Below are positions 1 to 59,426 of a stretch of DNA of 59,426 nt, in pieces (position 1 is the first letter of the stretch; every line of letters begins with the position of its first letter). Origin of the DNA: a virus; the IMG/VR virus record IMGVR_UViG_3300046542_000282, positions 1 through 59,426 of that record, one strand, 5' to 3'. The notes beneath the pieces were generated by a model, which worked only from the letters and a program-made list of their open reading frames with translations, was not told where the DNA came from and made no database searches. The position numbers were made by a program, and so were the translations under genes.

Positions 1-36
1 TTCGTCGACGCTGTGAAGCGTGGCGACGTCGCCTGA
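1..36 (+). CDS. DUF397 protein, C-terminal end (continues from 59120)
   Basis: These bases encode the last residues and stop codon of the DUF397 protein whose full copy is at 59120-59335. It appears here only because the window opens the circle inside this gene. Confidence 0.9.
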   Translation, partial: FVDAVKRGDVA

Positions 37-51
37 TAGCGGCACAACGCA

Positions 52-85
52 AAGAGCCCCCGCCGGGTGACCGACGGGGGCTCTT
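52..85. terminator. Bidirectional terminator hairpin
   Basis: A 15-bp inverted repeat with one mismatch and a GTGA loop lies between the plus-strand DUF397 gene and the minus-strand zinc-ribbon gene ending at 92. It sits where two convergent transcripts meet, so it can end both. The same hairpin is seen again at 59351-59384. Confidence 0.85.
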
Positions 86-91
86 GTGTGC

Positions 92-217
92 TCAGTACTT
101 GCCGCCTCGCGCGGCCCGTACCTTATCCAGGCAGGTTGGGCAGAGTGGTCCGCCTCCCTGTCCGTACTTCACTGTCTGCTCTCCGCACGTTGCGCACGGG
201 CCACTCTGGGAACTCAT
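92..217 (-). CDS. Small zinc-ribbon protein, 41 aa
   Basis: A 41-residue reading frame with two CxxC pairs (CATC near the N-terminus, CPTC about 20 residues later) separated by a Gly-rich turn, which is the pattern of a minimal zinc ribbon. Its ATG overlaps the stop of the upstream gene as ATGA, so it is probably translated by coupling. It ends just before the bidirectional terminator and is therefore the last gene of this leftward operon. Function unknown; a nucleic-acid or protein-binding role is inference only. Confidence 0.75.
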   Translation of the reverse strand: MSSQSGPCATCGEQTVKYGQGGGPLCPTCLDKVRAARGGKY

Positions 218-576
218 GTGCTAAGGGTACGTCGCCGCCCGCTGCGAGCCGTGTCGACAGCCTGCCGGTAACCGATGTGCGCACACCAGTCGGCGATGTC
301 GTTGTACCGCGGGAGCGCCTCCAGCTCGTCGGCCACCTTGCTCCGAACGACGATCTCCTCTGCCGACATGTCCGTACCGATTCGCCCCTCCGCCTCGTCG
401 GCCGCGCGGAGGAGAGCAGCGGCGAAGTCACGTGCTTGCGCAGGGGTAAGCGGGTTCCGGTCGTAGCAGTGGATCCACGAGGGCGCGTCTTCCCTCTCCA
501 GAACCACTGCCTTGGGGTGAGCGTCGTCAACCTCGACGCCCCAACCGTTTGTCCGGGGGTGCATAAGTCGCTCCAT
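214..576 (-). CDS. Hypothetical protein, 120 aa
   Basis: Starts at ATG 576 behind a GAGGAGAG ribosome site. Residues 43-110 look helical and charged, and a stretch with CAHIGY lies near the C-terminus. No family recognised. It belongs to the operon with the DUF2637 gene to its right, and its stop overlaps the start of the zinc-ribbon gene. Confidence 0.75.
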   Translation of the reverse strand: MERLMHPRTNGWGVEVDDAHPKAVVLEREDAPSWIHCYDRNPLTPAQARDFAAALLRAADEAEGRIGTDMSAEEIVVRSKVADELEALPRYNDIADWCAHIGYRQAVDTARSGRRRTLST

Positions 577-585
577 GATCTCTCC

Positions 586-1230
586 TCACACACCCGCGGT
601 GCGCTTGACGTTGATGACCTTACGGGCCTCGTCCAGGTCGACGCGGACGGAGTTGGGCGTTGTACCGGAGTACTTCGTCAGCCGGGGGCGCGGACCGTTG
701 GCAGCGCTGCGCACCGTCTCCGGGGCCACACCCAGCCGCTCTGCAGCCTCCGCGTAGGACACGAGGTTGGGGCGTGGAGCCGCTTTTACGGCCTCCGCGG
801 GCTCCTCGTCCGCCGACTCCGCGTTCGGCGCTCCAGCGGGCTCCTGAGGCTTCTCCGTGTGTGACTTGCGGGAGTGGACGAGGAGCGAGCCACCGAAGAA
901 CGCGAGGACGGGCCAGCCGGCGACCATCACGCGGAGGAGGACGGGCGGGTGCGCCAGGTCCAGGACGCCAGCCGTACCGACGTTCGCGCCAATCGATGCT
1001 GCCATGGACAGCAGGAACCACACCCATGGAGCGCGCTTCGACTCCCCCTCGGCCGCCTCCCGGATCTGCTTCCAGGCCATGACCAACAGGAGATCCACGC
1101 TTACGGGGTAGGCCCATGCCTTCCAGCCGCCCTGGCCGGCTGCCTCCGCAATGTCGTGGATGTGAGCGAAGGACAGGGCTGCGGCAATGACGGCCTGGAT
1201 AAGGAGGGGGTCCCGCAGGCTGCTTCTCAT
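586..1230 (-). CDS. DUF2637 membrane protein with C-terminal HTH, 214 aa
   Basis: The N-terminal 120 residues carry about four hydrophobic segments and the FAHIHDIAEAAGQGGWKAWA type motif of DUF2637 proteins, which are common in Streptomyces and its plasmids and phages. A charged Ala/Glu/Pro linker follows. The last 60 residues (SYAEAAERLGVAPETVR) look like a MerR/excisionase-style helix-turn-helix. This suggests a membrane-tethered DNA-binding protein; partner and target are unknown. The start at 1230 follows GAGGAG. A terminator lies just upstream, so a promoter within 1230-1276 or read-through must supply transcription. Confidence 0.85.
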   Translation of the reverse strand: MRSSLRDPLLIQAVIAAALSFAHIHDIAEAAGQGGWKAWAYPVSVDLLLVMAWKQIREAAEGESKRAPWVWFLLSMAASIGANVGTAGVLDLAHPPVLLRVMVAGWPVLAFFGGSLLVHSRKSHTEKPQEPAGAPNAESADEEPAEAVKAAPRPNLVSYAEAAERLGVAPETVRSAANGPRPRLTKYSGTTPNSVRVDLDEARKVINVKRTAGV

Positions 1231-1275
1231 GGCTCCTCAGTTCGTGTACGGGGGTGTGTGAGTGGCTCGTGCGAC

Positions 1276-1308
1276 GGAGCCCCTGTCTCCGCAATTGACA
1301 GGGGCTCC
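1276..1308 (-). terminator. Rho-independent-like hairpin
   Basis: A 12-bp perfect inverted repeat (GGAGCCCCTGTC and its complement) with a short AT-containing loop lies just after the stop of the gene at 1317-1688. It should end that leftward transcript. No long T tract is present, as is usual in actinobacteria. Confidence 0.75.
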
Positions 1309-1316
1309 AGGGTGGG

Positions 1317-1688
1317 TCAGCTGGGAAGCGGCGCCCACTTCAATCCCAGGGCGTGAGTGTGAGTGATCCACGCGTCGAGCTTGACGCTCACTGTCTCCCA
1401 CTCCTCTACCGTCAGGTCGTACCCGTAGCCCTGACGGCCGTAGTCCCGGACGTAGTCCGCCAGGGCCGCTATGCAGTTGTCGCGCGAGCGCGGGGCAGTG
1501 ACTACCGCCTCGACGCCGGGCTTGCCGTAGTCGGTCACGACGGACCATCCGAAGTGCGCGACTTCCGCGATCCACACCGTGTACCGACCGTAGTGCGCCC
1601 AGTTGTACGACACGCGGGTTGCGCGAGCGCGGGGGATGGACGTCAGGTCGTCGACGGTGATCGGGAGCATCGTCTCGGTGGCGGTCAT
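1317..1688 (-). CDS. Hypothetical protein, 123 aa
   Basis: Starts at ATG 1688 after a GAAGGAG ribosome site. The sequence is aromatic-rich (many Trp and Tyr) with no motif I recognise. It is flanked by its own promoter candidate on the right (1721-1755) and a terminator on the left, so it looks like a single-gene early transcript. Confidence 0.75.
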   Translation of the reverse strand: MTATETMLPITVDDLTSIPRARATRVSYNWAHYGRYTVWIAEVAHFGWSVVTDYGKPGVEAVVTAPRSRDNCIAALADYVRDYGRQGYGYDLTVEEWETVSVKLDAWITHTHALGLKWAPLPS

Positions 1689-1720
1689 GTTGTCTCCTTC
1701 GCGAGTGCCTTGCGTTGCCC

Positions 1721-1755
1721 CGACTATCGCACAGTTATGGCGACCACCACAACAC
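1721..1755 (-). promoter_or_regulatory. Leftward promoter candidate, TTGTGG-18-GATAGT family, copy 1
   Basis: One of three near-identical roughly 34-bp blocks (others at 2771-2806 and 4541-4573). Read leftward it has TTGTGG, an 18-bp spacer containing CATAAC, then GATAGT, which fits a sigma-70-like -35/-10 pair. It is followed by the leader ACGCAAGGCACTCGCG and the ribosome site of the 1317-1688 gene. Confidence 0.65.
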
Positions 1756-1768
1756 CTGACGGCAACTT

Positions 1769-1786
1769 CCGTGAGTCGTTTTACGC
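1769..1786. repeat. 18-bp imperfect palindrome, copy 1
   Basis: Plus-strand CCGTGAGTCGTTTTACGC. Near-identical 18-mers occur at 2820, 4588, 5213, 5738, 6859, 22652, 26823 and 44186. Here the TAA stop of the next gene upstream lies inside it, as also at 2832. The 26823 copy shows the symmetry best (CCGT...ACGG). Confidence 0.7.
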
Positions 1787-1969
1787 AGCTCTCGACAGGA
1801 CGTCAACGGCCAGGCGAACGGCGCCCATTCCGGCGTCGTCAGGAGCGGGTGCTCCCGCGATGCCTGCGCCGGCGAACATGTCGGCCGTTGTGATCGCGTC
1901 GGAGTCCGTCCTCCCCTCGTCGACGAGACCGCGAGCGACTCGGACGGCGTCGAGCGCAGAGAACATCAT
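1781..1969 (-). CDS. Hypothetical protein, 62 aa
   Basis: The chosen start is the first of two adjacent ATG codons at 1969, which overlaps the upstream stop (ATGA) and follows a GGGGGAG ribosome site. A longer in-frame extension exists but lacks a ribosome site. The protein is Ala-rich and probably helical. No family recognised. Confidence 0.65.
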   Translation of the reverse strand: MMFSALDAVRVARGLVDEGRTDSDAITTADMFAGAGIAGAPAPDDAGMGAVRLAVDVLSRAA

Positions 1970-2127
1970 CACTCCCCCGCCTCGTCCCGCAGGTCCGCCA
2001 GGGCGTCGCCGATTGCGGCCCACCCATCGTCATCCGACAGTCGGCCGGCGATGACTTCGGCCCAGACACCGTTCACCGTGACGTGGAACGCGTCCAGGGC
2101 TTCCAGCTTTTCCGTATCGTTCATCAT
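1969..2127 (-). CDS. Hypothetical protein, 52 aa
   Basis: Starts at ATG 2127, seven bases after AGGAGG. Acidic, with a run of predicted helix ending in DALADLRDEAGE. Coupled to the next gene through an ATGA overlap. No family recognised. Confidence 0.65.
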   Translation of the reverse strand: MMNDTEKLEALDAFHVTVNGVWAEVIAGRLSDDDGWAAIGDALADLRDEAGE

Positions 2128-2138
2128 GGCGGTTCCTC

Positions 2139-2459
2139 CTAAGCCGTGCGGTGGTGCACCGTGTGCGAACAGTTCCAACCCGGGTCACAGTCGGGGACGT
2201 TGCGCTTCCGACCGTCGAGGCAGACGTCACACAGGTCGTAGTTCGGGTTGTCGAGCGCCGACTGAGCGGGGAGTCCGAAGTCGTTGATCATGTGGTCGGG
2301 GGCCGCGTTCCCGCAGTGCCGGTAGAGGTCTCCTCGTCCCCGCCACGTCCACGTTCGGCCGTGCTGGTCGACGATGTCCGGGTGCTCTGCGCGCTCGATG
2401 GCGGCCAGCTCCTCGCGGGCGGAGGTCCACCTGTCTATCAGGGCTGAGACGCTGTCCAT
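2139..2459 (-). CDS. Hypothetical Cys/His-containing protein, 106 aa
   Basis: Starts at ATG 2459 behind GGAGG. The C-terminal half has CDVC followed by a further Cys, a second Cys and a His pair, which could hold a metal, though the spacing matches no zinc finger I know. First gene after the terminator at 2481-2511. Confidence 0.7.
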   Translation of the reverse strand: MDSVSALIDRWTSAREELAAIERAEHPDIVDQHGRTWTWRGRGDLYRHCGNAAPDHMINDFGLPAQSALDNPNYDLCDVCLDGRKRNVPDCDPGWNCSHTVHHRTA

Positions 2460-2480
2460 CTGTCCTCCGTAAGTAACTGA

Positions 2481-2511
2481 CGAAACCCCCGCCGGGGCGG
2501 GGGCCGTTTCG
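2481..2511 (-). terminator. Rho-independent-like hairpin
   Basis: CCCCCGCC pairs with GGCGGGGG around a short loop, flanked by AAAC/GTTT, immediately after the stop of the 2513-2725 gene. It should end that short leftward transcript. Confidence 0.75.
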
Positions 2512-2512
2512 A

Positions 2513-2725
2513 TCAGAAGCCGGCTTCGAGGAGCCAGTCCGGCTTACCCTTTGCCTCCGAGAGGACGTCCTCGTCGAAGAGCTCCGGCTCGTCGGCGACC
2601 GGGGCGAAGATGCCCGCGCCCAGCTCCCCCGCGACGAGGGGGCGGGAGTCGTAACCGAAGTCGAGGTCAGCGCGGGCGACGAGGTGGTCAATCTCCGTGC
2701 ACGTGATGTCGTCCAGGGCCTTCAT
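2513..2725 (-). CDS. Hypothetical acidic protein, 70 aa
   Basis: Starts at ATG 2725 with GGGAGGGG just upstream. Acidic throughout. It stands alone between promoter copy 2 and a terminator, so it is probably a monocistronic early gene. No family recognised. Confidence 0.7.
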   Translation of the reverse strand: MKALDDITCTEIDHLVARADLDFGYDSRPLVAGELGAGIFAPVADEPELFDEDVLSEAKGKPDWLLEAGF

Positions 2726-2770
2726 TGTGTTCCCCTCCCTGCGGGACTTCCGTAAGTCCCTTGCGTTGCT

Positions 2771-2806
2771 CTGACTATCGCACAGTTATGGCGACCACCA
2801 CAACAC
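2771..2806 (-). promoter_or_regulatory. Leftward promoter candidate, TTGTGG-18-GATAGT family, copy 2
   Basis: Nearly identical to the block at 1721-1755, with the same TTGTGG/GATAGT pair and the CATAAC core between. It precedes the 2513-2725 gene and has the same ACGCAAGG leader element on its downstream side. Confidence 0.65.
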
Positions 2807-2819
2807 CTGGCGCCAACTT

Positions 2820-2837
2820 CCGTGAGTCGTTTTACGC
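2820..2837. repeat. 18-bp imperfect palindrome, copy 2
   Basis: Same 18 bases as the copy at 1769. The TAA stop of the 2832-3008 gene lies inside it at the same relative place. It abuts promoter copy 2. Confidence 0.7.
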
Positions 2838-3008
2838 ACCTGCCGCGAGGAGTGCGACGAGCCGGCCCCCGGGGAGCGTCACCACGTACCCTCCGCGGAC
2901 CCTCGTCGTCTCGTGCCGGCGCCGCATGGCCTGGCGCAGGAAGTGACGGTGCGCCACGTCGTCGACGAGGAGGGAGGGTCCGTCCTCGAAGGTGACCCGG
3001 TACGTCAC
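2832..3008 (-). CDS. Hypothetical protein, 58 aa
   Basis: The GTG start at 3008 overlaps the upstream stop as GTGA, which I preferred over a longer frame with an Arg/His-rich, unnatural N-terminus. Basic, with a beta-rich pattern. No family recognised. Confidence 0.6.
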   Translation of the reverse strand: MTYRVTFEDGPSLLVDDVAHRHFLRQAMRRRHETTRVRGGYVVTLPGGRLVALLAAGA

Positions 3009-3214
3009 GCCGCCCTCACGATGCGCGTGACGGTGAGAGGGCGGGACGCCAGGATGACAGCGTCTCCCCCGTCGACGAAACGGATGTGGACGTGTCCCTT
3101 GGCCGTCGGCCACGCGGGACCGTCCGCGGTGCGCTCGTGGCCGTGGAGGACGAAGACGTCTCCCCCGCGGATCTGGCGGGCCTCGATGTTCTCCTGAATG
3201 GTGAATGAGTCCAT
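3005..3214 (-). CDS. Hypothetical protein, 69 aa
   Basis: Starts at ATG 3214 after GGAGGAG. Beta-rich, with VFVLHGHERTADG in the middle; no catalytic motif assigned. Preceded by the recurring leader element (CGCGAGTCACTCAC). Coupled to the next gene. Confidence 0.7.
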   Translation of the reverse strand: MDSFTIQENIEARQIRGGDVFVLHGHERTADGPAWPTAKGHVHIRFVDGGDAVILASRPLTVTRIVRAA

Positions 3215-3239
3215 GGCTCCTCCTGTGAGTGACTCGCGT

Positions 3240-3872
3240 TTAGACCCGGTGCAGCAGCGAGAACCCCGTCCCGCTCCCCTCGCACGTCTGGAGGACGAGG
3301 GCCGGCGACCCCGGGAACGCCGGGATGGATCCGCCCTGACGGTTTATCCGCAGGTGTCCATAGACCTTGTACGTCCCCGCGAGAGGACCGGAGATGACTC
3401 GGACCGTGCGGCCGACGGGCACGGTGGCCAACCAGGAGTAGCCCATGTAGTTGTGGCCGGCCAGGATGTTGCCCGCGTACATCGTGAGCGCTCCGGCGTC
3501 GATGCACGGCTGCGGAGCGGCGCTGCAGTTCCGGTAGTACGTCACGCGGATGTCCGCGGGGGCCTTCGGGATCGGGTGCTTCGTCCGCGGCCTCGTTGAC
3601 GGCGTGGCGAGCGACGCGGAGGGATGCGGCGTCAGTGTCTTGCGCACGCCCTCACGGGTCGTGTGTGACGTCGGACGGGGCTCCGGGCGGTAGGGCGTCA
3701 TCCTCGTCGGCGACGGGGTCACCACGGGAGCCGTGACGACGTCGGAGAGGAACGGTCCGTCCGGCGCCTGCGCGTCGGTGGCGACGGAGAGGACCGTCGA
3801 CATGGCTGCGGCAGTGGCGACGGCCGCGAGCGCCAGGCCTCCGAGGAGGGGCGTACGGGATGGCTTCGTCAT
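3240..3872 (-). CDS. Secreted sortase-fold protein, 210 aa
   Basis: An N-terminal hydrophobic segment (about residues 9-33, ending near TDAQA) predicts export or membrane anchoring. A Pro/Thr/Arg-rich linker of about 60 residues follows. The C-terminal 100 residues show sortase hallmarks in order: a His in LAGHNYMGY, a turn-rich beta section with GTYKVYGH, the catalytic-Cys motif LVLQTC, and a late Arg (LLHRV). Sortases are Cys transpeptidases that join proteins to the cell wall. In a phage this might modify the host surface or block superinfection, which is inference. An L,D-transpeptidase-like protein is the alternative. Confidence 0.6.
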   Translation of the reverse strand: MTKPSRTPLLGGLALAAVATAAAMSTVLSVATDAQAPDGPFLSDVVTAPVVTPSPTRMTPYRPEPRPTSHTTREGVRKTLTPHPSASLATPSTRPRTKHPIPKAPADIRVTYYRNCSAAPQPCIDAGALTMYAGNILAGHNYMGYSWLATVPVGRTVRVISGPLAGTYKVYGHLRINRQGGSIPAFPGSPALVLQTCEGSGTGFSLLHRV

Positions 3873-3874
3873 GG

Positions 3875-4024
3875 TTACTTCTCCTCGTCCTTCTGCGTCG
3901 GTCCGCCGACGCGCTTCATGTCGGTGTGGAGCTGGGAGACGGCCGGCTTGCGGTTCGTCGACGCCGTGGCGTGGAACCGGTCGAAGGCTGCTCGGACGTC
4001 GGTGTCGTTGGCGGTGCGTCGCAT
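3875..4024 (-). CDS. Hypothetical basic protein, 49 aa
   Basis: Starts at ATG 4024 behind GGAAGG. Short and charged, ending in a Lys/Glu-rich tail. It lies three bases from the sortase-fold gene and is probably co-expressed with it. No family recognised. Confidence 0.6.
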   Translation of the reverse strand: MRRTANDTDVRAAFDRFHATASTNRKPAVSQLHTDMKRVGGPTQKDEEK

Positions 4025-4026
4025 GG

Positions 4027-4206
4027 TCACACTTCCTTTCCACAGCGCTTGAGTTCCCAGCCCACGACGAGCGCCATGACCAGCACGGGAACGCTGAAGG
4101 TGATCAGGATGGCGATCGGTGACCCCGCTCCGACCGTCAGCAGCAGGACGGGGAACGGCACGTACAGGCACACAAGTTGCGCTACCAGGACTCTCGTCCG
4201 CTTCAT
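4027..4206 (-). CDS. Small two-helix membrane protein, 59 aa
   Basis: Starts at ATG 4206 after GAAGGAG. Two hydrophobic segments (about residues 7-27 and 30-50) with a basic N-terminus and a short basic C-terminus. Two or three bases separate it from the next gene. It could assist the neighbouring exported sortase-fold protein or act as an accessory membrane protein; neither is shown. Confidence 0.65.
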   Translation of the reverse strand: MKRTRVLVAQLVCLYVPFPVLLLTVGAGSPIAILITFSVPVLVMALVVGWELKRCGKEV

Positions 4207-4230
4207 ATCGGCTCCTTCAGGTTCTTCGAG

Positions 4231-4308
4231 TGCCCCGCCGCGGATTCGAACCGCGCGCCCGCCGGCACTGGGGGTGCCGGGTGTGTTCGGGCGATGCCTC
4301 AGCGGGGC
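4231..4308 (-). tRNA. tRNA-like gene, possible tRNA-Gly(CCC)
   Basis: Read leftward, a 7-bp acceptor stem (GCCCCGC/GCGGGGC, base 73 A) and a perfect T arm (CGCGG, TTCGAAT, CCGCG) are present. The middle hairpin can form with a CCCCCAG loop, giving anticodon CCC. However, U33 is replaced by C, the D arm does not pair well and the variable region is long. It may be a degenerate tRNA or a tRNA mimic. Confidence 0.5.
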
Positions 4309-4314
4309 GCCTTA

Positions 4315-4479
4315 CTACGCGAATCGCTTCCGGTAGACCATGTTCGACGCAATCAACTCCCGTCCCTGCGGGCTGCGGACGTTGCGCTCCGCGCCACGAA
4401 TGCGCTTCACCTGGCCTTGCAGCGCCATGCCGTACCGGTTCGTACGGAGGAACGTGCGCTTCATCGCCGTCGGGCTCAT
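4315..4479 (-). CDS. Small basic protein, 54 aa
   Basis: Starts at ATG 4479 behind GGGGAGG. Strongly basic with many Arg and Lys, so nucleic-acid binding is possible. It ends seven bases before the tRNA-like gene. It is the first gene after promoter copy 3. No family recognised. Confidence 0.65.
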   Translation of the reverse strand: MSPTAMKRTFLRTNRYGMALQGQVKRIRGAERNVRSPQGRELIASNMVYRKRFA

Positions 4480-4492
4480 CTCTGCCTCCCCT

Positions 4493-4516
4493 GGGGCGCC
4501 CCTTGCGAGGCGCCCC
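4493..4516 (-). terminator. GC-rich leader hairpin
   Basis: GGGGCGCC and GGCGCCCC pair around an 8-base loop. It lies between promoter copy 3 and the first gene it would drive, so it may work as an attenuator or leader stem rather than a simple terminator. Confidence 0.5.
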
Positions 4517-4540
4517 GTCCGTGAATTCCTTGCGTGACTC

Positions 4541-4573
4541 GACTATCGCACAGTTATGGCGACCACCACAACA
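4541..4573 (-). promoter_or_regulatory. Leftward promoter candidate, TTGTGG-18-GATAGT family, copy 3
   Basis: Same conserved block as at 1721 and 2771. An 18-bp palindrome copy (4588-4605) in the opposite sense lies upstream. It should drive the basic 54-aa gene, the tRNA-like gene and the membrane/sortase cluster to the left. Confidence 0.65.
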
Positions 4574-4587
4574 TGCCCGGGGAAGTT

Positions 4588-4605
4588 CCGTGAAACGACT
4601 TGCGG
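4588..4605. repeat. 18-bp imperfect palindrome, copy 3 (reversed)
   Basis: CCGTGAAACGACTTGCGG, which on the minus strand reads CCGCAAGTCGTTTCACGG. It is the same element as at 1769 in the opposite orientation and sits just after the stop of the gene at 4608. Confidence 0.65.
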
Positions 4606-4607
4606 AC

Positions 4608-5183
4608 CTACTCGTCCGCGAGGAACTGCGCGAGGTGGATGACGTCCGCGGCCGAGGTGTGCTCGACGCCGGCCAGCAGCTCCTTAGCGGCGCGGACATG
4701 GGCGGCGTGGCGGCTGACGACGGGCTCCGGCTCGTCGGCCGGTGACTCTCCCATGAGGTCGCGCTCCCAATCGGCCAGCGGGGCGGGCTCGGTGACGACC
4801 TTTTCCCAGTTCTCCGCGTCGCGGAAGTACCAGTAGCCATCGTTCGCGGGGTCATCCACGACCACCAGCGTGTCGCGCACCTCGTGCACGGTGAACACGT
4901 CGCCGCGACTTACGTCGGCGTACTCCGCGTCGTCGACGAGGATCCGGATCTTGTCGCCCGGCTTCAGGGGCGAAGGCTCCTCCTCCTTCGCCTCTCCCCT
5001 ATTGATCTCGTCGGCCAGGGCGAGGATGCCGCGGGCGAAGACACGAGCCTTCGACGCGGAGAGGTAGGTCTCCATCTTGTGTTCCCCGTTGTGGACGGCC
5101 TCCAGCTCGACGGCGTCCCCGTCGCGGCGTGCGGTGATGGTGTCGAGGCTGGAGGCGTTGCAGGTGGCTACGTACTCGGTCAC
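4608..5183 (-). CDS. Modular KOW/SH3-like protein, 191 aa, paralogue of 5233-5712
   Basis: The GTG start at 5183 follows CGAGGAGAGAAC; a longer frame would read through the leader repeat and lacks a ribosome site. Three parts can be seen: an N-terminal region ending in ARVFARGILALADE, a central KPGDKIRILVDD type KOW/SH3-like module, and a C-terminal helix SAADVIHLAQFLADE. The next gene has the same order and a matching C-terminal helix. Its function is unknown. Confidence 0.75.
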   Translation of the reverse strand: MTEYVATCNASSLDTITARRDGDAVELEAVHNGEHKMETYLSASKARVFARGILALADEINRGEAKEEEPSPLKPGDKIRILVDDAEYADVSRGDVFTVHEVRDTLVVVDDPANDGYWYFRDAENWEKVVTEPAPLADWERDLMGESPADEPEPVVSRHAAHVRAAKELLAGVEHTSAADVIHLAQFLADE

Positions 5184-5212
5184 GTTCTCTCCTCGTGTCA
5201 GTGTCTTGCGGT

Positions 5213-5230
5213 GCGTGAGTCGTTTGACGG
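5213..5230. repeat. 18-bp imperfect palindrome, copy 4
   Basis: GCGTGAGTCGTTTGACGG, lying between the stop of the 5233 gene and the leader of the 4608 gene. Confidence 0.65.
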
Positions 5231-5232
5231 AG

Positions 5233-5712
5233 CTACTCGGACAGCCACTTCGCGTAGGCCAGGACGTCAGCCGCGGAGGCACCGGGACCGGCGATGCGGC
5301 GGGCCTCGTCGAGGGCTGCGGAGCGGGAGGGGGAAGCAGCCGACGTCACCTTGCGGACCTCCATGGCCCACACGCCGCCGTAGCCGTCGACGCGGACGAG
5401 GTACGGAATGTGGTCGGTGTCGATATCGGTCACGGCCCCGAACTTGCCGACGTGCGTCCGGTCGTCGTCCCGGTACTTCGTGATCTCCACGCGGTCGCCG
5501 ACCTTGACGGATGCGGGCTGTGGCGCCGTCTCCTCCTCGCCCCCGACGAGCGCCAGGAGCTTGTGGGCGAAGGCACGGGCGCCAGCGTCGTTCGTGAACA
5601 CCGAGTCGCCGTAGAGCCGGAACCGGATGTCGCCGTCGTAGTCGCGGGAGACCACGATCCGGTCGTCTTCGCCGTCCGAAGGTGCCAACTTGCAGTTGAG
5701 CGTGAACTCCAT
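5233..5712 (-). CDS. Modular KOW/SH3-like protein, 159 aa
   Basis: Starts at ATG 5712 after CGAGGAGAG. It has the same architecture as its neighbour: an N-terminal region with AFAHKLLALVGG, a central VKVGDRVEITKY module (KOW/SH3-like beta barrel), and a C-terminal helix SAADVLAYAKWLSE. The central module also resembles those of the phiSA1p31-like proteins at 15554-16896. Likely arose by duplication with its neighbour. Confidence 0.75.
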   Translation of the reverse strand: MEFTLNCKLAPSDGEDDRIVVSRDYDGDIRFRLYGDSVFTNDAGARAFAHKLLALVGGEEETAPQPASVKVGDRVEITKYRDDDRTHVGKFGAVTDIDTDHIPYLVRVDGYGGVWAMEVRKVTSAASPSRSAALDEARRIAGPGASAADVLAYAKWLSE

Positions 5713-5737
5713 GGGTCTCTCCTCGTGTCCTTCTGTC

Positions 5738-5755
5738 GCGTGAGTCGTTTTGCGG
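5738..5755. repeat. 18-bp imperfect palindrome, copy 5
   Basis: GCGTGAGTCGTTTTGCGG, between the stop of the 5763 gene and the ribosome site of the 5233 gene. Confidence 0.65.
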
Positions 5756-5762
5756 ATGTGGG

Positions 5763-5912
5763 TCAGTGAGCGTCGATCGAAAAACCTTCGAGCGGCGTTG
5801 AGTCGGAACGGGCCTCCACCGCGTACCTGATGTCGTCGCCCCAGAGAGCGGCCTCGTCGGGGCGCACGCCCTGGACGTCGTAGTCGTCGAGAGAGGGAAG
5901 TCGGTTCTTCAT
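5763..5912 (-). CDS. Hypothetical acidic protein, 49 aa
   Basis: Starts at ATG 5912 with GGAGA upstream. A longer frame would run back into the sigma-factor gene. Acidic, no family recognised. Lies directly downstream of the sigma factor and is probably in its operon. Confidence 0.6.
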   Translation of the reverse strand: MKNRLPSLDDYDVQGVRPDEAALWGDDIRYAVEARSDSTPLEGFSIDAH

Positions 5913-5940
5913 GGTCGGGTCTCCAGTTCGAGTGAGTGTT

Positions 5941-6717
5941 TTACGCAACCAGGCCGTGTGCGTCGGCGACGCATCGGGCGCTGAATACTCCGCGGGAGCG
6001 GAGCCGGCGGAGGGCGGCGCCGTTGATCTCCATGTCGGCGCAGACGTCATGGTCGGTCGTACGGGTCATGCCGACGCCGTAGAAGGCGCGCAGCGCGAGG
6101 GACTGACGCTGCGGGATCTGCGTCATGAGCCACCGGGCCAGGTCGCGGCGCTCCACGGAGTCGGTGATCTGCGACGAGGGGTCGGGGATGACGTCGGCAA
6201 GCGTCGTCGTGCCTTCCGCCTCCGAACTCCGGGACCCCTTCGCGGGGGCGTCCAGGTTCTCCACGCCCGCCAGCGCGTCCAGGGTCGCCATGAAGCGTTC
6301 ACGCTCTATGCGGTTCTTCGGGTTCGAGGTCGACGAGACGGACTCCCATGCCTGCTCGACGTTGCCGTCCGCCTCCCACAGCGCACGTCGGACGCGGATC
6401 ACGGTCGTCGGGTCCACCGTGAGCGCAGTCGTCATGTTGATGTGCTCCTCCGCGACGGCACGGCGAACCGAGCGGTAGACGAAGGAGCTCAACTGCGCCG
6501 ACGAGGAGGAGGAGTCGTAGTCACGGACGTGCTGAATGAGGACCGCTCGTGCTTCCTGGAGGAGATCCTCCGCGTCGTCCGCGTTCGCCCCCGGAGCGGC
6601 GGACCGGATCACGCCCTTCAGCATGGGCTCGAAGGCACTCACGATCTCCCACATGGCGTCACTGCTGCCGCCCTGCGCGGCGTGGATCTGCTCGTCCGTG
6701 ACCTGAACGCGGTTCAT
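5941..6717 (-). CDS. Phage sigma-70-family factor, 258 aa
   Basis: Residues about 28-95 match sigma region 2: an acidic helix with DAEDLLQEARAVLIQHVRDY followed by the LSSFVYRSVRRAV core-binding and -10-recognition segment. Residues about 190-250 match region 4, with LPQRQ-like QIPQRQSLALRAFYG and an HTH ending ALRRLRSRGV. The family redirects RNA polymerase to specific promoters. Here it could read the repeated CATAAC-type promoters, one of which (6750-6778) lies directly upstream of its own gene. That link is inference. The ATG start follows GAGGAG. Confidence 0.8.
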   Translation of the reverse strand: MNRVQVTDEQIHAAQGGSSDAMWEIVSAFEPMLKGVIRSAAPGANADDAEDLLQEARAVLIQHVRDYDSSSSSAQLSSFVYRSVRRAVAEEHINMTTALTVDPTTVIRVRRALWEADGNVEQAWESVSSTSNPKNRIERERFMATLDALAGVENLDAPAKGSRSSEAEGTTTLADVIPDPSSQITDSVERRDLARWLMTQIPQRQSLALRAFYGVGMTRTTDHDVCADMEINGAALRRLRSRGVFSARCVADAHGLVA

Positions 6718-6749
6718 ACGATCTCCTCGTGAGTGCTTCGTGTACCGGG

Positions 6750-6778
6750 GTTATGGGGCGCAGAGCCGACGATGTGAC
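6750..6778 (-). promoter_or_regulatory. Leftward promoter candidate, GTCACA-17-CATAAC family
   Basis: Read leftward: GTCACA, exactly 17 bp, CATAAC, with the conserved GCGCCC just before CATAAC. The same layout recurs at 19156, 25078, 27908 and 54670. It lies 33 bases upstream of the sigma-factor start. Confidence 0.7.
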
Positions 6779-6826
6779 GCGGGACCTTAAGTGACGTGGA
6801 TCACACAGTGATTTGGGTAAACGAAA

Positions 6827-6854
6827 GCCCCCGTCCCTCGTGGGGAACGGGGGC
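6827..6854 (-). terminator. Rho-independent-like hairpin
   Basis: GCCCCCGTCCC pairs with GGGGACGGGGGC-like bases with a short loop. It ends the leftward transcript of the 6880-7467 genes before the sigma-factor promoter. A palindrome copy (6859-6876) lies beside it. Confidence 0.75.
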
Positions 6855-6858
6855 GCCT

Positions 6859-6876
6859 CCGTGAGTCGTTTTGCGG
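6859..6876. repeat. 18-bp imperfect palindrome, copy 6
   Basis: CCGTGAGTCGTTTTGCGG, just after the stop of the 6880-7101 gene and next to the terminator. Confidence 0.65.
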
Positions 6877-6879
6877 GTG

Positions 6880-7101
6880 TCAGATGGATACGTGTCGTAT
6901 GACCAGGTCGAACGCTTCGGCTATGGCGACGTCGGCCACGGCCAGCGGGCACTTCTCCCATCCCGACAGGCAGTACAGGGCGGTTACGGTGGCCCACTCG
7001 ACCGCGCCACTGATCGTCAGATGCGCGTCGAGGAGACCCGACATCTCTACGAGGAACCCGCACTCCTCGTCAGTGCCTTGCGGCCCCGTGAGAATGATCA
7101 A
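6880..7101 (-). CDS. Hypothetical protein, 73 aa, TTG start
   Basis: The frame opens with TTG at 7101 about five bases after GGGGGA; no ATG or GTG is available nearby. The product begins with a hydrophobic MIILTG stretch and contains two Cys. No family recognised. Confidence 0.6.
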   Translation of the reverse strand: MIILTGPQGTDEECGFLVEMSGLLDAHLTISGAVEWATVTALYCLSGWEKCPLAVADVAIAEAFDLVIRHVSI

Positions 7102-7116
7102 CTAGTCCCCCAAAAG

Positions 7117-7467
7117 CTATTGGACCGGTTCCTCTCCTTCCCAGGTGTGGAGTGCTCGGTCCATGGATGCGGACACGCCCCGGACTGCTGCTATCGCGTA
7201 GGGCAGCCACCGGACGCCATTTTTCAGTTCTGTACACAGGGCCGCGCGACGCTCGTCAAGCGCCATCGCTTCCACCGGGCGGGATGGTCCGTGCGTCGCC
7301 TGCCGGCCTGTACCGTCCGCATCCACGTCAGGACGTCGTCCCGGCATGGTTACTGCGTCGCCGTAAGCGGTCACCATCTGACGTAGCTCAGTCAGGTCAC
7401 GCTCTAGCGTGTCGACCAGAGTGATCAGATGTTGTCCGTCTGCGACGTGATCAGGACTGTAAGTCAC
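7117..7467 (-). CDS. Hypothetical protein, 116 aa
   Basis: I chose GTG 7467, four bases after GGAGG, over an ATG at 7491 that has no ribosome site. The N-terminal half is helical (HLITLVDTLERDLTELRQMV), and an Asp/Gly-rich stretch separates it from a second helical half. No family recognised. First gene after promoter copy 4. Confidence 0.65.
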   Translation of the reverse strand: MTYSPDHVADGQHLITLVDTLERDLTELRQMVTAYGDAVTMPGRRPDVDADGTGRQATHGPSRPVEAMALDERRAALCTELKNGVRWLPYAIAAVRGVSASMDRALHTWEGEEPVQ

Positions 7468-7714
7468 ACAACCTCCACAGGCAATTGCCATGCGGCCGGA
7501 TCAACTCCGTTGCAGGGCAAGGTATGTACTGCTTTGAGCGGATCGCCCGTTTGCCTCTCCGGCACACTTATGTCGACCCCCCAATCTCACCTGGGGTTAT
7601 GGCGACCGACACAACCGCGGGTTCAACGTTTTTCCGTGATGAAGTCGTTATCTTGTGAACGACTCGTGAAGACGATTACACGCTCGAACGGCTCCGCTCG
7701 GTAGTCAACGGCAC
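7468..7714. other. Intergenic region with promoter copy 4
   Basis: About 245 bases without a gene. It holds the fourth CATAAC block (7583-7618), a short GAGCGG/CCGCTC stem near 7690-7705, and sequences resembling the palindrome (GTGAACGACTCGTG). No further signal seen. Confidence 0.5.
7583..7618 (-). promoter_or_regulatory. Leftward promoter candidate, diverged copy 4
   Basis: Read leftward it has TTGTGT, then GGTCGCCATAAC as in copies 1-3, then TGAGAT near the -10 position. It is more diverged and lies about 115 bases upstream of the 7117-7467 gene. Confidence 0.5.
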
Positions 7715-8002
7715 TCACTCCGTGGACCCGTGGCCTGGGGTTTTGAGCAGCCATTGACCGACATCCTGATCGCCCTTTGCCCGGTTGCAACTTGCACAGG
7801 CCGGTGCCAAGTTGGACCACTCGTGAAGACCTCCACGCGCAAGCGGACGAACGTGGTCCACCTCGGGTACAACCATTTCGTCGAACCCGCAGTCACAGTA
7901 GGTACAGGACCACCACTCCAGCTCCTCCCACCGTCGCAGAACGTCACGGCGGGACGGGTAGAGGGGAGGTTCCGGAGCCCTGAGACACGGAGTGGTGCGC
8001 AT
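7715..8002 (-). CDS. HNH endonuclease, about 95 aa
   Basis: Contains the HNH core: a CTYC pair, VDHVRPLARGG (the His-containing beta strand), NLAPAC and CASCNRAKGD, so two zinc-binding CxxC pairs frame the His-metal site. Free-standing phage HNH proteins nick or cut DNA, either in packaging or as homing enzymes. ATG 8002 is taken as start because a strong terminator lies just upstream; the ribosome site is weak. It stands alone downstream of the DNA polymerase, a typical place for a mobile nuclease. Confidence 0.8.
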   Translation of the reverse strand: MRTTPCLRAPEPPLYPSRRDVLRRWEELEWWSCTYCDCGFDEMVVPEVDHVRPLARGGLHEWSNLAPACASCNRAKGDQDVGQWLLKTPGHGSTE

Positions 8003-8029
8003 GGGACGAGGCACGGAGCGAACGGCAGG

Positions 8030-8075
8030 GGGGCGACTTCCCGCCACCGCTCGCGCAACGGTGGGAAGTCGCCCC
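8030..8075 (-). terminator. Long-stem terminator
   Basis: A 16-bp stem (15 matched, GGGGCGACTTCCCGCC and its partner) follows the DNA polymerase stop codon. It is the strongest hairpin in the early region and should end the replication operon. Confidence 0.8.
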
Positions 8076-8103
8076 GCAGTTGGCGCCGCGAGGCGTGCGG
8101 GCC

Positions 8104-10032
8104 TCACTTCCGGCGCTCCTCCGCGGCTGCAGCCTCGTCCGGATGGGCCGCATACCACGCGTCATTGTCGATCATCGTCGCTGCTTTCTTCATGTAGAGA
8201 GACCCCCAGGACGCCCCGCCCACGTCCGGGTCGGTGTCAAGCGGGATGCCGCGGAGGGTTGCCGACATGGCCTCCCCGATCTCCCGGGCTACCTCTTCGG
8301 CCTCGTTGTCAGTGGCATCCGCAATGATTTCGTCATGGACCGGAAGCAGCACATGCGGAGTGAGGCCACGACTGTGGATCTCCAACATCCCCTGAGCGAA
8401 GATGTCCCGAGCCGTCGACTGGATCTCCCCGTTGAAGGAGGCGTAGGCGGCATCCCGGTCGAAGACGAGTCGACGACCGGAGGGGGTGCGCAGGGTGTAT
8501 CCGTTGCGGATGACCTGGCCCTGAAGACTCCTGATGTACCGGGCGAGGCGCGGGTACGTCCGCTTGTAGCCCTTCACGGCGTCCTGCGCGGCCGACAGGC
8601 TGAGTCCGGTCTGAGCAGCAATGGTTTTCGCTCCTCCGCCGTAGGCGACGCCGAGCTGTACGACCTTCGCGACCTTGCGCTGACCTTTGGTGAAGTCCGG
8701 CCCGTAGACCGACGCTGCCGTCAGGTTGTGCAGGTCGGCACCCTCCAGGATCGCTGCCGTCATCCGCTCGTCACCCGACAGAGCCGCCATGACGCGGGGC
8801 TCGACGGACGAGTAGTCGACGGAGATCATGCGTCGACCGGGGTCCGCCACCACGCAGTGCCGAACCTCCCACTTGCCCGAAGGGAGCTGCTGAAAGGGCG
8901 GGTCAGAGATCGACATGCGAGCCGTGCGGGCGGCCAGCGCGCCGATCTTCGGGTGTACCCGATCGTTCTCGTCAGCCGTCCGGAGCATGGCCTCTGCGTA
9001 CGACGTGCGCCACTTCGACGCTCGCTTACTGCGGAGTATCGCCATCGCTAGAGGGTTCGGGATGCGCGACTCGATCTGCTCCCAATCCTTGTCGACGTCG
9101 GCCAGTCGCTTCAGAACCTTTCCGTCAACCTGAACCGCTCCGCCGGCCGTCCGCTCAGTGATCTTCTCCCCCATGCCGAGGAGCGCTTCGGACACCTGAC
9201 GAGTGCTGTTGATGTTGGCTACGCCGTACTTGGCAGCCTCCGCGGCCCACCGCTCCGACTCCTCCAGGAGCTGCGACGACAGCCGGGTGGTGTAGTCGCG
9301 ATTGATCCGCATGCCGCGACGCTCAATGAGGGCACAGACGAATCCCACCTCGTGCTCAAAGGGGATGAGCGCGGGATTGATTCCCAGCTCCCGAACGCGC
9401 GCCTGGACCTCCGGCAGGAGTCGGGACGTCAAGATCACGTCCCCTCCGGCGTAGCTCAGATACAGCGGGTTGTCGATGTCGATGTGAGCCCAGCCAGTGT
9501 CTTTCGTGTGGCCGATCTTGTGGAACTCGTCGTACAGCCCCGCGGCTGTGTCCGGGGCGGAGGGGTCGACGTAGTGCGCGGATGCATCCTTCAGGCCGTT
9601 GCCGACGCCTCCCTGGTCCTTTCGTCGGGGGTCGGAGAGGTGGCTGAAGATGTACGTGTCGAGCGTCTTCGGCGCCATCTCCTCCAGGGTGATTCCGGGA
9701 ATGTGGCGGTCGGAGGCCAACATGTCGAAGTTGCGGTTCTGCATGGACAGACCCGGCAGGGTCCGCAGGGCCCACGCCGCGAGCCGCTGGAGGTCGTCTC
9801 CCTTCTCCACCTGCAGCACCCAGGCTTCGTCTGGAGTTCCGAACTGGGCTGTGCGGATGCGGAATCCCGGAGAGAACGTGGCGAGCCCGGTCGTCTCCGT
9901 GTCGTACGCAACCCTCTCGCCGGCGTTCGACCGGTCGATGATGTAGCGCTGGAAGGCCCGATAGTCGTCGACGGTCTGAGGGACGCGGACGGGGATGCTC
10001 TTCCCCAGCACGGGAAAGCTGTGTTCGATCAT
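8104..10032 (-). CDS. Family A DNA polymerase with 3'-5' exonuclease, 642 aa
   Basis: Replicates the phage DNA. The exonuclease domain opens with DTETTG (residues 44-49) and continues to about 200. Polymerase motif A is near residue 402 (SVDYSSVEPRV), motif B near 447 (RKVAKVVQLGVAYGG) and motif C near 567 (VHDEI). The length is usual for actinophage PolA proteins that lack the 5' nuclease domain. Its ATG overlaps the primase-helicase stop as ATGA, so the two are translationally coupled. Confidence 0.93.
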   Translation of the reverse strand: MIEHSFPVLGKSIPVRVPQTVDDYRAFQRYIIDRSNAGERVAYDTETTGLATFSPGFRIRTAQFGTPDEAWVLQVEKGDDLQRLAAWALRTLPGLSMQNRNFDMLASDRHIPGITLEEMAPKTLDTYIFSHLSDPRRKDQGGVGNGLKDASAHYVDPSAPDTAAGLYDEFHKIGHTKDTGWAHIDIDNPLYLSYAGGDVILTSRLLPEVQARVRELGINPALIPFEHEVGFVCALIERRGMRINRDYTTRLSSQLLEESERWAAEAAKYGVANINSTRQVSEALLGMGEKITERTAGGAVQVDGKVLKRLADVDKDWEQIESRIPNPLAMAILRSKRASKWRTSYAEAMLRTADENDRVHPKIGALAARTARMSISDPPFQQLPSGKWEVRHCVVADPGRRMISVDYSSVEPRVMAALSGDERMTAAILEGADLHNLTAASVYGPDFTKGQRKVAKVVQLGVAYGGGAKTIAAQTGLSLSAAQDAVKGYKRTYPRLARYIRSLQGQVIRNGYTLRTPSGRRLVFDRDAAYASFNGEIQSTARDIFAQGMLEIHSRGLTPHVLLPVHDEIIADATDNEAEEVAREIGEAMSATLRGIPLDTDPDVGGASWGSLYMKKAATMIDNDAWYAAHPDEAAAAEERRK

Positions 10033-12515
10033 GCCGCGCCCTCCTTCGGCTGGCCAAAGATGTCGGTCAGTTCGTCAGTGCCTTCTGCGTCCGACGCTTC
10101 CTCTGCGCGCGTACGGATCTCCCGCTCCTCGTCGGTCATGAGCCGGATCCCGTTGAAGCCCCAGCGACCCGAGCGCTTGTCCTTGTTGAACCCGCGCGAC
10201 TCCAGCTCGACGCCGAGAGCCCACCCGGACAGAACTTCCTTCCGGGAGAGACCCGCGTCCTCCGCCCACTCCGCATAGGCGCGCCGGACGGCCATGGGAG
10301 CGACCCGCGCGGCGGGCTCCTGGACGAGTCGGGCTGCGATGAACTCCGCGAGCCGATCTTCCGACTCGCGATAGTCCTGCGTAGCAGTGGCAACGGACGA
10401 CGGCTCTTCGAGCCCCGTCGCGTACCACTCCTGTGCACCGCGGACGGCCCACGCAAGGATTCCTTCTGCCTCATCCCGCAGCTTCGCGGGCAGGGAGGTA
10501 TCCGCCTTCGAGCCACGGAAGGTGGCCTCGAACGGGACGAGCTTGACCCGTCGCCACACTCCGAGATCCTGTGAGAGGATCGCCGGCTTGTAGTTGCCCG
10601 CGACCATCAGCAGGAAGCGCGGGACGTAGGTGAACGGGTTCTGGTTCAGGAAGCGGCACGTCACCGGGTCTCCTCCGGTGAGTTGCTTGACCAGTGCCTC
10701 CGCGAGACGGCTGTACTTCTCCGTCTCCGACGCCGTGACGAGGCGAGCACCACGGAGCGACGCCAGTTCGGGCGATGCCTGGCCCACGTTCACGCGCTGC
10801 TCGAACGTCGAGAACTCCGTCGACTTCGTGACGCCGCGGAAGACGTGGAGGAGCGCGTCCAGGAACGCGCTCTTCCCGTTCGCCCCCTGGCCGTGCATGA
10901 AGACGAAGCACTGCTCAGACGTCGAGCCAGTGATCCCGTAGCCCACGAGCCGCCGCATGAACGCCGGCAACTCCGGGTGGTGGGGGAAGATCTCCGTCAG
11001 GAACGCTTCCCACCTCGTCGCCGGGGCCGCAGGGTTGTACGCAACGTCGAGCCGCTTCGTGATCATATCCGCGGGAGTGTGCGGGTGGATCGCTCCGGTG
11101 CGGAGGTTGACGGTCCCGTTCGCCACGGAGAGCAGCTCGGGGTGCGCGTCGAAGGCGTCGGCCGACGCGGGGACGCCAGGGACGGACGGAAGCTCCTTCA
11201 AGATGCCGTCGATGTGCCGGTTGGTCAGCGCCTTCAGAGCTAGCTTCCGCTCGAAGTCGGAACCCTCCGCGATCATCTCTGCGCCCATGCGGTGCAGCGC
11301 CTCGCGAACGGAGTCCGTGTTCTGCGTCCAGATCGTCCCGTCCCACACGAGGTAGCCGAGTCCCCTGGCGTAGCGCACTCCCCCGCCCATGCGACGCATG
11401 TAGTCGCGCAGGCGTACAGCCAGGCCGACGTCAGTGCCGTCAAACAACTCACGCGACGACTGCGACATGGTCTGAAGTGCGGTGTCCGTGTCCTGGACGT
11501 CAGGCTCCGTCGACGGTGCGGGAGCCGGAGCCTTGGGCGCCTCCAGCTCTACAACGGGAGCCGACCGGACGGCACGGTGCAGCTCTGCGGGGAACTCCTC
11601 CGGCGTCCGCTCGCGCCAGGCCGTCAGGTCCTCCCCCGTGTTGGGGAAGGGGAGTTGCCGCGGGTGGTTGCCGTCCTCCACAAGCGCTGTCGCCAGTGCG
11701 CCGATACCCCGCGCTCCAGCGTCGTCGGGGTCGAAGGCCAGGACGACGTCACGACCGCGGAGATGCCCGACGAGTTCCGCGACAAGGGCAGCGTTACGGG
11801 CCAGTCCGGCGCCGCGGATGATGAGCGCGTCGTATCCGACGCCGACGGAGGTCAGTCCGTCCCCGGGGCCTTCGGTGACGAGGATGGTGTCATAGCCTGC
11901 GCCGGCCGTCAGGAGTCCGTACTTCGCCCACGTCCGCCCGTCGACGTTCGTCAGGGATACCCACCGTGCGGGACACTTGCCCGACAGGTCACGCCCCTGG
12001 AGTCCGCGGACCACGCCGTCGAAGCCGGTGAGCGGGACGGTAAGACGCGGGTAGCGGGTGAAGGAGCGGGAGAGCCAGGGCTGAGTACGGTCTGCCGGCG
12101 CTGAGAATCCGACGCCCAGATCTACGGCCTGATCGACCGAGAGACCGAATCGGAGGTCGAGGTAAATCAGTGCTGCCCCGGAGTCCGGGCCCTCCAGTGC
12201 GGCCGTCGTCTCGTCGACGAACACCCGCAGTCCGGCAATTTCCCCGGGGCCGATCGTCTCGGGAGCCTTCGCGCTGACGGTCTTCACGCCCTGGCCGTCG
12301 ACGTCGAAGAGCGCCGACTTCGGGAGTCGCATCTTCGACAGGATGTCGTCCAGCTCACATCCCGTCCGGCAGATCATGAGGAGCTGCCCGCCCTCCTTCA
12401 GCGTCAGCTTCAGCGACGGGTGCGCGCGGTCGTTGTGCGCGGGGCAGAACGCAAGGTATCCGTCGTGGTCCTCCTCCACTCCGTCGAGCCGCCCCAGAAT
12501 CTCCGTCAGTCGCAA
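10029..12515 (-). CDS. Primase-helicase (zinc finger, Toprim, SF3 D5-like), 828 aa
   Basis: Primes and unwinds DNA at the fork. An N-terminal zinc-binding region has CPAHND and a CRTGC pair (within residues 20-60). A Toprim domain has TEGPGDG near 210 and an FDPDDAG acidic motif. The C-terminal half is a D5/SF3 helicase with Walker A GQGANGKS near 541 and a following Walker-B-like and sensor region ending MVAGNYKP. I chose TTG 12515, directly after GGGGAGAGACC. The upstream ATG at 12536 would place the ribosome site inside the gene. Confidence 0.88.
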   Translation of the reverse strand: MRLTEILGRLDGVEEDHDGYLAFCPAHNDRAHPSLKLTLKEGGQLLMICRTGCELDDILSKMRLPKSALFDVDGQGVKTVSAKAPETIGPGEIAGLRVFVDETTAALEGPDSGAALIYLDLRFGLSVDQAVDLGVGFSAPADRTQPWLSRSFTRYPRLTVPLTGFDGVVRGLQGRDLSGKCPARWVSLTNVDGRTWAKYGLLTAGAGYDTILVTEGPGDGLTSVGVGYDALIIRGAGLARNAALVAELVGHLRGRDVVLAFDPDDAGARGIGALATALVEDGNHPRQLPFPNTGEDLTAWRERTPEEFPAELHRAVRSAPVVELEAPKAPAPAPSTEPDVQDTDTALQTMSQSSRELFDGTDVGLAVRLRDYMRRMGGGVRYARGLGYLVWDGTIWTQNTDSVREALHRMGAEMIAEGSDFERKLALKALTNRHIDGILKELPSVPGVPASADAFDAHPELLSVANGTVNLRTGAIHPHTPADMITKRLDVAYNPAAPATRWEAFLTEIFPHHPELPAFMRRLVGYGITGSTSEQCFVFMHGQGANGKSAFLDALLHVFRGVTKSTEFSTFEQRVNVGQASPELASLRGARLVTASETEKYSRLAEALVKQLTGGDPVTCRFLNQNPFTYVPRFLLMVAGNYKPAILSQDLGVWRRVKLVPFEATFRGSKADTSLPAKLRDEAEGILAWAVRGAQEWYATGLEEPSSVATATQDYRESEDRLAEFIAARLVQEPAARVAPMAVRRAYAEWAEDAGLSRKEVLSGWALGVELESRGFNKDKRSGRWGFNGIRLMTDEEREIRTRAEEASDAEGTDELTDIFGQPKEGAA

Positions 12516-12541
12516 GGTCTCTCCCCTCTCGTGCATGCGGA

Positions 12542-12567
12542 AAGGGGCGCCCCGAAGGACGCCCCTT
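12542..12567 (-). terminator. Hairpin between 12586 gene and primase-helicase
   Basis: AAGGGGCG pairs with CGCCCCTT around a 10-base loop. A closely similar unit, also next to TGCATGCG, occurs at 23284-23310. It should end or weaken the transcript coming from the right. Confidence 0.7.
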
Positions 12568-12585
12568 GTGTGCTAGTGGCTCGTG

Positions 12586-12792
12586 CTACTCGTCCGGGTG
12601 GTAGTCCTCGTACGTGATCGGCCCGTCTGGTCCGCCTGACGTGTCGTAGTTGCCAGCGTGCTTGTCACCGCGCGCCAGGGCGTGCCAGACCCACCCCCGA
12701 GCATCGGCCGCGGACATCTCCCCGCCCTCGTACTCGTCGTCGTCCTGGTAAACGGTGAGCGTCCCGGAGAACGGGATGTGTGCTTTCCTCAC
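12586..12792 (-). CDS. Hypothetical protein, 68 aa
   Basis: The GTG start at 12792 overlaps the nuclease stop (GTGA) and follows GGGAGG. Acidic and aromatic, ending in EDYHPDE. No family recognised. Confidence 0.65.
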   Translation of the reverse strand: MRKAHIPFSGTLTVYQDDDEYEGGEMSAADARGWVWHALARGDKHAGNYDTSGGPDGPITYEDYHPDE

Positions 12793-13196
12793 GCTGCCTC
12801 CCGGTGCTGCTTGTCGATCAGTGCGTACGCCGCGGGAGCGGCCGACTGGAGGGCCTCCTCCATGTCCCGCAAACGGTTCATGAGCCGCACGTCCGTGGCG
12901 ACGTCTCGGACGACGTAGCCGTCCTGCACGCCCTTCATGCGCCGCTTGACGATCGCGCAGCCGAACGGCTGGCCAGCGTTGACGGCCTCTCGGTTCGCCT
13001 GCGCGATGTAGTCGGAGAGCGTGATCGACTTCTCCGCCTTGCACTCCGATGCATGCAGGTAGTAGCCCGCGACGTCACCAATGTCGCGGCTGCCCATCTG
13101 AACGTTCCGATGGGCAGCCGGGTTGTGATGTTCCTGTATGTACTTGGTCCACGCGGACTCCCAAGCTGTGCCGCGCGCCTTCGATGGATTAGCCAG
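12789..13196 (-). CDS. Holliday-junction-resolvase-like PD-(D/E)XK nuclease, 135 aa, CTG start
   Basis: The core reads RDIGDVAG ... ASECKAEKS ... with a later FGCAIVKRR strand, the Asp and Glu-x-Lys of PD-(D/E)XK resolvases. The first ATG (13097) would remove the N-terminal helix NPSKARGTAWE that carries the family's K-GT--E motif. That segment is open in frame back to CTG 13196, which lies seven bases after GAGGAGGGG. A TGA codon sits two codons earlier, so CTG is the only workable start. The protein would resolve recombination or replication junctions before packaging. Confidence 0.75.
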   Translation of the reverse strand: MANPSKARGTAWESAWTKYIQEHHNPAAHRNVQMGSRDIGDVAGYYLHASECKAEKSITLSDYIAQANREAVNAGQPFGCAIVKRRMKGVQDGYVVRDVATDVRLMNRLRDMEEALQSAAPAAYALIDKQHREAA

Positions 13197-13199
13197 ACG

Positions 13200-13358
13200 T
13201 CATCCCCTCCTCACCCACACTTCGACGAGCTCCGACTCTCCGTCTCTGTCGACGACTACCGGGGCTGAGTCGACTCTCCATGTCTCCCCCTGGTACGTGA
13301 GTCGGTTTTCGTCCTCTTTGTCGCTCCGCTGGTCCCCAGAAGCGCTGTTCGAAACCAT
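13200..13358 (-). CDS. Hypothetical protein, 52 aa
   Basis: Starts at ATG 13358 behind GAGGAGGCGAG. A charged N-terminus is followed by a beta-rich half (TYQGETWRVD ... ELVEVWVRR). It ends six bases before the CTG start of the nuclease. No family recognised. Confidence 0.65.
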   Translation of the reverse strand: MVSNSASGDQRSDKEDENRLTYQGETWRVDSAPVVVDRDGESELVEVWVRRG

Positions 13359-13462
13359 CTCGCCTCCTCTTTTTGGCGCATGTGCGCACGTCATACCCCC
13401 AAGTGGGGTGCGGTAAGAGGATCAACGGCGAAGACTTGTTCGAGTTACGGCCCGTCATGAAT

Positions 13463-13491
13463 CCTTCGCATCTGTGGCGTTGATGCGAAGG
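13463..13491 (-). terminator. Hairpin downstream of 13498 gene
   Basis: A perfect 10-bp stem (CCTTCGCATC/GATGCGAAGG) with a 9-base loop just after the stop at 13498. Confidence 0.75.
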
Positions 13492-13497
13492 AACTCG

Positions 13498-13710
13498 TCA
13501 GACAGCCGCGAGCGCTCCCACGCCTCCGCCGGCGTCGACGAGACGGAGCCCGCACGGGGTGCCGAACTCGCCGTCTTCGATGACGCCGTCCCCGCCGAAC
13601 TCACGGAGTATGGCCACGCGGTCGTTGGCGTCGAGCTGCTCCACGTACGGCCCCCAGATCTTGCCTTCGGGGTACGCGAAGGCCTCGCGCGTCTGGACTA
13701 CTCGGAACAC
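13498..13710 (-). CDS. Hypothetical protein, 70 aa
   Basis: The GTG start at 13710 follows AAGGAG; a longer frame has an Arg/Ser-rich, unnatural N-terminus. Mixed alpha/beta with a Gly-rich C-terminus. Last gene of a run of overlapping small genes reaching back to 15480. Confidence 0.6.
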   Translation of the reverse strand: MFRVVQTREAFAYPEGKIWGPYVEQLDANDRVAILREFGGDGVIEDGEFGTPCGLRLVDAGGGVGALAAV

Positions 13711-13823
13711 TGGTTCTCCTTGTCTACGGTGAGCCACCACACGAGGCCGAAGACGAGCGCGGCAAGCGCGGTGCACGGAAGGATGAGCGTCAGGGCCAGG
13801 GCGAGTCTGTCCACGCCTGTCAC
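13698..13823 (-). CDS. Single-pass membrane peptide, 41 aa
   Basis: Begins with GTG 13823 overlapping the upstream stop (GTGA). Residues 6-30 are hydrophobic (ALALTLILP ... FGLVWWL), and a short polar tail follows. It overlaps the next gene by 13 bases. No function assigned. Confidence 0.55.
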   Translation of the reverse strand: MTGVDRLALALTLILPCTALAALVFGLVWWLTVDKENQCSE

Positions 13824-14023
13824 CAGATGTCTCGGATGATGACGAGCGCTTCGCCGTTGTCGAGGCCTTCAACGAGACGGATGATCGAGGCGACGGCGCT
13901 CAGCTCTTCGCCCTCACGCGCAGAGAACTTCTCCGTCCCCTCGTGTACGGGAGGGATGATCGTCTCGTCGCGAACTCCGGACATCGACGTCGTCTCGACC
14001 TTGTGAACGTTGATGCGGCTCAC
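13820..14023 (-). CDS. Hypothetical protein, 67 aa
   Basis: The GTG start at 14023 overlaps the upstream stop (GTGA) with GGGAGG just before. The C-terminal half is helical (ELSAVASIIRLVEGLDNGEAL). No family recognised. Confidence 0.65.
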   Translation of the reverse strand: MSRINVHKVETTSMSGVRDETIIPPVHEGTEKFSAREGEELSAVASIIRLVEGLDNGEALVIIRDIW

Positions 14024-14190
14024 TGCTCAACCTCCCGAGGTGCGTTGAGATGTGCGTGCAGGCGCGAAAGCGTGGGCCAGAAGCTAGGGTCAACGATCTT
14101 CTTCAGCTCCTCCAAGAGCCGCTCCCGCTCTTCCTCCGTCAGGTACACGCAGTACCGATGCTGCGTGCTGGTCTTCCGGTACGCCCTCAC
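14020..14190 (-). CDS. Hypothetical basic helical protein, 56 aa
   Basis: The GTG start at 14190 overlaps the upstream stop. The centre, YLTEEERERLLEELKKIV, is a strong amphipathic helix, possibly a small regulatory or DNA-binding protein. No family recognised. Confidence 0.6.
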   Translation of the reverse strand: MRAYRKTSTQHRYCVYLTEEERERLLEELKKIVDPSFWPTLSRLHAHLNAPREVEQ

Positions 14191-14324
14191 CCCTCCTCCA
14201 CCTCCCGCATGAACTCCTCCGTGAGCCAGGACCACGAGGCGTACACGCATCGCGGCTTGTCGAAGTCGACGGGGATCGGGTCGGGGGTGGCGCGGACGAC
14301 GCGCGTGTTGGGCTCTTGGATCAC
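14187..14324 (-). CDS. Hypothetical protein, 45 aa
   Basis: The GTG start at 14324 is coupled to the upstream stop and follows GGAGG. Short, with a C-terminal acidic helix. No family recognised. Confidence 0.55.
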   Translation of the reverse strand: MIQEPNTRVVRATPDPIPVDFDKPRCVYASWSWLTEEFMREVEEG

Positions 14325-14608
14325 TCGACGTCCTCCCATGTCGTCGTCGCCTTCTGAATCTTCCCGCCTATGACGCCGTTCAGGTTCCCTCCGTAGGCGT
14401 CGACAGTGTGACACGTGAGCTGCCCACGCGCGGCGCCGATGGAGTTGTACGGGCCGTACGTGTAAGAGTGCTCTGGGCCGTCCCAGCAAAAGCGCGGGTT
14501 GCCGGGGCCGGTCACTCCGCGCTGCCAGTCAGGGTTGTCCCTGCGCTCGCGCCGGACGACTACCACGCGGTACACCCCTTGGTCGTCGCCGACCATGCGC
14601 CGGGCCAT
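14321..14608 (-). CDS. Hypothetical protein, 95 aa
   Basis: Starts at ATG 14608, overlapping the upstream stop as TGATG. Contains a Tyr/Gly-rich stretch (YTYGPYNSIGAARGQL) typical of a compact phage-conserved small protein. No function recognised. Confidence 0.7.
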   Translation of the reverse strand: MARRMVGDDQGVYRVVVVRRERRDNPDWQRGVTGPGNPRFCWDGPEHSYTYGPYNSIGAARGQLTCHTVDAYGGNLNGVIGGKIQKATTTWEDVE

Positions 14609-14826
14609 CAGTCGTCATCCTCTTCGTACGTGCTGCCGAACGAGAGGTCGCCCTGATACGCGCCCGTGACGTAGTGGACTGCGTGGGTCTCCACTGCCCT
14701 CACGCCAGGGTCCGACTGGAGCGTATCGACGAGCGCCCGGGGGTCGTCGGTGTACTCGTCCTCTCCGTCCTCGTCGCCCTTGCGGTACACGGTGACGCAG
14801 TAGGTTCCACCGTCGAATATGCCCAT
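14608..14826 (-). CDS. Hypothetical acidic protein, 72 aa
   Basis: Starts at ATG 14826, behind GGGAGG and overlapping the upstream stop. Acidic, with an Asp/Glu-rich tail. No family recognised. Confidence 0.65.
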   Translation of the reverse strand: MGIFDGGTYCVTVYRKGDEDGEDEYTDDPRALVDTLQSDPGVRAVETHAVHYVTGAYQGDLSFGSTYEEDDD

Positions 14827-15131
14827 CAGGTCACCTCCCGCCACTCGGTCACCGTGATCTCGTACGACTCCATCTCGACGGCCGTGACGATGTCCTCGTC
14901 GTCCCAGAGGTCGGTTCCGTCCTGACACTCCGTGAGTCCTTGTTGGTAGTCGACGACGTAGACCTTGCCGTCGTCCGGAGCCCGGAACAGGACTTCGTGC
15001 CACGACACCCACCGTCGGGTGTCCGTCTGCCGTTCGCGGAGGATCTCCGCTTCCTTGCCCGGCTCTGCGTCCCACTCGTAGGGGACGCCCATCTCTTCGA
15101 GCTGCTCTCGGGTGAACGTACGGTCTGCCAC
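14826..15131 (-). CDS. Hypothetical protein, 101 aa
   Basis: Starts with GTG 15131 after GAGGGG. An N-terminal FTREQLEEMGVPYEW helix is followed by a beta-rich region (KVYVVDYQQG). No family recognised. Confidence 0.7.
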   Translation of the reverse strand: MADRTFTREQLEEMGVPYEWDAEPGKEAEILRERQTDTRRWVSWHEVLFRAPDDGKVYVVDYQQGLTECQDGTDLWDDEDIVTAVEMESYEITVTEWREVT

Positions 15132-15328
15132 TACTTCCCCTCTCTCTGCAGCACACTCACGAACGCACCCCGCGCGAGCGCTACCCCTGCGGCCTCCCAG
15201 TACTTCGAGAAGTCGCGTCGGCTCGTCGCTGCGGGGCGGATGTAGATCAGGTCTCCGGGGCCGGCGTCACGGACGTCACCCAGTGCGGGCGCGTTGGCGT
15301 CGTCGATGACGAGGACGGCGCCGCTCAT
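15131..15328 (-). CDS. Hypothetical protein, 65 aa
   Basis: Starts at ATG 15328, overlapping the upstream stop (ATGA). Mixed alpha/beta, with DLIYIRPAATSRRDF in the centre. No family recognised. Confidence 0.65.
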   Translation of the reverse strand: MSGAVLVIDDANAPALGDVRDAGPGDLIYIRPAATSRRDFSKYWEAAGVALARGAFVSVLQREGK

Positions 15329-15480
15329 GCGTCTTCCAGGTCCCCGAGCAACTCGCGTGCCCGGTCCTCTTCGGCAGTCGTCCCGTACGTGATCGTGTGC
15401 CGGAGCCCCACTCGGATCGTCTCCACCTCCGCGGGCGTCAGCTCCACGGCCACCGATATCGGCTGCACTACTTTGGCCAT
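15325..15480 (-). CDS. Hypothetical protein, 51 aa
   Basis: Starts at ATG 15480 with GAGGAGAGG upstream. The centre, LTPAEVETIRVGLRHTI, and acidic tail suggest a small helical protein. First gene of the run ending at 13498. Confidence 0.65.
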   Translation of the reverse strand: MAKVVQPISVAVELTPAEVETIRVGLRHTITYGTTAEEDRARELLGDLEDA

Positions 15481-15511
15481 TGCCTCTCCTCTCGTGTCCT
15501 CCTACGCCGAA

Positions 15512-15540
15512 AGCCCCCGGGACCGAAGTCACCGGGGGCT
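15512..15540 (-). terminator. Hairpin downstream of phiSA1p31-like gene
   Basis: AGCCCCCGG pairs with CCGGGGGCT around a short loop. A similar unit is at 22121-22149. It follows the stop at 15554. Confidence 0.75.
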
Positions 15541-15553
15541 TAGGGGTGGAGCG

Positions 15554-16075
15554 TCAGACGCGGGTGAGGGGGCCGTAGCTGCGGACGACGGCCGCGAGAG
15601 TCTCGTCCCACTCTTCGACGGACCGACGGGTGTAAGTGCCTCGCACCTCCCCGCCCACGAACTTGAACTTCCACACATCGTTGTCGGTGTCGCGGTATCC
15701 GGCCGTCAGGTCGTATGTGATGCCGTCATGGGTGTGGGTGCTGGCTGGCGCGGCCTCGACGAGGCTCAGATACGACTCGTTGCTCTGGTAGTCGACGCCG
15801 TCCTTCGTGATGGCGTACCAGATGTGCGCGGGGCCGCGGAACGGTCCGCCCGTTACGGCGTACCGCACGCTGCCGCTGCGGACTTCGTCCCCGACCGTGA
15901 ACTTCGCGGCCGGCGAGAGAGCCTCCCCGATCACCAGCGTGTGACGCTCGCTCCCCTCCTCCTTCAACAGGTAGGTATCGCGGCCCGAGTTGTGCTCGAA
16001 CGGGCCGAACGCGACTTCCCCCGCGCCGAACGTGCGGTGCGCCACCTTGTCGCCAACCTTGAACGTCGCTGCCAT
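15554..16075 (-). CDS. phiSA1p31-like protein, 173 aa
   Basis: Starts at ATG 16075 behind GGAGGAGAG. The N-terminal half has two FKVGDKVAHR / FTVGDEVRSG type SH3-like modules. The C-terminus has the phiSA1p31-type block DGITYDLTAGYRDTDNDVW followed by a Leu-rich end and SYGPLTRV. The neighbour at 16150-16896 has the same C-terminal block. The family is known in Streptomyces phages without a proven function. Confidence 0.75.
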   Translation of the reverse strand: MAATFKVGDKVAHRTFGAGEVAFGPFEHNSGRDTYLLKEEGSERHTLVIGEALSPAAKFTVGDEVRSGSVRYAVTGGPFRGPAHIWYAITKDGVDYQSNESYLSLVEAAPASTHTHDGITYDLTAGYRDTDNDVWKFKFVGGEVRGTYTRRSVEEWDETLAAVVRSYGPLTRV

Positions 16076-16105
16076 GCTCTCTCCTCCGTGAGTGTTTCGT
16101 GCGAA

Positions 16106-16132
16106 GCCCCCGGATCGTCGATGTCCGGGGGC
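16106..16132 (-). terminator. Hairpin between phiSA1p31-like paralogues
   Basis: GCCCCCGGA pairs with TCCGGGGGC around a 9-base loop, after the stop at 16150. Confidence 0.75.
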
Positions 16133-16149
16133 CGCTGGTGGGTGGTTGG

Positions 16150-16896
16150 TCAGACGCGGGTGAGTGGGCCGCACTCGTCGGCGACCTCGGCCAGGGTGCT
16201 GTGATGCACCTCGATCGGTCCAGCAGTCCACCGACCATGGACGGCGCCGTCAGACATGCGCTGGAATCGCCAGACGTCGCCGTCACGGTCGCGGTACTTC
16301 GCCGACAGGTCGTAGGTCACACCGTTGTGGGCGTGGGTGTCCTCGTCGGTGACGCGCTCGACCGCACCGCAATGCCACCGACCGTTCAGTGCTCCGTGGT
16401 GGCCACGTCCGTCACCGAACTCGACGAGGTACGGCAGCGAATGACCTTCGCCGCGCAGCTCCTTCACTGTGCCGATAAGGCCGTTGAACCGATTACGCCC
16501 GCCTCCGTCGTCGTCCGTGACACGGACCCGGTCGCCGACCTTGATGGGCTCGGGCTCGACAACCTTCGTCAAGTACTGCGCGCTGTGGGACGAGTGCTTC
16601 CCGTCCTCACCCTCCACAACCCAGTAACCGAAGTCGTGGGAGCGCGAGTTGAACGGACCAGCGACGAGCTTGCCCGAGTGGCCGATGTTAGGCATCACCT
16701 TGTCGCCGATGGCGAAGGCGGGCGGCTCGGGGACGGCGGACAGGGTGCCCGCCACGAGGGGCGTCTCCGTGCCGCTGGCCAGCCGGACCACGTATCGCGT
16801 CCGGCTGAAGGTGTCGCGGAAGGGCCCGTAGGTGACCTCCGCCTCCCCATGTGCGTCGTGCCGAACCTTCTGCCCTACCTCGAACGTCTCCGTCAC
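16150..16896 (-). CDS. phiSA1p31-like protein, larger paralogue, 248 aa
   Basis: The GTG start at 16896 overlaps the upstream stop. Three successive VGQKV / IGDKV / VGDRVRV modules look like KOW/SH3 barrels; a phiSA1p31-type C-terminal block (NGVTYDLSAKYRDRDGDVW ... ECGPLTRV) follows. Compared with its 173-aa neighbour it carries one extra module, consistent with module gain or loss after duplication. Confidence 0.75.
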   Translation of the reverse strand: MTETFEVGQKVRHDAHGEAEVTYGPFRDTFSRTRYVVRLASGTETPLVAGTLSAVPEPPAFAIGDKVMPNIGHSGKLVAGPFNSRSHDFGYWVVEGEDGKHSSHSAQYLTKVVEPEPIKVGDRVRVTDDDGGGRNRFNGLIGTVKELRGEGHSLPYLVEFGDGRGHHGALNGRWHCGAVERVTDEDTHAHNGVTYDLSAKYRDRDGDVWRFQRMSDGAVHGRWTAGPIEVHHSTLAEVADECGPLTRV

Positions 16897-17162
16897 TGGC
16901 TCTCCCCCTCAGCGATGACGACCATGCGGTCCGCGGCGACGGTCTGCACCGCGAGTGTCTTGCGTCCGATGAACCCGGAGTCACGCCCCGTCGGCTTCAC
17001 CTTGACCAGCGGGACGACAATGCCCGCGGACTTGCTGCTCTGCAGCTCAAGGACGACGGCCTCCGACAAGCGGACTACATTTCCCTGACGCGACGAGTAC
17101 GAGACAACGACCCCGGGCTTGATCTCCGCGCCCGTGTAGTCGGTTAGACGTGCCTTACCCAT
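16893..17162 (-). CDS. Hypothetical beta-rich protein, 89 aa
   Basis: Starts at ATG 17162 after GAGGAGAG; the longer upstream frame would lie inside the methyltransferase. Contains IKPGVVVSYSSRQGNVVRL, again an SH3/KOW-like pattern. It overlaps the methyltransferase beta stop by eight bases. Confidence 0.65.
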   Translation of the reverse strand: MGKARLTDYTGAEIKPGVVVSYSSRQGNVVRLSEAVVLELQSSKSAGIVVPLVKVKPTGRDSGFIGRKTLAVQTVAADRMVVIAEGESQ

Positions 17163-17820
17163 TGCTCTCCTCTGTGTGTGCCTTGTGCATTTCCTCCCGC
17201 AGAAACCGGAAGGCATGGTGTGCCTGCTGCGGACAGACGCCGTTGCCGATGCGTCCGATCTGCTCCTCGCGCGTCAGGTCGGGGACGTCAGTGACCCACC
17301 CGTCGGGGAGGCCCATCAGCCACTCGCAGAACTTCGGAGCGAGCTTCACGCCTCCTCGCGGACCGCGCATGATGGGAACGGGCGCCGGAGTGCCCATGAA
17401 GATCTCCCACCGGTACACCGCGCGGGCGAACTCGCCCCACCACTCAGCCGGCGAGTGCGGTCCGTCGTCGGGGTGTTCGGCGTCAGGGTCGACGTTCAGG
17501 AGGAAACAGACCTCGTCCTCCAGCGTCGGCCCGTGGCCTCCCGCTTTTCGCTTGTCGGGGTGCTGAGCGGAACCGTTGGACGCCAGGTTCGCCGTCGGCG
17601 TCTTGAACAGCTTCTCCGCCTTCTCCCGCGGGAAGAGACGGGCAATCGCCGTCACCAGGTCGTCTCCGCCCGACCCCTTGCGGGTCCGCTTGGCGTAGTC
17701 AGGGCCTCGTGTCGCGTCACTTACCGTCGGGGACGGAAGGTGTGGCAACGCAGAACCAGCGGTCGCGATGGTGCGGAGCCCCGATGTCGGAAGCTCGAAG
17801 AGACGTCCACGCCGCGTCAT
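17155..17820 (-). CDS. C5 cytosine methyltransferase, C-terminal (beta) part
   Basis: From LPSPTVSDATRGPD onward this frame carries the target-recognition region and motifs IX/X (TREEQIGRIGNGVCPQQA), which complete a C5 DNA methyltransferase. The catalytic half lies in the overlapping frame at 17717-18220. ATG 17820 is the only upstream start and its ribosome site (GAGATCGGG) is weak. It could be a separate beta subunit, as in M.AquI, or be reached by a +1 shift near 17728-17731, where GTC CCC GAC offers CCC-G slippage. A plain frameshift mutation is the third possibility. Confidence 0.75.
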   Translation of the reverse strand: MTRRGRLFELPTSGLRTIATAGSALPHLPSPTVSDATRGPDYAKRTRKGSGGDDLVTAIARLFPREKAEKLFKTPTANLASNGSAQHPDKRKAGGHGPTLEDEVCFLLNVDPDAEHPDDGPHSPAEWWGEFARAVYRWEIFMGTPAPVPIMRGPRGGVKLAPKFCEWLMGLPDGWVTDVPDLTREEQIGRIGNGVCPQQAHHAFRFLREEMHKAHTEESNG

Positions 17821-18220
17821 ACCCGATCTCGTGAAGCGATGCGAGGACCGATTCGAGCCCCCGATTTCGGAGTGCTCCGACGTTCTCCAGGTATACGTGT
17901 CTCGGTCGAAGGATCCGTATTCCTTCAGCGATGTTGAACCAGATCCCGCTGCGCTCACCCTTGATCCCCTCCCGGCGTCCCGCGTTGCTGATGTCCTGGC
18001 AGGGGAACCCCGCCGTGATGGTGTCGATGCCCTCGTTGAGCAGTGCGCCCCAGTTCTGAGACCGGACGTCGCCGATGTTCGGGGCGTCGGGGAAGCGGTG
18101 CGCCATGACTCGGCAGGCAGCTCCGTGGACTTCCGCGACGACGGTGACCTTGTCGCCCGTCAGGGCTTCAACCGCGATTCCCAGTCCGCCGTAACCGGCG
18201 CAGAGTTCGAGGATCGGCAT
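17717..18220 (-). CDS. C5 cytosine methyltransferase, catalytic (alpha) part, 167 aa
   Basis: Starts at ATG 18220 after AAGGAGA. Motif I (LELCAGYGGLGIA, SAM binding), motif IV with the catalytic Cys (GFPCQDIS), motif VI (ENVG) and motif VIII (HHRDRWF) are all present and spaced normally. The frame stops at 17717, before the target-recognition domain, which continues in another frame. Together the parts give about 350 residues, the family norm. The enzyme would methylate phage DNA to resist host restriction. Confidence 0.85.
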   Translation of the reverse strand: MPILELCAGYGGLGIAVEALTGDKVTVVAEVHGAACRVMAHRFPDAPNIGDVRSQNWGALLNEGIDTITAGFPCQDISNAGRREGIKGERSGIWFNIAEGIRILRPRHVYLENVGALRNRGLESVLASLHEIGYDAAWTSLRASDIGAPHHRDRWFCVATPSVPDGK

Positions 18221-18258
18221 GGGGCATCTGTCTCCTTGTGTGCGTAGAATCGTGGGAA

Positions 18259-18297
18259 CGCCCGCCCCTCCCGATCGCAATTCGGGAGGAGCGGGCG
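18259..18297 (-). terminator. Strong hairpin after the directionality-factor gene
   Basis: A long stem (CGCCCGC then CCTCCCGA against TCGGGAGG then GCGGGCG, with single-base bulges) just downstream of the stop at 18323. Confidence 0.8.
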
Positions 18298-18322
18298 ATG
18301 TGCTTCAGGTGGTGCGTGAGTG

Positions 18323-19093
18323 CTACGCGGCCTTCGGTAGGTCCGCAGTACCCGCAGCCTCGTAGGCGCCGAAGATCTTGATGACGGGCTTGTTGTAGCT
18401 CACGGTCTCGCCGGCGCGCGGACCCTTCTGCGGGACGTAGCTGACGTTCTCGATCGTCAGTGAGGCGCGCACCTGCTTGCCCTTGACGTCGCCGTCACCC
18501 GCGTTGCCGTACTCGTCGAGCGACCGGAAGAGCGGGGCCAGGGCCTCGACGAGCTTCCAGGAGCCCGAGTTGAACCGGAACTTGCCCAGCTCCGGGTCGT
18601 CGAGGAGACGGAACTCCACGTCGACCGACGGCTTCGGGCCGCGCATCTGCTTGGCCTTGAGCTTCCGCTCGGCGATCAGGGACGGGCAGCCACACGACTG
18701 GCCCTTGTCCTCGTCCGGCGAGAGGTACGTGAAGCCGTCGCAGTGGTGCGTCATGCCCGCACCGGGAACGAACTGCTTAAACGATGCGTCCACGCCGTCC
18801 GGCTCGATGACGATCTGGACCGTCGCAGCGTCGGTGAGGATCTGGAGGTTGTCCTCCTTGTCCGTCTCCCACGACTCGACTTCGCCACCCAGGAGCGACG
18901 CGATCTTGTCGGCGACGCTCGGGTCTCCGGTTGTCACGCGCCATTCGTTCAGCGACTCCGGGGTCTCCTTCGTGCCCAGCTTGATCAGGCGCCCGGAGCG
19001 GAAGCGGCCGACGATGTCATCGGAGAACTTCGGTCGCTCACGGGGAGCGGCGTCCGGGTCGGCGTCCCAGATGCTTCGCAGGTTGTTCGCCAT
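18323..19093 (-). CDS. Recombination directionality factor candidate (phiC31 gp3-like), 256 aa
   Basis: The N-terminus (LRSIWDADPDA ... RPKFSDDIVGRFRSG), a central Cys-containing section with CGCPSLIAERK, and the LLDDPELGKFRFNSGSW block match, from memory, the gp3-like proteins of Streptomyces phages, which switch a serine integrase from integration to excision. This genome also has such an integrase. It sits alone behind its own GTCACA-17-CATAAC promoter and before a strong terminator, so it can be dosed independently. ATG 19093 follows GAAAGG. A single-stranded-DNA-binding role is the alternative. Confidence 0.65.
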   Translation of the reverse strand: MANNLRSIWDADPDAAPRERPKFSDDIVGRFRSGRLIKLGTKETPESLNEWRVTTGDPSVADKIASLLGGEVESWETDKEDNLQILTDAATVQIVIEPDGVDASFKQFVPGAGMTHHCDGFTYLSPDEDKGQSCGCPSLIAERKLKAKQMRGPKPSVDVEFRLLDDPELGKFRFNSGSWKLVEALAPLFRSLDEYGNAGDGDVKGKQVRASLTIENVSYVPQKGPRAGETVSYNKPVIKIFGAYEAAGTADLPKAA

Positions 19094-19155
19094 ATGTGAG
19101 TGCCTTTCGCAGGTCTGTGTGCGTGTCGTGTGCGGCCTCTCGGCCTTACACATGA

Positions 19156-19184
19156 GTTATGGGGCGCGGGCCCCTCGATGTGAC
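19156..19184 (-). promoter_or_regulatory. Leftward promoter candidate, GTCACA-17-CATAAC family
   Basis: GTCACA, 17 bp ending GCGCCC, then CATAAC, followed by TGTGTAAG as at 25078. It lies 63 bases upstream of the directionality-factor start and drives it alone. Confidence 0.7.
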
Positions 19185-19193
19185 GCGCGACTT

Positions 19194-19937
19194 TCAGCGG
19201 ATCTGGCGCCCGGAAGCGAGCTGCCACACTGTCCCGCCGTCGTCCTCTGTCCCGACCTGCTCCAGACGCGGAGCGTCAGTCGTTTCGCGCGACTCGTCCT
19301 CGGAAATGTCGTCGAACTCCCCGCGCGCTGCACGACGTTGGACGCTGGCGACGAACGGACGCTTCTCCCGCTCCGCGTCCCACAGCTCGTACATCGAGTC
19401 GTATACGCGCTTCAGGAACCGTTCAGCGCAGTCAGGCTCCCCGTCGCGGCACGAGTAGTGGACGCCCTTGACCTCGTCGGCGAAGGAGCGCAGACGCGCG
19501 TTCTCCCTGCGCTCCCAAACGAGCTGCGACTCAGCTGTCTCGTGCCCCGAGCGCCAACGAGAGACCTCCCGCTCCTTCCGCTCCAGCGCCTCCATACCGA
19601 AGTTGGCCTCGTCCGCGGCACGCCGGCGGGCGGAGAGCCAGGCGGAGCGGTAGCGGTTCAGGTCCCGCAGCGCGTCGCTCCACATGTTGCGGGTGAACCG
19701 CAGGTCGCTGTCCGCGTAGCTACGGTTCCGCTTCGCCCGACGTCGCGCCGACCTCCACGCAGCCTTGTAGCGGTTGCGTTCCGCCAGTACGACGCACGTG
19801 GCGTCAGTGTGGTCAGCCAGCCGACACGCCTCGTCGTTCAGCTCCTTCAGCGCGTCCTCCGCGTCGACGAGGGACTCCGCCAACTCCCACGCGCTCTGGT
19901 GGTAGTAGGTCTCGATCCGCTCGTCACGCGACGCCAT
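19194..19937 (-). CDS. Coiled-coil protein, 247 aa
   Basis: Starts at ATG 19937 behind GGAGG. Highly charged and helical over most of its length, with repeated RYRSAWLSARRRA-type segments that look like an internal duplication (residues about 53-70 and 93-110). A conserved-looking YSCRDGEPDC segment lies near 165. No enzymatic motif. It may be a structural or scaffold-like early protein; function unknown. Confidence 0.7.
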   Translation of the reverse strand: MASRDERIETYYHQSAWELAESLVDAEDALKELNDEACRLADHTDATCVVLAERNRYKAAWRSARRRAKRNRSYADSDLRFTRNMWSDALRDLNRYRSAWLSARRRAADEANFGMEALERKEREVSRWRSGHETAESQLVWERRENARLRSFADEVKGVHYSCRDGEPDCAERFLKRVYDSMYELWDAEREKRPFVASVQRRAARGEFDDISEDESRETTDAPRLEQVGTEDDGGTVWQLASGRQIR

Positions 19938-20475
19938 GCGCCAACCTCCAAAGCTCTCGGTCCGTCGATGTCACGCGCCTGTCGCGCTGCAGGAGCCACC
20001 ACAGATCTCCGGGCGTGACGTCGCCCGGGAGTCGCCCGTCGTCGAAGAGATGCACGCCCGCACGGAGGTACGCCTCGTCGACGAGCTGACTGCAAATCAG
20101 ATGGTCCGTGGAGGCGACGAAGTCACGCACCCACCGCGGACGGATCCGGTAGTGCGCCAGGGCGATGGAGGAGTAGTCGAGGAAGCTGTACGGCGTCCCG
20201 ACGAGGCCGATCGCGTACTCGGAGATGAACATCCGCTGTACCTCCGTCAGCGGGATCCGCCCCGTCGACCAGATGTACGGCTCGCTTGCGTCCTCCAGGC
20301 GGATCATCTCCGCTCCGCCCGGCATGGCCTGGACGATGTACCCGTTGCCGACGTACACGAAGGCGTGCTGTACCGGAGCGCCGTCGCCCACGAGGTGCTG
20401 GCCGGCGGAGATGAAGGCGCCCGTGATTCCGTGGATACGAGTAAGGGCGAAGTCTCCGGGTTGGGGTGTCGTCAC
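19924..20475 (-). CDS. Permuted papain-like (YiiX/NlpC-P60 clan) protein, 183 aa
   Basis: Starts at GTG 20475 behind GGAGGAG. The order of catalytic residues is permuted: a His in PVQHAFVYVGNG (near residue 36) comes before the Cys in LICSQLVDEAYLRAG (near 136). GTPYSFLDYSSIAL lies between. This is the pattern of YiiX/LRAT-like members of the NlpC/P60 clan, which cut peptide or acyl bonds. It lacks a signal peptide, so it probably acts inside the cell. Its place in the early region argues against a simple lysin. Confidence 0.7.
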   Translation of the reverse strand: MTTPQPGDFALTRIHGITGAFISAGQHLVGDGAPVQHAFVYVGNGYIVQAMPGGAEMIRLEDASEPYIWSTGRIPLTEVQRMFISEYAIGLVGTPYSFLDYSSIALAHYRIRPRWVRDFVASTDHLICSQLVDEAYLRAGVHLFDDGRLPGDVTPGDLWWLLQRDRRVTSTDRELWRLAHGVA

Positions 20476-20690
20476 AGCTCCTCCACGGTCACAGTGATGC
20501 GGAACTCCCGCGGGTTGTCGGGGAACGGGACACACTCCTCGACGACCACGTTCAGGTAGTCGTCGCCTGCGAAGGCTGGGCGGATGCGGAGCTGCGGCCC
20601 CTCTTCCGGCGTGGTGTATCCGTCGAGCCAGCAGGCCAGCGTGCCAAGTGCCTCCGCGTGCACTACCTCCGTGCGCGAAACGTCGCTCAC
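20472..20690 (-). CDS. Hypothetical protein, 72 aa
   Basis: The GTG start at 20690 overlaps the upstream stop (GTGA) with GGGGGA before it. Ends in a beta-rich FRITVTVEEL. No family recognised. Confidence 0.6.
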   Translation of the reverse strand: MSDVSRTEVVHAEALGTLACWLDGYTTPEEGPQLRIRPAFAGDDYLNVVVEECVPFPDNPREFRITVTVEEL

Positions 20691-20860
20691 CTCGTCCCCC
20701 ACTTCGGCCCACGGAAGGTCTCGGAGACCATCGGGGCGTAGATGTGGGGGAGCTGCACCGCGACGACGTTGTGGTACGTCTGCGTCGTTGCGGCGTCCGC
20801 GTTGGGGTCGTACTTCGCGGCCCACGTCTCGAAGATCAGGGCAGCAAGGAATGGGGTCAT
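20687..20860 (-). CDS. Hypothetical protein, 57 aa
   Basis: Starts at ATG 20860 after GGAGAGGA and is coupled to the upstream stop. A hydrophobic N-terminus (FLAALIFETW) precedes a polar remainder. No family recognised. Confidence 0.6.
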   Translation of the reverse strand: MTPFLAALIFETWAAKYDPNADAATTQTYHNVVAVQLPHIYAPMVSETFRGPKWGTR

Positions 20861-21243
20861 CGGGTCCTCTCCATCTGTAGCGTGAGTCGTGCGCGCCTCC
20901 GGCGCCGCTCGGGTTCGGGCATGGAGTCGGTGAGGTAGAAGAGAGACGGCGCGCGCTCGACGATGCGCTGAAGTCGCAGCCGCTGAACGTGTCGGATGAG
21001 CATGACGACCTTCGCCCGCTCCTGCTCCAGCGCCCATCGCTGCCGCTCGTACAGCTCGTCGCGATACCGCCATCCCTCGCAGGACTTGCACGATGCTGCA
21101 CGGCCGTGCCAGGGGGTTTCGCGGAAGTCCTCTCTGTCCTTGCGGCGACGACAGAGCCCGACGCACAGGAGCGTGTTCTTGCCTCGCGGGTGGGTGCGCT
21201 CGAACTCGTTGCGGATGGCGTCGGCAAGGGTGTATGACTTCAC
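20857..21243 (-). CDS. Zinc-finger protein, 128 aa
   Basis: The GTG start at 21243 overlaps the upstream stop behind GGAGGGGG. A Cx3C (CVGLC) and a CKSC pair 24-27 residues later form a likely zinc site, as in endonuclease-VII-like or HNH-like fingers. No nuclease His is clear. The C-terminal half is a long Arg-rich helix. Probable nucleic-acid binder. Confidence 0.65.
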   Translation of the reverse strand: MKSYTLADAIRNEFERTHPRGKNTLLCVGLCRRRKDREDFRETPWHGRAASCKSCEGWRYRDELYERQRWALEQERAKVVMLIRHVQRLRLQRIVERAPSLFYLTDSMPEPERRRRRARLTLQMERTR

Positions 21244-21569
21244 CCGTCCCCCTCCAGCCACTTCGCCACCTGCAGCACGTCATAGACGCCCGCCTTCTCG
21301 TCCCACTCCAGGCCCTGTACGAGGGCGTGAGCAGCCTGAAAGACACTCGCGCGACCCATGACGTCAGAGACGGTCGGGAGGTCCGCAGAGGGCGCGCTCA
21401 GGGGCTCGTCGTCCTCCGCCAGGGGAGCGAGTGGCCCCCACCGTTCGTCAGCAAACTCACGGGAACACGGCTCGGAGTCCGTCACGACTTGTCCGCCCAT
21501 CACGACAATGCGAACCCAGTCGTCGCCGATGTCGGCCCATGTGTCGCCGCTCTTGTCGGTGTACTTCAC
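21240..21569 (-). CDS. Hypothetical protein with shared C-terminal helix, 109 aa
   Basis: Starts at GTG 21569, overlapping the upstream stop. The C-terminal segment (AGVYDVLQVAKWLEG) matches the end helices of the proteins at 4608 and 5233. The N-terminus (KYTDKSGDTWADIGDDWVRI) resembles the YDLxAxYxDxDGDVW block of the phiSA1p31-like proteins. It appears to be a mosaic of two repeated modules in this genome. Confidence 0.65.
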   Translation of the reverse strand: MKYTDKSGDTWADIGDDWVRIVVMGGQVVTDSEPCSREFADERWGPLAPLAEDDEPLSAPSADLPTVSDVMGRASVFQAAHALVQGLEWDEKAGVYDVLQVAKWLEGDG

Positions 21570-21760
21570 GCCGCCTCCCACTCCACCGTCGTGTGCTCGT
21601 CCATGTCCATGTAGAGCGCGTCGAGGTCGTCCTGACTCATCTCGACAGTGGCCACAGTGCGGCCGGCCGCGTCCCTCACGTGGAGGTCGTACTCGACGCC
21701 GCGGGGCGTGATGGTGACCGACGAGCCGTCGGCCGTGTGGATGGTGGACGAGCGCTTCAT
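21566..21760 (-). CDS. Hypothetical protein, 64 aa
   Basis: Starts at ATG 21760 with GAAGGAGG upstream and is coupled at both ends. Beta-rich N-terminus, acidic helical C-terminus. No family recognised. Confidence 0.65.
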   Translation of the reverse strand: MKRSSTIHTADGSSVTITPRGVEYDLHVRDAAGRTVATVEMSQDDLDALYMDMDEHTTVEWEAA

Positions 21761-22089
21761 GCTTCCTCCTTCGCCTCCGCCACAAGGCGGGTTGTCTCTG
21801 CGATGAACTCGATTGCCTGTGCGGCGGTGACTTTCTTGTCCGTCGCCCCCACCCAGGGGGCCCCGGTCGACGTCCAGTAGTGAGCGGGTTTGCCCTCTAT
21901 GGCGCTGATCGACAGGACTCGAAAGTCCGTGTACGTCGGGGCCCCCCACCACGATTCGGGGACGTAATCCGGCGTCGCCCGAACGATCGGCTCTGCAGGC
22001 GCGAACACGCCCCGGGCCGTCTGCTTCCAGCCGTGCTCTTTCAGTGCCGTCACGACGTCGGCCAGCGCCACTCGCTTCTGTCTCGCCAC
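21757..22089 (-). CDS. Hypothetical protein, 110 aa
   Basis: Starts at GTG 22089 after GAGAGGAA. The N-terminal ADVVTALKEHGWKQTARGVF resembles a small winged-helix or toxin-antitoxin-like fold. The C-terminal helix is acidic. First gene of a run of coupled small genes that ends at 19194. Confidence 0.65.
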   Translation of the reverse strand: MARQKRVALADVVTALKEHGWKQTARGVFAPAEPIVRATPDYVPESWWGAPTYTDFRVLSISAIEGKPAHYWTSTGAPWVGATDKKVTAAQAIEFIAETTRLVAEAKEEA

Positions 22090-22120
22090 GTCATTTCCTC
22101 TCGTGTGGTTACACGCCGAA

Positions 22121-22149
22121 AGCCCCCGGCGCCGAAGCAGCCGGGGGCT
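22121..22149 (-). terminator. Hairpin downstream of 22171 gene
   Basis: AGCCCCCGG/CCGGGGGCT stem, flanked by ACGCCGAA as at 15504. Follows the stop at 22171. Confidence 0.75.
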
Positions 22150-22170
22150 AGGTTGTGCGTGTGGTTGGCG

Positions 22171-22350
22171 CTACCAGTACGTCGGACGCGGAAGGTCGAT
22201 GTGGGCGATGTCCGTGAACTCACCGCCCACCACGTGGTTCAGATCCATCTTCGAAATCGGGACGCCGTGCGTGTTGTCCAGCTCGAACCCCTCCTCCGCA
22301 GCCGCCTGGATCGCGGCCTCGATGGCGCGGGCGTGCTCTTCTAGGGTCAT
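22171..22350 (-). CDS. Hypothetical protein, 59 aa
   Basis: Starts at ATG 22350 after GGGGAGAG. An Ala/Glu-rich helical N-terminus is followed by a shorter beta-like end. Last gene before the terminator. No family recognised. Confidence 0.65.
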   Translation of the reverse strand: MTLEEHARAIEAAIQAAAEEGFELDNTHGVPISKMDLNHVVGGEFTDIAHIDLPRPTYW

Positions 22351-22361
22351 GCGCTCTCCCC

Positions 22362-22448
22362 TCAGTGGTTTGGTCCCGGGCACTGGCTCCGGTGACAGCC
22401 GTGGGTCCAGCAGTAGTTCGGGTCCCGCATCTCCTCTTCCGTCGCCAC
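22362..22448 (-). CDS. Cys/His micro-protein, 28 aa
   Basis: GTG 22448 directly follows the upstream TAG and has GGAGACGG before it. The peptide contains YCWTHGCHRSQCPGPNH, with three Cys and three His in 17 residues, a likely zinc-binding knuckle. Similar CWTHG peptides are common as tiny proteins in Streptomyces phages, as I recall. It is too short for most gene finders. Confidence 0.55.
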   Translation of the reverse strand: MATEEEMRDPNYCWTHGCHRSQCPGPNH

Positions 22449-22667
22449 CTACCGTCTCCGCTTCGTCGTCGACAGCTTCCGGTACGCGGGCGCTTTTGGC
22501 TTCACGGTGCGTGGCTTCGATGTCTTCGGGTGCTTCGCGTGCGGGTGGTCGATGTCGACCTCGTAGCACGTCGACGGAGACGGAGTGGCGTCCCCGCAGG
22601 CACTCAGGAGCAGAAGCGCGGCTACCAGGAGCAGCGCCCACGGCCATAGGTGCGTCAGTCGTTTCAC
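22449..22667 (-). CDS. Small lipoprotein, 72 aa
   Basis: The GTG start at 22667 overlaps the RNA-ligase stop after GGGAGG. Residues 1-25 are a signal peptide with a lipobox LLSAC (Cys near 24). A Lys/Pro-rich, basic tail follows. The first codons coincide with a copy of the 18-bp palindrome and encode VKRLT. It would be anchored outside the cell membrane; role unknown, possibly superinfection exclusion. Confidence 0.7.
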   Translation of the reverse strand: MKRLTHLWPWALLLVAALLLLSACGDATPSPSTCYEVDIDHPHAKHPKTSKPRTVKPKAPAYRKLSTTKRRR

Positions 22668-22669
22668 GC
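22652..22669. repeat. 18-bp imperfect palindrome, copy 7 (inside gene start)
   Basis: GCGTCAGTCGTTTCACGC, overlapping the start codon of the lipoprotein gene. Confidence 0.55.
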
Positions 22670-23260
22670 TGTGACCTCCCACTTGCCGGCGTCCTGGTTG
22701 TCGAGCGTGACCTTGAAGACGTTCCGGGTCTGCGTGTGGTAGACGCAGATGCCTTCGGGGTTCATGAAGCCGGGAGCGGCGAAGGATCCGTGAGTGCGGA
22801 GGTCGCTCAGCGCCTGAGTGATGGCGGCCTCGCTGAAGGTGCCCTCGTACAGCACCGGAACGGCGTCGAGCTGCTCACCCATCTTCGAGCCCCGAGCGCG
22901 ATCCATCATCGCTAGGCCCGAGTCGTCCGGCATCGCCCAGCGCGCCGTGTTGAAGACGCTGAACTTCTTCGACGACATCCCGTAGCGTCGCTGGATCCCC
23001 TGGCCCCACCACTCGCCGTAGTGCAGCCCGGGGCCCAGAACGAACCCGAGGTCGAACGCGTGCTCCTCCGCCCATCGGGCGAAGCCGTAGTTGTCGCCGT
23101 CTGGCGTGATCAGCCGGTTTCTCGACTGCGCGACGACCTGGCCGTCCTCGCTGATGTGGAGGGCAGCGTTCGTGCCGTCAATCTTCTCCGTCACCACGAT
23201 GTCCCGGAACAGCCGCTTCGTCTTCGGCCACTCGCGGAACTCGGGAGCAAACTCCGTCAT
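22664..23260 (-). CDS. RNA ligase family protein, 198 aa
   Basis: Seals RNA ends through a Lys-AMP intermediate. Motif I is EKIDGTN with Lys 26; later motifs are GEWWGQGIQ, KFSVFNTA and PEGICVY, and a motif V FKV stretch lies near the end. ATG 23260 is taken because it follows GGAGGAGAG; an upstream ATG has none. Phage RNA ligases often repair tRNAs cut by host defence nucleases, and tRNA genes occur in this genome. No polynucleotide kinase is visible. Confidence 0.8.
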   Translation of the reverse strand: MTEFAPEFREWPKTKRLFRDIVVTEKIDGTNAALHISEDGQVVAQSRNRLITPDGDNYGFARWAEEHAFDLGFVLGPGLHYGEWWGQGIQRRYGMSSKKFSVFNTARWAMPDDSGLAMMDRARGSKMGEQLDAVPVLYEGTFSEAAITQALSDLRTHGSFAAPGFMNPEGICVYHTQTRNVFKVTLDNQDAGKWEVTA

Positions 23261-23283
23261 GGTCTCTCCTCCATGCATGCGAA

Positions 23284-23310
23284 GCGGGGCGCCCGATGTG
23301 GACGCCCCGC
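23284..23310 (-). terminator. Hairpin upstream of RNA ligase
   Basis: GCGGGGCG/CGCCCCGC with an 11-base loop, next to TGCATGCG, a unit much like that at 12542-12567. Confidence 0.7.
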
Positions 23311-23324
23311 GTGTGTGGTTGGCG

Positions 23325-23501
23325 CTAGTTGCGTCGAAAGCGGCGTCGGATGACCGCGATCAGCACAAGGACTCCGAGCACTGTCAGGAACTCCGTCGCG
23401 TGCGTAACGGCGAACGCCAGTAGCGCCACCTCCGCAGGCACAAGGAGCAGCAGTGCCACGACGCAGCCGACGGCTCGTGCCGGGTTGGGCTTGTCAGTCA
23501 T
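23325..23501 (-). CDS. Two-helix membrane protein, 58 aa
   Basis: Starts at ATG 23501, overlapping the upstream stop (ATGA). Two hydrophobic segments (about residues 9-30 and 35-50) and a basic Arg-rich tail. Small membrane protein of unknown role. Confidence 0.65.
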   Translation of the reverse strand: MTDKPNPARAVGCVVALLLLVPAEVALLAFAVTHATEFLTVLGVLVLIAVIRRRFRRN

Positions 23502-23812
23502 TCGCTCTCCCCCATCAGGAACCGCGCGAAGCGGTCGACTGCCTGGACCTTGTCGGACAACTTCACGCCGTCCTGGAAACCACGGCCGTTGGTGCTCATG
23601 GCCTCGACGTGCTCACGCGCGGCCGTCAGTGCGTCGGCACGAGAGATGCCCTGAGCCGACGTCGAGGGGCGCTTGAAGGTCTCCTGAAGCGACTGGACGT
23701 CGCCCACGAGACCTTCAAGGAGGTCCCGCACAGCCGGCGGAATCTGCGCCACGTCGTCGTAGTCGACGTGGCTTCCGTGGTCCACTCGGTTCCACAGGTC
23801 GACGATGTTCAC
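23498..23812 (-). CDS. Hypothetical helical protein, 104 aa
   Basis: Starts at GTG 23812 after GGGGGAGAG. Ends in SDKVQAVDRFARFLMGESE, which recalls the C-terminal helix shared by the 4608, 5233 and 21240 proteins. No catalytic motif. Confidence 0.65.
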   Translation of the reverse strand: MNIVDLWNRVDHGSHVDYDDVAQIPPAVRDLLEGLVGDVQSLQETFKRPSTSAQGISRADALTAAREHVEAMSTNGRGFQDGVKLSDKVQAVDRFARFLMGESE

Positions 23813-24243
23813 TCGCTCTCCCCCTTCAGCCGCGCGATCTCCCGCGCCTGGCTCACGATGACGGCCTTCAGCTCATCGACGTCATCGTCCGACGTCAGCC
23901 CCGTCACCTGATACCGCAGGTACTCGACGCTCCGCATCAGCTCGTCCCGCTCAGCCGTCACAACACGCAGGTCTCGACGCAGAGGGGCCGTGTTGTCCTG
24001 CCGCTCCGCAAGCGACTTCCACAGCTCCGCTTGCGCGGCTGCCTCGTCGCGCTCGCGCTCCAGCTCCCGCGCCCGTTCCGTAGTCATCGCCGTCGCCAGG
24101 GAGGCATACATGTCGCGAGACATGCCGACGACCACGCAGTCACGCGCGCCTTCCGGGTCACCACTGGTCACTCCCAGGAGCGTGACCCCGTCGAGCGCCA
24201 AGTCAACCGTCCCGTTGGCTTCGTGCTTGATCTCGAATCTCAT
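23809..24243 (-). CDS. Coiled-coil protein, 144 aa
   Basis: Starts at ATG 24243, coupled to the exonuclease stop. A beta-rich N-terminus (50 residues) precedes a long heptad-like coiled coil (ERARELERERDEAAAQ ... LRRDL). Possibly an oligomeric partner of the exonuclease next to it; not shown. Confidence 0.65.
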   Translation of the reverse strand: MRFEIKHEANGTVDLALDGVTLLGVTSGDPEGARDCVVVGMSRDMYASLATAMTTERARELERERDEAAAQAELWKSLAERQDNTAPLRRDLRVVTAERDELMRSVEYLRYQVTGLTSDDDVDELKAVIVSQAREIARLKGESE

Positions 24244-25043
24244 GCCGCCCGCCTCTGCGTTCCGGTGACCATCTCCCCGCCGCTCGCGATGGGCCGGCCG
24301 ACGACGCCACGCTTGCCGCCCGCCTCCCAGTCGAAGACGCCGCGGAGGTGGAGGAAGGTCTCGTAGATCTCCTCGTCGCACTTGACGGGCACGAACTGCC
24401 AGCCTTCGGGGCGGACGTGCAGCACGGCTCCGCCTGCCATCTCCGGGACGGGAATGGACGATCCGTCCGACGCCAGGATGATGCGGTCCGCGTACCGGTA
24501 GGCCGAGAGCTGCAACGCCACGGAGTCGTAGACGCTCTTGCTAGTCTTCCAGTCGAGGACGACCGTCTCTCCGTCGACGACCGCGATCGCGTCGAAAGAG
24601 CCGGCGTAGTGATGGGTGTCGCTCCACACCGTCTCTTCGAGGTAGAGGAACTCCGGCTGTACCTCCTGGAGGAACTCCGCGAACCACCGGACGTGAGGCT
24701 TCACGTCCACGTGCACGTGCCGCGTGTTGATCGTCTCGCCGCGCGCCATGCGCTCGAAGAGGTCGTGAGCCGCAGACCCCAAGTCACTCGCGGCTGTCGA
24801 CTTCCGACGGTGCGCGTTCTTCAGGTAGTCGATCGCGCCCTTCGGGTCGCGCTTGACCAGCTCGGAGACGATGTCCCAGTTGTTGACTGCTGCCTCCGCG
24901 GCCTCCTTCGCTGCCCAGAACGTCAGGAAGTCCTTCGGCAGCATGCCGCCGACGCTCGTCACGCCGGGTACCTTGATCGCGCCGTCGTCGGGGTCGATGT
25001 AGAAGCGGGACCCGCCCCGCTTGATCGTGCTCACTCCAGCCAT
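24240..25043 (-). CDS. RecB/Cas4-like PD-(D/E)XK exonuclease, 267 aa
   Basis: Nuclease core in order: GSFDAIAVV (near residue 147), LDWKTSKS (near 163, the D/E-x-K) and QLSAYRYAD (motif QxxxY). The family resects DNA ends in phage recombination and replication. It is the first gene after the 25078 promoter and heads a run of coupled genes. ATG 25043 follows GCAGGAGG. Confidence 0.82.
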   Translation of the reverse strand: MAGVSTIKRGGSRFYIDPDDGAIKVPGVTSVGGMLPKDFLTFWAAKEAAEAAVNNWDIVSELVKRDPKGAIDYLKNAHRRKSTAASDLGSAAHDLFERMARGETINTRHVHVDVKPHVRWFAEFLQEVQPEFLYLEETVWSDTHHYAGSFDAIAVVDGETVVLDWKTSKSVYDSVALQLSAYRYADRIILASDGSSIPVPEMAGGAVLHVRPEGWQFVPVKCDEEIYETFLHLRGVFDWEAGGKRGVVGRPIASGGEMVTGTQRRAA

Positions 25044-25077
25044 GCGGCCTCCTGCGTCGCTTCGTGCTTACACAGGA

Positions 25078-25106
25078 GTTATGGGGCGCAGGCTGCGGGA
25101 TGTGAC
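25078..25106 (-). promoter_or_regulatory. Leftward promoter candidate, GTCACA-17-CATAAC family
   Basis: GTCACA, 17 bp ending GCGCCC, CATAAC, then TGTGTAAG. It lies 35 bases upstream of the exonuclease start and about 57 bases downstream of the nested palindrome at 25164-25236. Confidence 0.7.
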
Positions 25107-25163
25107 GCGCGACTTCGGGGAGTTTCCGCCTCCTCCCCCGGTGGTCAGAGTGCACGCCAAAAC

Positions 25164-25236
25164 GCCAAACTAACCCCCCTTTTCACTTCTCTCTATAACG
25201 CGTTAGAGAGAGTTAGAAATAAGGGGTTAGTTTGAC
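25164..25236. promoter_or_regulatory. Nested palindrome element, copy A
   Basis: Outer arms are GCCAAACTAAC (25164-25174) and its inverted copy with one change (25226-25236), centres 62 bp apart. The centre is the perfect palindrome TAACGCGTTA (25196-25205), flanked by CTCTCT and AGAGAG. It is AT-rich for this genome. A second copy lies at 54906-54978 with the same arm spacing. It looks like a multi-site protein-binding element (operator or origin), function unknown. Confidence 0.75.
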
Positions 25237-25284
25237 ACTCTGGACCAGCCGGAGGACGAGGAGGCGCGTGACGTCGAGGGGCGG

Positions 25285-26055
25285 TTAGGCTCCTGAGCTG
25301 GGCTTTTTCGTGTGCCGGCGCAGTCGGGTGATGGCCTTCTGGAGGGCGGCTAGCTCCTCGTCCAGTTTGGCGCGCTGCCCGTCGGTCATGTGCGTGTCGA
25401 CAACGCTTGTGTCGATCTGCCCCACAATGTTCCCTGCGACGTGGGCCAGCCGGAGATGGTCGGCCGTCGCCCTCACGATCATGCCGGCGCTGCCGCCTTG
25501 CTCGGGGACGCGCTCCTCCGCCTTCGTCCCCTTTTTAGCCGGCTTCGACGGCTTCGCTGGGGTGGAGACTTCGGCAGCCGTGCTCACCTTGACGGCCGCC
25601 AGTAGCGCGGAGTTCGTCGCCCTGATGTCCTGCTGTCGCTCCAGCGGCGAAGTGTCGAGTAGCTCCAGCGCGTTCAGCTCACGCGGCGTCAACTGGCGTC
25701 GCAAGCCGTTGCCCACGTGATAGCGCACCGTCGCCTGTAGCCTCGTCAGCCTGTCGCCCTTGACGCCCGACAACCGGTACACCTCTGACGCTACTTGACG
25801 GTACGGGTACGTCCTGCCGAGCCAGTCACCGTGTTGCCTGCGGAGCGCCAGGAGCACTGTCGCGATGTTCATCGCAAGGATGGTCGGTTTGTCCTCGATG
25901 GCTGCGTACTCGCGGGCGTAAGCTGCGCCACGTGCGACGAGCTGCTGCTCTGACTCGTCCTGGATATCTTCGAGCCGTAGCGTGGGCAGGCCTTCGACGT
26001 CGACGGGCGCCACGTCGTCCACGCTTGTGCGGGCGACATCCTTAGGGCTCATCAT
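25285..26055 (-). CDS. Unrecognised helical protein, 256 aa
   Basis: Starts at ATG 26055 behind GAGAGGT. Residues 15-125 are helical with an HTH-like YRQVASEVYRLSGVKGDRL stretch. A Lys/Pro-rich flexible linker (about 160-180) joins it to a C-terminal helical region ending in a basic tail. The composition suits a DNA-binding or partition-like regulator. It ends 49 bases from nested palindrome A, so it is one candidate to bind it. No family assigned. Confidence 0.7.
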   Translation of the reverse strand: MMSPKDVARTSVDDVAPVDVEGLPTLRLEDIQDESEQQLVARGAAYAREYAAIEDKPTILAMNIATVLLALRRQHGDWLGRTYPYRQVASEVYRLSGVKGDRLTRLQATVRYHVGNGLRRQLTPRELNALELLDTSPLERQQDIRATNSALLAAVKVSTAAEVSTPAKPSKPAKKGTKAEERVPEQGGSAGMIVRATADHLRLAHVAGNIVGQIDTSVVDTHMTDGQRAKLDEELAALQKAITRLRRHTKKPSSGA

Positions 26056-26145
26056 GACCTCTCGAAGACACGCATGGCTGGTTTGGGCAGAGTACCGTGA
26101 AGCACTGACTTGCGACAGACCTTACCCCACGGTAGCTCTCCTTGA

Positions 26146-26769
26146 TCACTCCGCCTGGAACTCATGATCGCAGATGCCGCAAATGATCGGCCCTAGTGCG
26201 GCAATGGTCTTACCGACTCGCACCTTCCGCGGCGGGTCGCATCTGCACTGTAACGTCAAACGTCCCCGGCTCTCCGTGACTGGGGCAGGGACGCTCAGGT
26301 GCGGAAGGATAGTGGGGATGGTTTCCCTCAGCACTGCGACGTCAGCGGCGAACCTGGCGCGCGCCTCGTCGCTCAGTACTGGACTGTCGTAGCCACGTCC
26401 TTTGACGCGCTCCGTGTCGGCCGGCCACTGGAGGCCGACCTCCTCCGCAGCCGCCAGGTAAGAGCCGTTGTGGTAGACACCGCGCATGGTCGTGTCTTTG
26501 ACGTCCCGTCTCCAGCACAGAATGTGTGCGGCCTCGTGGAGGACGAACTCCACGGTGGCTTCCGCGCCTGCCTGAAGGACTGCAGCGCTGACGACGAGGC
26601 CGGAGACTGATCCGTCGGCGTCCAGCGTCCATCTCTCCGGCCCGTGGTCCTGGCGCAGGGGTGTCGGAGAGATGGCGGGTCGGACCATGGGTAGGTCAGG
26701 AATACCCTCTCTTAGTCGCTCCCATAGCGTGGTCAGCGCCTGGAGAAGAGGGCCGGGTGAGGTCGGCAT
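26146..26769 (-). CDS. HExxH (SprT-like) metalloprotein with C-terminal zinc ribbon, 207 aa
   Basis: HEAAH at residues 78-82 is a zincin metal-binding and catalytic motif. The C-terminus carries a CRC pair and a CGIC pair about 28 residues later, a zinc ribbon as in SprT-like proteins. ATG 26769 has no ribosome site but lies six bases after a TATACT -10 box, so the mRNA is probably leaderless. The family includes DNA-protein-crosslink proteases; a role in repair or in cleaving a regulator is inference. Confidence 0.75.
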   Translation of the reverse strand: MPTSPGPLLQALTTLWERLREGIPDLPMVRPAISPTPLRQDHGPERWTLDADGSVSGLVVSAAVLQAGAEATVEFVLHEAAHILCWRRDVKDTTMRGVYHNGSYLAAAEEVGLQWPADTERVKGRGYDSPVLSDEARARFAADVAVLRETIPTILPHLSVPAPVTESRGRLTLQCRCDPPRKVRVGKTIAALGPIICGICDHEFQAE

Positions 26770-26775
26770 GCCGGG

Positions 26776-26804
26776 AGTATAGGGGTTATGTCGGTCACCC
26801 CACC
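26776..26804 (-). promoter_or_regulatory. Promoter for leaderless metalloprotein gene
   Basis: TATACT (26776-26781, read leftward) is followed by six bases and then ATG. CATAAC lies within the spacer (26785-26790), as in the TTGTGG family, and GGTGGG is near the -35 position. Confidence 0.6.
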
Positions 26805-26822
26805 TATGGATGTGCAGTACAT

Positions 26823-26840
26823 CCGTAAAGCGATTCACGG
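26823..26840. repeat. 18-bp imperfect palindrome, copy 8
   Basis: CCGTAAAGCGATTCACGG. Seven of nine positions pair, the most symmetrical copy. It sits between the late terminator and the metalloprotein promoter. Confidence 0.6.
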
Positions 26841-26857
26841 ACCTCAAAACGCAAAAA

Positions 26858-26891
26858 GGCCCCCGTCTTCCCAGGTGGGAGGGCGGGGGCC
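26858..26891 (-). terminator. Rho-independent terminator ending the late transcript
   Basis: GGCCCCC...GGGGGCC long stem, followed leftward by five T residues. This is one of two classic terminators with a T tract, placed after the last late gene (26986). Confidence 0.9.
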
Positions 26892-26985
26892 AGGGTCTAG
26901 ACCGGTGGTACATCGGTGGTATCGGCTTCATCACAGTGGGAAAGCTGAACACTCCTCCCCTTCTGTGCGTACGCGCGTGTGCTGC

Positions 26986-27228
26986 TTAGGCGGGAGTGAC
27001 TCGCGCTCTTGTCGACTCACCGACGGCGATGGGGAGCGCCACGACGCCGATACTGGCGATCGTCTGCGCAACGTTTTGGTTGGCCAGGGCGGGGACGAGG
27101 ATGCCGCCGGCGATGACGAGCGACGTCAGAGCCGCCCGGAGGCGTACGGGCTCCGTCGCGGCGAACTTCTGCAGGGCCGTGCGGGCTCGCAGGGTGACGA
27201 TGTGGAGGTACGTGACGAGTGGTTCCAT
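26986..27228 (-). CDS. Holin candidate, 80 aa
   Basis: Two hydrophobic segments (about residues 29-48 and 54-69), a basic N-terminus and a C-terminal GESTRARVTP tail, as in small actinophage holins. It is the last gene of the late region, a few genes from the endolysin. ATG 27228 follows GAAAGG. The other membrane protein at 30366 is the competing holin candidate. Confidence 0.55.
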   Translation of the reverse strand: MEPLVTYLHIVTLRARTALQKFAATEPVRLRAALTSLVIAGGILVPALANQNVAQTIASIGVVALPIAVGESTRARVTPA

Positions 27229-27240
27229 GAGTGCCTTTCG

Positions 27241-27879
27241 TTAGAGACGGGCGAAGTGTCGTACGGACTCGATGGCGTGGATCTCGTCCCAGATGCGTTC
27301 GAGCTGCTCGCCCAGGTGGGCAAGGTCGCCGTCGTTCTGGACGAGGTAGCGCGCGTCCTCCGGCCCAAGGTCCCGCTCCGACTCGTGGTCGAGCTGCGGG
27401 ACGCCGGGGCGGTTGATGTGGATCAGGTGGAAGCCTGCGCGGACGAGGGACGCCGCCTCGTTGCGGTAGCGGACGTCAGTGATGACGACGGGGACGCCTT
27501 GCTCGTTGGCCTCCTGCGTCTTCGCCAGGGCGGCACGGAGCCAGATCTCCGGGTCTACCGCGCGCATGGCGGCTCCGAGGTGCTGGAGGGTGCGACGGAC
27601 TTCAGGCACTTCGTCCTTCGCCCGCTCCCACGGAGCCCGCGTGTCGACGTTGGAGATTGGGTGCCGGAAGTCCACAACGGGCGGCATCCGAAGTACGTCG
27701 CTCAGCCGGTTCTCTGTGTCGCCGTAGTCGGTCACTTCGACGATCGGGTCCAGCGCGAGAGCCGCTTCCTTCAGCGGGTCCGCCAACGCCACGCGCCGGT
27801 AGCCGTGGCCGTCGACGAAGAACCGTCCCGCGGTGTCCTTGCCGGCCCGAGCGCGCCCGACGATGCCGATGTTGCCCAT
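27241..27879 (-). CDS. Deoxynucleoside monophosphate kinase, 212 aa
   Basis: Walker A GRARAGKDT (residues 8-16) close to the N-terminus and a VVITDVRYRNEA block near 140 fit phage dNMP kinases, which phosphorylate dNMPs for DNA synthesis. ATG 27879 follows GGAGGAGGAG. It has its own early-type promoter at 27908 although it sits among late genes. Confidence 0.82.
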   Translation of the reverse strand: MGNIGIVGRARAGKDTAGRFFVDGHGYRRVALADPLKEAALALDPIVEVTDYGDTENRLSDVLRMPPVVDFRHPISNVDTRAPWERAKDEVPEVRRTLQHLGAAMRAVDPEIWLRAALAKTQEANEQGVPVVITDVRYRNEAASLVRAGFHLIHINRPGVPQLDHESERDLGPEDARYLVQNDGDLAHLGEQLERIWDEIHAIESVRHFARL

Positions 27880-27907
27880 CGCTCCTCCTCCGTGTGGTGA
27901 CACAGAG

Positions 27908-27936
27908 GTAATGGGGCGCAGCAGCGGGGATGTGAC
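27908..27936 (-). promoter_or_regulatory. Leftward promoter candidate, GTCACA-17-CATTAC
   Basis: Same spacing and GCGCCC context as the other four, with one change in the -10-like block. It gives the dNMP kinase independent expression. Confidence 0.65.
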
Positions 27937-27953
27937 GCGGAGGCCGGAAGATC

Positions 27954-30365
27954 TTAAGCGGGCTCCACCAGGTGCCAGTTGACCACCGACGTGTCAGAGG
28001 CGTTGGAGGACGTGACAGTGAAGGACACTCCTGCGTTGATCGTGTAGGTGAGGTGCCCAAAGTTTGCGGCAGTTCCGGACACCCGCTGCAGGAAAATCCT
28101 CGTGGTGGACGTGACGCCGGTGTTCGATACCGTGACCGCACCTGCCGAAAGCGTGGCAACGCCGAGGCGCGCGTTCGTGCCTTCCTTGATCGCCAGTCCG
28201 CCTCCCGCGGTGCCAGCGACGAGGCCCTTTGCAGTAGCCGTGAAGACGGTGATCTGTCCGTTCGCCTGCCCCGACCCTCCCATCAGGAAGAAGGAGTCAG
28301 TTTTGAGCGCCCCGGCGGCTGAGCGGTACAGGTTGGTGTCGCGGGTGACGTTGCCCGGACCCCACTCCAGCTTGCCGTCACTGTAGGAGCGGAACCGGTC
28401 GAATGCATCGCCAGTGACTAGCGCAGAATACGCAACGTTCGCAGCTCCGGCGAGGGCCGACCCAACAGTCCCCGTCATGGTGCCGCCGCTCGCCTGCAGA
28501 GCCCCGGTGATGCGGCTGTCGTTGCCGGCGGCATAGGTACCGGCGGTGGTGCCCGCTACTGGGATCTGCCCAAACGCAGCCGCGTCGTTCGTCGCCGTGC
28601 CGTTGGCCAGGTTGGTCAGCTTGACTCCGCCCCACGGGACGTTGGCAGTAGGCGCCTGAAGCTGATCGATCCTCGGCAGCGACGTGGTGATGCCTGTACC
28701 CGTGACCGTCGTCCCGCGCTGGAAGACTGTGTTGCCGCCTCCGTCGCGCCACCCGGACGAAACTCCGTTGATGTCGCCCGACGCGACTGACACATACGAC
28801 GAGTTGGTTGCCGACACACCGTACTGCGGGCTGAGGTTCCCCGACGTGCCGTCGTCGTCCCGCCCAGTGGTGATGACCACACCGTCAGCGATGACCTTCC
28901 GCGTCGTCCCGCTGACGTTCAGCCCCGCGTACCCGGCGGATGTACTGCTCTTACCGTCCCGCGTCATCCGGCAGCCGGACAGCACGATCGTACCGGTGTT
29001 GGTGGAGGAGGGGACGGAGAAGCCGTTCTGACCGCTTCGGTCGGTGGAGCAGCCAATGAATGTCTGCACGCCGGAGTTACCGGCGAGGTTGAATCCGTCC
29101 AAGGTGGACCACTCGGCTCGGCACGCGATCCAGGTGGTCCCGCTGCATCCGGCGATGTACCAGCCGAATCCGGAGCACCCGAGAACGTAGACGTTGATAA
29201 ACGTCGAATCTGTCGAGTTGTTGAGCGCCAGGCCGTGCGACTTGCCCCATACGACGCTCACCCGGTCGAGGTTCAGACAGAAAGGTGCCTGCGGGCCCGA
29301 CGGGACGCTGAGGTTGTAGGCGGTGTTGACGCCGACCCCGGTCACGTTGCGGATGGCAACGTCACGGATTATCGGGTTCTGTATCTGGCCCGTCATCCGG
29401 ATTCCGTCGACGGCCGTGCCTACGGGGACGGCGGAGCCATCGATGGTGAGTCGCTCGATCCGCTGCCACCCGGAGAGCCCGGAGTACCCGCCCATCTGCT
29501 GGTCAACTATCTCGATCACTGCCGAGCCAGTGAACCCCGGGAGTGGCTTGATAGCGGTCGCCGGAGCCGGCGCACCTGGCTGTACTTCGCCGCTTCCGTG
29601 CGCGCCCATGAGCGTCACTTCCGGCGGCACTCGCAGGGGAGCGCTCGTCCTGACGACGCCCGCGGGGAGGTAAACGCGTCCGCCACGAGGCGCGGCGTTG
29701 AGCGCTCCCTGAATTACGGCCGTGTCGTCCGTCGTCCCGTCGACTTTGGCGCCGATCGTCTTTACGTTCACCCAGTCAGCGACCCCGGGGAGTACCACGG
29801 CGCCCATCTGACCGTTGACGGAACTGACGTTACCCAGAACAACGCCCGTCGACGGCCAGGTGCCGCCTGCCTTCGGGCCGTAGAGCGTCACGGCGCCGAC
29901 AGTGGTGTCAACATAGAAGTCACCGGTGGCGCCAGTGGTGCCGGGCGGGGCGCCGACGCCCGTGTAGATCTGCGAGCCGTCCTTGCCGGCTGGCCCCGTG
30001 ACGACGACGTAGTCACCCTGGTCAGGGTCCGTCGGGGCGATGTCCGCCAGGTCGACGAGCGGCGTGGCCGCAGGCAACTTGATTGCGAACGTTCGCCCGG
30101 TGGCATGTGAGAGCCGCTCGACTACCTGATAGGTCCAGTCGGACGGCTGCGTCCCTGGGTCGTCGGTCGCGATCAGGGCGACGCTGAACGATCCGTCTTC
30201 GTCCAGAGTGACGGACGCCGAACCAGCGCTGATCGTGTCAGAGCCCGGGATCGTCAGGTGCGACGGAGGTTCGAACGTCAGGGTCCCCAGGAGGGGCGTT
30301 CCGTCCGGGCGGATGTACCGACCCGTCAGAACTACGGTCGCGATTCCGACTGGAATAGCAGGCAT
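27954..30365 (-). CDS. Tail fibre / spike with beta-helix domain, 803 aa
   Basis: The N-terminal 130 residues resemble a baseplate-attachment module. A collagen-like GPAGKDG stretch (near 143) and a DFYVDT-type module follow. Residues about 215-560 form a right-handed beta-helix with a pectate-lyase-like start (IGAKVDGTTDDTAVIQGALN). The last 150 residues end in a receptor-type beta domain (FTVTSSNASDTSVVNWHLVEPA). It would recognise or degrade the host surface. Start ATG 30365 follows GCGAGGAGA. Confidence 0.85.
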   Translation of the reverse strand: MPAIPVGIATVVLTGRYIRPDGTPLLGTLTFEPPSHLTIPGSDTISAGSASVTLDEDGSFSVALIATDDPGTQPSDWTYQVVERLSHATGRTFAIKLPAATPLVDLADIAPTDPDQGDYVVVTGPAGKDGSQIYTGVGAPPGTTGATGDFYVDTTVGAVTLYGPKAGGTWPSTGVVLGNVSSVNGQMGAVVLPGVADWVNVKTIGAKVDGTTDDTAVIQGALNAAPRGGRVYLPAGVVRTSAPLRVPPEVTLMGAHGSGEVQPGAPAPATAIKPLPGFTGSAVIEIVDQQMGGYSGLSGWQRIERLTIDGSAVPVGTAVDGIRMTGQIQNPIIRDVAIRNVTGVGVNTAYNLSVPSGPQAPFCLNLDRVSVVWGKSHGLALNNSTDSTFINVYVLGCSGFGWYIAGCSGTTWIACRAEWSTLDGFNLAGNSGVQTFIGCSTDRSGQNGFSVPSSTNTGTIVLSGCRMTRDGKSSTSAGYAGLNVSGTTRKVIADGVVITTGRDDDGTSGNLSPQYGVSATNSSYVSVASGDINGVSSGWRDGGGNTVFQRGTTVTGTGITTSLPRIDQLQAPTANVPWGGVKLTNLANGTATNDAAAFGQIPVAGTTAGTYAAGNDSRITGALQASGGTMTGTVGSALAGAANVAYSALVTGDAFDRFRSYSDGKLEWGPGNVTRDTNLYRSAAGALKTDSFFLMGGSGQANGQITVFTATAKGLVAGTAGGGLAIKEGTNARLGVATLSAGAVTVSNTGVTSTTRIFLQRVSGTAANFGHLTYTINAGVSFTVTSSNASDTSVVNWHLVEPA

Positions 30366-30671
30366 TTACGTGTCTCCTCGCGGTGGGTGAGTGCGGCCGA
30401 GCAACAGGTGTTCCGCGTCGTGGCCGGCCTGCCACTCGCGTACGCGGGCGACGTCCTCACGGACGCCGTCAATGTCGTCACGGACGTCGTCGATGCGGAC
30501 GTTGAGCGCCCGTGCGATGCCCTCCAGGGCTTCTCTCGTCGCCGTCCCCTCCTCAGCGACGGCACCTGTGGTGCGTCGGTGGAGAGCGAGGAGCGCGGGG
30601 ACAGCCGCGATCACGGCCGCGCCAATGACTGACGCAGCCGTGACCACAGAGACGAGGACTTCGGGACTCAT
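30366..30671 (-). CDS. Membrane protein next to endolysin (DUF2746/holin-like), 101 aa
   Basis: One N-terminal hydrophobic segment (residues 5-29) followed by a long charged coiled coil (LNVRIDDVRDDIDGVREDVARVREW). Such proteins lie beside the endolysin in many actinophages and are annotated as holin-like or DUF2746. ATG 30671 overlaps the endolysin stop as TGATG. Confidence 0.65.
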   Translation of the reverse strand: MSPEVLVSVVTAASVIGAAVIAAVPALLALHRRTTGAVAEEGTATREALEGIARALNVRIDDVRDDIDGVREDVARVREWQAGHDAEHLLLGRTHPPRGDT

Positions 30672-31585
30672 CAGGCCTTCGCCGTGAACCCGTGGCGAGC
30701 CGCGAGAGCCTTCAGCGACGTCAGGCCGGGAGCCCCGGTCGCGTCAGAGCCGGACAGCTTCATGACCTTGCGCCGGAACTCGTCGTAGGCGTCATCCGTC
30801 TTCGTGCCCCAGGAGCCATCGCTTGCGTATGCCGCGGGGAGGAATCCCTCCGCCTTCAGCGCCGCTTCGACGAGCTTGACTTCCGTCGGGTACGTGGTGT
30901 GCCCGGTCGGCGCGGGACGGTCCGCGGTACGCGCGGCGAGAATGTGCTTCAGGGAAACGGACGGCTTCGTCGCCGGCTTCGTCGGGGGCTTCGGCGTGGT
31001 GGGCGTCGACGTCACAGGAGCCGCAGCGAAGAGCGCGGCCTTGTTGATGTTGCCCGGGTCCCAGTGGTCGTTGCCGGGGATGTTCGAGTGCCCGTAGTGC
31101 CCGCCCTTCGTCGCCCACGTAGTGCGGTTCCGGCTGGCCTTCGGGTCGCCGTAGACCGACGCCAGGGCGCCCGCGGGGAAGGTGTCGGGGACGCCCCAAC
31201 TCCTGATGGCGCGCATGAGGGCCCGGAAGTTGGGGCCTGGCTTCCAGTACGACGTGAAGGGGTTCGCAGCCTTCGCGAGGACCTCAATCTGAATGCAGAC
31301 GCGACCGGTTCGGTTCGTCCTCGTGATCCCGTCGTTGCGCAGGGCTCGCGCGGACTGGTTCAGCGGCCCGTACTGGCCGATCCTGTCCGTCGTTGGGTCG
31401 TACAGGATGTGCGGCTCGTACTGCTCGTCGCTCAGGTACTTGCCGACGTTCGTGAACGCGACGTCACCGTGCCCGCTCTCCGTCGTGTGCCAGACGACGC
31501 GGGGCGGTGCCGTCGGCGAGTCCATGGCGCCGCCGATCGAGCCGTCCCCCAGTCGTTCCGCTTCCTTGATCCAGATCTCACCCAT
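30671..31585 (-). CDS. Endolysin: amidase with peptidoglycan-binding domain, 304 aa
   Basis: Cuts peptidoglycan at the end of infection. The N-terminal domain (about 1-185) has an amidase_2 pattern with zinc-ligand His in VVWHTTESG and HYGHSNIPGNDHWDPG. A Thr/Pro-rich linker follows. The C-terminal 90 residues form a peptidoglycan-binding-like domain with SDGSWGTKTDDAYDEFRR. ATG 31585 follows GGAGGGG. Confidence 0.9.
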   Translation of the reverse strand: MGEIWIKEAERLGDGSIGGAMDSPTAPPRVVWHTTESGHGDVAFTNVGKYLSDEQYEPHILYDPTTDRIGQYGPLNQSARALRNDGITRTNRTGRVCIQIEVLAKAANPFTSYWKPGPNFRALMRAIRSWGVPDTFPAGALASVYGDPKASRNRTTWATKGGHYGHSNIPGNDHWDPGNINKAALFAAAPVTSTPTTPKPPTKPATKPSVSLKHILAARTADRPAPTGHTTYPTEVKLVEAALKAEGFLPAAYASDGSWGTKTDDAYDEFRRKVMKLSGSDATGAPGLTSLKALAARHGFTAKA

Positions 31586-31606
31586 GCGGGTCCCCTCCAG
31601 GGCATG

Positions 31607-31632
31607 AAAAATCGCCCCGCTGCTGCGAGGCG
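31607..31632 (-). terminator. Rho-independent terminator just before endolysin
   Basis: An 8-bp stem (CGCCTCGC with GCGGGGCG, one G-T pair), AGCA loop and then ATTTTT. It lies between the tail gene at 31653 and the endolysin, so it may act as an attenuator of lysis-gene transcription. Confidence 0.8.
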
Positions 31633-31652
31633 TGAATGGTTTGTGGTGTGGG

Positions 31653-32282
31653 TCAGTCGCCGGCTGGGCTGAACTGGATTCCGTCGATTGCGAACCAGGC
31701 CGGGCTGCTTGACGTCCCCTGGCCTCCCCCGGCGTCGCAGAAGTAGAGGAGGTTCCCGTCGGTGTCGACCTGGACGCGCGCTCCCATCCGCGTGATGCCG
31801 GAGATGGTCGTCCGCGACGTCGGCACGTAGAAGAACCGCGATCCCGCGGGTGCCACGGCCGACGGAATGGCGCCGAACTTCAGCGCGTCCGTCCCGTCGT
31901 TCAGCTTTCCATTAGTCGCCTTGATCGTTCCGCGGAGTTCAATTCCTCCGCCCGCCTTCTTTCGCCATCCGGGAGACCCGGAATTCGCGGTGTGGTTGTT
32001 GGCGTACGTCAGTGGTTGCCACGTTCCGTCAGACAACAGGAGCCAACTGCCGTCACCCTGTCGACCTTCCCACCGATCCTCAGCGATCAGGTAGGTAATC
32101 ATTCCTGCAACGGGCTTTGTTGCGCCCGTCAACGCTGCCGCCCGTGCGTTGGCGTCGGCGAAACGCATGACAACCTTGGGAACGATCCCGTTTACGAGCG
32201 TTGAGAGCGCGACTTCGATGTCAGGTGCGTCGCCCAGTACCGGGGACTGCACACCCTGAGAGTAGCTATCGTTCTTCGGCAT
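31653..32282 (-). CDS. Minor tail protein candidate, 209 aa
   Basis: Helical N-terminus, then a Gly-rich section with YLIAEDRWEGRQGDGSWLLLSDGTW, a pattern frequent in actinophage tail or fibre proteins, and a beta-rich C-terminus. It lies between baseplate-like genes and the endolysin. ATG 32282 follows GGAGGAGG. Confidence 0.65.
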   Translation of the reverse strand: MPKNDSYSQGVQSPVLGDAPDIEVALSTLVNGIVPKVVMRFADANARAAALTGATKPVAGMITYLIAEDRWEGRQGDGSWLLLSDGTWQPLTYANNHTANSGSPGWRKKAGGGIELRGTIKATNGKLNDGTDALKFGAIPSAVAPAGSRFFYVPTSRTTISGITRMGARVQVDTDGNLLYFCDAGGGQGTSSSPAWFAIDGIQFSPAGD

Positions 32283-32315
32283 TTACTCCGCCTCCTCCGT
32301 CTGGGAATTGAATTG

Positions 32316-32570
32316 CTATGCGCATGCGCCGTCGACAATCCAATTGCCGTCCGCGTTCCGCGATACTTTGACGACCTCTCCGACGACTGGAGCGGAATAG
32401 CTCTTCATCCGCCGGACGGCCGCTACGGGGCCGCGGGCCGTCGAAATGTCGACCGTCCCGTCTGAGTTGACGGCCGTCACAGTGGCGAGCATCCACGCCG
32501 ATGCGAGCTGCTCCACGGCACGCTGTGCAGCGCGCTGTATGGCCTCTACCAGGGCTTTTGACAGGGTCAC
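32316..32570 (-). CDS. Baseplate/spike OB-like protein, 84 aa
   Basis: Starts at GTG 32570, overlapping the upstream stop. The central beta region (VTAVNSDGTVDISTARG ... VGEVVKVSRNADGNWIVDG) is like the OB-fold of phage spike proteins. The N-terminal helix is Ala-rich. Function by position and fold only. Confidence 0.6.
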   Translation of the reverse strand: MTLSKALVEAIQRAAQRAVEQLASAWMLATVTAVNSDGTVDISTARGPVAAVRRMKSYSAPVVGEVVKVSRNADGNWIVDGACA

Positions 32571-33676
32571 GGGGTGTCCTCCTTACCGCCACGAAGGCTG
32601 ATGGAGAAGGATCCCTGAGCCGTCAGGGGGACGCTGAGGGACTGCACGAGATACCGGTACTTTCTGCCCTTAGCTGTGACGCGAACGATGTCGTTCCCTT
32701 CCAATGCTGGGTTCGGAAGGGAATCGATCGAGGTCTGAATGTTCGGCGCGATGGCGTCGAACAGGGCGTAATCCGCGGCAGCCTGACAGGCACTTACCGT
32801 CGTCCATAGGGCAGACGAAATCGTCTTCGTCACCTTGCCGTATGGGCCACCCCACTTGGTGGGGCTAGAAGGGTCGTTGTCCGTCGCAACAGCACTCACC
32901 GGGGCAGAACCCGCGGCCGAGTTTTCTCCCGATGCCACAACGGCGTTGCAAACGGCCGTTCTGGACATCTTCCGAGAGGCTGCCATAAGCGTTCCTCCCG
33001 CACCCTCCGCGATGTCCCACGCAACTGCTCCGTTTACGACGTCGGGGAAGTCGGTGACGACAAAGCGGTTCTGAGCGTCGACGTAGATTTCCGCCTGCAT
33101 GGCCGTTGCGATTTGAGTTACCGCATCCCAACGGTCGGCATCGGCGTCCCACGTCGCAACGGCGCACGTCGGATTTCGCGCTCCGGCAGTCAGGTTCGTG
33201 ATTATCGCGTCGGGGAGTGTTTGACGGATCAGCGCCGTAATGGCGTCGACGCAACCTCCGTATCCGCGAGTGGACGTCGGCACCTGGAACTTGTCGTCGA
33301 TGATCGCGGCCTCCATCGACGTCCCGGTGATGGTGACCGGCCCGGTGTGCACGTCGCCGCTCGGCTCGTTGATCCGGAAGGTGCCGAGCGGGACGATCTC
33401 TGTCACGCCGTTGGGGAACCTGATCCCGCGGGATACGACGAGCTGCTGCCCGTACGCCGCGAGCGGGTCTGTGGCTGCCCATGGGAGGTACGAGGGATCC
33501 GCGATCGTCAGGGAGAGGGAGCGTCGTGTCTTGCTCCCCCGGTCCACCGTCACGGATCCGTCAGTGATTGGCAGATCTGCCAGGGTTAGTGCGCCGGCGT
33601 AGAACGCGTCCACCCTGGCGACCATCGTGTGAGAGGTCGCCAGGGCAGCGCGGAAGGCGTCGGATATGGGGTACAC
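32567..33676 (-). CDS. Minor tail protein, DUF5047-like, 369 aa
   Basis: The N-terminus (RVDAFYAGALTLADLPITDGSVTVDRGS) and later LGTFRINEP match DUF5047-type actinophage minor tail proteins, which sit in the baseplate hub. GTG 33676 follows GGAGG. It lies between the repeated-module minor tail protein and the OB-like protein. Confidence 0.75.
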   Translation of the reverse strand: MYPISDAFRAALATSHTMVARVDAFYAGALTLADLPITDGSVTVDRGSKTRRSLSLTIADPSYLPWAATDPLAAYGQQLVVSRGIRFPNGVTEIVPLGTFRINEPSGDVHTGPVTITGTSMEAAIIDDKFQVPTSTRGYGGCVDAITALIRQTLPDAIITNLTAGARNPTCAVATWDADADRWDAVTQIATAMQAEIYVDAQNRFVVTDFPDVVNGAVAWDIAEGAGGTLMAASRKMSRTAVCNAVVASGENSAAGSAPVSAVATDNDPSSPTKWGGPYGKVTKTISSALWTTVSACQAAADYALFDAIAPNIQTSIDSLPNPALEGNDIVRVTAKGRKYRYLVQSLSVPLTAQGSFSISLRGGKEDTP

Positions 33677-35884
33677 CTAGCCTCCATTCGCTCCGGTGTA
33701 GACGTCGAGCCAACTCGTGGCGCCCGCAAGGACTTCCGCCCATGTCGAGCCGGACGAGGCGACCGTCTGCCAGGTGCGGTCAGCGCTTCCGGTGACGCCG
33801 CCGATGGGGCGGTCCACTTCGGTGAGTGGCAGCGTCCATGTGCGGTCGTGGAACTCCGCGTAGTCGACGATGGGCGTCTCCGCCACGTCGCCGACGGAGA
33901 CGTACATGTCCCGCTGGCCCCAGCCGGGTGGCCACTGCAAGAGCAGCGGTCCGCCGGAGTCGAGGACCCACCACAGTGCAGCGACGTCGTCCACCGTCTC
34001 CGTGACCACCGTGAGGTCGCCGGTTACGCCTCCGCGGACGTCATTGATGACGACGGGGAGTGTGCGTCCGCGGACCTGACTGACGCCCTGTCTAGCGGCA
34101 CGCGTCCACGTCGGCATGGGAGTTGCCACGGTGATGCGGACGGATCGCGCAGGGCTTCCCGGATCCTTCAGCCACACGTCGGTGGTCTCAGCGTCGAGCG
34201 TGACCGGGTCGGACGTGTACGAGAGCAGTCCGGAGCCAGAGCCGGACGGATGCTGAATCGCCACGCGCCACTGAACGGGGATGCCTAGCGGCGCCTCGTA
34301 GTCGGTGATCACGGCGACGTCACCAGTGATGCTCTGCGACGTCAGGTCACCGGTCCACCCGCGGACGGGCTGCGGAGCCTGGCCGGACACGATGCGCGTC
34401 AGGGACCACTTCCACGTGGGCCCTCCGGTCGTGAGGCCGCGGAGTGTGATCGCGGCTCCTCCCCCGCCCGCAGGTACAGCGCGCGCGGTGAGGCCTCCTA
34501 GCTTCCATTCCGCGCGGTCGAAGTAGTACGTCTCTCCGGCCACGGCGTCCGGGATGGTGATGGAAAGTCGCGCGGCGACGGCTGCGTCTGGCGCCAGGTC
34601 TGACGTCGTGCACGCGAGCCACAAGCCCGCAGCGCCCACCCATGACGTCAGCCGGGTGCGGATGACGTCGCCGGACGCGTTCAGCCACTCCAGCCGCGTG
34701 AGGAAGCTGCGTGTCGTCGGCTTCAAGATGCAGGCAGTGAACTGGTATCCGAGCCCTGGCGTGGCTGCTACGGGCGCAGCCGTCGAGAGTGTGAAGTCCC
34801 CGCCAGACGCAACGGCCTTCAGCGAGTACGCGCCGGCAAGTACCTGGTCCGTCGTCTGCGTCTTCGTCGCGCCTGTGACCGTCCATCCGGTCGCGTCCTG
34901 CTCGATGTCGGAGACGTTGTAGGGCAGGAGGTTGCCAGCCACCATGAGCGCACTGGACGGCGCCAGGACCACGCGGTCGTAGGCCCACTGCTGTCCCGCG
35001 GCCGTAGCCTGCGGAGAGAGGTTGACCCGTGCTTTCGCTGCTCCGGGAGGCGCCGTTGCAGCTACGACGCACCTCGTCCACTGGCCCGTGGAGGGCGCCC
35101 AGTCCGAGGAGGAGACGGAGATCTCCGTCCCCGTCCCGTCGAGCCACGAGATTTGGATCTTCTGCGTCAGGCCAGCCGTACCGGGCGTGACTTGTGCGTA
35201 GGCGACGTACTCAACGCCTGGCGTTACGGCCGGCGCCTGGCTGGCCTGCGTCTGGACGAGCACGCTGCCTGCAGCCTGTGACGTCACGAGGAGCGACTGA
35301 TACCACGTGAACGCGCTCCCGCTAATGCCTAGCGTGGCTAGGCTCGTCGCTGCCCACCCCGACGCATCGACCTCCACCGTCTCCGTGTTGAAGGGCAACA
35401 GGTTGCCCGTCGAGACGGCCGTCAGACCGAGGAACATGCGGTCCGCGAACCAGTTCTGGTTCGCTGCCGTGGCAGTCACTCGGATGACAACGAGCGCCGT
35501 CGCGGCCGTCGCGGGCGCCGTCCCCACGGCTCCGATCTGATGCCAGGTCCCCGACGGGGCGCTGACCAGCGGACCTTGTATGGTGCTGATCAGTGACCCG
35601 CCGGACGTGTACCACCTGATCTCCATGCGCGACTGCGCGCCAGCAGCCGGCGGGAAGATGGACGCGCAGCTCCAGTACTCAGAGCCTGGGGTGACTGCCA
35701 CGCGGGTCGCGATGCCCACCTGACAGTCGCCCGTTGCGACACTCTTGAAGGCCAGCGAGTGCGCTGCCTCTGTCCCGCCGTTCGCCTGCGTGAGCCCGGT
35801 TGCGTTGACGAGCGCCGACCACCCGGAGACGTCAGTTTCGACGCTCTCCACGTTGTACGGCAGCAGGTTTCCCGGGATGGCCAT
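33677..35884 (-). CDS. Minor tail protein with three repeated modules, 735 aa
   Basis: Three tandem modules of roughly 150 residues each open with GNLLPYN or GNLLPFN followed by VETDVSGW, VEVDASGW and IEQDATGW. Each has a carbohydrate-binding-module-like beta sandwich pattern (VTPGSEY ... WFADRM). The last third is different and probably attaches to the baseplate. Likely role: host-surface binding. ATG 35884 overlaps the upstream TAA. Confidence 0.78.
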   Translation of the reverse strand: MAIPGNLLPYNVESVETDVSGWSALVNATGLTQANGGTEAAHSLAFKSVATGDCQVGIATRVAVTPGSEYWSCASIFPPAAGAQSRMEIRWYTSGGSLISTIQGPLVSAPSGTWHQIGAVGTAPATAATALVVIRVTATAANQNWFADRMFLGLTAVSTGNLLPFNTETVEVDASGWAATSLATLGISGSAFTWYQSLLVTSQAAGSVLVQTQASQAPAVTPGVEYVAYAQVTPGTAGLTQKIQISWLDGTGTEISVSSSDWAPSTGQWTRCVVAATAPPGAAKARVNLSPQATAAGQQWAYDRVVLAPSSALMVAGNLLPYNVSDIEQDATGWTVTGATKTQTTDQVLAGAYSLKAVASGGDFTLSTAAPVAATPGLGYQFTACILKPTTRSFLTRLEWLNASGDVIRTRLTSWVGAAGLWLACTTSDLAPDAAVAARLSITIPDAVAGETYYFDRAEWKLGGLTARAVPAGGGGAAITLRGLTTGGPTWKWSLTRIVSGQAPQPVRGWTGDLTSQSITGDVAVITDYEAPLGIPVQWRVAIQHPSGSGSGLLSYTSDPVTLDAETTDVWLKDPGSPARSVRITVATPMPTWTRAARQGVSQVRGRTLPVVINDVRGGVTGDLTVVTETVDDVAALWWVLDSGGPLLLQWPPGWGQRDMYVSVGDVAETPIVDYAEFHDRTWTLPLTEVDRPIGGVTGSADRTWQTVASSGSTWAEVLAGATSWLDVYTGANGG

Positions 35885-36051
35885 TAGCCCTCCCCGGGAG
35901 CCGGGTACGTCGGACCACCGATGATCGAGCTACCGTCGTCGGACGGCGGAGTCGAGGGCACGATCGGTGCCTCCGGCTCCACCTCCTCCGGCGTGTAATC
36001 CGTGATCGGCTCGACGATCTCTCCGTCTCCCGATGGAGTCTCGTCGGGCAT
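35884..36051 (-). CDS. Acidic Pro-rich protein, 55 aa
   Basis: Starts at ATG 36051 after GAAGGTGG. Almost entirely Glu, Asp, Pro, Gly and Ser, so probably disordered. It lies between the tape measure and a minor tail protein. No family recognised. Confidence 0.6.
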   Translation of the reverse strand: MPDETPSGDGEIVEPITDYTPEEVEPEAPIVPSTPPSDDGSSIIGGPTYPAPGEG

Positions 36052-36052
36052 G

Positions 36053-39000
36053 TCAGACCCACCTTCCGTTGTTGAGTGCGTCGGCGTTGGCAGACTCGCG
36101 TGCGTCGACCTCGACGCGAACGATGTCCGTGATCTCTCGGTCGCCGACGAAGACGCGCACGTCGGCATGAACCGTGGTGGCTCCTCCCCCGCCCTTGCTT
36201 GCGCGGATGTCCTGCCACTGGGACCCGGTGAACACGGGCTCGGGCTTCCCTGTGCCGTTGGCGACGAGGGAGAGGCCAGGCGGAATCAACCCGCCGTCGT
36301 CGTACCAGTGCGGACTGCGGCTCAGCCACTTCGAATACGCGACGGCTGGAGTGCCGTAGTCGGGGCGGTGCTTGATGTAGTCCATGCCCCACTTGATCTG
36401 CGTCCGCGGGTTCGTCAGCCAGTCAGAGCCGGCCGACGCCATTTTGTTCCCGGGCAACGCCTGCGGGATGCCGTAGGCGCCCGACGAGGGGTTCTTCGCG
36501 TTGTAGCGCCATCCGCTCTCGCCGTCCCAGAGCTTCTGGAGCGGTCCGAATTGCCCGATGCCCCAGCCGTAGTTACCGAGAATGCTCTTCGCGTAGGTCT
36601 GCGCTGCACCCTTGGCTGCGGACGTGAAGCCTCCGCCTCCCGTCAGGTAGCTCATAGGGTCGACGGGCGTTCCGTTCCGTCGCGCCTCCAGGTGGAGGTG
36701 AGGGCCAGTGACGTTGCCCGTTGCACCGGACTTGCCGATCTCCTGGCCTTGCTTCACGACCTGGCCGGCAGAGGTGATGATCCGGCTGAGGTGTGCGTAC
36801 AGGGAGGAGAGGCCTCCACCGTGCGAGATCTCCACGTGGTTGCCGTAGGGGCCACCACCCGCGGCGAACGTGACCTTGCCGTCGTCGACGGCGTTGACCC
36901 TCGTCCCGACGGGTACCGGGAAGTCCAGGCCCGTGTGATGCCCGGACGACCACATCTTGCCGGCCACGCCGAAGCGCGTTCCGAAGGCTGCGTTAACGGG
37001 CTTGATCCACTGCCCGCCCGTGCCTTCGGAGGCGAAGAGGAGCGACTCCGCGGCGTCGACTATCTTGTCCTTCAGCCCCGCCATCATCTTGAGCGGGTAC
37101 TTGCCGATGGCGGAACCGAACTTGCCAGCCACACCGACGCCGTCAGTGATGCGGTTCACGATCGGCTTCATGAGCCCCGTCCAGACCTTCGACGGGTGGA
37201 TCAGGAGATCCGCGCCAGTCTTCGCCCAGTCGATGCCCTTACCGATGACGTCGGAGACAGTGTCCTTCGTCCAGTCCCACGCCCCACCGACAACTCCGCC
37301 GGATTCGAGGAGCTGCGTTCCTGCGGCCTGATGCAGCGAAAGCGCGCGGCTCCTGTACTTCGGATCCGTCGGGATGACGTATTCGGGGTACCGGGGGTTT
37401 CCCTCACCAACGATTGCCGTCGGCCGGTTCGTCTTCATCGGAACCGCGGGTCCCCAGCCATTGCCGACTGTTCCGCCCGCCTCCAGGAGCTTAGGAGCGG
37501 CAGGAAGATGCGGCAGCTTGACGAAGTCAGCCACGCGATCCCAGACGGCCTTAATTCCCTTTGTGTAAACCCATTCGATAATGAAGTTCACGGGCTTTTT
37601 GGCGATGTCGGAGACCTTGCTCCAGGCCTTACCGATAAGCGTCTTCGCGGTGTCGAACGCGTCAGAGACGAGCCCTAGGGCCGACTTTATCTTGTCGAAC
37701 GCGGGCTTCAGGCCCTTGTCGTACAGCCAGTTCGCCTTATCCGCTATCCACTCAGCCGGCGGTCTCACTCCGTGGTCGTACAGCCACCTGAACTTGTCGC
37801 CGACCCACTTCAGCCCGTCCCAGATGAACTTGAACGCCGGAGCGAGCATCTTAGTCCAAAGCCAGGATGCCTTGTCGGATATCCAGCCGAGCGACGGTCT
37901 TACCGCGTTGTTGTAGAGCCAGACGAACTGATCGCCCAGCCACTTGATTCCGTCCCAGATGAACTTGAACGTGGGCTGCAGGATCGTCGTCCACAGCCAC
38001 GTTGCGATCATCGCAATTCCCTCGAAGGAGGGTTTGAACCCGTCCGTCCAGAGCCACATCGCTATGCCGCCAAGTGCTCGCAGCACGATAATGATGGGCG
38101 CGACTACGGCCGTGACCAGCACCGCGAACAGGATCCGTGCGACCAGCCATATCCCCTTGAAGGCTGGCTCGATGGCATTCTTCCAGAGCCAGACGGAGGC
38201 CGTCCCGATGGCCTTCAGTCCGGTCCAAATTCCGTCGAACGCGGGCTTCAGCACGCTGTTCCAAAGGAATAGCGTTGCGATCTTTATGCCCGTCCAAGCA
38301 CCGTCTACTGCGTCGCGGAACCACCCGACGTTCTTGTACGCCCAGATGATGCCGATGACGAGCGCGGCAACTGCCAGGACGATAGCCTCGATCAGCGGGA
38401 CAATGCCCGTCGCCTGAATAGCTGCTGCCCATCCGGATGTCACCAGAGTGGCGCCGGCTACCGCAATCGTGTAGAGATGCATAGCGACGGCAAAGGCCGC
38501 CATGCCGAGTTGGATAGCCTTGTTTACGGTGTATATCCCCCACAGGAGCTGAATCACCCACGGCGCATTCGTCGCAATCCACGACAGGCCGTCGATCATG
38601 GGTCCCACGACCGCAAACATGTCGGCACTGAGCGGGGCTATTGCCTGCGCCAGGTCGAGTGCGGACCTCAGGATCTTGCCGAGGAACTCCGCCAGTCCGG
38701 GCGACGTGTCCTTGACGTACTTGAGGAACCGCTCGAATTCCGGGCTTCCCTTAAGGTTCTTCCCCCAGTCGGCGAAACGGCCTGTGATCCGCTGCATGGT
38801 GTCGGAAATTCCGTCCATGTGCGGGAGGAAGGCGTCGACGATTCCCGCCATACCCGTCAGCAGGTTGCCGAACGCAATGCCGAGACCTACGATCGCAGGC
38901 TTCGCGCTCTTGTCAATGTCTTTCTTGAAGTCCTTCCAGAACGGCGTCTTCAGCGCCTTGGACGCTTTGTCCATGAGGATCCCGACGGCGTCCGCGGCAC

Positions 39001-41167
39001 CCGTTACCAGCGGTGTCAGCGCCGGGAGCGAGTTCTTCGCGCCGTCGACGCCACGCGTGAAGAGCGGGAGGACGTCAGGCTGTAGCGACGTCGACCAGTC
39101 CTTGAAGGCCTTCGTCAGACCCTTCGGGCCGGCGATGGAGTCATAGAGGTCGCGCTGATCCGGGGTGAGCTTCGCGAGTGCCTTGCGATACTCATCCGCC
39201 TTCGTCGCTGCCTTCGCTGTCGTGTTGATGCCCGACAGGCGGGCAGACTCAAGGCCACGCTCCGCAGACCGCACGGACTCCGCGGCTTGGACCTGCGTAT
39301 CCGCAGCGTTCGAGACAGCGTCCGCCAAACCGCGCTGAGCGTCGGCAACGGACTGTGCAGCCGCCACCTCTGCGCGTGCGGCCTCCCGATGCGCGTCGGC
39401 AACGGCCTTGACCTGATCCGCTACGTTCTGCTGAGCATCCGAAAGTTGCTGTGCGGCTCGCTTGACGGCATCGTTGCCGTCGACACCTTCCTTGCGGGTT
39501 TTCTTGGCGTCGGCCTGGAGCTGCGTATAGCTCTTGGACTGTTCCTTCTGCGCCTGGACAGCTTGGTCGTAGCTGAGCTGCGCTCTGGCCAACTGACCAT
39601 CAGACGCGGTGCCAGCCGCATTCGACGCCTGCACACGAGACAGCTCGTCGGCTGCCTCCTGGACGCGCAGGGCGGCGTCACGCTGACTCAGTGCGCCGTC
39701 GGTAAGTTTGTCGTTCAGGTCGCTGAGCTGCTTCGCGGCGTCCTGCCGTGCCTGCGTGAGATCCTGCTCAGACTGGCGCGCGCTGCGCTGAGCGTCGGAG
39801 AGGGACCGTTCGGCGCGGGCCACGTTGTCCGCTGACTGACGTCGCTGGTCGGAGGCACGCTGCACGGCCTGTGCTACGGCACGTTCCGCGTCCTCCACCT
39901 GACGGTTAGCCTGCGAGATGGACCGGGCAGCGTTGCGGTACGCAGCGCCTAGAGCTTGCTGCGCGCCCTGCATCTGCAGCGCCTGTTGCTCAGCCTTGAC
40001 GCCCGCTGCAGCCGAATTGCTCGTCGCACTTGCGGCTTCCTTGTCCGCGGCCGTCTTCGCCTGAATGACGGTAGTGACGCCCTTGATCGCTGGAATAGCG
40101 GCCAGGGCCAGGGCTCCGACTCCCGCACCTGCGGCAGTTGCGGCGGCTGCGACGGCTCCGATGCCAGCCGCAAGGACCGGACCGAGCGGGATGGCCGTCA
40201 GGATGGCCATTTGGATCCCGAGCCCCATCAGGGCTGACGTCGCGTGGGATGTGTCCGCGAACGCCTTGATGTGGACGAGCTTCAGACTGTCGGCTTCGGC
40301 GTCCAGTGCTGCCAGTTCAGCAGCGGCGCGAGCGGCGTCAACACGGACGTCTATGTCGTGGTGCTGAACCGACAAGATCTCCAGGCGCGTTTGGATGGCC
40401 TGAATCTCTGCCAGTGCGGCGCCGGCGTCGATGTCGATCCCAACCCGCGCGTTCGACAGGAGCGCGAGCCGTTCACGTAGCGCCTGAATCTCAACGCGCG
40501 CGGGCGAGGTGTCCGCGTCCACGTTGATGTTCGGGAGTGACGCCTGAGCCTCTGCCACGACGGCGCGGAGCTTAGCGCCAAACGAGCCGTCGACCTCCAG
40601 TGCGATTTTCTGCCGGCCGCCCACGGCTGCTATCTCCGCGCGGATCTCCGCCAGAGCAGCGCGTGCGGCTGCCGTGTCAGCTCGCACGGCGACGTTCGGA
40701 TGTTCGGCGCCCAGCTCGCGGAGTTTGGCCTCAAGGCGGGTAATCTCCGCCTCAGCCGCCTCTGCGCTGACGTCGATGCCGATCCGCTTGTTGCTGAGCT
40801 GCTCCAGCTTCGCCCGGATGCGCGCGAGTTCGGCGTCAACGCCCGTGTCACCGAGCTTGACGTCCAGTTTCGGCATGGCCTTGAAGGCAGCTTCGAGCTT
40901 CCGTCGGATGGAGCGCGCGAAGGCTCCGCCCGCGTCGTCACCCTGCCGTCCGGCAGCGCGTACGCCCGCCTTTCCACCTGCGTTGATGGCGTCGGGGATG
41001 GAGATCACGATGTGCTTCGATATCGCCTCCCCCATGCGTCGGCCGGCGTCTTCACCGACACGGTCCGCGATGGGGAGTACGAGAGCTTTCAGCTTCGTGT
41101 GGAAGTTGGGGACGATGGGGACAACGTCAACCGCTGCCCCACCGACAATGTCCAGGTCGCCCGCCAT
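36053..41167 (-). CDS. Tape measure protein with M23 peptidase and SLT-like domains, 1704 aa
   Basis: Sets tail length and helps DNA entry. Long coiled-coil regions fill residues 60-320 and 380-680, hydrophobic segments lie near 320-370 and 860-1030, and Trp-rich repeats at 1030-1150. Residues about 1405-1510 form an M23 peptidase (SSGHHTGLDFP and the HLHLEA metal motif). Residues about 1535-1620 form a transglycosylase-like domain (GESGW, NPSSGAYGIPQ). The two domains could open peptidoglycan during injection. ATG 41167 follows GCAGGAGG. Confidence 0.92.
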   Translation of the reverse strand: MAGDLDIVGGAAVDVVPIVPNFHTKLKALVLPIADRVGEDAGRRMGEAISKHIVISIPDAINAGGKAGVRAAGRQGDDAGGAFARSIRRKLEAAFKAMPKLDVKLGDTGVDAELARIRAKLEQLSNKRIGIDVSAEAAEAEITRLEAKLRELGAEHPNVAVRADTAAARAALAEIRAEIAAVGGRQKIALEVDGSFGAKLRAVVAEAQASLPNINVDADTSPARVEIQALRERLALLSNARVGIDIDAGAALAEIQAIQTRLEILSVQHHDIDVRVDAARAAAELAALDAEADSLKLVHIKAFADTSHATSALMGLGIQMAILTAIPLGPVLAAGIGAVAAAATAAGAGVGALALAAIPAIKGVTTVIQAKTAADKEAASATSNSAAAGVKAEQQALQMQGAQQALGAAYRNAARSISQANRQVEDAERAVAQAVQRASDQRRQSADNVARAERSLSDAQRSARQSEQDLTQARQDAAKQLSDLNDKLTDGALSQRDAALRVQEAADELSRVQASNAAGTASDGQLARAQLSYDQAVQAQKEQSKSYTQLQADAKKTRKEGVDGNDAVKRAAQQLSDAQQNVADQVKAVADAHREAARAEVAAAQSVADAQRGLADAVSNAADTQVQAAESVRSAERGLESARLSGINTTAKAATKADEYRKALAKLTPDQRDLYDSIAGPKGLTKAFKDWSTSLQPDVLPLFTRGVDGAKNSLPALTPLVTGAADAVGILMDKASKALKTPFWKDFKKDIDKSAKPAIVGLGIAFGNLLTGMAGIVDAFLPHMDGISDTMQRITGRFADWGKNLKGSPEFERFLKYVKDTSPGLAEFLGKILRSALDLAQAIAPLSADMFAVVGPMIDGLSWIATNAPWVIQLLWGIYTVNKAIQLGMAAFAVAMHLYTIAVAGATLVTSGWAAAIQATGIVPLIEAIVLAVAALVIGIIWAYKNVGWFRDAVDGAWTGIKIATLFLWNSVLKPAFDGIWTGLKAIGTASVWLWKNAIEPAFKGIWLVARILFAVLVTAVVAPIIIVLRALGGIAMWLWTDGFKPSFEGIAMIATWLWTTILQPTFKFIWDGIKWLGDQFVWLYNNAVRPSLGWISDKASWLWTKMLAPAFKFIWDGLKWVGDKFRWLYDHGVRPPAEWIADKANWLYDKGLKPAFDKIKSALGLVSDAFDTAKTLIGKAWSKVSDIAKKPVNFIIEWVYTKGIKAVWDRVADFVKLPHLPAAPKLLEAGGTVGNGWGPAVPMKTNRPTAIVGEGNPRYPEYVIPTDPKYRSRALSLHQAAGTQLLESGGVVGGAWDWTKDTVSDVIGKGIDWAKTGADLLIHPSKVWTGLMKPIVNRITDGVGVAGKFGSAIGKYPLKMMAGLKDKIVDAAESLLFASEGTGGQWIKPVNAAFGTRFGVAGKMWSSGHHTGLDFPVPVGTRVNAVDDGKVTFAAGGGPYGNHVEISHGGGLSSLYAHLSRIITSAGQVVKQGQEIGKSGATGNVTGPHLHLEARRNGTPVDPMSYLTGGGGFTSAAKGAAQTYAKSILGNYGWGIGQFGPLQKLWDGESGWRYNAKNPSSGAYGIPQALPGNKMASAGSDWLTNPRTQIKWGMDYIKHRPDYGTPAVAYSKWLSRSPHWYDDGGLIPPGLSLVANGTGKPEPVFTGSQWQDIRASKGGGGATTVHADVRVFVGDREITDIVRVEVDARESANADALNNGRWV

Positions 41168-41906
41168 TACGCCTCCTGCGTCTGATCTCTCAGCCGCGGG
41201 TCGAGGGCGCGGCGCTGCTCATCTGTCAGCCCCCGCATCTGCGTGGTCTGCTTAGGGGGAACCCCCGGTCGTGGCGTAGGTGTGAACTCCTCGGGCTTCC
41301 CGCCGGCAGCAGCGATGGTGACGATTCGCAGTCGACTGACCTCGTCCTTCAAGGACGCGAGGAGCAGTTCGACGCCGCTCCACGGAGCCAGGTCGGGACG
41401 GTGTTCGCCCGTCGCGCGCTCCATGTCGCTCGCGGAGACGCTGTTGCGGATCGCCGTCTTCGTCGCGCTCTCCGGTGGCAGGTGCTCAATCCAGATACGC
41501 AGGGTCCGCAGGGACAGCGTCCCGCGATACACGTCAAGCACTCGCGCGCCCGGGTAGTACCGCGGGATGTCCGCTTCTAGCGCCTCCGCGTGGTCCGCGA
41601 GGACTTGGCACGTCCACTGGACTTTCCCACCGGCTCTCCGGCAGCCTGCGCGGCGTCAGAGACGAACTCGCCGATCTCAGCGAACGTCGCGTCGAGCTCG
41701 ACGAACGTGGCGACGTCGTCCGCGTGGAGGACGCCCTCCGCCCACGTGTCGAAGTCGCTCTGTCGCAGGGCTCGCATGTACGAGGGGCGCCACTGGGACG
41801 CGTCCTTCACACGGAGGGTCTGGCCAAGCAGCTCCGCGGTGGAGTAACCCTCCGTGGCCTCGTTCTCCTGCGCCTCAGCGGGGGTTGTGGTGGTGGTCTC
41901 AGTCAT
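41167..41906 (-). CDS. Tail assembly chaperone, frameshifted long form, about 246 aa
   Basis: Made by a -1 ribosomal shift at GGGAAAG (41628-41622 read leftward). The shifted frame continues at once with a typical chaperone segment, CQVLADHAEALEADIPRYYP and then VLDVYRGTLSLRTLRIW, and ends at 41167 next to the tape measure start. This is the gpG-gpT layout of siphoviruses. The part after the shift has no start or ribosome site of its own. Confidence 0.88.
41577..41906 (-). CDS. Tail assembly chaperone, short form, 109 aa
   Basis: The unshifted product, starting at ATG 41906 after TAGGAGA. A Thr/Glu-rich N-terminus is followed by a helical core; it ends in a basic tail (SSRTTRRR) at 41577. 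Lies between the major tail protein and the tape measure, as expected for gpG. Confidence 0.88.
   Translation of the reverse strand: MTETTTTTPAEAQENEATEGYSTAELLGQTLRVKDASQWRPSYMRALRQSDFDTWAEGVLHADDVATFVELDATFAEIGEFVSDAAQAAGEPVGKSSGRAKSSRTTRRR
41622..41628 (-). other. Programmed -1 frameshift slippery site GGGAAAG
   Basis: Read leftward in the zero frame as G GGA AAG, the same heptamer as phage lambda G/T. Both frames beyond it are open and the new frame is protein-like at once. Confidence 0.88.
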
Positions 41907-41962
41907 GCGCGCGGGTCTCCTAAGTCAAGGTGTTGTTCTGGCGCGGGTCGTTGTAGAGCTGA

Positions 41963-41998
41963 AGCGGGACCCGGACCCGCGCAGATACGGGTCCCGCT
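41963..41998 (-). terminator. Hairpin between major tail protein and chaperones
   Basis: A perfect 11-bp stem (AGCGGGACCCG/CGGGTCCCGCT) with a 14-base loop and no T tract. It may reduce transcription after the abundant major tail protein. Confidence 0.7.
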
Positions 41999-42018
41999 GG
42001 TTCGTGAATGGCTTACTA

Positions 42019-42606
42019 TCAGCCAGCCGGGAAGAACCCGCTGACGTCGACGTCGCCGTAATCGATGTACCGCTTCACGGCCGCGCCAGAGGTGCCCTTG
42101 TAGAACTTGAACGTCAGCTGGACGGGCATGACGTCGGCCGTCTGCGGCTGCTCGTCGCCTCGCTCCGTGACCTTGCCGTTCGGCATGTACAGGCGGATTC
42201 GCTTGTCGCCGTCCATCGTGTCGAACACGAAGGCGTACCGAAGATCGTTCGGCTTGTCCGGCAGGTCGTAGGACGCGATGCCCGTCGTCGGCTGCAGCGC
42301 CGTCACGGGGACGTTGTCGTACAGGCTGCGAACGAGCGGGTTGAGACCCTCCAGGAACGTCACCTGAAGCGACTTCGTGGACTTGGTCATCAGGGTGCGG
42401 ATCGGCTCCAGCGAGCCGGCCGCGTCAACGTCCTTCGTCTCCTCTTCGACTTTGAAGAGGCCACCTTCGGTGGTCGTCCACCCAAGGTTGTGCCACGGGG
42501 TAGCGGGGTCGGCGAAGGCCGTTGGGCTGGCCGTGTTCACAGCCGCCATGTAGACGAGGTAGTCAGTTGCGCCGAAAGTGAGATCGGCATTGCGGGTGTC
42601 CGCCAT
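42019..42606 (-). CDS. Major tail protein, 195 aa
   Basis: Position (just upstream of the chaperones), size and the beta-rich pattern fit a tail-tube protein; the opening MADTRNADLTFGATDYLVYMA and the SLQVTFLEG strand are typical. ATG 42606 follows GGAGGG. A hairpin follows the gene. Confidence 0.85.
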   Translation of the reverse strand: MADTRNADLTFGATDYLVYMAAVNTASPTAFADPATPWHNLGWTTTEGGLFKVEEETKDVDAAGSLEPIRTLMTKSTKSLQVTFLEGLNPLVRSLYDNVPVTALQPTTGIASYDLPDKPNDLRYAFVFDTMDGDKRIRLYMPNGKVTERGDEQPQTADVMPVQLTFKFYKGTSGAAVKRYIDYGDVDVSGFFPAG

Positions 42607-42668
42607 GAGCCCTCCAGGGCATGCGAGAGACCCGCTCGTCATCGACGTCGGGTCTGTGAGTTCAGGGG

Positions 42669-43037
42669 TTACGCGGGGCGCAGGCTCACGGTGTACGAGG
42701 CGCCTCGTCGGTGGACAGCCTCGTTTACCCACGGCTGCCGAGTTGGGCCGGAGTCGCATCGGACGGACCGGATCACAGCGCCATTCACGGGGCCCTGCAG
42801 AAAGAGCAGTGCGTCACGGACGCTGCTTGCGAGGGTCCGCGCCTCGTCCGCCGTAGCGGCGAATACGTCGACTGCTACGCGAGGGTGGAGCGCGAAACGT
42901 TCATCGCTTCCCCCGAGCCGCTCAACGCGGATCACGGGGAGCCTCGTCTCCAGGTCCGCGGGGGTCTCCGCGCCGGCGAATACGCCGAAGGTGGCCTCAG
43001 CCCACGGGGCTAGTACTGCTTCGATCTCAGCCGGCAC
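42669..43037 (-). CDS. Tail terminator / tail completion protein, 122 aa
   Basis: Alpha/beta pattern with RVAVDVFAATADEARTLASSVRDALLFLQ in the middle, as in tail terminator (gpU/gp17-like) proteins. It lies between the HK97-gp10-like protein and the major tail protein, the usual place. GTG start at 43037 overlaps the upstream gene. Confidence 0.75.
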   Translation of the reverse strand: MPAEIEAVLAPWAEATFGVFAGAETPADLETRLPVIRVERLGGSDERFALHPRVAVDVFAATADEARTLASSVRDALLFLQGPVNGAVIRSVRCDSGPTRQPWVNEAVHRRGASYTVSLRPA

Positions 43038-43389
43038 GGTGAGCCGCCTTCAGGTCGTCCAGGCTCTTGGAGAGCACGGCGTAGCGTGGCGTCCCGCCGT
43101 TTCCGTACTCCACGTGTCGCGCCTCAGGGGAGAAGTTGACGAGCCGTGCGCCCGCGCGGATGCGGGGCTTTCCGCGGAACGGGACGTTCTTCTCGATGGG
43201 GAGGACGTCGAACGACGCCTTGTAGCGTCCCGCGTGACTGTCCTCCGCCGGGTTGCCCACAGGAGAGCGTGCCTCCGCGATGGCCTTCAGCTTCACAGCC
43301 GCGTCTTTGCACGGCTTCTGCAGCCATGGACGCGAGAGCATCGAGCCGATGCCGGAGTACCGGCCGGTGTACTTCGAGCGGTAGGCCAT
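43027..43389 (-). CDS. HK97 gp10-like neck protein, 120 aa
   Basis: Basic N-terminus with LKAIAEARSPVGNPAEDSHAGRYKASF and a GTPRYAVL strand, the pattern of gp10-like head-tail joining proteins. Located in the connector cluster. Confidence 0.75.
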   Translation of the reverse strand: MAYRSKYTGRYSGIGSMLSRPWLQKPCKDAAVKLKAIAEARSPVGNPAEDSHAGRYKASFDVLPIEKNVPFRGKPRIRAGARLVNFSPEARHVEYGNGGTPRYAVLSKSLDDLKAAHRAG

Positions 43390-43745
43390 CAGCCAGTCAC
43401 CTCCGTCAGGGACGCCTCAAGGTGGGCGAGCGACGTTGCCGGGAGGGTGTTGGGTCGCCCTTCCACCTGCCAGATCTCGCCGTTGCTCCGGATGATCCGG
43501 TCCGCAGGGCGGACGTCGGTCCCGAGCGGGGCGAAGAGGACGCGGCGCGTCTCGATGGTCGTCGATGCGCTGTGCGTCTCCGTCGAGCTGCCTACCGTCA
43601 CGCCATAGGGCGGCATGACGGCGCAGAAGTCGACAGAGAAGCGTGTCGGTGGCCCCGGGATCTCAGACCCCGTGGAGTCACGGACCACGCCTCCAGGCCG
43701 CTCAATTTCGATCGTCTCGGAGAAGAGCTGCGCGAAGAGGCTCAC
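43389..43745 (-). CDS. Head closure protein, 118 aa
   Basis: Beta-barrel-like, with SETIEIERPG, RRVLFAPLG and NGEIWQVEGRP, as in head-closure/stopper proteins of siphoviruses. Starts at GTG 43745, coupled to the upstream adaptor. Confidence 0.75.
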   Translation of the reverse strand: MSLFAQLFSETIEIERPGGVVRDSTGSEIPGPPTRFSVDFCAVMPPYGVTVGSSTETHSASTTIETRRVLFAPLGTDVRPADRIIRSNGEIWQVEGRPNTLPATSLAHLEASLTEVTG

Positions 43746-44122
43746 GTCGGCAGCCAGACTGCCATGGGCGGCGCAACGTCCTCTGGAGCAATGTCCAGGG
43801 ACGCCGCTCCGAACGCTATGCCTACCGCGCGACGCAGCCGGCGACGCTCATCGTCGGACAGAATGACGCCAGTACCCGAATCCGCGTAGGACTGGAGCAT
43901 GCCGCCGGCCTGTTCCGACCGGAGCCCGCCGGGGTTCGTCAGGATGCGAGCCGCGACCATCAGTGAGACCGACTTGACTCCGCGTTGGGGCGGATCTGTC
44001 AGCCGCTCCCCCACCTCACCGTAGAACGCGTCTTCGGTGAGGTCGTGGGCAAGGGCGCACTGAGCGTCCGTCAGCGGGCGTGCGACGAGGGTCCGCAGCT
44101 CAGTCGGACTGAACAGTTCCAC
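43742..44122 (-). CDS. Head-tail adaptor, gp6/gp15-like, 126 aa
   Basis: Helical, with LTDAQCALAHDLTEDAFYGEVGERL and a later SVSLMVAARI helix, as in connector proteins that sit under the portal. It is the first gene of the neck cluster. GTG 44122 lies inside the end of the upstream gene. Confidence 0.72.
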   Translation of the reverse strand: MELFSPTELRTLVARPLTDAQCALAHDLTEDAFYGEVGERLTDPPQRGVKSVSLMVAARILTNPGGLRSEQAGGMLQSYADSGTGVILSDDERRRLRRAVGIAFGAASLDIAPEDVAPPMAVWLPT

Positions 44123-44336
44123 CTGTCGACGCCTTCCGTCGGGGCGCGGCGCGCTTCGCGGGTGCCTTCGGTGCGGGCTCGGGATCCGTCAGTCGTTTCA
44201 CGGACGGTGCCTCCGCCCACGCCTTCGGGTTCGTGATGAGCGCCTGCGCCCACTCCGGGACCTCGTCCGCGGGGCCGAACACGTGGGCCGCGCCCTCTGC
44301 GTCCGTCACGTGGACGTTCGTTGCCAGGGTTGCCAT
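44100..44336 (-). CDS. Hypothetical protein after the capsid gene, 78 aa
   Basis: Starts at ATG 44336 after GCGAGG. A short folded N-terminus is followed by a Lys/Pro/Ala-rich basic tail. A palindrome copy (44186-44203) lies inside and encodes VKRLT, as at the lipoprotein gene. Small proteins in this place often join head and connector; function unknown. Confidence 0.7.
   Translation of the reverse strand: MATLATNVHVTDAEGAAHVFGPADEVPEWAQALITNPKAWAEAPSVKRLTDPEPAPKAPAKRAAPRRKASTGGTVQSD
44186..44203. repeat. 18-bp imperfect palindrome, copy 9 (intragenic)
   Basis: CCGTCAGTCGTTTCACGG, inside the 44100-44336 gene. It shows that the element is not limited to gaps between genes. Confidence 0.55.
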
Positions 44337-44360
44337 GCGTGAATGCCTCGCGTTTCGGGG

Positions 44361-45377
44361 TTAGAGAACGTCAGCCTGGAACGTCAGGTCTGGAGCAGCG
44401 ACGACAGGGAGCGCGATGGCAACGGCGCGGGTCCACACAGTCTGTGGGTCCTCGCTCTTGTAGCCACCGACGGCGACGCCAGCAGCGTCACCACCCAGCC
44501 CATACCGCGGGTCGTCGGCCTCCACCGGGACGCCCCAGAGGGTCTGACCGACGGCGTCACCGAACTCCGGAAGGAACAGGACCTTATCGACAGGAGTGAC
44601 TCGCGTGGCCACGCCGTTCACGGAGACCTGCGCGTCGTAGATCAGTACCGGCGGGATGTCGTAGTCGCCAAGCACGGTGTTCAGCGCGTCGCGCGTCAGC
44701 ACGGTGGGCGGGTTCTGCGTGTTGGCGAGCTTCGTCAGGCCGACGTTCCGGCGCAGCCAGTTGTAGGCCGTGCGGGACATCAGGGTATACGCCGGGAGAC
44801 GCCCGTTCGTGGTGTTGTAGACGTCGAGCCAGTTCGACAGGTCGCCGTACGCGTCCGCCGTGGCGAAGGTGCTCCACGGGGTGGAGGCCGTCACGTTGTG
44901 CGCAGGGTTGCGTCCGAAGTCGACCGACGCCTGAACGCCGTTCTCGTTCAGGTTCACGGCGCCGGTGAACAGAGCCTCGCCACGCGCGAGTTCGAGACGG
45001 GCTTCGATCTGACGGGCCAGGCGGACGCCGTCGTCGAGCATCGCGTCACGGATCTCCGCGTTCTGCGTGTCGACGTTCCGGCGCCTGATGCGCTCGTACT
45101 CGCCGACGGGGATCTTGCGGGAGATGGGCGGCAGTTCGCCACTCACGCGCGCCCCACCGGGACGCACGGCGACGTCAGACGACGCGTCGTAGGCACGGAA
45201 GACCGCAGCCTCCGTCAGACCGCCTCCGCCTCGCGTGAAGCGGTAGGAGAGATCGTTGATCGTGCGGTTCGGAAGCCAGCGGTCGAGGGTCTCCGCGTTC
45301 TCCACACGGTCGGCAAGGGCCGCGCGAGCGTAGCCCGTGAGTTCCGCGGGAGTCGCGAACTCGTCAATGAGCTGCAT
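44361..45377 (-). CDS. Major capsid protein (HK97 fold, capsid E family), 338 aa
   Basis: Matches family E capsid proteins: an N-terminal arm, a central domain with ISRKIPVGEYERIR and RLARQIEARLELARGEAL, then YTLMSRTAYNWLRRN and IYDAQVSVNGVATRV. The gene order scaffold, decoration, capsid supports it. ATG 45377 starts the frame. Confidence 0.9.
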   Translation of the reverse strand: MQLIDEFATPAELTGYARAALADRVENAETLDRWLPNRTINDLSYRFTRGGGGLTEAAVFRAYDASSDVAVRPGGARVSGELPPISRKIPVGEYERIRRRNVDTQNAEIRDAMLDDGVRLARQIEARLELARGEALFTGAVNLNENGVQASVDFGRNPAHNVTASTPWSTFATADAYGDLSNWLDVYNTTNGRLPAYTLMSRTAYNWLRRNVGLTKLANTQNPPTVLTRDALNTVLGDYDIPPVLIYDAQVSVNGVATRVTPVDKVLFLPEFGDAVGQTLWGVPVEADDPRYGLGGDAAGVAVGGYKSEDPQTVWTRAVAIALPVVAAPDLTFQADVL

Positions 45378-45393
45378 AGTTGGTGGTTACCTC

Positions 45394-45792
45394 TCAGATG
45401 AAGATGACGCGGGAGGCCAGGTCGACCTTGCCGGCGGCGTCCACGGCGACGGGGAGCTTGCTCTCCTTGATCACGCAGTGCAGGAGCATCGAGCCGACGG
45501 CGCTGGAGAGCGTCGCGCCACGTCGCGTGACGACCTCCGCACTCGTGAACAGGAAGCCGACGCAGGTCTGACGACCGTCCGTCTTCGTGTCGTCGTAGAG
45601 CCCGTACTTGCCCGACGCGGTGATCTTGCCGAGCGGAATGCCGCTCTTGATGTAGCCGTCCGGGTAGTGGGTGCCGGCCGTGAAGGTGGAGACGTCCAGG
45701 GTCACGCTGACGGCGAAGTCCGTGCCGTGCTCGTGGCCGAGCCAGTCCCGCTTGTCCTGAGAGAAGCTCTCAGTGATGAGTCCGAGGTTCAT
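45394..45792 (-). CDS. Head decoration protein (lambda gpD-like), 132 aa
   Basis: Compact beta-rich protein with YIKSGIPLGKITASGKYGLYD and TCVGFLFTSAEV, the signature of capsid-stabilising gpD-like proteins. Lies directly between scaffold and major capsid. ATG 45792 follows GGAGG. Confidence 0.85.
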   Translation of the reverse strand: MNLGLITESFSQDKRDWLGHEHGTDFAVSVTLDVSTFTAGTHYPDGYIKSGIPLGKITASGKYGLYDDTKTDGRQTCVGFLFTSAEVVTRRGATLSSAVGSMLLHCVIKESKLPVAVDAAGKVDLASRVIFI

Positions 45793-45815
45793 TGATCCTC
45801 CGTTGAGGGGGTGGG

Positions 45816-46493
45816 TCAGTTCTTCGCGTGGCGCTCGCGGTACAGGTCCGCACCCGCGCTCACGGTCTTCGAGCCGCCTCCGACGTCGCCTCCGCGGTTA
45901 CCGCCGGAGCGCGTGGAGCCGCCGGAGTTGCCTCCGCCCTGGGCGCCGAACAGCGCCTTCAGCGCGTCTGCGTCGGCCTCCAGCTCTTCCTTCGTGGCGC
46001 CCTGGAGGCGCGCAGCCTGCGCGGCCGTCAGACCCTTGTCGGAAGCGATTTCGAGGATGAGCGCCTTACGGGTCGCGGCGTCTCGCTCAGCCTTCGCGGT
46101 TGCGGCTTCCGCGGCAGCGTCGTCGCGCTCCTTCTGGAGTCGCTCCGTCTCACTGAGGTCCGCAGCCTGGCGAGCCTTCAGGTCTTCGTCCGCCTTGCGC
46201 AGCCGCTCCAGCTCCGCAGCGTCGGGCGCAGCGTTGGCGCGAGCCTCATGCTTGCGGGCGTGGTGCTTCCAGTACGCGACCTGATGGGCAGGTTCCATGT
46301 CCGCGACGGGCTTGCCGTCCGGGTAGCCATGCTCGTTGACGGTCGGAGCGCCACCAGTGCCGGCGGAGCCAGTACCGGTGCCGTCGCTCGTACCGTCGCC
46401 ACCGCCGATGAAGCGGATCGGACGGCCGTCCTTGCGGTAGCCGACGATCGTCTGAGGAGCGCGGGAAAGCGCGAAGGAGTGCGGAAGCTGCAT
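45816..46493 (-). CDS. Capsid scaffolding protein, 225 aa
   Basis: A Gly/Thr-rich N-terminal third, a long charged coiled coil (about residues 75-150) and a C-terminal capsid-binding region ending in ADLYRERHAKN. Composition and place upstream of the decoration and capsid genes fit a scaffold that is lost on maturation. Confidence 0.82.
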   Translation of the reverse strand: MQLPHSFALSRAPQTIVGYRKDGRPIRFIGGGDGTSDGTGTGSAGTGGAPTVNEHGYPDGKPVADMEPAHQVAYWKHHARKHEARANAAPDAAELERLRKADEDLKARQAADLSETERLQKERDDAAAEAATAKAERDAATRKALILEIASDKGLTAAQAARLQGATKEELEADADALKALFGAQGGGNSGGSTRSGGNRGGDVGGGSKTVSAGADLYRERHAKN

Positions 46494-46534
46494 GTGGTGG
46501 TCCCCTGTCGGGAGTCGTCAGCCCATGGCGGGCG

Positions 46535-47347
46535 TCAGGTCGGTTGGATGTCGTCAGGGCCTGTGAATCGCTGACCCTTAAAACCCAGGATTGGGCCGAT
46601 CTCCCCGTGATCGTTGGTCACGAGGATCTGTCGGTAGTCAATGGCGCGTGCCCCGCGGTCCGACTGGCCTAGGGCGTCCTCCACGGCCTTGTGGATCTGC
46701 TCTAGCTTCTGCTCGTCGATGACCTGTCCGGGGTCCTCGTCCGCCGTCACCAGCTTCACCAGGCAGTCGCAGCCAGGGTGGATAGGCGCCAGATCGCGCT
46801 TCATGTAGCGCTGGGTACTGGCGACGATGCACAGGGCGCAGTCGAACTCGCCCTGCAGCTCGCGAACGGTGTACTGGAACTTCGGGAGGTCGTCAGCCAC
46901 GTCGCGCACGGTGTGCGTACGGGCAAGCTGGAGATCCGTCTTCGTGAGGGTCTCCAGGCGGTGTTCCCCGCGGCTGACTGCCTCCTCCAGCGGAACGTTC
47001 TTGGAGAGCGCCGTCCATATCTCGTTGAACGGACGGCCGTAGACCTCGTACGGATCGACGCCGCGGAGGGACTTGCCCGTCACGGCGTCGAGGTCGAGGG
47101 CTACACGCTTCGCCTTGTCGTCGATCTCCTTATAGAGCTGCTCCAGATAGGACGCCGTCAGCGTCGCTACCTGACGTTGACCGGCAAGGATGATCGGGAC
47201 CGTGCGCGCCTTGAAGGACTTCGCGTCGGCGTCACGCCAGGAGCGAAGGCCTTTCCACGACTGGTCAGTTCGCCCTAGAACGCTCGTCCAGACCCCGCGC
47301 ACTGCCGACCCGTATCTACGGTCAAGCGGCGACAGGGCCATTGGCAT
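46535..47347 (-). CDS. MuF-like minor head protein, 270 aa
   Basis: Helical N-terminal half, then a C-terminal half with a CALC pair and HPGCDC motif, the zinc-type ending of MuF-like capsid morphogenesis proteins. It overlaps the portal gene end and lies before the scaffold, the usual order. Confidence 0.8.
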   Translation of the reverse strand: MPMALSPLDRRYGSAVRGVWTSVLGRTDQSWKGLRSWRDADAKSFKARTVPIILAGQRQVATLTASYLEQLYKEIDDKAKRVALDLDAVTGKSLRGVDPYEVYGRPFNEIWTALSKNVPLEEAVSRGEHRLETLTKTDLQLARTHTVRDVADDLPKFQYTVRELQGEFDCALCIVASTQRYMKRDLAPIHPGCDCLVKLVTADEDPGQVIDEQKLEQIHKAVEDALGQSDRGARAIDYRQILVTNDHGEIGPILGFKGQRFTGPDDIQPT

Positions 47348-48839
47348 CCCGTCCGATCACGGTCCGCTGGTCACGCGCCGCGCGGGCGTCGGCCAGGGAC
47401 GTCGGCTGAGGGGCCGCTGCTTCCGCGGCAGCCTGAGCAGCCAGGGCATCCGACGCACGGTCGATCTCCATACGGGCAATCTGCGTCGGTGTGTAGCCCA
47501 TGTCCTCCATGCGCTGACGCCACGGGACGCCGGCGGACTCCGCCTTCACTGCAGCGTCGGCCAGTTCGCTGATGGAGCGCGACTCGGGGTCACGCCAGAG
47601 CGTCTCAGCGTTGTACGCCGTCGCTCGGGCCTCATCACCGAGCACCCGGAAGGCCAGGCGCATCGTCTGCTCCCACGACTCACCGAAGGTGCGCTGTCGG
47701 TCGCGGACCTTGCTGACGAGTCCGGTCTCCGCGGCCTTCAGTGCGTCGCCGGAGACGTTGACCACGGCGCCGATCAGGTAGTGCGGAGGCGTGCGGGAGA
47801 TGGCTGCAAGATCCTGGACGGCCGACTCAACTGCCGAGACGTACGGCTTCAGGTCTGTCGCGGCGAACTCGCCGAACTTCGTATCGGGGTCCTCGCTCGT
47901 CCACAGGCTCTTAATGTCGAGCTTGTAGGGCGTGAGCTTCCTGCCCGTGATGGGATCCTCGTCGACCTCCAGACCCGATGCGTACCGTTGCCGGAAGGCT
48001 CCGTACTTCATCGCGGCGAGTAGGTTGATCAGGGAGAGCGTGATCCGGTTTTGGATCGTCAGCACGTCTTCGTGCTCCGCGAAGCCCATCAGTCGACGGT
48101 TACGCCGGTTGATGAACGGGATGAGCGGGACGTCCTTCAACAGGTTGGCTTGAGTGCCGTCCGTCGAGCTGGGCAGCGCGAAGGCGTCCCAGCCGCGGAG
48201 GGACGCGGAGTTACCGGCGAAGACTGGCGTCTGTGCCTTCGTGACGAAGTCGTAGATCTTCTCTGGCGTCCACAGCGTCGCGCGCGTGTTGCCCGTCCAG
48301 TCGTCCCGCCAGAGCTTCAGGCCTGCGGCGAGCTTCCGCCGACTGCCCTGCATGTGCTCGACGGCCACCTGACGGGGCGTCTCGTGCGTGATGACCGGAC
48401 GACCATCGTCGCCCCGCTCGACGAGGGCAAACGCCCTGCGCTGCGAGAGTGCGCCGTAATGGATCAGGTCGGCGTCCGCGTCGAGGCTGTTCTCCTGCCA
48501 GATGCGGTTGGCTTCGTCGTCCGCAGCCTGCGCACTGTCGCCGTCCGTCGGTGAGCCGAACCGGAACCCGTCGACGTGCATCCGCTCCACAGGAGAGTCA
48601 ATGACGAGACTCGTCCAGTTGGTCCGCGCGTCCTTCATCCACTCCGCGACCTCCGCGGGGTCGATACCAGGGACGTGTGGCAAGGGCGCCTTGTTCTCCG
48701 CGTACCGCCGGAGCGTGTTGAGGCCTGGCTCCGTCTCGCCGTCCTCGTCACGGCAGTCGTCCCGCTCGTCAAGGAGCTTCTTACCGAGCCGCTGCAGCCA
48801 CCAGCCGGGAGACTCCACCTTCGTTGCGTCGATAGGCAC
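47322..48839 (-). CDS. Portal protein, 505 aa
   Basis: SPP1-gp6-like portal: an N-terminal LRRYAENKAPLP motif, MHVDGF in the stem region, and a long C-terminal helical part. It forms the ring through which DNA enters and leaves the head. Lies directly downstream of the large terminase. Confidence 0.9.
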   Translation of the reverse strand: MPIDATKVESPGWWLQRLGKKLLDERDDCRDEDGETEPGLNTLRRYAENKAPLPHVPGIDPAEVAEWMKDARTNWTSLVIDSPVERMHVDGFRFGSPTDGDSAQAADDEANRIWQENSLDADADLIHYGALSQRRAFALVERGDDGRPVITHETPRQVAVEHMQGSRRKLAAGLKLWRDDWTGNTRATLWTPEKIYDFVTKAQTPVFAGNSASLRGWDAFALPSSTDGTQANLLKDVPLIPFINRRNRRLMGFAEHEDVLTIQNRITLSLINLLAAMKYGAFRQRYASGLEVDEDPITGRKLTPYKLDIKSLWTSEDPDTKFGEFAATDLKPYVSAVESAVQDLAAISRTPPHYLIGAVVNVSGDALKAAETGLVSKVRDRQRTFGESWEQTMRLAFRVLGDEARATAYNAETLWRDPESRSISELADAAVKAESAGVPWRQRMEDMGYTPTQIARMEIDRASDALAAQAAAEAAAPQPTSLADARAARDQRTVIGRDANGPVAA

Positions 48840-48851
48840 TTACGGACCTCC

Positions 48852-50561
48852 CTAAAAGGCGTGTAGCTTCGAGGAGCGCTTTTTGCGCTTCGTGATTCCT
48901 GCTGCGACAGCGTCCGCGCGGCACTCGTAGGCGAGTACGGCGCTCATGGCGGCGTCGATCTTCTTTGGGGACTTCGCGTGCTCCTTGCCGATGCCCATAT
49001 GGTTGCGGCCCATCGGACGGCGCTTCGCGTTCAGCACGTGGCGGGAGAGGGTGGCGCCCAGCTTCGAGAACGGTGCCTCGTCGTCAGCCTTTTCGGTGCC
49101 GGCGTACGAAAGCGCCTTGTCGTCGACGGCCTCTGTGAAGCGGTCTAGAGCGTGCTCCATGGCCGTCGGGCGGTTGGTCCACCACTCCAGCGGGCGCGCC
49201 TGCGTGGCGCTCACCTGGAGGCCTTCACCGTGGTCACGGGTCCAGGCGTCGACGTAGTCTTGCCAGTGCGGCGGGTCGCAGTAGAAACCGGCAACCTCGT
49301 ACTTGTCGAAGGCTCTGGCAACGGCTGCGTCTACCGCTTCGCGGTCGACCTGCCATCCTTCGCCCTCCGGTCCTTCCGGTTTTTCCCAGCATCCGAGGAG
49401 CTGGAGATGCCCGTCGGACACGCGGCAAGCGGTGAGCGCTGTTGCGTCGTCGCGGATGGATCCGTCGAAGCCGAGCGTGATCAGCTCACCGCGGGCTATC
49501 TCCTCCGGCCGGCGGCAGATCTCCCACGCGTCGGAGTCCATCCACGCGTCTGAGCTGCTCGTCCGGGAGTTGAGAAAGTAGCGCTTGCCGTCGGCACTGT
49601 CGTTGCGCAGGTCGTAGAAGTCATCGACGAGCGTTTCGAGGTCCATCCACTCCATGGCGTCGCCGTAGGAGTCGAGGAGCGCTGAGCGGAGTTCATCCTC
49701 GTTTTTGAGGTCTTTGCAGATGCCGTATCGGTGGTCGTAGAGGAGACGAGCGCGACCGCGCTTCTTCTTCCCCTCGCGGATTGCTTCCGCTTCCTCGTAG
49801 GTGCGTTCAGCGACGGAGTCTTGCCCCGGGGCGAACATCGTCGTGGTTTCGAGATACCACGTGCCTGCGCCCTTCTTCCTCTTGCGGAGGTTTCGGGTCA
49901 CCGTCGCATACATGCGCCGCAGCTCAGGCGTGTTGTAGAGGTGGGTCTCATCGAAGCAGACCCACGTTTCTTTGCCGCCGTCCTTCGACGAGGACGATGC
50001 GGTCGACGGGGTTATCTCTCCACCGTCAGGGAGATTGATCTTTGTCAGTCCCGGGTCCACGCCCGGCACCTGCGACAGGGGCGACGCCTCGTCGGTCAGG
50101 TTGAAGTACACAGTGTCGTAGACGTTGCCGGTCTGCCCCTCCTCCGTCGCCATGATGCGGAGATAGGGGACGCGGACCGGGCGCCCAATAGGCTCACCGG
50201 GCTCGTAGACGTACTCGAAGCCCAGCCCCCAGGGGTCGCGGTAGACCTCCCCGCCCTCGGCCCACCCGTCGAAGCGGCAGGGGCCGAAAGCCTCGAAGAG
50301 ACCGAGTCGCGCACCGAGCCCGGACTTGTCACAGCCCTTCGGGCGAGAGAAGAACGCGGAGTCGTACAGCATCTTGCCGGCGTGGTCGTCGACCGCGTAG
50401 CAGTCCACGACGAAGCCCGTGTACTCGTCACCGTGGCGCACCGGTTCGCCCTGGACGTCGCCAGGGCCGTGCACGACGAAGTACTCCATCCATGCGACCG
50501 CCATCCACCCGAGAGAGCGGGAGCGGTCGTGACCGGGGGCGCGCACAGTAACGTGCGGCAT
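48852..50561 (-). CDS. Terminase large subunit, 569 aa
   Basis: Packaging motor. The ATPase part has a Walker-A-like RPKGCDKSG (near residue 75) and a Walker-B-like VCFDETH (near 207). The nuclease part has LGFDGS with its catalytic Asp near 366 and a later GFYCDPPHW. ATG 50561 follows TAGGAGA. Confidence 0.9.
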   Translation of the reverse strand: MPHVTVRAPGHDRSRSLGWMAVAWMEYFVVHGPGDVQGEPVRHGDEYTGFVVDCYAVDDHAGKMLYDSAFFSRPKGCDKSGLGARLGLFEAFGPCRFDGWAEGGEVYRDPWGLGFEYVYEPGEPIGRPVRVPYLRIMATEEGQTGNVYDTVYFNLTDEASPLSQVPGVDPGLTKINLPDGGEITPSTASSSSKDGGKETWVCFDETHLYNTPELRRMYATVTRNLRKRKKGAGTWYLETTTMFAPGQDSVAERTYEEAEAIREGKKKRGRARLLYDHRYGICKDLKNEDELRSALLDSYGDAMEWMDLETLVDDFYDLRNDSADGKRYFLNSRTSSSDAWMDSDAWEICRRPEEIARGELITLGFDGSIRDDATALTACRVSDGHLQLLGCWEKPEGPEGEGWQVDREAVDAAVARAFDKYEVAGFYCDPPHWQDYVDAWTRDHGEGLQVSATQARPLEWWTNRPTAMEHALDRFTEAVDDKALSYAGTEKADDEAPFSKLGATLSRHVLNAKRRPMGRNHMGIGKEHAKSPKKIDAAMSAVLAYECRADAVAAGITKRKKRSSKLHAF

Positions 50562-50569
50562 CCGGTCTC

Positions 50570-51028
50570 CTAGCCTGTGAGACGCGCCCTGCGCGAGTTG
50601 ATGTCGGTTACCCCGTCGGGGCGCTGAGCGGGCTTCTGCGGGGCGTTCACGGGGTCGTCTACCTTGAGCTTCAGACGGGCCCTGTCCTCCGGCGTAGCGC
50701 CGAATTTGGCGGCACGGAGGCGCACTTCAGAGGCGAACTCCCACCGACCCTTGGCCCACATCGTGTGGTGCATCAGGGCGGTGTCGATCAGGAAGAGCCA
50801 GTCCGTTTGGACGAAGGTCTGAGCCTGCGCTGAGCTACGCCAGGAGTCCCACCAGAGCTGTGTCATGGGGTGCCATTCGACGTCGACGCCGTCCTCTTCA
50901 CCGAGGACGCCCGCGGGGAGTTCAGGGCCGCGCAGCTCGTCGTCAGGAGAGATGACCGTCTCCGGCTCCGCGGCGTTGCGCCTGCGTCGCTTCGCAGGAT
51001 CCTTCGGAGCGGGTCCGCGGCCAGCCAT
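50570..51028 (-). CDS. Terminase small subunit, 152 aa
   Basis: A basic Pro/Lys/Arg-rich N-terminus (GPAPKDPAKRRRRN) and a helical core with WWDSWRSSAQAQ are typical of P27-like small terminases, which recognise the packaging site. It directly precedes the large subunit. Confidence 0.8.
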   Translation of the reverse strand: MAGRGPAPKDPAKRRRRNAAEPETVISPDDELRGPELPAGVLGEEDGVDVEWHPMTQLWWDSWRSSAQAQTFVQTDWLFLIDTALMHHTMWAKGRWEFASEVRLRAAKFGATPEDRARLKLKVDDPVNAPQKPAQRPDGVTDINSRRARLTG

Positions 51029-51237
51029 CAGGACGCCTCAATCGTCATGGGGAAACCGCACGCCCGACGAGCCAGGCCCATGCGCCAGATCAGACGCTCG
51101 ATAGCCAGAAGGGCGCGGAGTTCGTCGTCCGTGGTCACGTGCGTCTCGTCGAAGACGATCGGAGCGGGGTCGCCGTGTTCGTTCTCTGGCTCGAAGCGGA
51201 AGGGTGCAGCGCACCATCCCGTGGGCATCTCGCCCAT
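51028..51237 (-). CDS. Hypothetical protein, 69 aa
   Basis: Beta-like N-terminus, then a helix with ALLAIERLIWRMGLA. Coupled to the small terminase at its stop. No family recognised. Confidence 0.65.
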   Translation of the reverse strand: MGEMPTGWCAAPFRFEPENEHGDPAPIVFDETHVTTDDELRALLAIERLIWRMGLARRACGFPMTIEAS

Positions 51238-51283
51238 AGGTACCTCCCGGGGAAGGACGGCGTGAGCCGCCCATGTCGGGGAG

Positions 51284-51886
51284 CTACCGAGCCGTCAGCT
51301 TGGAAACCACCGCGGAGAGGTCCGCGAGGATGGACGGGCAAGAGCCATGTCGGCGGCCCGTCATTGCGATGTACCGGCCAGTCCCGTAGATCTCTACGGC
51401 CGTACCGTCTGGGCGTCGGATCTTCCGTCCATGGCGGACGTCAGCGCGGCCCCAGATGTGCAATCCGTCGCCGGACGGGGACACCTCTACGTAGGTGGCG
51501 CCCGCGTCGCGGAGAACGGCTGCAGCCCACGGGGCGAGTTGCCCAGTGAGCGGGTTAAGGCAGTGGTCCAGGTCGAGACAGACCACGTCGTCGACGTCGG
51601 AGAGGACGAAGCCTAGACCGACACCGGCTGTGGAGGACGAGGCCTCCGTGTACGTGCTCCAGGTGCGCGGGTTGGTCGACGACGCAGCCATGCCGGCCGA
51701 CGTCAGCGGGACCTTCCTCGCGTCGCGGCGGACCCACCTGTCGCGGATCCGCAGCTCCTCGGGGAGCGGGTTCTTCTTCGCCGCACGGTGCGAAGCGACA
51801 CGGCAACGAGTGGAGCAGAAGCGCGCTCGGTGCGAATGCCTCGCCCCCAGGTGCTCCGGGCACCACTCGCATTTCCGTGTGTTCAT
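51284..51886 (-). CDS. Prim-pol (AEP)-like protein with N-terminal zinc finger, 200 aa
   Basis: The N-terminus has a CEWC pair and a FCSTRC pair, a zinc finger. The rest matches bifunctional primase-polymerase domains: GFVLSDVDDVVCLDLDHC (acidic metal site near 105-108), EVSPSGDGLHIWG (near 136-146) and VEIYGTGRYIAMTG. It stands at the head of the packaging genes. It is a second possible primase beside the primase-helicase. ATG 51886 lies seven bases after a TAGAAT box, so its mRNA may be leaderless. Confidence 0.75.
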   Translation of the reverse strand: MNTRKCEWCPEHLGARHSHRARFCSTRCRVASHRAAKKNPLPEELRIRDRWVRRDARKVPLTSAGMAASSTNPRTWSTYTEASSSTAGVGLGFVLSDVDDVVCLDLDHCLNPLTGQLAPWAAAVLRDAGATYVEVSPSGDGLHIWGRADVRHGRKIRRPDGTAVEIYGTGRYIAMTGRRHGSCPSILADLSAVVSKLTAR

Positions 51887-51893
51887 GGGTCCT

Positions 51894-51923
51894 ATTCTAG
51901 TGCGGCGTGTAACGGTAAAGCAA
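51894..51923 (-). promoter_or_regulatory. Sigma-70-like promoter for prim-pol and late genes
   Basis: TTGCTT, 18 bp, TAGAAT, then seven bases to ATG 51886. One of the best consensus promoters in the window, with an unusually short or absent leader. Confidence 0.65.
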
Positions 51924-51941
51924 GCCCTGAGCTGGGACGAT

Positions 51942-52106
51942 TCACGGAGCTGTGAGACCGGAGCGCTGTGCGTCCGTCTCCCGTTTCGGGGTCCAGATCA
52001 GCCCAACGGGCCGGCGTTCGGGCCTCCAGGAGGCTCCTGCGGACGCCATGGCCACATCCTCCAGACCCGTACAGAGCGCGAGGCCCAGCACCTCTTCGGT
52101 GCTCAT
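51942..52106 (-). CDS. Hypothetical protein, 54 aa
   Basis: A clean frame from ATG 52106 (or TTG 52118, better placed behind GGGGGGTGA) to 51942. The N-terminus STEEVLGLALCTGLEDVAMA is helical and the rest basic. No family recognised. Confidence 0.55.
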   Translation of the reverse strand: MSTEEVLGLALCTGLEDVAMASAGASWRPERRPVGLIWTPKRETDAQRSGLTAP

Positions 52107-52136
52107 GGTCTTGATCAAGGGGTCACCCCCCTGGTC

Positions 52137-52177
52137 GTTAGTTCGCCTAACTAGTCACAATCGTTCGTTTGGCTAAC
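52137..52177. promoter_or_regulatory. Paired 15-bp operator candidate ahead of late genes
   Basis: Two similar 15-mers, GTTAGTTCGCCTAAC (52137-52151) and GTTCGTTTGGCTAAC (52163-52177), start 26 bp apart. Each contains a version of the GCCAAACTAAC 11-mer found in the nested palindromes. The region is AT-rich for this genome and lies upstream of the 51942 gene and the late region. Confidence 0.6.
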
Positions 52178-52424
52178 TAATGTCTGCGGTGAAGCCGGCG
52201 CGAGGCTCGCGGCGATCACCATCGGCCAGGGCTCCGCGGATCTCCAGCCGGCTCGGGACGAGCGTCAGCGTGATCGTCGTGCAGCGTCGCTCTGTTCCTA
52301 CGCTGATCTTCGGTGCCTTCGCGAGACGACCAACGTCAACACCGTTCACTATCACGCGTGTCACACTCACGCCTGCCTCGCCTGTGTCCTCTGCCTCCTC
52401 CAGCACCACATGGGCACCGCTCAT
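52173..52424 (-). CDS. Hypothetical beta-rich protein, 83 aa
   Basis: Starts at ATG 52424 behind GGAGG. Beta-rich throughout (VSVTRVIVNGVDVGRL ... TITLTLVPSRLEI), a pattern common in small actinophage proteins close to the terminase. No function assigned. Confidence 0.65.
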   Translation of the reverse strand: MSGAHVVLEEAEDTGEAGVSVTRVIVNGVDVGRLAKAPKISVGTERRCTTITLTLVPSRLEIRGALADGDRREPRAGFTADIS

Positions 52425-52427
52425 GGG

Positions 52428-52733
52428 CTAGTCCTCCAGTGCTGGGTGTGTGGGCTTGGGCCGCTCAGTACGCACGCGTGTAAGGGCTGCTGCTGTACCG
52501 CCCTCACTGCTGCTCTTGTGCGTGTGACACCACGTACACAACGCCCTCAGGTTGGCCATGCTGTGGTCGTCACCGGGCTCTATGTGGTCCACCTGATTGG
52601 CAGGCAGGCCACACACGCGGCCGTCAGAGAAGGCCATGGTGCAGGCGTGCTTGTCCCTGCGCAGTACACGGGCGCGTACGCGAGCCCAGTCCTTAGGAAG
52701 GCGGGCTCTGCGCGTGCTGCCCTGCCACGCCAT
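52428..52733 (-). CDS. HNH endonuclease next to the packaging genes, 101 aa
   Basis: HNH core VDHIEPGDDHSMANLRALCTWCHTHKS with a Cys pair (CTWC) and an upstream Cys pair (HACTM ... RVCG). HNH proteins beside terminase genes often assist DNA cleavage for packaging in siphoviruses. It heads the leftward late cluster. Confidence 0.82.
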   Translation of the reverse strand: MAWQGSTRRARLPKDWARVRARVLRRDKHACTMAFSDGRVCGLPANQVDHIEPGDDHSMANLRALCTWCHTHKSSSEGGTAAALTRVRTERPKPTHPALED

Positions 52734-52816
52734 AACGCCTCCTCGTCGTGCGCCTATGCCTTACGCTGGCTGCTCCGTGTGGCCAGGGGAGGCCACGTTC
52801 CATGGGGGGTTGCGTT

Positions 52817-53446
52817 ATGCGCGCTTACATACGACGTGCTGCTGTGCCGGCCGTACTGCTGTCCGCTCTCGCAGTGGGGTGCACGTCAGGGGGTACGGCA
52901 GATAAGGCCGATCCGAAGCCGTCCGCCAGTGCGAAGGCCGTGGTGGACGCTGCGTCAGAGGAGCCGTCAGCGGCGCCGTCCTCGTCCGCTCCAGCCGCCC
53001 CGGAGTTGAAGGTTGGGGAAACTGGGACGTACGACGTCGGCAAGACAGACGACACGGGCGAGAACTACAAGGTCACGTCGAAGATGCAAGTGACCGTCGT
53101 GAGTGCGAAGTACGTGACGCCGGCTGAGATCGATACGACCAACAAGCCTGAGCAAGGGCAGTTCGTGAAGCTGACGCTCACGCTCAAGAACGTGGGCAAG
53201 GCTCCAGCGGACTTTGCTGCGTACGGGATGATGAAGTGGGAGGACGCTCAAACGGCCGCGCAGGAGGCGACGACGCTTGAAGGTGTCGGTGACGGGCCGG
53301 ACCTCGACACGACGTACAAGCCGGGGCAGTCCGTTACCGGGAGCCTCGTCCTCGACGTCGCCCGCAAGGGCGGGACCGTGAGCTACGTCGGAACGGACAA
53401 CCCGAGCGCCGATGCGGCGTTCAAGGTTGCGTTGCCGACGTCCTGA
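52817..53446 (+). CDS. Lipoprotein with DUF4352-like domain, 209 aa
   Basis: ATG 52817 follows GGGGGG. A signal peptide ends in the lipobox LAVGC (Cys near 23). A Ser/Ala/Pro-rich linker is followed by a DUF4352-like beta domain (QFVKLTLTLKNVGKAPADF). It is one of very few plus-strand genes, transcribed against the late operon with its own terminator, so it may be expressed from the prophage. A surface lipoprotein made in lysogeny suggests superinfection exclusion; this is inference. Confidence 0.8.
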   Translation: MRAYIRRAAVPAVLLSALAVGCTSGGTADKADPKPSASAKAVVDAASEEPSAAPSSSAPAAPELKVGETGTYDVGKTDDTGENYKVTSKMQVTVVSAKYVTPAEIDTTNKPEQGQFVKLTLTLKNVGKAPADFAAYGMMKWEDAQTAAQEATTLEGVGDGPDLDTTYKPGQSVTGSLVLDVARKGGTVSYVGTDNPSADAAFKVALPTS

Positions 53447-53454
53447 ACGTAGTC

Positions 53455-53491
53455 AGCCCCGCTCGCGGGAGTGGTCCTCCGCGGCGGGGCT
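53455..53491. terminator. Bidirectional terminator
   Basis: AGCCCCGC/GCGGGGCT stem with a further internal stem, between the plus-strand lipoprotein and the minus-strand gene ending at 53511. Confidence 0.75.
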
Positions 53492-53510
53492 TGTCTATGT
53501 GGCGGGCGCG

Positions 53511-53840
53511 TCACACCCTCACAGGTGCGATCGTCAGTTCGGCGTTGTCCACGTCGATGAGCAGACGCCCGCCGTACTCGCTCGGGTCGAACGGGCCGAA
53601 GAGCTGCTCTGCGCCGGCCGCGAGGGTTTCCGTCCGCGGAGCCACGGAGAAACCGTCGACCGTCTTCGAGAGCCTGAACGTGATCGTCCGTGCAACGGTG
53701 GAGCCGGTGTTCTTCACGAGGACACCAAGACGCCCGTCGTTACCGTCGATGCTGTGGTTGTTCACGGGGTCGCCCACCGTCCTGGTTACCGTCGTCCCTT
53801 CACGGGTCGCAGCAAGAACGGAAATGGTTGTGCGTGGCAT
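53511..53840 (-). CDS. Hypothetical beta-sandwich protein, 109 aa
   Basis: Starts at ATG 53840 after GGAGG; the longer frame would cross the tRNA gene. Beta-rich with NHSIDGNDGRLGVLVKNTGS and FGPFDPSEYGG, a pattern like small capsid or tail decoration proteins. Located away from the structural operon, so the role is unknown. Confidence 0.65.
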   Translation of the reverse strand: MPRTTISVLAATREGTTVTRTVGDPVNNHSIDGNDGRLGVLVKNTGSTVARTITFRLSKTVDGFSVAPRTETLAAGAEQLFGPFDPSEYGGRLLIDVDNAELTIAPVRV

Positions 53841-53917
53841 GTGGCCTCCGTGGTGTTCTCCGGCAGCCTCTGCCTCCGGCGGAGCCCTGTGACCGGGATG
53901 TCCGGTCGCCGGATGAG

Positions 53918-53990
53918 TCGGGGTGGCCGGTCTCGAACCGACGACCTCCCGCTCCCAAAGCGGGCGCGCTACCAACTGCGCTACACCCCG
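53918..53990 (-). tRNA. tRNA-Pro(TGG)
   Basis: Read leftward: acceptor CGGGGTG/CACCCCG with A73, D arm with AGTTGG, anticodon stem CCCGC/GCGGG with loop TTTGGGA (anticodon TGG), and a T arm with TTCGAGA. All four arms pair well. No encoded CCA. Confidence 0.92.
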
Positions 53991-53993
53991 GCG

Positions 53994-53999
53994 TAGAAT
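53994..53999 (+). promoter_or_regulatory. -10 box for a leaderless plus-strand gene
   Basis: TAGAAT followed by six bases and GTG 54006. The -35 region would lie within the tRNA-Pro gene and is not clear. Confidence 0.5.
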
Positions 54000-54005
54000 G
54001 TTCGT

Positions 54006-54167
54006 GTGGATATTAGCGACGAGGAGTTTGAGGCTCTGCTAGCTGCCTCGTCACTCGGCACCCCTGAAGCTCAGCGCTTGATTGCGGAGGTGCCCCCGGA
54101 GGTAGCGCGTCGACTACACGAGGCCGTCAAGGCGGCCGCTGCTCGTCGCGCTGCTGAAGCTGAGTAA
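54006..54167 (+). CDS. Small helical protein, 53 aa, between tRNA genes
   Basis: Opens at GTG 54006, six bases after a TAGAAT box and without a ribosome site, so probably leaderless. Acidic N-terminus (DISDEEFEALL) and an Ala/Arg-rich C-terminal helix. Encoded opposite to the flanking tRNA genes, which is unusual. No family recognised. Confidence 0.6.
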   Translation: MDISDEEFEALLAASSLGTPEAQRLIAEVPPEVARRLHEAVKAAAARRAAEAE

Positions 54168-54171
54168 CTGG

Positions 54172-54245
54172 AGCCTCCGGCGCGAGTCGAACGCGCGACC
54201 TCTGCTTTACGAGAGCAGCGCTCTAGCCATCTGAGCTACGGAGGC
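54172..54245 (-). tRNA. tRNA-Thr(CGT)
   Basis: Acceptor GCCTCCG/CGGAGGC with T73, D arm AGCTCAGATGGCTAGAGC, anticodon loop CTCGTAA (CGT), T arm GCGCG TTCGACT CGCGC. Canonical cloverleaf. Confidence 0.93.
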
Positions 54246-54248
54246 AAG

Positions 54249-54319
54249 TCCCTTCGCCCGGAGTCGAACCGGGATCAGCGCGACCACAACGCGCCGCTCT
54301 GCCATTGAGCTACGAAAGG
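54249..54319 (-). tRNA. tRNA-His(GTG), lacking the usual G-1:C73 pair
   Basis: Acceptor CCTTTCG/CGAAGGG with one G-T pair, D arm AGCTCAATGGCAGAGC, anticodon stem GCGCG/CGCGC with loop TTGTGGT (GTG), T arm CCCGG TTCGACT CCGGG. Base 73 is A and the base before position 1 is A, whereas bacterial tRNA-His normally has C73 paired to an extra G. Confidence 0.88.
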
Positions 54320-54380
54320 TGTGTGACGAGCCGGCAGACCGCACGGGCATGCCGCCATCCCTGTTGTTCCGGCTCGTCCT

Positions 54381-54445
54381 CCCCGCTGCCCGGTAACCCT
54401 CCGGCCTCCCCGTCAAGCCGGGGCGCTCAGTTGCGCTACAGCGGA
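54381..54445 (-). tRNA. Degenerate tRNA-like sequence
   Basis: An acceptor stem (TCCGCTG/CAGCGGG), a normal D arm start (TAGCGCAACTGAGCGC) and a CCCCG/CGGGG anticodon-like hairpin with CTT or TTG in the loop. The T arm lacks TTC and pairs only four bases. Probably a decaying tRNA gene (Lys or Gln). Confidence 0.45.
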
Positions 54446-54452
54446 AGCCTCA

Positions 54453-54626
54453 TTACTCTCCTGCCTCCATCGCGCGCCGTGTCCGCCCGCTCAGGTACCG
54501 AAACGGCGTCGGCCGTACCGCGAACCTGCGGTAGCGGGCGATCGCATGTCCCGGGCACCATCCGGCGATGGCTGCGTCCTCCCGGCAGTCCGGGTCCTTA
54601 CACGATGGTCTGATCACGTCGTCCAT
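54453..54626 (-). CDS. Small Cys-containing basic protein, 57 aa
   Basis: ATG 54626 follows GGGGAGG. CKDPDC and AGWCPGH give a possible zinc site of three Cys and one His, and an Arg-rich C-terminus suggests nucleic-acid binding. An in-frame extension up to a GTG near 54825 also has a strong ribosome site (AGGAGGGGAGG), but its composition does not look like protein. Confidence 0.65.
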   Translation of the reverse strand: MDDVIRPSCKDPDCREDAAIAGWCPGHAIARYRRFAVRPTPFRYLSGRTRRAMEAGE

Positions 54627-54669
54627 GCCGCCTCCCCAGCGTTCGGGGCGACCGTTGCCCCACACTCGT

Positions 54670-54698
54670 GTTATGGGGCGGAGATGGCCAGATGTGAC
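54670..54698 (-). promoter_or_regulatory. Leftward promoter candidate, GTCACA-17-CATAAC family
   Basis: GTCACA, 17 bp ending CGCCC, CATAAC. It lies 44 bases upstream of the 54453-54626 gene and could also transcribe the tRNA genes further left. A bare CGCCCCATAAC copy without the GTCACA spacing lies at 54841-54851. Confidence 0.65.
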
Positions 54699-54905
54699 GC
54701 TGAGGACAGCCGGGGCCGCTCTACCGTGCTTCATACCCCGGAGGAGAGTGCGGGGGAGCACAGGAGCGGCGCCGGCCGTCGAGGAGGGGAGCGGACCGTC
54801 CGCCATTCGCGACGGCCGCACGTCCTCCCCTCCTACTACTGTTATGGGGCGTGACGGACGCGGTAGTGATCTTGGAATCGTCCGCCGACAGACCTGACGC
54901 AAACT
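54699..54905. other. Intergenic stretch without a clear gene
   Basis: About 200 bases with a second CATAAC block (54841-54846), a good ribosome site followed by GTG near 54825, and an open but unconvincing frame into the 54453 gene. It may be a leader or regulatory region. Confidence 0.4.
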
Positions 54906-54978
54906 GCCAAACTAACCCCCTTTTTCACTTCTCTCTTAACGCGTCTTAGAAGAGATAGAAATAGGGGGTTAGTTTGGC
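54906..54978. promoter_or_regulatory. Nested palindrome element, copy B
   Basis: Perfect outer arms: GCCAAACTAACCCCC and its exact inverted copy, with 11-mer cores at 54906-54916 and 54968-54978, centres 62 bp apart as in copy A. The interior is AT-rich with CTTCTCT/AGAAGAGA near the centre and ACGCGT. It lies between the integrase and the 54453 gene, upstream of CATAAC-type promoters as copy A does. Confidence 0.78.
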
Positions 54979-55050
54979 ACTTTGGGCCGAGCAGTGACCC
55001 AACGGGCTACGCAGGGCTACCAACTGGCGTCACTCCCTCACGTTCTGGAG

Positions 55051-55074
55051 TTATCCACAACCACCTGTGGACAA
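55051..55074. promoter_or_regulatory. Inverted pair of DnaA-box-like sites
   Basis: TTATCCACA (55051-55059) and TGTGGACAA (55066-55074, the complement of TTGTCCACA) face each other six bases apart. These equal the E. coli and Streptomyces DnaA box consensus. With the nearby AT-rich palindrome this could be a replication origin or a control site. Confidence 0.6.
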
Positions 55075-55184
55075 CGAGGATGCCGCTCGACGTCGACGAG
55101 GAGGACGCGGGGGCGTCGAGAGCCCCGGAGGTGGTCCTCCAGGGCTCTCAGCGTTGTTATGAAGCCGTTACCAATGAGCTGCTG

Positions 55185-56879
55185 TCAGGTGCTCAGTTCG
55201 TCGGCCAGCGCCTCCAGTTCGTCCGCAGCGTCCGCGAGGAACTCCGCCTTATCCGGGTCGCTGAGGAACTCTGCCTTCACCTCGAAGTTCACGCGGCGTG
55301 GATCGAGCGTCCTCCATCCGCCACGGATAGCTTTCTTGACGGGGACGTAGACGCCGCAGTCCATGAGGAGTGAGCGACGCTCGTGGACGTCGCCTGCGTC
55401 CCACATCTGTGCGTACGTCATCGACTGCTCTTTCACGACGGTCCGCGCCTCTGTCTTCGGACGGGCCTCCAGCTCCCCGAGCCGGGCGTCCAGGGAGTCG
55501 TGCCTCTCCTGCCATGCGGCGATGGCGGCACGGGACTTCTGCTTCCCGCGCTCCGCAAGATGCGCCTTGAACTCCGCTTCGGTCTCTTCGATCTCCGGGG
55601 CGGGGTCGTAGCCGGGGATCCGCTCGTGCTCCAGGACGCGCACGCCTCCGAGCCGGCGGAGGAACTCCCGCTCGACGTAGTCCTCTGCCCACTCACGCTT
55701 GATGGAGGAGGGAGCGGGGCAGTGGCCGACGGGCGTGTTGTAGTGCTTACAGGCGTAGTTCTCCGCCGTGGTGCGCTTCTGGAGGTACATCCGCGCCCCA
55801 CACGCGTCGCAGTGCAGGACGCCCAGCAGCAGCGCGTTTGTGTCCTTGCGTTCAACGGTCTGCCGGGACTTCTCCGCGAAGATTTCGCCGATGTGGTCGA
55901 ACTCAGTTCGCGTGAGGATGGGCTCATCAGTGAACGGCACAGGAGCGCCGCTGACGGGGTCTCTGACGATCTGGCCCTTGTAGACCTTCCACCCGAGCAT
56001 TGCGTGTCCGGTGAGGATGTCTTTCACGGCTACGCCGGACCACCCGCGGGACGGCGCTTTCCCGTCGGAGTCGTCGTCCTGCGCGTTCTCCTCGGTGTCT
56101 TCAGGCTCGTCGCTCTGCGCCGTTTCGGCGTCCCGGAATGCCTGGCGTCGCGCCGCCCAGTATTGCCACGGAGTGGGGATCTCATCGTTCGTCAGACCCA
56201 CTGCAATGGCCGTGGCGCTTTTCCCTTTACGGGTGGTGGAGTTCTCGCCCTTCAGCTCCCGGATAGCCCGCTGAATCACTGCGACGGCGTCCGGGTCTGG
56301 CCTCAGCGTCCATCCCCCGGATTCCAGGCGACTCGGGACGTAGCCATAGGGAGGGCGCCCGCCTTTCCACCTGAGTTTCATCTGACGGATAGCCGCATGG
56401 GCGCCTGTTACGCGCTCTTTGGTGCTCAGTCGCTCCACCTGCGCCGCGAAGGCAAAGAGCATCATCATGAGCTCTGCCATCGGGTCCATGGGGTTGCGGA
56501 AGTCGAAGATCAGCCGCCCGGCGTTACCGACGCCTTCGTCAAAGACGAGCATCTTCCGGTGCTCTTTTGCCCACTTCGCCAGGTCGTGCATGTCCGTCAT
56601 GGACGCGATGGCGCGGTCGAACCGCCACCACACGATGGCGTCATACTCGTCGGGACGCGCTAGCCACTTGCCTAGCTGCGGACGGTTGAAGGGGCTGAAC
56701 TTCAGGGCGGAGACGTCGAGGTCGACAGCCTCCCGCAGGTCGTCACCTTCGCCGAAGTCAATGTCCAGTGCTGCGGCCGACTTGTTGCCGGCCTCCCGCT
56801 GACGGTCGACGCTCGTCGTCGAGTCGGTAAGCACTGACAGCCTGATAGCACGCAGGCCACGCAGCCGCGTTGCAGCCAT
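55185..56879 (-). CDS. int: Large serine integrase, 564 aa
   Basis: Site-specific recombinase for integration and excision. The N-terminal resolvase domain has the catalytic Ser near residue 15 (RLSVLTD) with DRQRE following, and WWRFDRAI with the active-site Arg. The recombinase domain starts near 165 (RWKGGRPPYGYV). A zinc ribbon has CDACG and later Cys residues at about 355-390, and a coiled coil lies near 435-485. ATG 56879 follows GGGAGGG. Works with a directionality factor, probably the protein at 18323. Confidence 0.93.
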   Translation of the reverse strand: MAATRLRGLRAIRLSVLTDSTTSVDRQREAGNKSAAALDIDFGEGDDLREAVDLDVSALKFSPFNRPQLGKWLARPDEYDAIVWWRFDRAIASMTDMHDLAKWAKEHRKMLVFDEGVGNAGRLIFDFRNPMDPMAELMMMLFAFAAQVERLSTKERVTGAHAAIRQMKLRWKGGRPPYGYVPSRLESGGWTLRPDPDAVAVIQRAIRELKGENSTTRKGKSATAIAVGLTNDEIPTPWQYWAARRQAFRDAETAQSDEPEDTEENAQDDDSDGKAPSRGWSGVAVKDILTGHAMLGWKVYKGQIVRDPVSGAPVPFTDEPILTRTEFDHIGEIFAEKSRQTVERKDTNALLLGVLHCDACGARMYLQKRTTAENYACKHYNTPVGHCPAPSSIKREWAEDYVEREFLRRLGGVRVLEHERIPGYDPAPEIEETEAEFKAHLAERGKQKSRAAIAAWQERHDSLDARLGELEARPKTEARTVVKEQSMTYAQMWDAGDVHERRSLLMDCGVYVPVKKAIRGGWRTLDPRRVNFEVKAEFLSDPDKAEFLADAADELEALADELST

Positions 56880-56899
56880 GATGGAGCCCTCCCCCTACA

Positions 56900-56965
56900 G
56901 ATGACGGCATCATAGCGTTACTGCGGTCAGTACCTGTACAAGTATGTATTCTCCGGGGGCTCGTC
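56900..56965. other. Possible attP region upstream of the integrase
   Basis: Directly upstream of int is an AT-rich 60-bp stretch with an imperfect dyad around TGTACA (TACCTGTACAAGTATG). Serine-integrase attP sites are short imperfect inverted repeats that usually adjoin int. The crossover dinucleotide cannot be fixed without the host junctions. Confidence 0.3.
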
Positions 56966-57008
56966 GCTGGCATGCGGCGTGGCCTAGTGACCTGCAGAAA
57001 CGCCGAAG

Positions 57009-57290
57009 CCCCGCCCACCTCCGCGGGGGAGGAAGTGAGCGGGGCCGTACCGCCCCGGGCAGTCCTGGGGCTTCAGGACTCCACCGACGGGCGGCGCCCC
57101 GTCCCCGGGCAGCGGACCCGTGGGGACGGGAAGTGCGTGTCCGTCCGGTGCCCCAGAGGGCTCAGCACTGCCCGGACGGACGACTCTCTACGACAGACCC
57201 GATCCCTTATCCGTCGGCGAGAGCCTTGCGGAGCGGACAGGGGCTGGGGAGTCGGCCGACCTCACATCAACCTCGACCCATCACCCCTGC
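57009..57290. ncRNA. Highly structured non-coding region
   Basis: About 380 bases (56965-57345) lack a convincing gene. They hold a series of strong hairpins: GCCCCGC/GCGGGGC (57009-57046), AGTCCTG/CAGGACT (57060-57079), CCGTCCCC/GGGGACGG (about 57098-57129) and GTCCGTCCGG/CCGGACGGAC (about 57137-57182). It may be a structured RNA, a set of terminators between int and the lysogeny genes, or part of the attachment region. Confidence 0.4.
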
Positions 57291-57345
57291 CGCCCCACCG
57301 CACGCCGGCTGCACAGGCAGGCAGCGCGCGGGCTTGTGGGGTACG

Positions 57346-57531
57346 TCAGCGCCAGATGTAGGCGCCCATATCGAGCAACCTGCCGGCGTGGTCCTCGTCG
57401 TCGCCGTGCGGCTCGCGCCAGCAGACGACAGTGACGCTTCCGATGTCGCTTCCCAGGGCGTTCATGTGGGTCACGAGGTCGGGATCGGGGTTCGTCGCGG
57501 CGCCGCACAGGAGTACGTCGGAGCAGCTCAC
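57346..57531 (-). CDS. Hypothetical protein, 61 aa
   Basis: GTG 57531 overlaps the upstream stop after CGGAGA. Small alpha/beta protein (SCSDVLLCGAATNPDPDLV ... VTVVCWREP). Downstream member of a three-gene leftward cluster divergent from the XRE regulator. Confidence 0.65.
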   Translation of the reverse strand: MSCSDVLLCGAATNPDPDLVTHMNALGSDIGSVTVVCWREPHGDDEDHAGRLLDMGAYIWR

Positions 57532-57791
57532 GACGTCTCCGGAGCCAGCTCAGGCAACGGCTCGCCGTCTGGCGCTATTCGCCAGCCCGTCTGCCTGACG
57601 ACGCGGAATCGGTCGTGCGCCCGGTTCTGACGGTGGTGATCCTTTGCCCAGTCCTCCGCCTCGTCGGTGTGGTCGATGCCCTTGAACTCAATACAGGAGG
57701 CGCATTCGACCCACCGTCGGAACGGAAGCTTGTCCAGCTCTAAGCGCGTGCGGACTTCGGGATACGTGTAGCTCTCCAGACCGTTCGTCAC
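57528..57791 (-). CDS. DUF7848-like protein, 87 aa
   Basis: The CASC pair, an Asp/Glu stretch with EDWAKDHHRQNRAHDRFRV and the C-terminal WRIAPDGEPLP recall the small Cys-pair proteins (DUF7848 type) that accompany XRE/DUF397 genes in Streptomyces. GTG start, coupled at both ends. Assignment is from memory of the family pattern. Confidence 0.6.
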   Translation of the reverse strand: MTNGLESYTYPEVRTRLELDKLPFRRWVECASCIEFKGIDHTDEAEDWAKDHHRQNRAHDRFRVVRQTGWRIAPDGEPLPELAPETS

Positions 57792-58009
57792 TGGCGCGTC
57801 CTCTTCCGCGGGTGGGGGTGGCTGCGGATCTCGACGGCTAGATCCGTGGCGCGTGAGAGGTCGTATTCAGGGCTCTCGACGTCGGTCGCCTGCCGCCACT
57901 GTTTCTTTGCCGCCTCGCAGACGTCGCACCCTGGAACCGGTTCCGGCTCCCTGAGCGTAAACGGGTCCGTCAGGTCTACGGGCTCCCGAAGAGTTCGCTC
58001 TAACGCCAC
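57788..58009 (-). CDS. Streptomyces-type small CxxC protein, 73 aa
   Basis: GTG 58009 follows GGGAGG and was preferred over an in-frame GTG at 58024 that overlaps the ribosome site. Contains GCDVCEAAKKQW, a short motif frequent in small Streptomyces proteins near XRE/DUF397 pairs. First gene of the cluster that diverges from the XRE gene. Confidence 0.65.
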   Translation of the reverse strand: MALERTLREPVDLTDPFTLREPEPVPGCDVCEAAKKQWRQATDVESPEYDLSRATDLAVEIRSHPHPRKRTRQ

Positions 58010-58024
58010 GGCTACACCTCCCAC

Positions 58025-58268
58025 ACGGATGTTGGGTCTCTCGGAATCAGGCGCACGGCTCCGACTCCTCCTCCGTGCAGGTGATGACTCACTGTGCGCG
58101 GAATGGCACGTCTAGTGTGACGAGAGTCAGCTATGAAATGCAACCCGACTGACCAACTCTGCAAAATTGCATTCCGATCAACCCGTAGGACTGTTCGCTG
58201 TGGAAAGCTGTAGCCACGTCGTGCACACGGCGCCAAGATTGGGGCACGTCGAGGAGAGGGGGTGACCG
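58025..58268. promoter_or_regulatory. Divergent control region with AATGCAA inverted repeat
   Basis: Between the leftward CxxC cluster and the rightward XRE gene. AATGCAA (58137-58143) and TTGCATT (58167-58173) face each other 30 bp apart centre to centre. TTGCAT could serve as a -35 in either direction. This is the likely operator for the XRE regulator. Confidence 0.5.
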
Positions 58269-59120
58269 GTGAGCGATCCAACAGTCAGGAAACGTCGGCT
58301 CGGATCGGAGCTACGGCGACTCCGCGAGAACGCCGGGTTGAAACTGGATGACGTCGCGGACCGTACGTCGCTGCCGGCCGCGAAGGTCAGCCGCATTGAG
58401 ACTGCCCGCATCGGCGTCAAGGCTGACGATCTGAACGCCCTCCTGGACCTCTATGGCGTAGACGACGCCGACAAGCGTGACGCGCTGCAGAGCCTCGCCC
58501 GCCACGGCAGTACGCGCGGGTGGTGGCAGCCGTATCGGGACATCATCTCCCCCGCCTACGCGGACTTGATCAGCCTGGAAGCGGACGCAGTCAACATGCG
58601 GTCGTATCAGGCGACGCTCATTCCGGGGCTTCTCCAGACTGCTGCGTACGCCCGTGCGACGCTCGAAGCGCTCGGTATGACGGCGACGCAGGACGAGGTG
58701 AACGCGCTCGTAGAGGTGCGCATGGCGCGTCAGTCCGTCCTCTCCCGCCGGGAGCCGCTGGAGCTGTGGGCAGTCATCCACGAGGCTGCGCTCCGCCCGC
58801 AGGTGAAGAGTGCCCCGAAGATGATGAAGGAGCAGCTTCAATGGCTGCTCGACAAACAAGATCTTCCGCATGTCTCGATACAGGTTCTGCCGCTCGACGC
58901 TCCCCCGCATGTCGGGATGAGCGGCAGCTTCGCCATGCTCGGGTTCCCTGAGACGTCCGATCTGGACGTCGTCTACCTGGAGAACCTGACAAGCGCCCTC
59001 TACATCGAGGTCTCCGCGGAAGTGAGTCGGTACGGGTCGGCCTTCGAGCGACTGCGCGCGGCTGCCCTCCCGTTCGACGAATCGGCCGACCTCATTGAAC
59101 GACTGAAGGACAGAATCTGA
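58269..59120 (+). CDS. XRE-family regulator with DUF5753 domain, 283 aa
   Basis: An N-terminal helix-turn-helix (residues 9-65: LRRLRENAGLKLDDVADRT ... AKVSRIE) is followed by a DUF5753 domain (about 95-275) with the typical RSYQATLIPGLLQTAAYARA opening and FAMLGFPE later. GTG 58269 follows GAGGAGAGGGGG. The stop overlaps the DUF397 start (TGATG). In Streptomyces such pairs are host regulators. Here it may be the immunity or lysogeny switch, which is inference. Confidence 0.88.
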   Translation: MSDPTVRKRRLGSELRRLRENAGLKLDDVADRTSLPAAKVSRIETARIGVKADDLNALLDLYGVDDADKRDALQSLARHGSTRGWWQPYRDIISPAYADLISLEADAVNMRSYQATLIPGLLQTAAYARATLEALGMTATQDEVNALVEVRMARQSVLSRREPLELWAVIHEAALRPQVKSAPKMMKEQLQWLLDKQDLPHVSIQVLPLDAPPHVGMSGSFAMLGFPETSDLDVVYLENLTSALYIEVSAEVSRYGSAFERLRAAALPFDESADLIERLKDRI

Positions 59121-59335
59121 TGACCATCATCCCCAACTCGTCTGCGTCTGGCTTCACCTGGACGAAGTCGACGTACAGCGGTAACCAGGGTGACTGCCTG
59201 GAGGTGGCTCACGGCGCCATGCCCTCCGCGCTCCCCGTCCGTGACTCCAAGGTCCCTGCCGGCCCCGCGCTCGTCCTCCGTGACACTGCGTGGGGTGTGT
59301 TCGTCGACGCTGTGAAGCGTGGCGACGTCGCCTGA
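59120..59335 (+). CDS. DUF397 protein, 71 aa
   Basis: Has the DUF397 signature: FTWTKSTYSGNQGDCLEVA, a central VRDSKVPAGPALVL and a C-terminal VDAVKRGDV. Such proteins are encoded with XRE/DUF5753 regulators in Streptomyces and modulate them. Coupled by TGATG. Its 3' end is repeated at the start of the window. Confidence 0.92.
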   Translation: MTIIPNSSASGFTWTKSTYSGNQGDCLEVAHGAMPSALPVRDSKVPAGPALVLRDTAWGVFVDAVKRGDVA

Positions 59336-59426
59336 TAGCGGCACAACGCAAAGAGCCCCCGCCGGGTGACCGACGGGGGCTCTTGTGTGCTCAGTACTTG
59401 CCGCCTCGCGCGGCCCGTACCTTATC
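59300..59426. repeat. Terminal direct repeat, copy 2
   Basis: Identical to bases 1-127. Joining the two copies gives a continuous DUF397 gene, terminator and minus-strand zinc-ribbon operon, so the sequence is circular. Confidence 0.95.
59351..59384. terminator. Bidirectional terminator (same as 52-85)
   Basis: Second view of the hairpin after the DUF397 gene, within the terminal repeat. Confidence 0.85.

Follow-up and report, generated by a model that had tools for sequence, protein, structure and literature searches.

In the satellite phage P4, the alpha protein binds iterons at two sites, ori and crr, and replication needs both of them. Alpha presumably belongs to the TIGR01613 family, as do the five primases scanned among the phages considered here. 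A second point of reference is the origins of SV40 and the papillomaviruses, which are served by SF3 helicases and place inverted initiator sites next to an AT-rich unwinding tract. We take the element described below to resemble these origins and its helicase to belong to the same superfamily. Phage phiC31 and its relatives are the basis of widely used integration vectors, and we know of no mapped replication origin for any of them. Within this phage group the operators of the phiC31 repressor (CIR) are also inverted repeats, and the Rho-independent terminators of phiC31 are presumably comparable as well, with long hairpin potential between transcription units. In the deposited P4 record, crr consists of two 120-bp repeats, and the alpha gene lies between crr and ori. 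The first crr repeat carries type 1 iterons at 4314 and 4323 (plus strand), 4366 and 4384 (minus strand) and 4398 (plus strand), with a pyrimidine-rich spacer past the first two; six further type 1 iterons are annotated at the origin.

The DNA analysed here (the window) is the whole 59,426 nt of IMG/VR record IMGVR_UViG_3300046542_000282. It is a phiC31-type Streptomyces phage. Among named phages Samy of S. ambofaciens comes closest to it, a 2.5-kb query matching at 71.6% identity over 90% of its length. The record ends in a 127-bp perfect direct repeat (1-127 = 59300-59426) and is probably a circle closed by overlap, whose unique sequence amounts to about 59,299 bp. At 4230-4308 and 53917-54319 lie four tRNA genes (Gly-CCC, Pro-TGG, Thr-CGT and His-GTG). 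An ORF of 1704 residues, which is probably that of the tail tape measure, contains two tandem 135-bp units, 72% identical, at 37725-37994. A repeat of 75 bp that includes GACTATCGCACAGTTATGGCGACC occurs three times (1716-1790, 2767-2841 and 4535-4609), possibly as further promoters or operators. The element of interest is present twice, as copies A and B:

25143-25247, minus strand: copy A, whole footprint; inverted half-sites flank an AT-rich pyrimidine/purine centre, in the gap between repressor and exonuclease genes
25156-25163, plus strand: extra half-site, GCCAAAAC, lying outward of the left arm of copy A by about one helical turn (read by eye)
25164-25177, plus strand: left arm of copy A, GCCAAACTAACCCC
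25178-25222, no strand assigned: AT-rich centre of copy A, pyrimidine-rich then purine-rich, with ACGCG mid-way; candidate unwinding region
25223-25236, minus strand: right arm of copy A, inverted
54890-54988, minus strand: copy B, downstream of an integrase-like gene and upstream of a tRNA and the right-end genes
24240-25043, minus strand: Cas4/RecB-type exonuclease, the first gene past copy A
25285-26055, minus strand: immunity repressor homologue, the gene preceding copy A, 60% identical to Samy gene 32
55185-56879, minus strand: integrase-like gene preceding copy B, which shares 22% identity with the integrase of Samy across 385 residues (E 3e-10)
10029-12536, minus strand: P4-family primase-helicase (TIGR01613; homologue of phiC31 gp9a), candidate initiator that would bind A and B

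An earlier reading, made from the sequence alone, had described copy A as a 73-bp element with paired GCCAAACTAAC arms and a perfect central TAACGCGTTA, shared in layout and sequence with a second copy 29.7 kb away. The left arm is indeed exact (25164-25174, plus strand); the right one (25226-25236, minus strand) has one mismatch, and it is in copy B that both arms are exact. At up to one mismatch GCCAAACTAAC has five matches in the window against 0.21 expected, one of them elsewhere, at 52163. The central TAACGCGTTA is present in copy A (25196-25205) and absent from copy B; it is the single match in the window at up to one mismatch, with 0.45 expected, and is thus not above chance. The likeness of the copies stands: copy B (54906-54978) is identical to copy A at 57 of 73 positions without gaps, at a distance of 29,742 bp. 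So does the AT-richness, the two holding ranks 1 and 2 among all 73-bp windows (57.5% AT in A and 56.2% in B, vs. 34.3% for the window). Read by eye, the symmetry of copy A reaches beyond the 73 bp first reported, to about 25143-25247.

The general design is that half-sites are repeated in each arm about one helical turn apart and mirrored in the opposite arm. The centre of about 40-60 bp is pyrimidine-rich on the left and purine-rich on the right in most clades, less so in phiC31, phiBT1, Dubu and BaileyBlu. With the iterons of A and B read by eye, this plan is like that of P4 crr, each repeat of which has a pair of direct iterons at 9 bp from one another, then a spacer rich in AT and in pyrimidines, then two inverted iterons and a fifth direct one. 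As in P4, two cis regions flank the primase gene, in the window and in its relatives. Unlike P4, the iteron is GCCAAACTAACC rather than TGTTCACC, and A and B resemble one another and lie 13-32 kb apart, whereas the two P4 sites are unlike in layout and separated by about 4.5 kb. Since the P4 iteron is absent, we class A and B as working like the P4 sites and not as P4-type. Our preferred reading, which we regard as probable, is that A and B are paired replication sites, bound by the helicase-primase and working like P4 ori and crr. The earlier remark that no element of this kind had been described agrees with our searches of the open-licence literature, which gave no description of the paired element, PMC11302927, PMC12924846 and PMC9942202 included.

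Samy has both copies at places corresponding to those of the window, its copy A being overlapped by a small annotated hypothetical gene on the opposite strand. A strict pattern retrieved 20 stretches from IMG/VR, of which 19 were real (L022, with no family genes nearby, was dropped), and a slightly looser one retrieved 24 stretches from bacterial genomes, 15 of them Streptomyces; the other nine, with family genes absent nearby, were dropped. Removal of duplicates, with genomes that occurred twice (L062, L063 and L069) counted once, left 38 oriented copies, 20 A (repressor upstream) and 18 B. The B label means integrase upstream or gene 95 downstream, so that the A/B context is partly a matter of definition; L019 was assigned to B by hand, using L044. 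The close pairs window/G002 and G008/G015 were kept as separate rows, G002 being left out of the permutation described below. Across the 38 copies AACTAACC is invariant and the next bases nearly so, as may be expected of copies retrieved with that pattern, and AACTAACC and GGTTAGTT together delimit 64 or 65 bp.

The sequence-only reading had inferred selection on the element, to be doubted if close relatives keeping both flanking genes lacked it. The outcome was the opposite. Of 19 loci retrieved through the primase alone, without the pattern, seven were already in the set, 11 were new and one (L156, partial) was left out; at least one copy was present in all 11 new genomes. Nine of these matched the element by BLAST, and the other two (G020 and G025) have a pair with changed arms. 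One copy only was present in six fully fetched records (G012, G014, G015, G016, G026 and G028). No integrase was found in those six, so the records probably stop short of the B side; copy B of G014 and that of G015 sit in the host genome (L071 and L082).

The pair extends well beyond the Samy clade. Sixteen of the 17 named phages of the phiC31 group that we examined, Samy included, have two copies at corresponding places, as does the window; the 17 were hand-picked for spread and are neither a complete nor a random sample. Sixteen phages were drawn from the records with an exonuclease match (264, of which 60 were listed), with Attoomi and Samy in addition. The hosts of the phages with paired elements come from four genera. 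The design is common to the group and the sequence clade-specific: phiC31, phiBT1, TG1, Attoomi, Dubu, BaileyBlu, MaGuCo, Cen1621, UtzChips and SpecialK all carry a sequence of their own in duplicate, once before the exonuclease and once after the integrase (in MaGuCo, UtzChips, Dubu, Eden and Elva the downstream part was covered). The phiC31 element also has matches at two places in Lilbooboo, Samora, Vash, Euratis and Shawty. Group-wide, the copy A site is the late/early boundary, which in the Samy clade is the gap between repressor and exonuclease. The exception among the 17 is Olliecat, whose single copy lies within an annotated gene, and this counts against the replication-site reading. 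In Hirko, which has a weak exonuclease match and no annotated primase or polymerase, no pair was found.

The pair is kept in the whole genomes of Dismas, Jovita and SunnyD, and in the covered parts of Eden and Elva, all without an annotated integrase or repressor. One copy is at the late/early boundary, where two or three small genes and then the exonuclease come after it, and the second is to the right of the polymerase region. The notion that integrase-less relatives lack the pair was rejected once a wider search had found it in these five phages. Dismas, Jovita and SunnyD (L109, L117 and L118) keep an annotated recombination directionality factor (RDF). Since this gene is kept in relatives without an annotated integrase, gp3 probably has a second role. 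Ranked by AT content among all 60-bp windows, both copies come within the top three in 15 of 18 genomes; the ranks are less extreme in Attoomi (9/3), Dismas (38/4) and Jovita (12/2). The spacing between A and B is 50% of the genome in the window and ranges from 33 to 53% over 12 genomes, so half-genome spacing was rejected as a general rule.

Promoter-like motifs adjoin both copies, and a transcriptional role would therefore fit too. The features in question, with a further pair of boxes near copy B, are:

25078-25106, minus strand: GTCACAT-N-CATAAC promoter-like motif beside copy A
54841-54856, minus strand: CGTCACG..CATAAC promoter-like motif beside copy B (read by eye)
55051-55074, no strand assigned: two inverted DnaA-box-like 9-mers, TTATCCACA and TGTGGACAA, facing each other, near copy B only

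The first of these bears out the CATAAC promoter that the sequence-only reading had placed near copy A; it is downstream of the copy. The GTCACAT..CATAAC motif has four copies in the window, all on the minus strand (6750, 19156, 25078 and 54670), and is a likely promoter of the Samy clade. In phiC31, GGTTGCC..CCTTCA/C, with about ten copies, seems to be its counterpart. On this basis A and B could be activator or silencer sites for the adjoining downstream promoters, turning on the early and right-end operons. Promoter-like motifs follow 11 of 20 A copies under a strict pattern, more by eye, and several B copies; GGTTGCC..CCTTCA is downstream of both copies in phiC31, and X91149 annotates a late lytic promoter 18 bp past the copy-B match. 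Nevertheless, the motifs also occur without the element, at 6750 and 19156 in the window and at 18489 and 23033 in phiC31, and the size, repeated half-sites and AT-rich centre of A and B surpass the usual operator. Nor are the regulators common to the genomes that have the pair. The earlier reading had proposed three binders, none of which is supported: the helix-turn-helix protein at 58269 is without a match in 7 of 11 clade genomes (some records may be cut), the protein at 25285 (the repressor) is 29-80% identical among the 11 and goes unmatched in the integrase-less phages, and tblastn with the sigma factor of Samy gave no match in G017 or in genomes beyond the clade. We therefore regard promoter regulation as unlikely; a replication-initiator site fits the distribution of the element better than a promoter operator does.

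An exact DnaA-like box lies within 700 bp of 14 of the 18 B copies, 84-102 bp upstream of them, and of none of the 20 A copies. Among 13 other named phages (some in part) the search for boxes returned one degenerate match, at 20193 in Cen1621. The 9-mers by copy B may instead belong to an integrase terminator.

The strong symmetry raises the possibility of a bidirectional terminator or other RNA hairpin, insulating the repressor and integrase transcripts. In either copy each strand forms a much stronger fold than its shuffled versions (z -5.3 to -8.9), and in temperate phages both copies come after lysogeny genes. Early terminators of phiC31 reportedly (a 1995 paper) have no poly-U tails. A scan for terminators with T runs found none at the element, and Rfam gave seven matches, all to microRNA hairpin families and far below the gathering scores. 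Read by eye, phiC31 has a separate GC-rich hairpin preceding copy A, and the retention of the pair in integrase-less relatives is a further point against insulation. Covariation was counted among the 38 copies; relatedness of the sequences inflates the counts, which are support and not proof. The outer half-site positions co-vary between the arms (256 paired cells vs. 220.5 expected, reached by 0 of 2000 shuffles). Positions 10-16, beside the arms, do so weakly (188 vs. 178, fraction 0.025), which favors a hairpin somewhat, and for the inner positions 10-26 no covariation was found (368 vs. 359, fraction 0.18), nor for 20-26. The RNAalifold covariation term is -0.36. G.U mismatches exceed A.C over the whole stretch (188 vs. 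136), a point for a hairpin, but are nearly equal to them at the inner pairs 10-26 (93 vs. 82). A and B thus differ from Rho-independent terminators in having no inner-stem covariation and sequence-constrained arms. Because the centre shows no base-pairing covariation, the hairpin is disfavored, and we consider it very unlikely to be what the element is for.

In six cases (G020, G025, G028, L164, L168 and L177) a changed arm has its counterpart in the opposite arm. In five others (L159, L160, L161, L175 and G026) the arms are unmatched, one arm being of the CTAGACCC or CTGACCC type and the other of the CTAACCCC type. Judged from these sequences, the half-site tolerates CTAACCCC, CTAGACCC and CTGACCC. 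The unmatched arms, together with the overall G.U excess, slightly lower our confidence in the replication-site reading.

An operator of the immunity repressor, silencing both regions in the lysogen, is suggested by the position of copy A next to the repressor gene in the Samy clade, phiC31, phiBT1 and TG1. This was rejected on two grounds. The pair persists in relatives for which no repressor and no integrase is annotated, which makes a lysogeny operator unlikely, and CIR of phiC31 (X91149) is a different 17-mer, CCTACTCACGTGAGTAG, whose 16 matches in phiC31 at up to four mismatches include none inside either element (21636-21768 and 40416-40547). In addition, the arms remain alike where the repressors drop to 29% identity, and we hold this explanation to be highly improbable. 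A partition, nucleoid-silencing or recombination site, which an AT-rich element in a GC-rich genome and two concertedly evolving copies might suggest, is scarcely credible, as the annotated attachment repeat of Samy is elsewhere, upstream of the integrase, integrase-less phages retain the pair, and mere AT-richness leaves the mirrored half-sites unexplained.

The copies within a genome evolve in concert. The mean likeness of A to B in the same genome is 0.845 (n = 13 genomes), vs. between-genome means of 0.692 (A-A), 0.678 (B-B) and 0.676 (A-B), and the excess is significant by permutation (p at most 5e-5; 12 genomes). A copy is closer to its own partner than to the best same-site copy elsewhere in 12 of 26 comparisons; otherwise a close relative equals or exceeds the partner. 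In the C10-9-1 prophage the cores of A and B are identical at 65 of 65 positions (L073/L074), in G005 they are nearly identical (L013/L023), and in G015 (L025/L082) the reverse complement of copy A is exactly copy B. These cases point to recent gene conversion, inverted orientation included.

To return to paired replication sites, the reading calls for an initiator common to the group. When 32 of the 98 Samy proteins were compared with 27 genomes by tblastn, which misses distant homologues, the exonuclease, gp3/RDF, primase and polymerase alone matched in all; a primase homologue is thus present in 27 of 27. The primase is above the TIGR01613 cut-off in all five phages scanned, that of the window included, and its helicase half matches by sequence two solved viral helicase-primases (C962R and 7ola). 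The last domain of the primase is 73-100% identical inside the Samy clade and 19-31% identical to that of the window between clades, vs. 45-57% for the helicase core. The model of the C-terminal half is poor (pLDDT 57.5), and the fold search used the 93-residue end only, which is modelled as a winged helix (pLDDT 87). This model matches the P4 origin-binding domain 1ka8 with a moderate score (Z 8.0, rmsd 2.8, 78 residues), a likeness of fold that in itself shows no function; it matches RFX DNA-binding domains better (Z 9.9 and 8.4), and the C-terminal domain of the ASFV PrimPol at 8.1. Foldseek with the same model returned no match at E of 0.001 or less, and 1ka8 was not among the best 50 of 268.

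The predicted recognition helix varies with the site. It reads (F/L)(Y/F)GA in eight phages with half-sites of TGACG/GGACG type and FYRA in six integrase-less phages with GGGC-type half-sites; Attoomi has FYDA, Dubu FLGA and the Samy clade ALGV. The half-site classes were read by eye, and both they and the helix variants are confounded with descent.

We share the earlier view that the element probably binds protein at its paired half-sites. The P4-family helicase-primase that the phage itself encodes would bind, through its C-terminal winged helix, the direct and inverted half-sites of each arm. Between the arms, the AT-rich centre would serve for duplex opening and helicase loading, and the origin would fire at A and B, which bracket the replication module (exonuclease, RDF, resolvase, primase and polymerase). 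A and B probably act together, as P4 ori and crr do. Of the 12 genomes in which GC skew was followed, two, the window and Samy, turn from negative to positive at A; the other ten do not, and we count this against an origin. More tentatively, and with some doubt, one may go further: temperate and virulent phiC31-type phages would have two similar palindromic origins that evolve in concert and are bound, perhaps bridged over 13-32 kb, by one helicase-primase; the five half-site classes would pair with the five recognition-helix variants as if they had co-diverged, and DnaA, the initiator of the host, would perhaps be recruited beside B only, in the Streptomyces phages of the Samy clade.

In closing, the A/B pair may be where phiC31-like phages start copying their DNA. 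If so, named phages that can be cultured would offer candidate origins some 100 bp long, one candidate domain for the initiator, and a natural set of variants in which site and initiator match. Where and how replication starts in phiC31-type phages would become directly testable, and the ori/crr plan would reach beyond the satellite P4 to ordinary phages, a large group of them.
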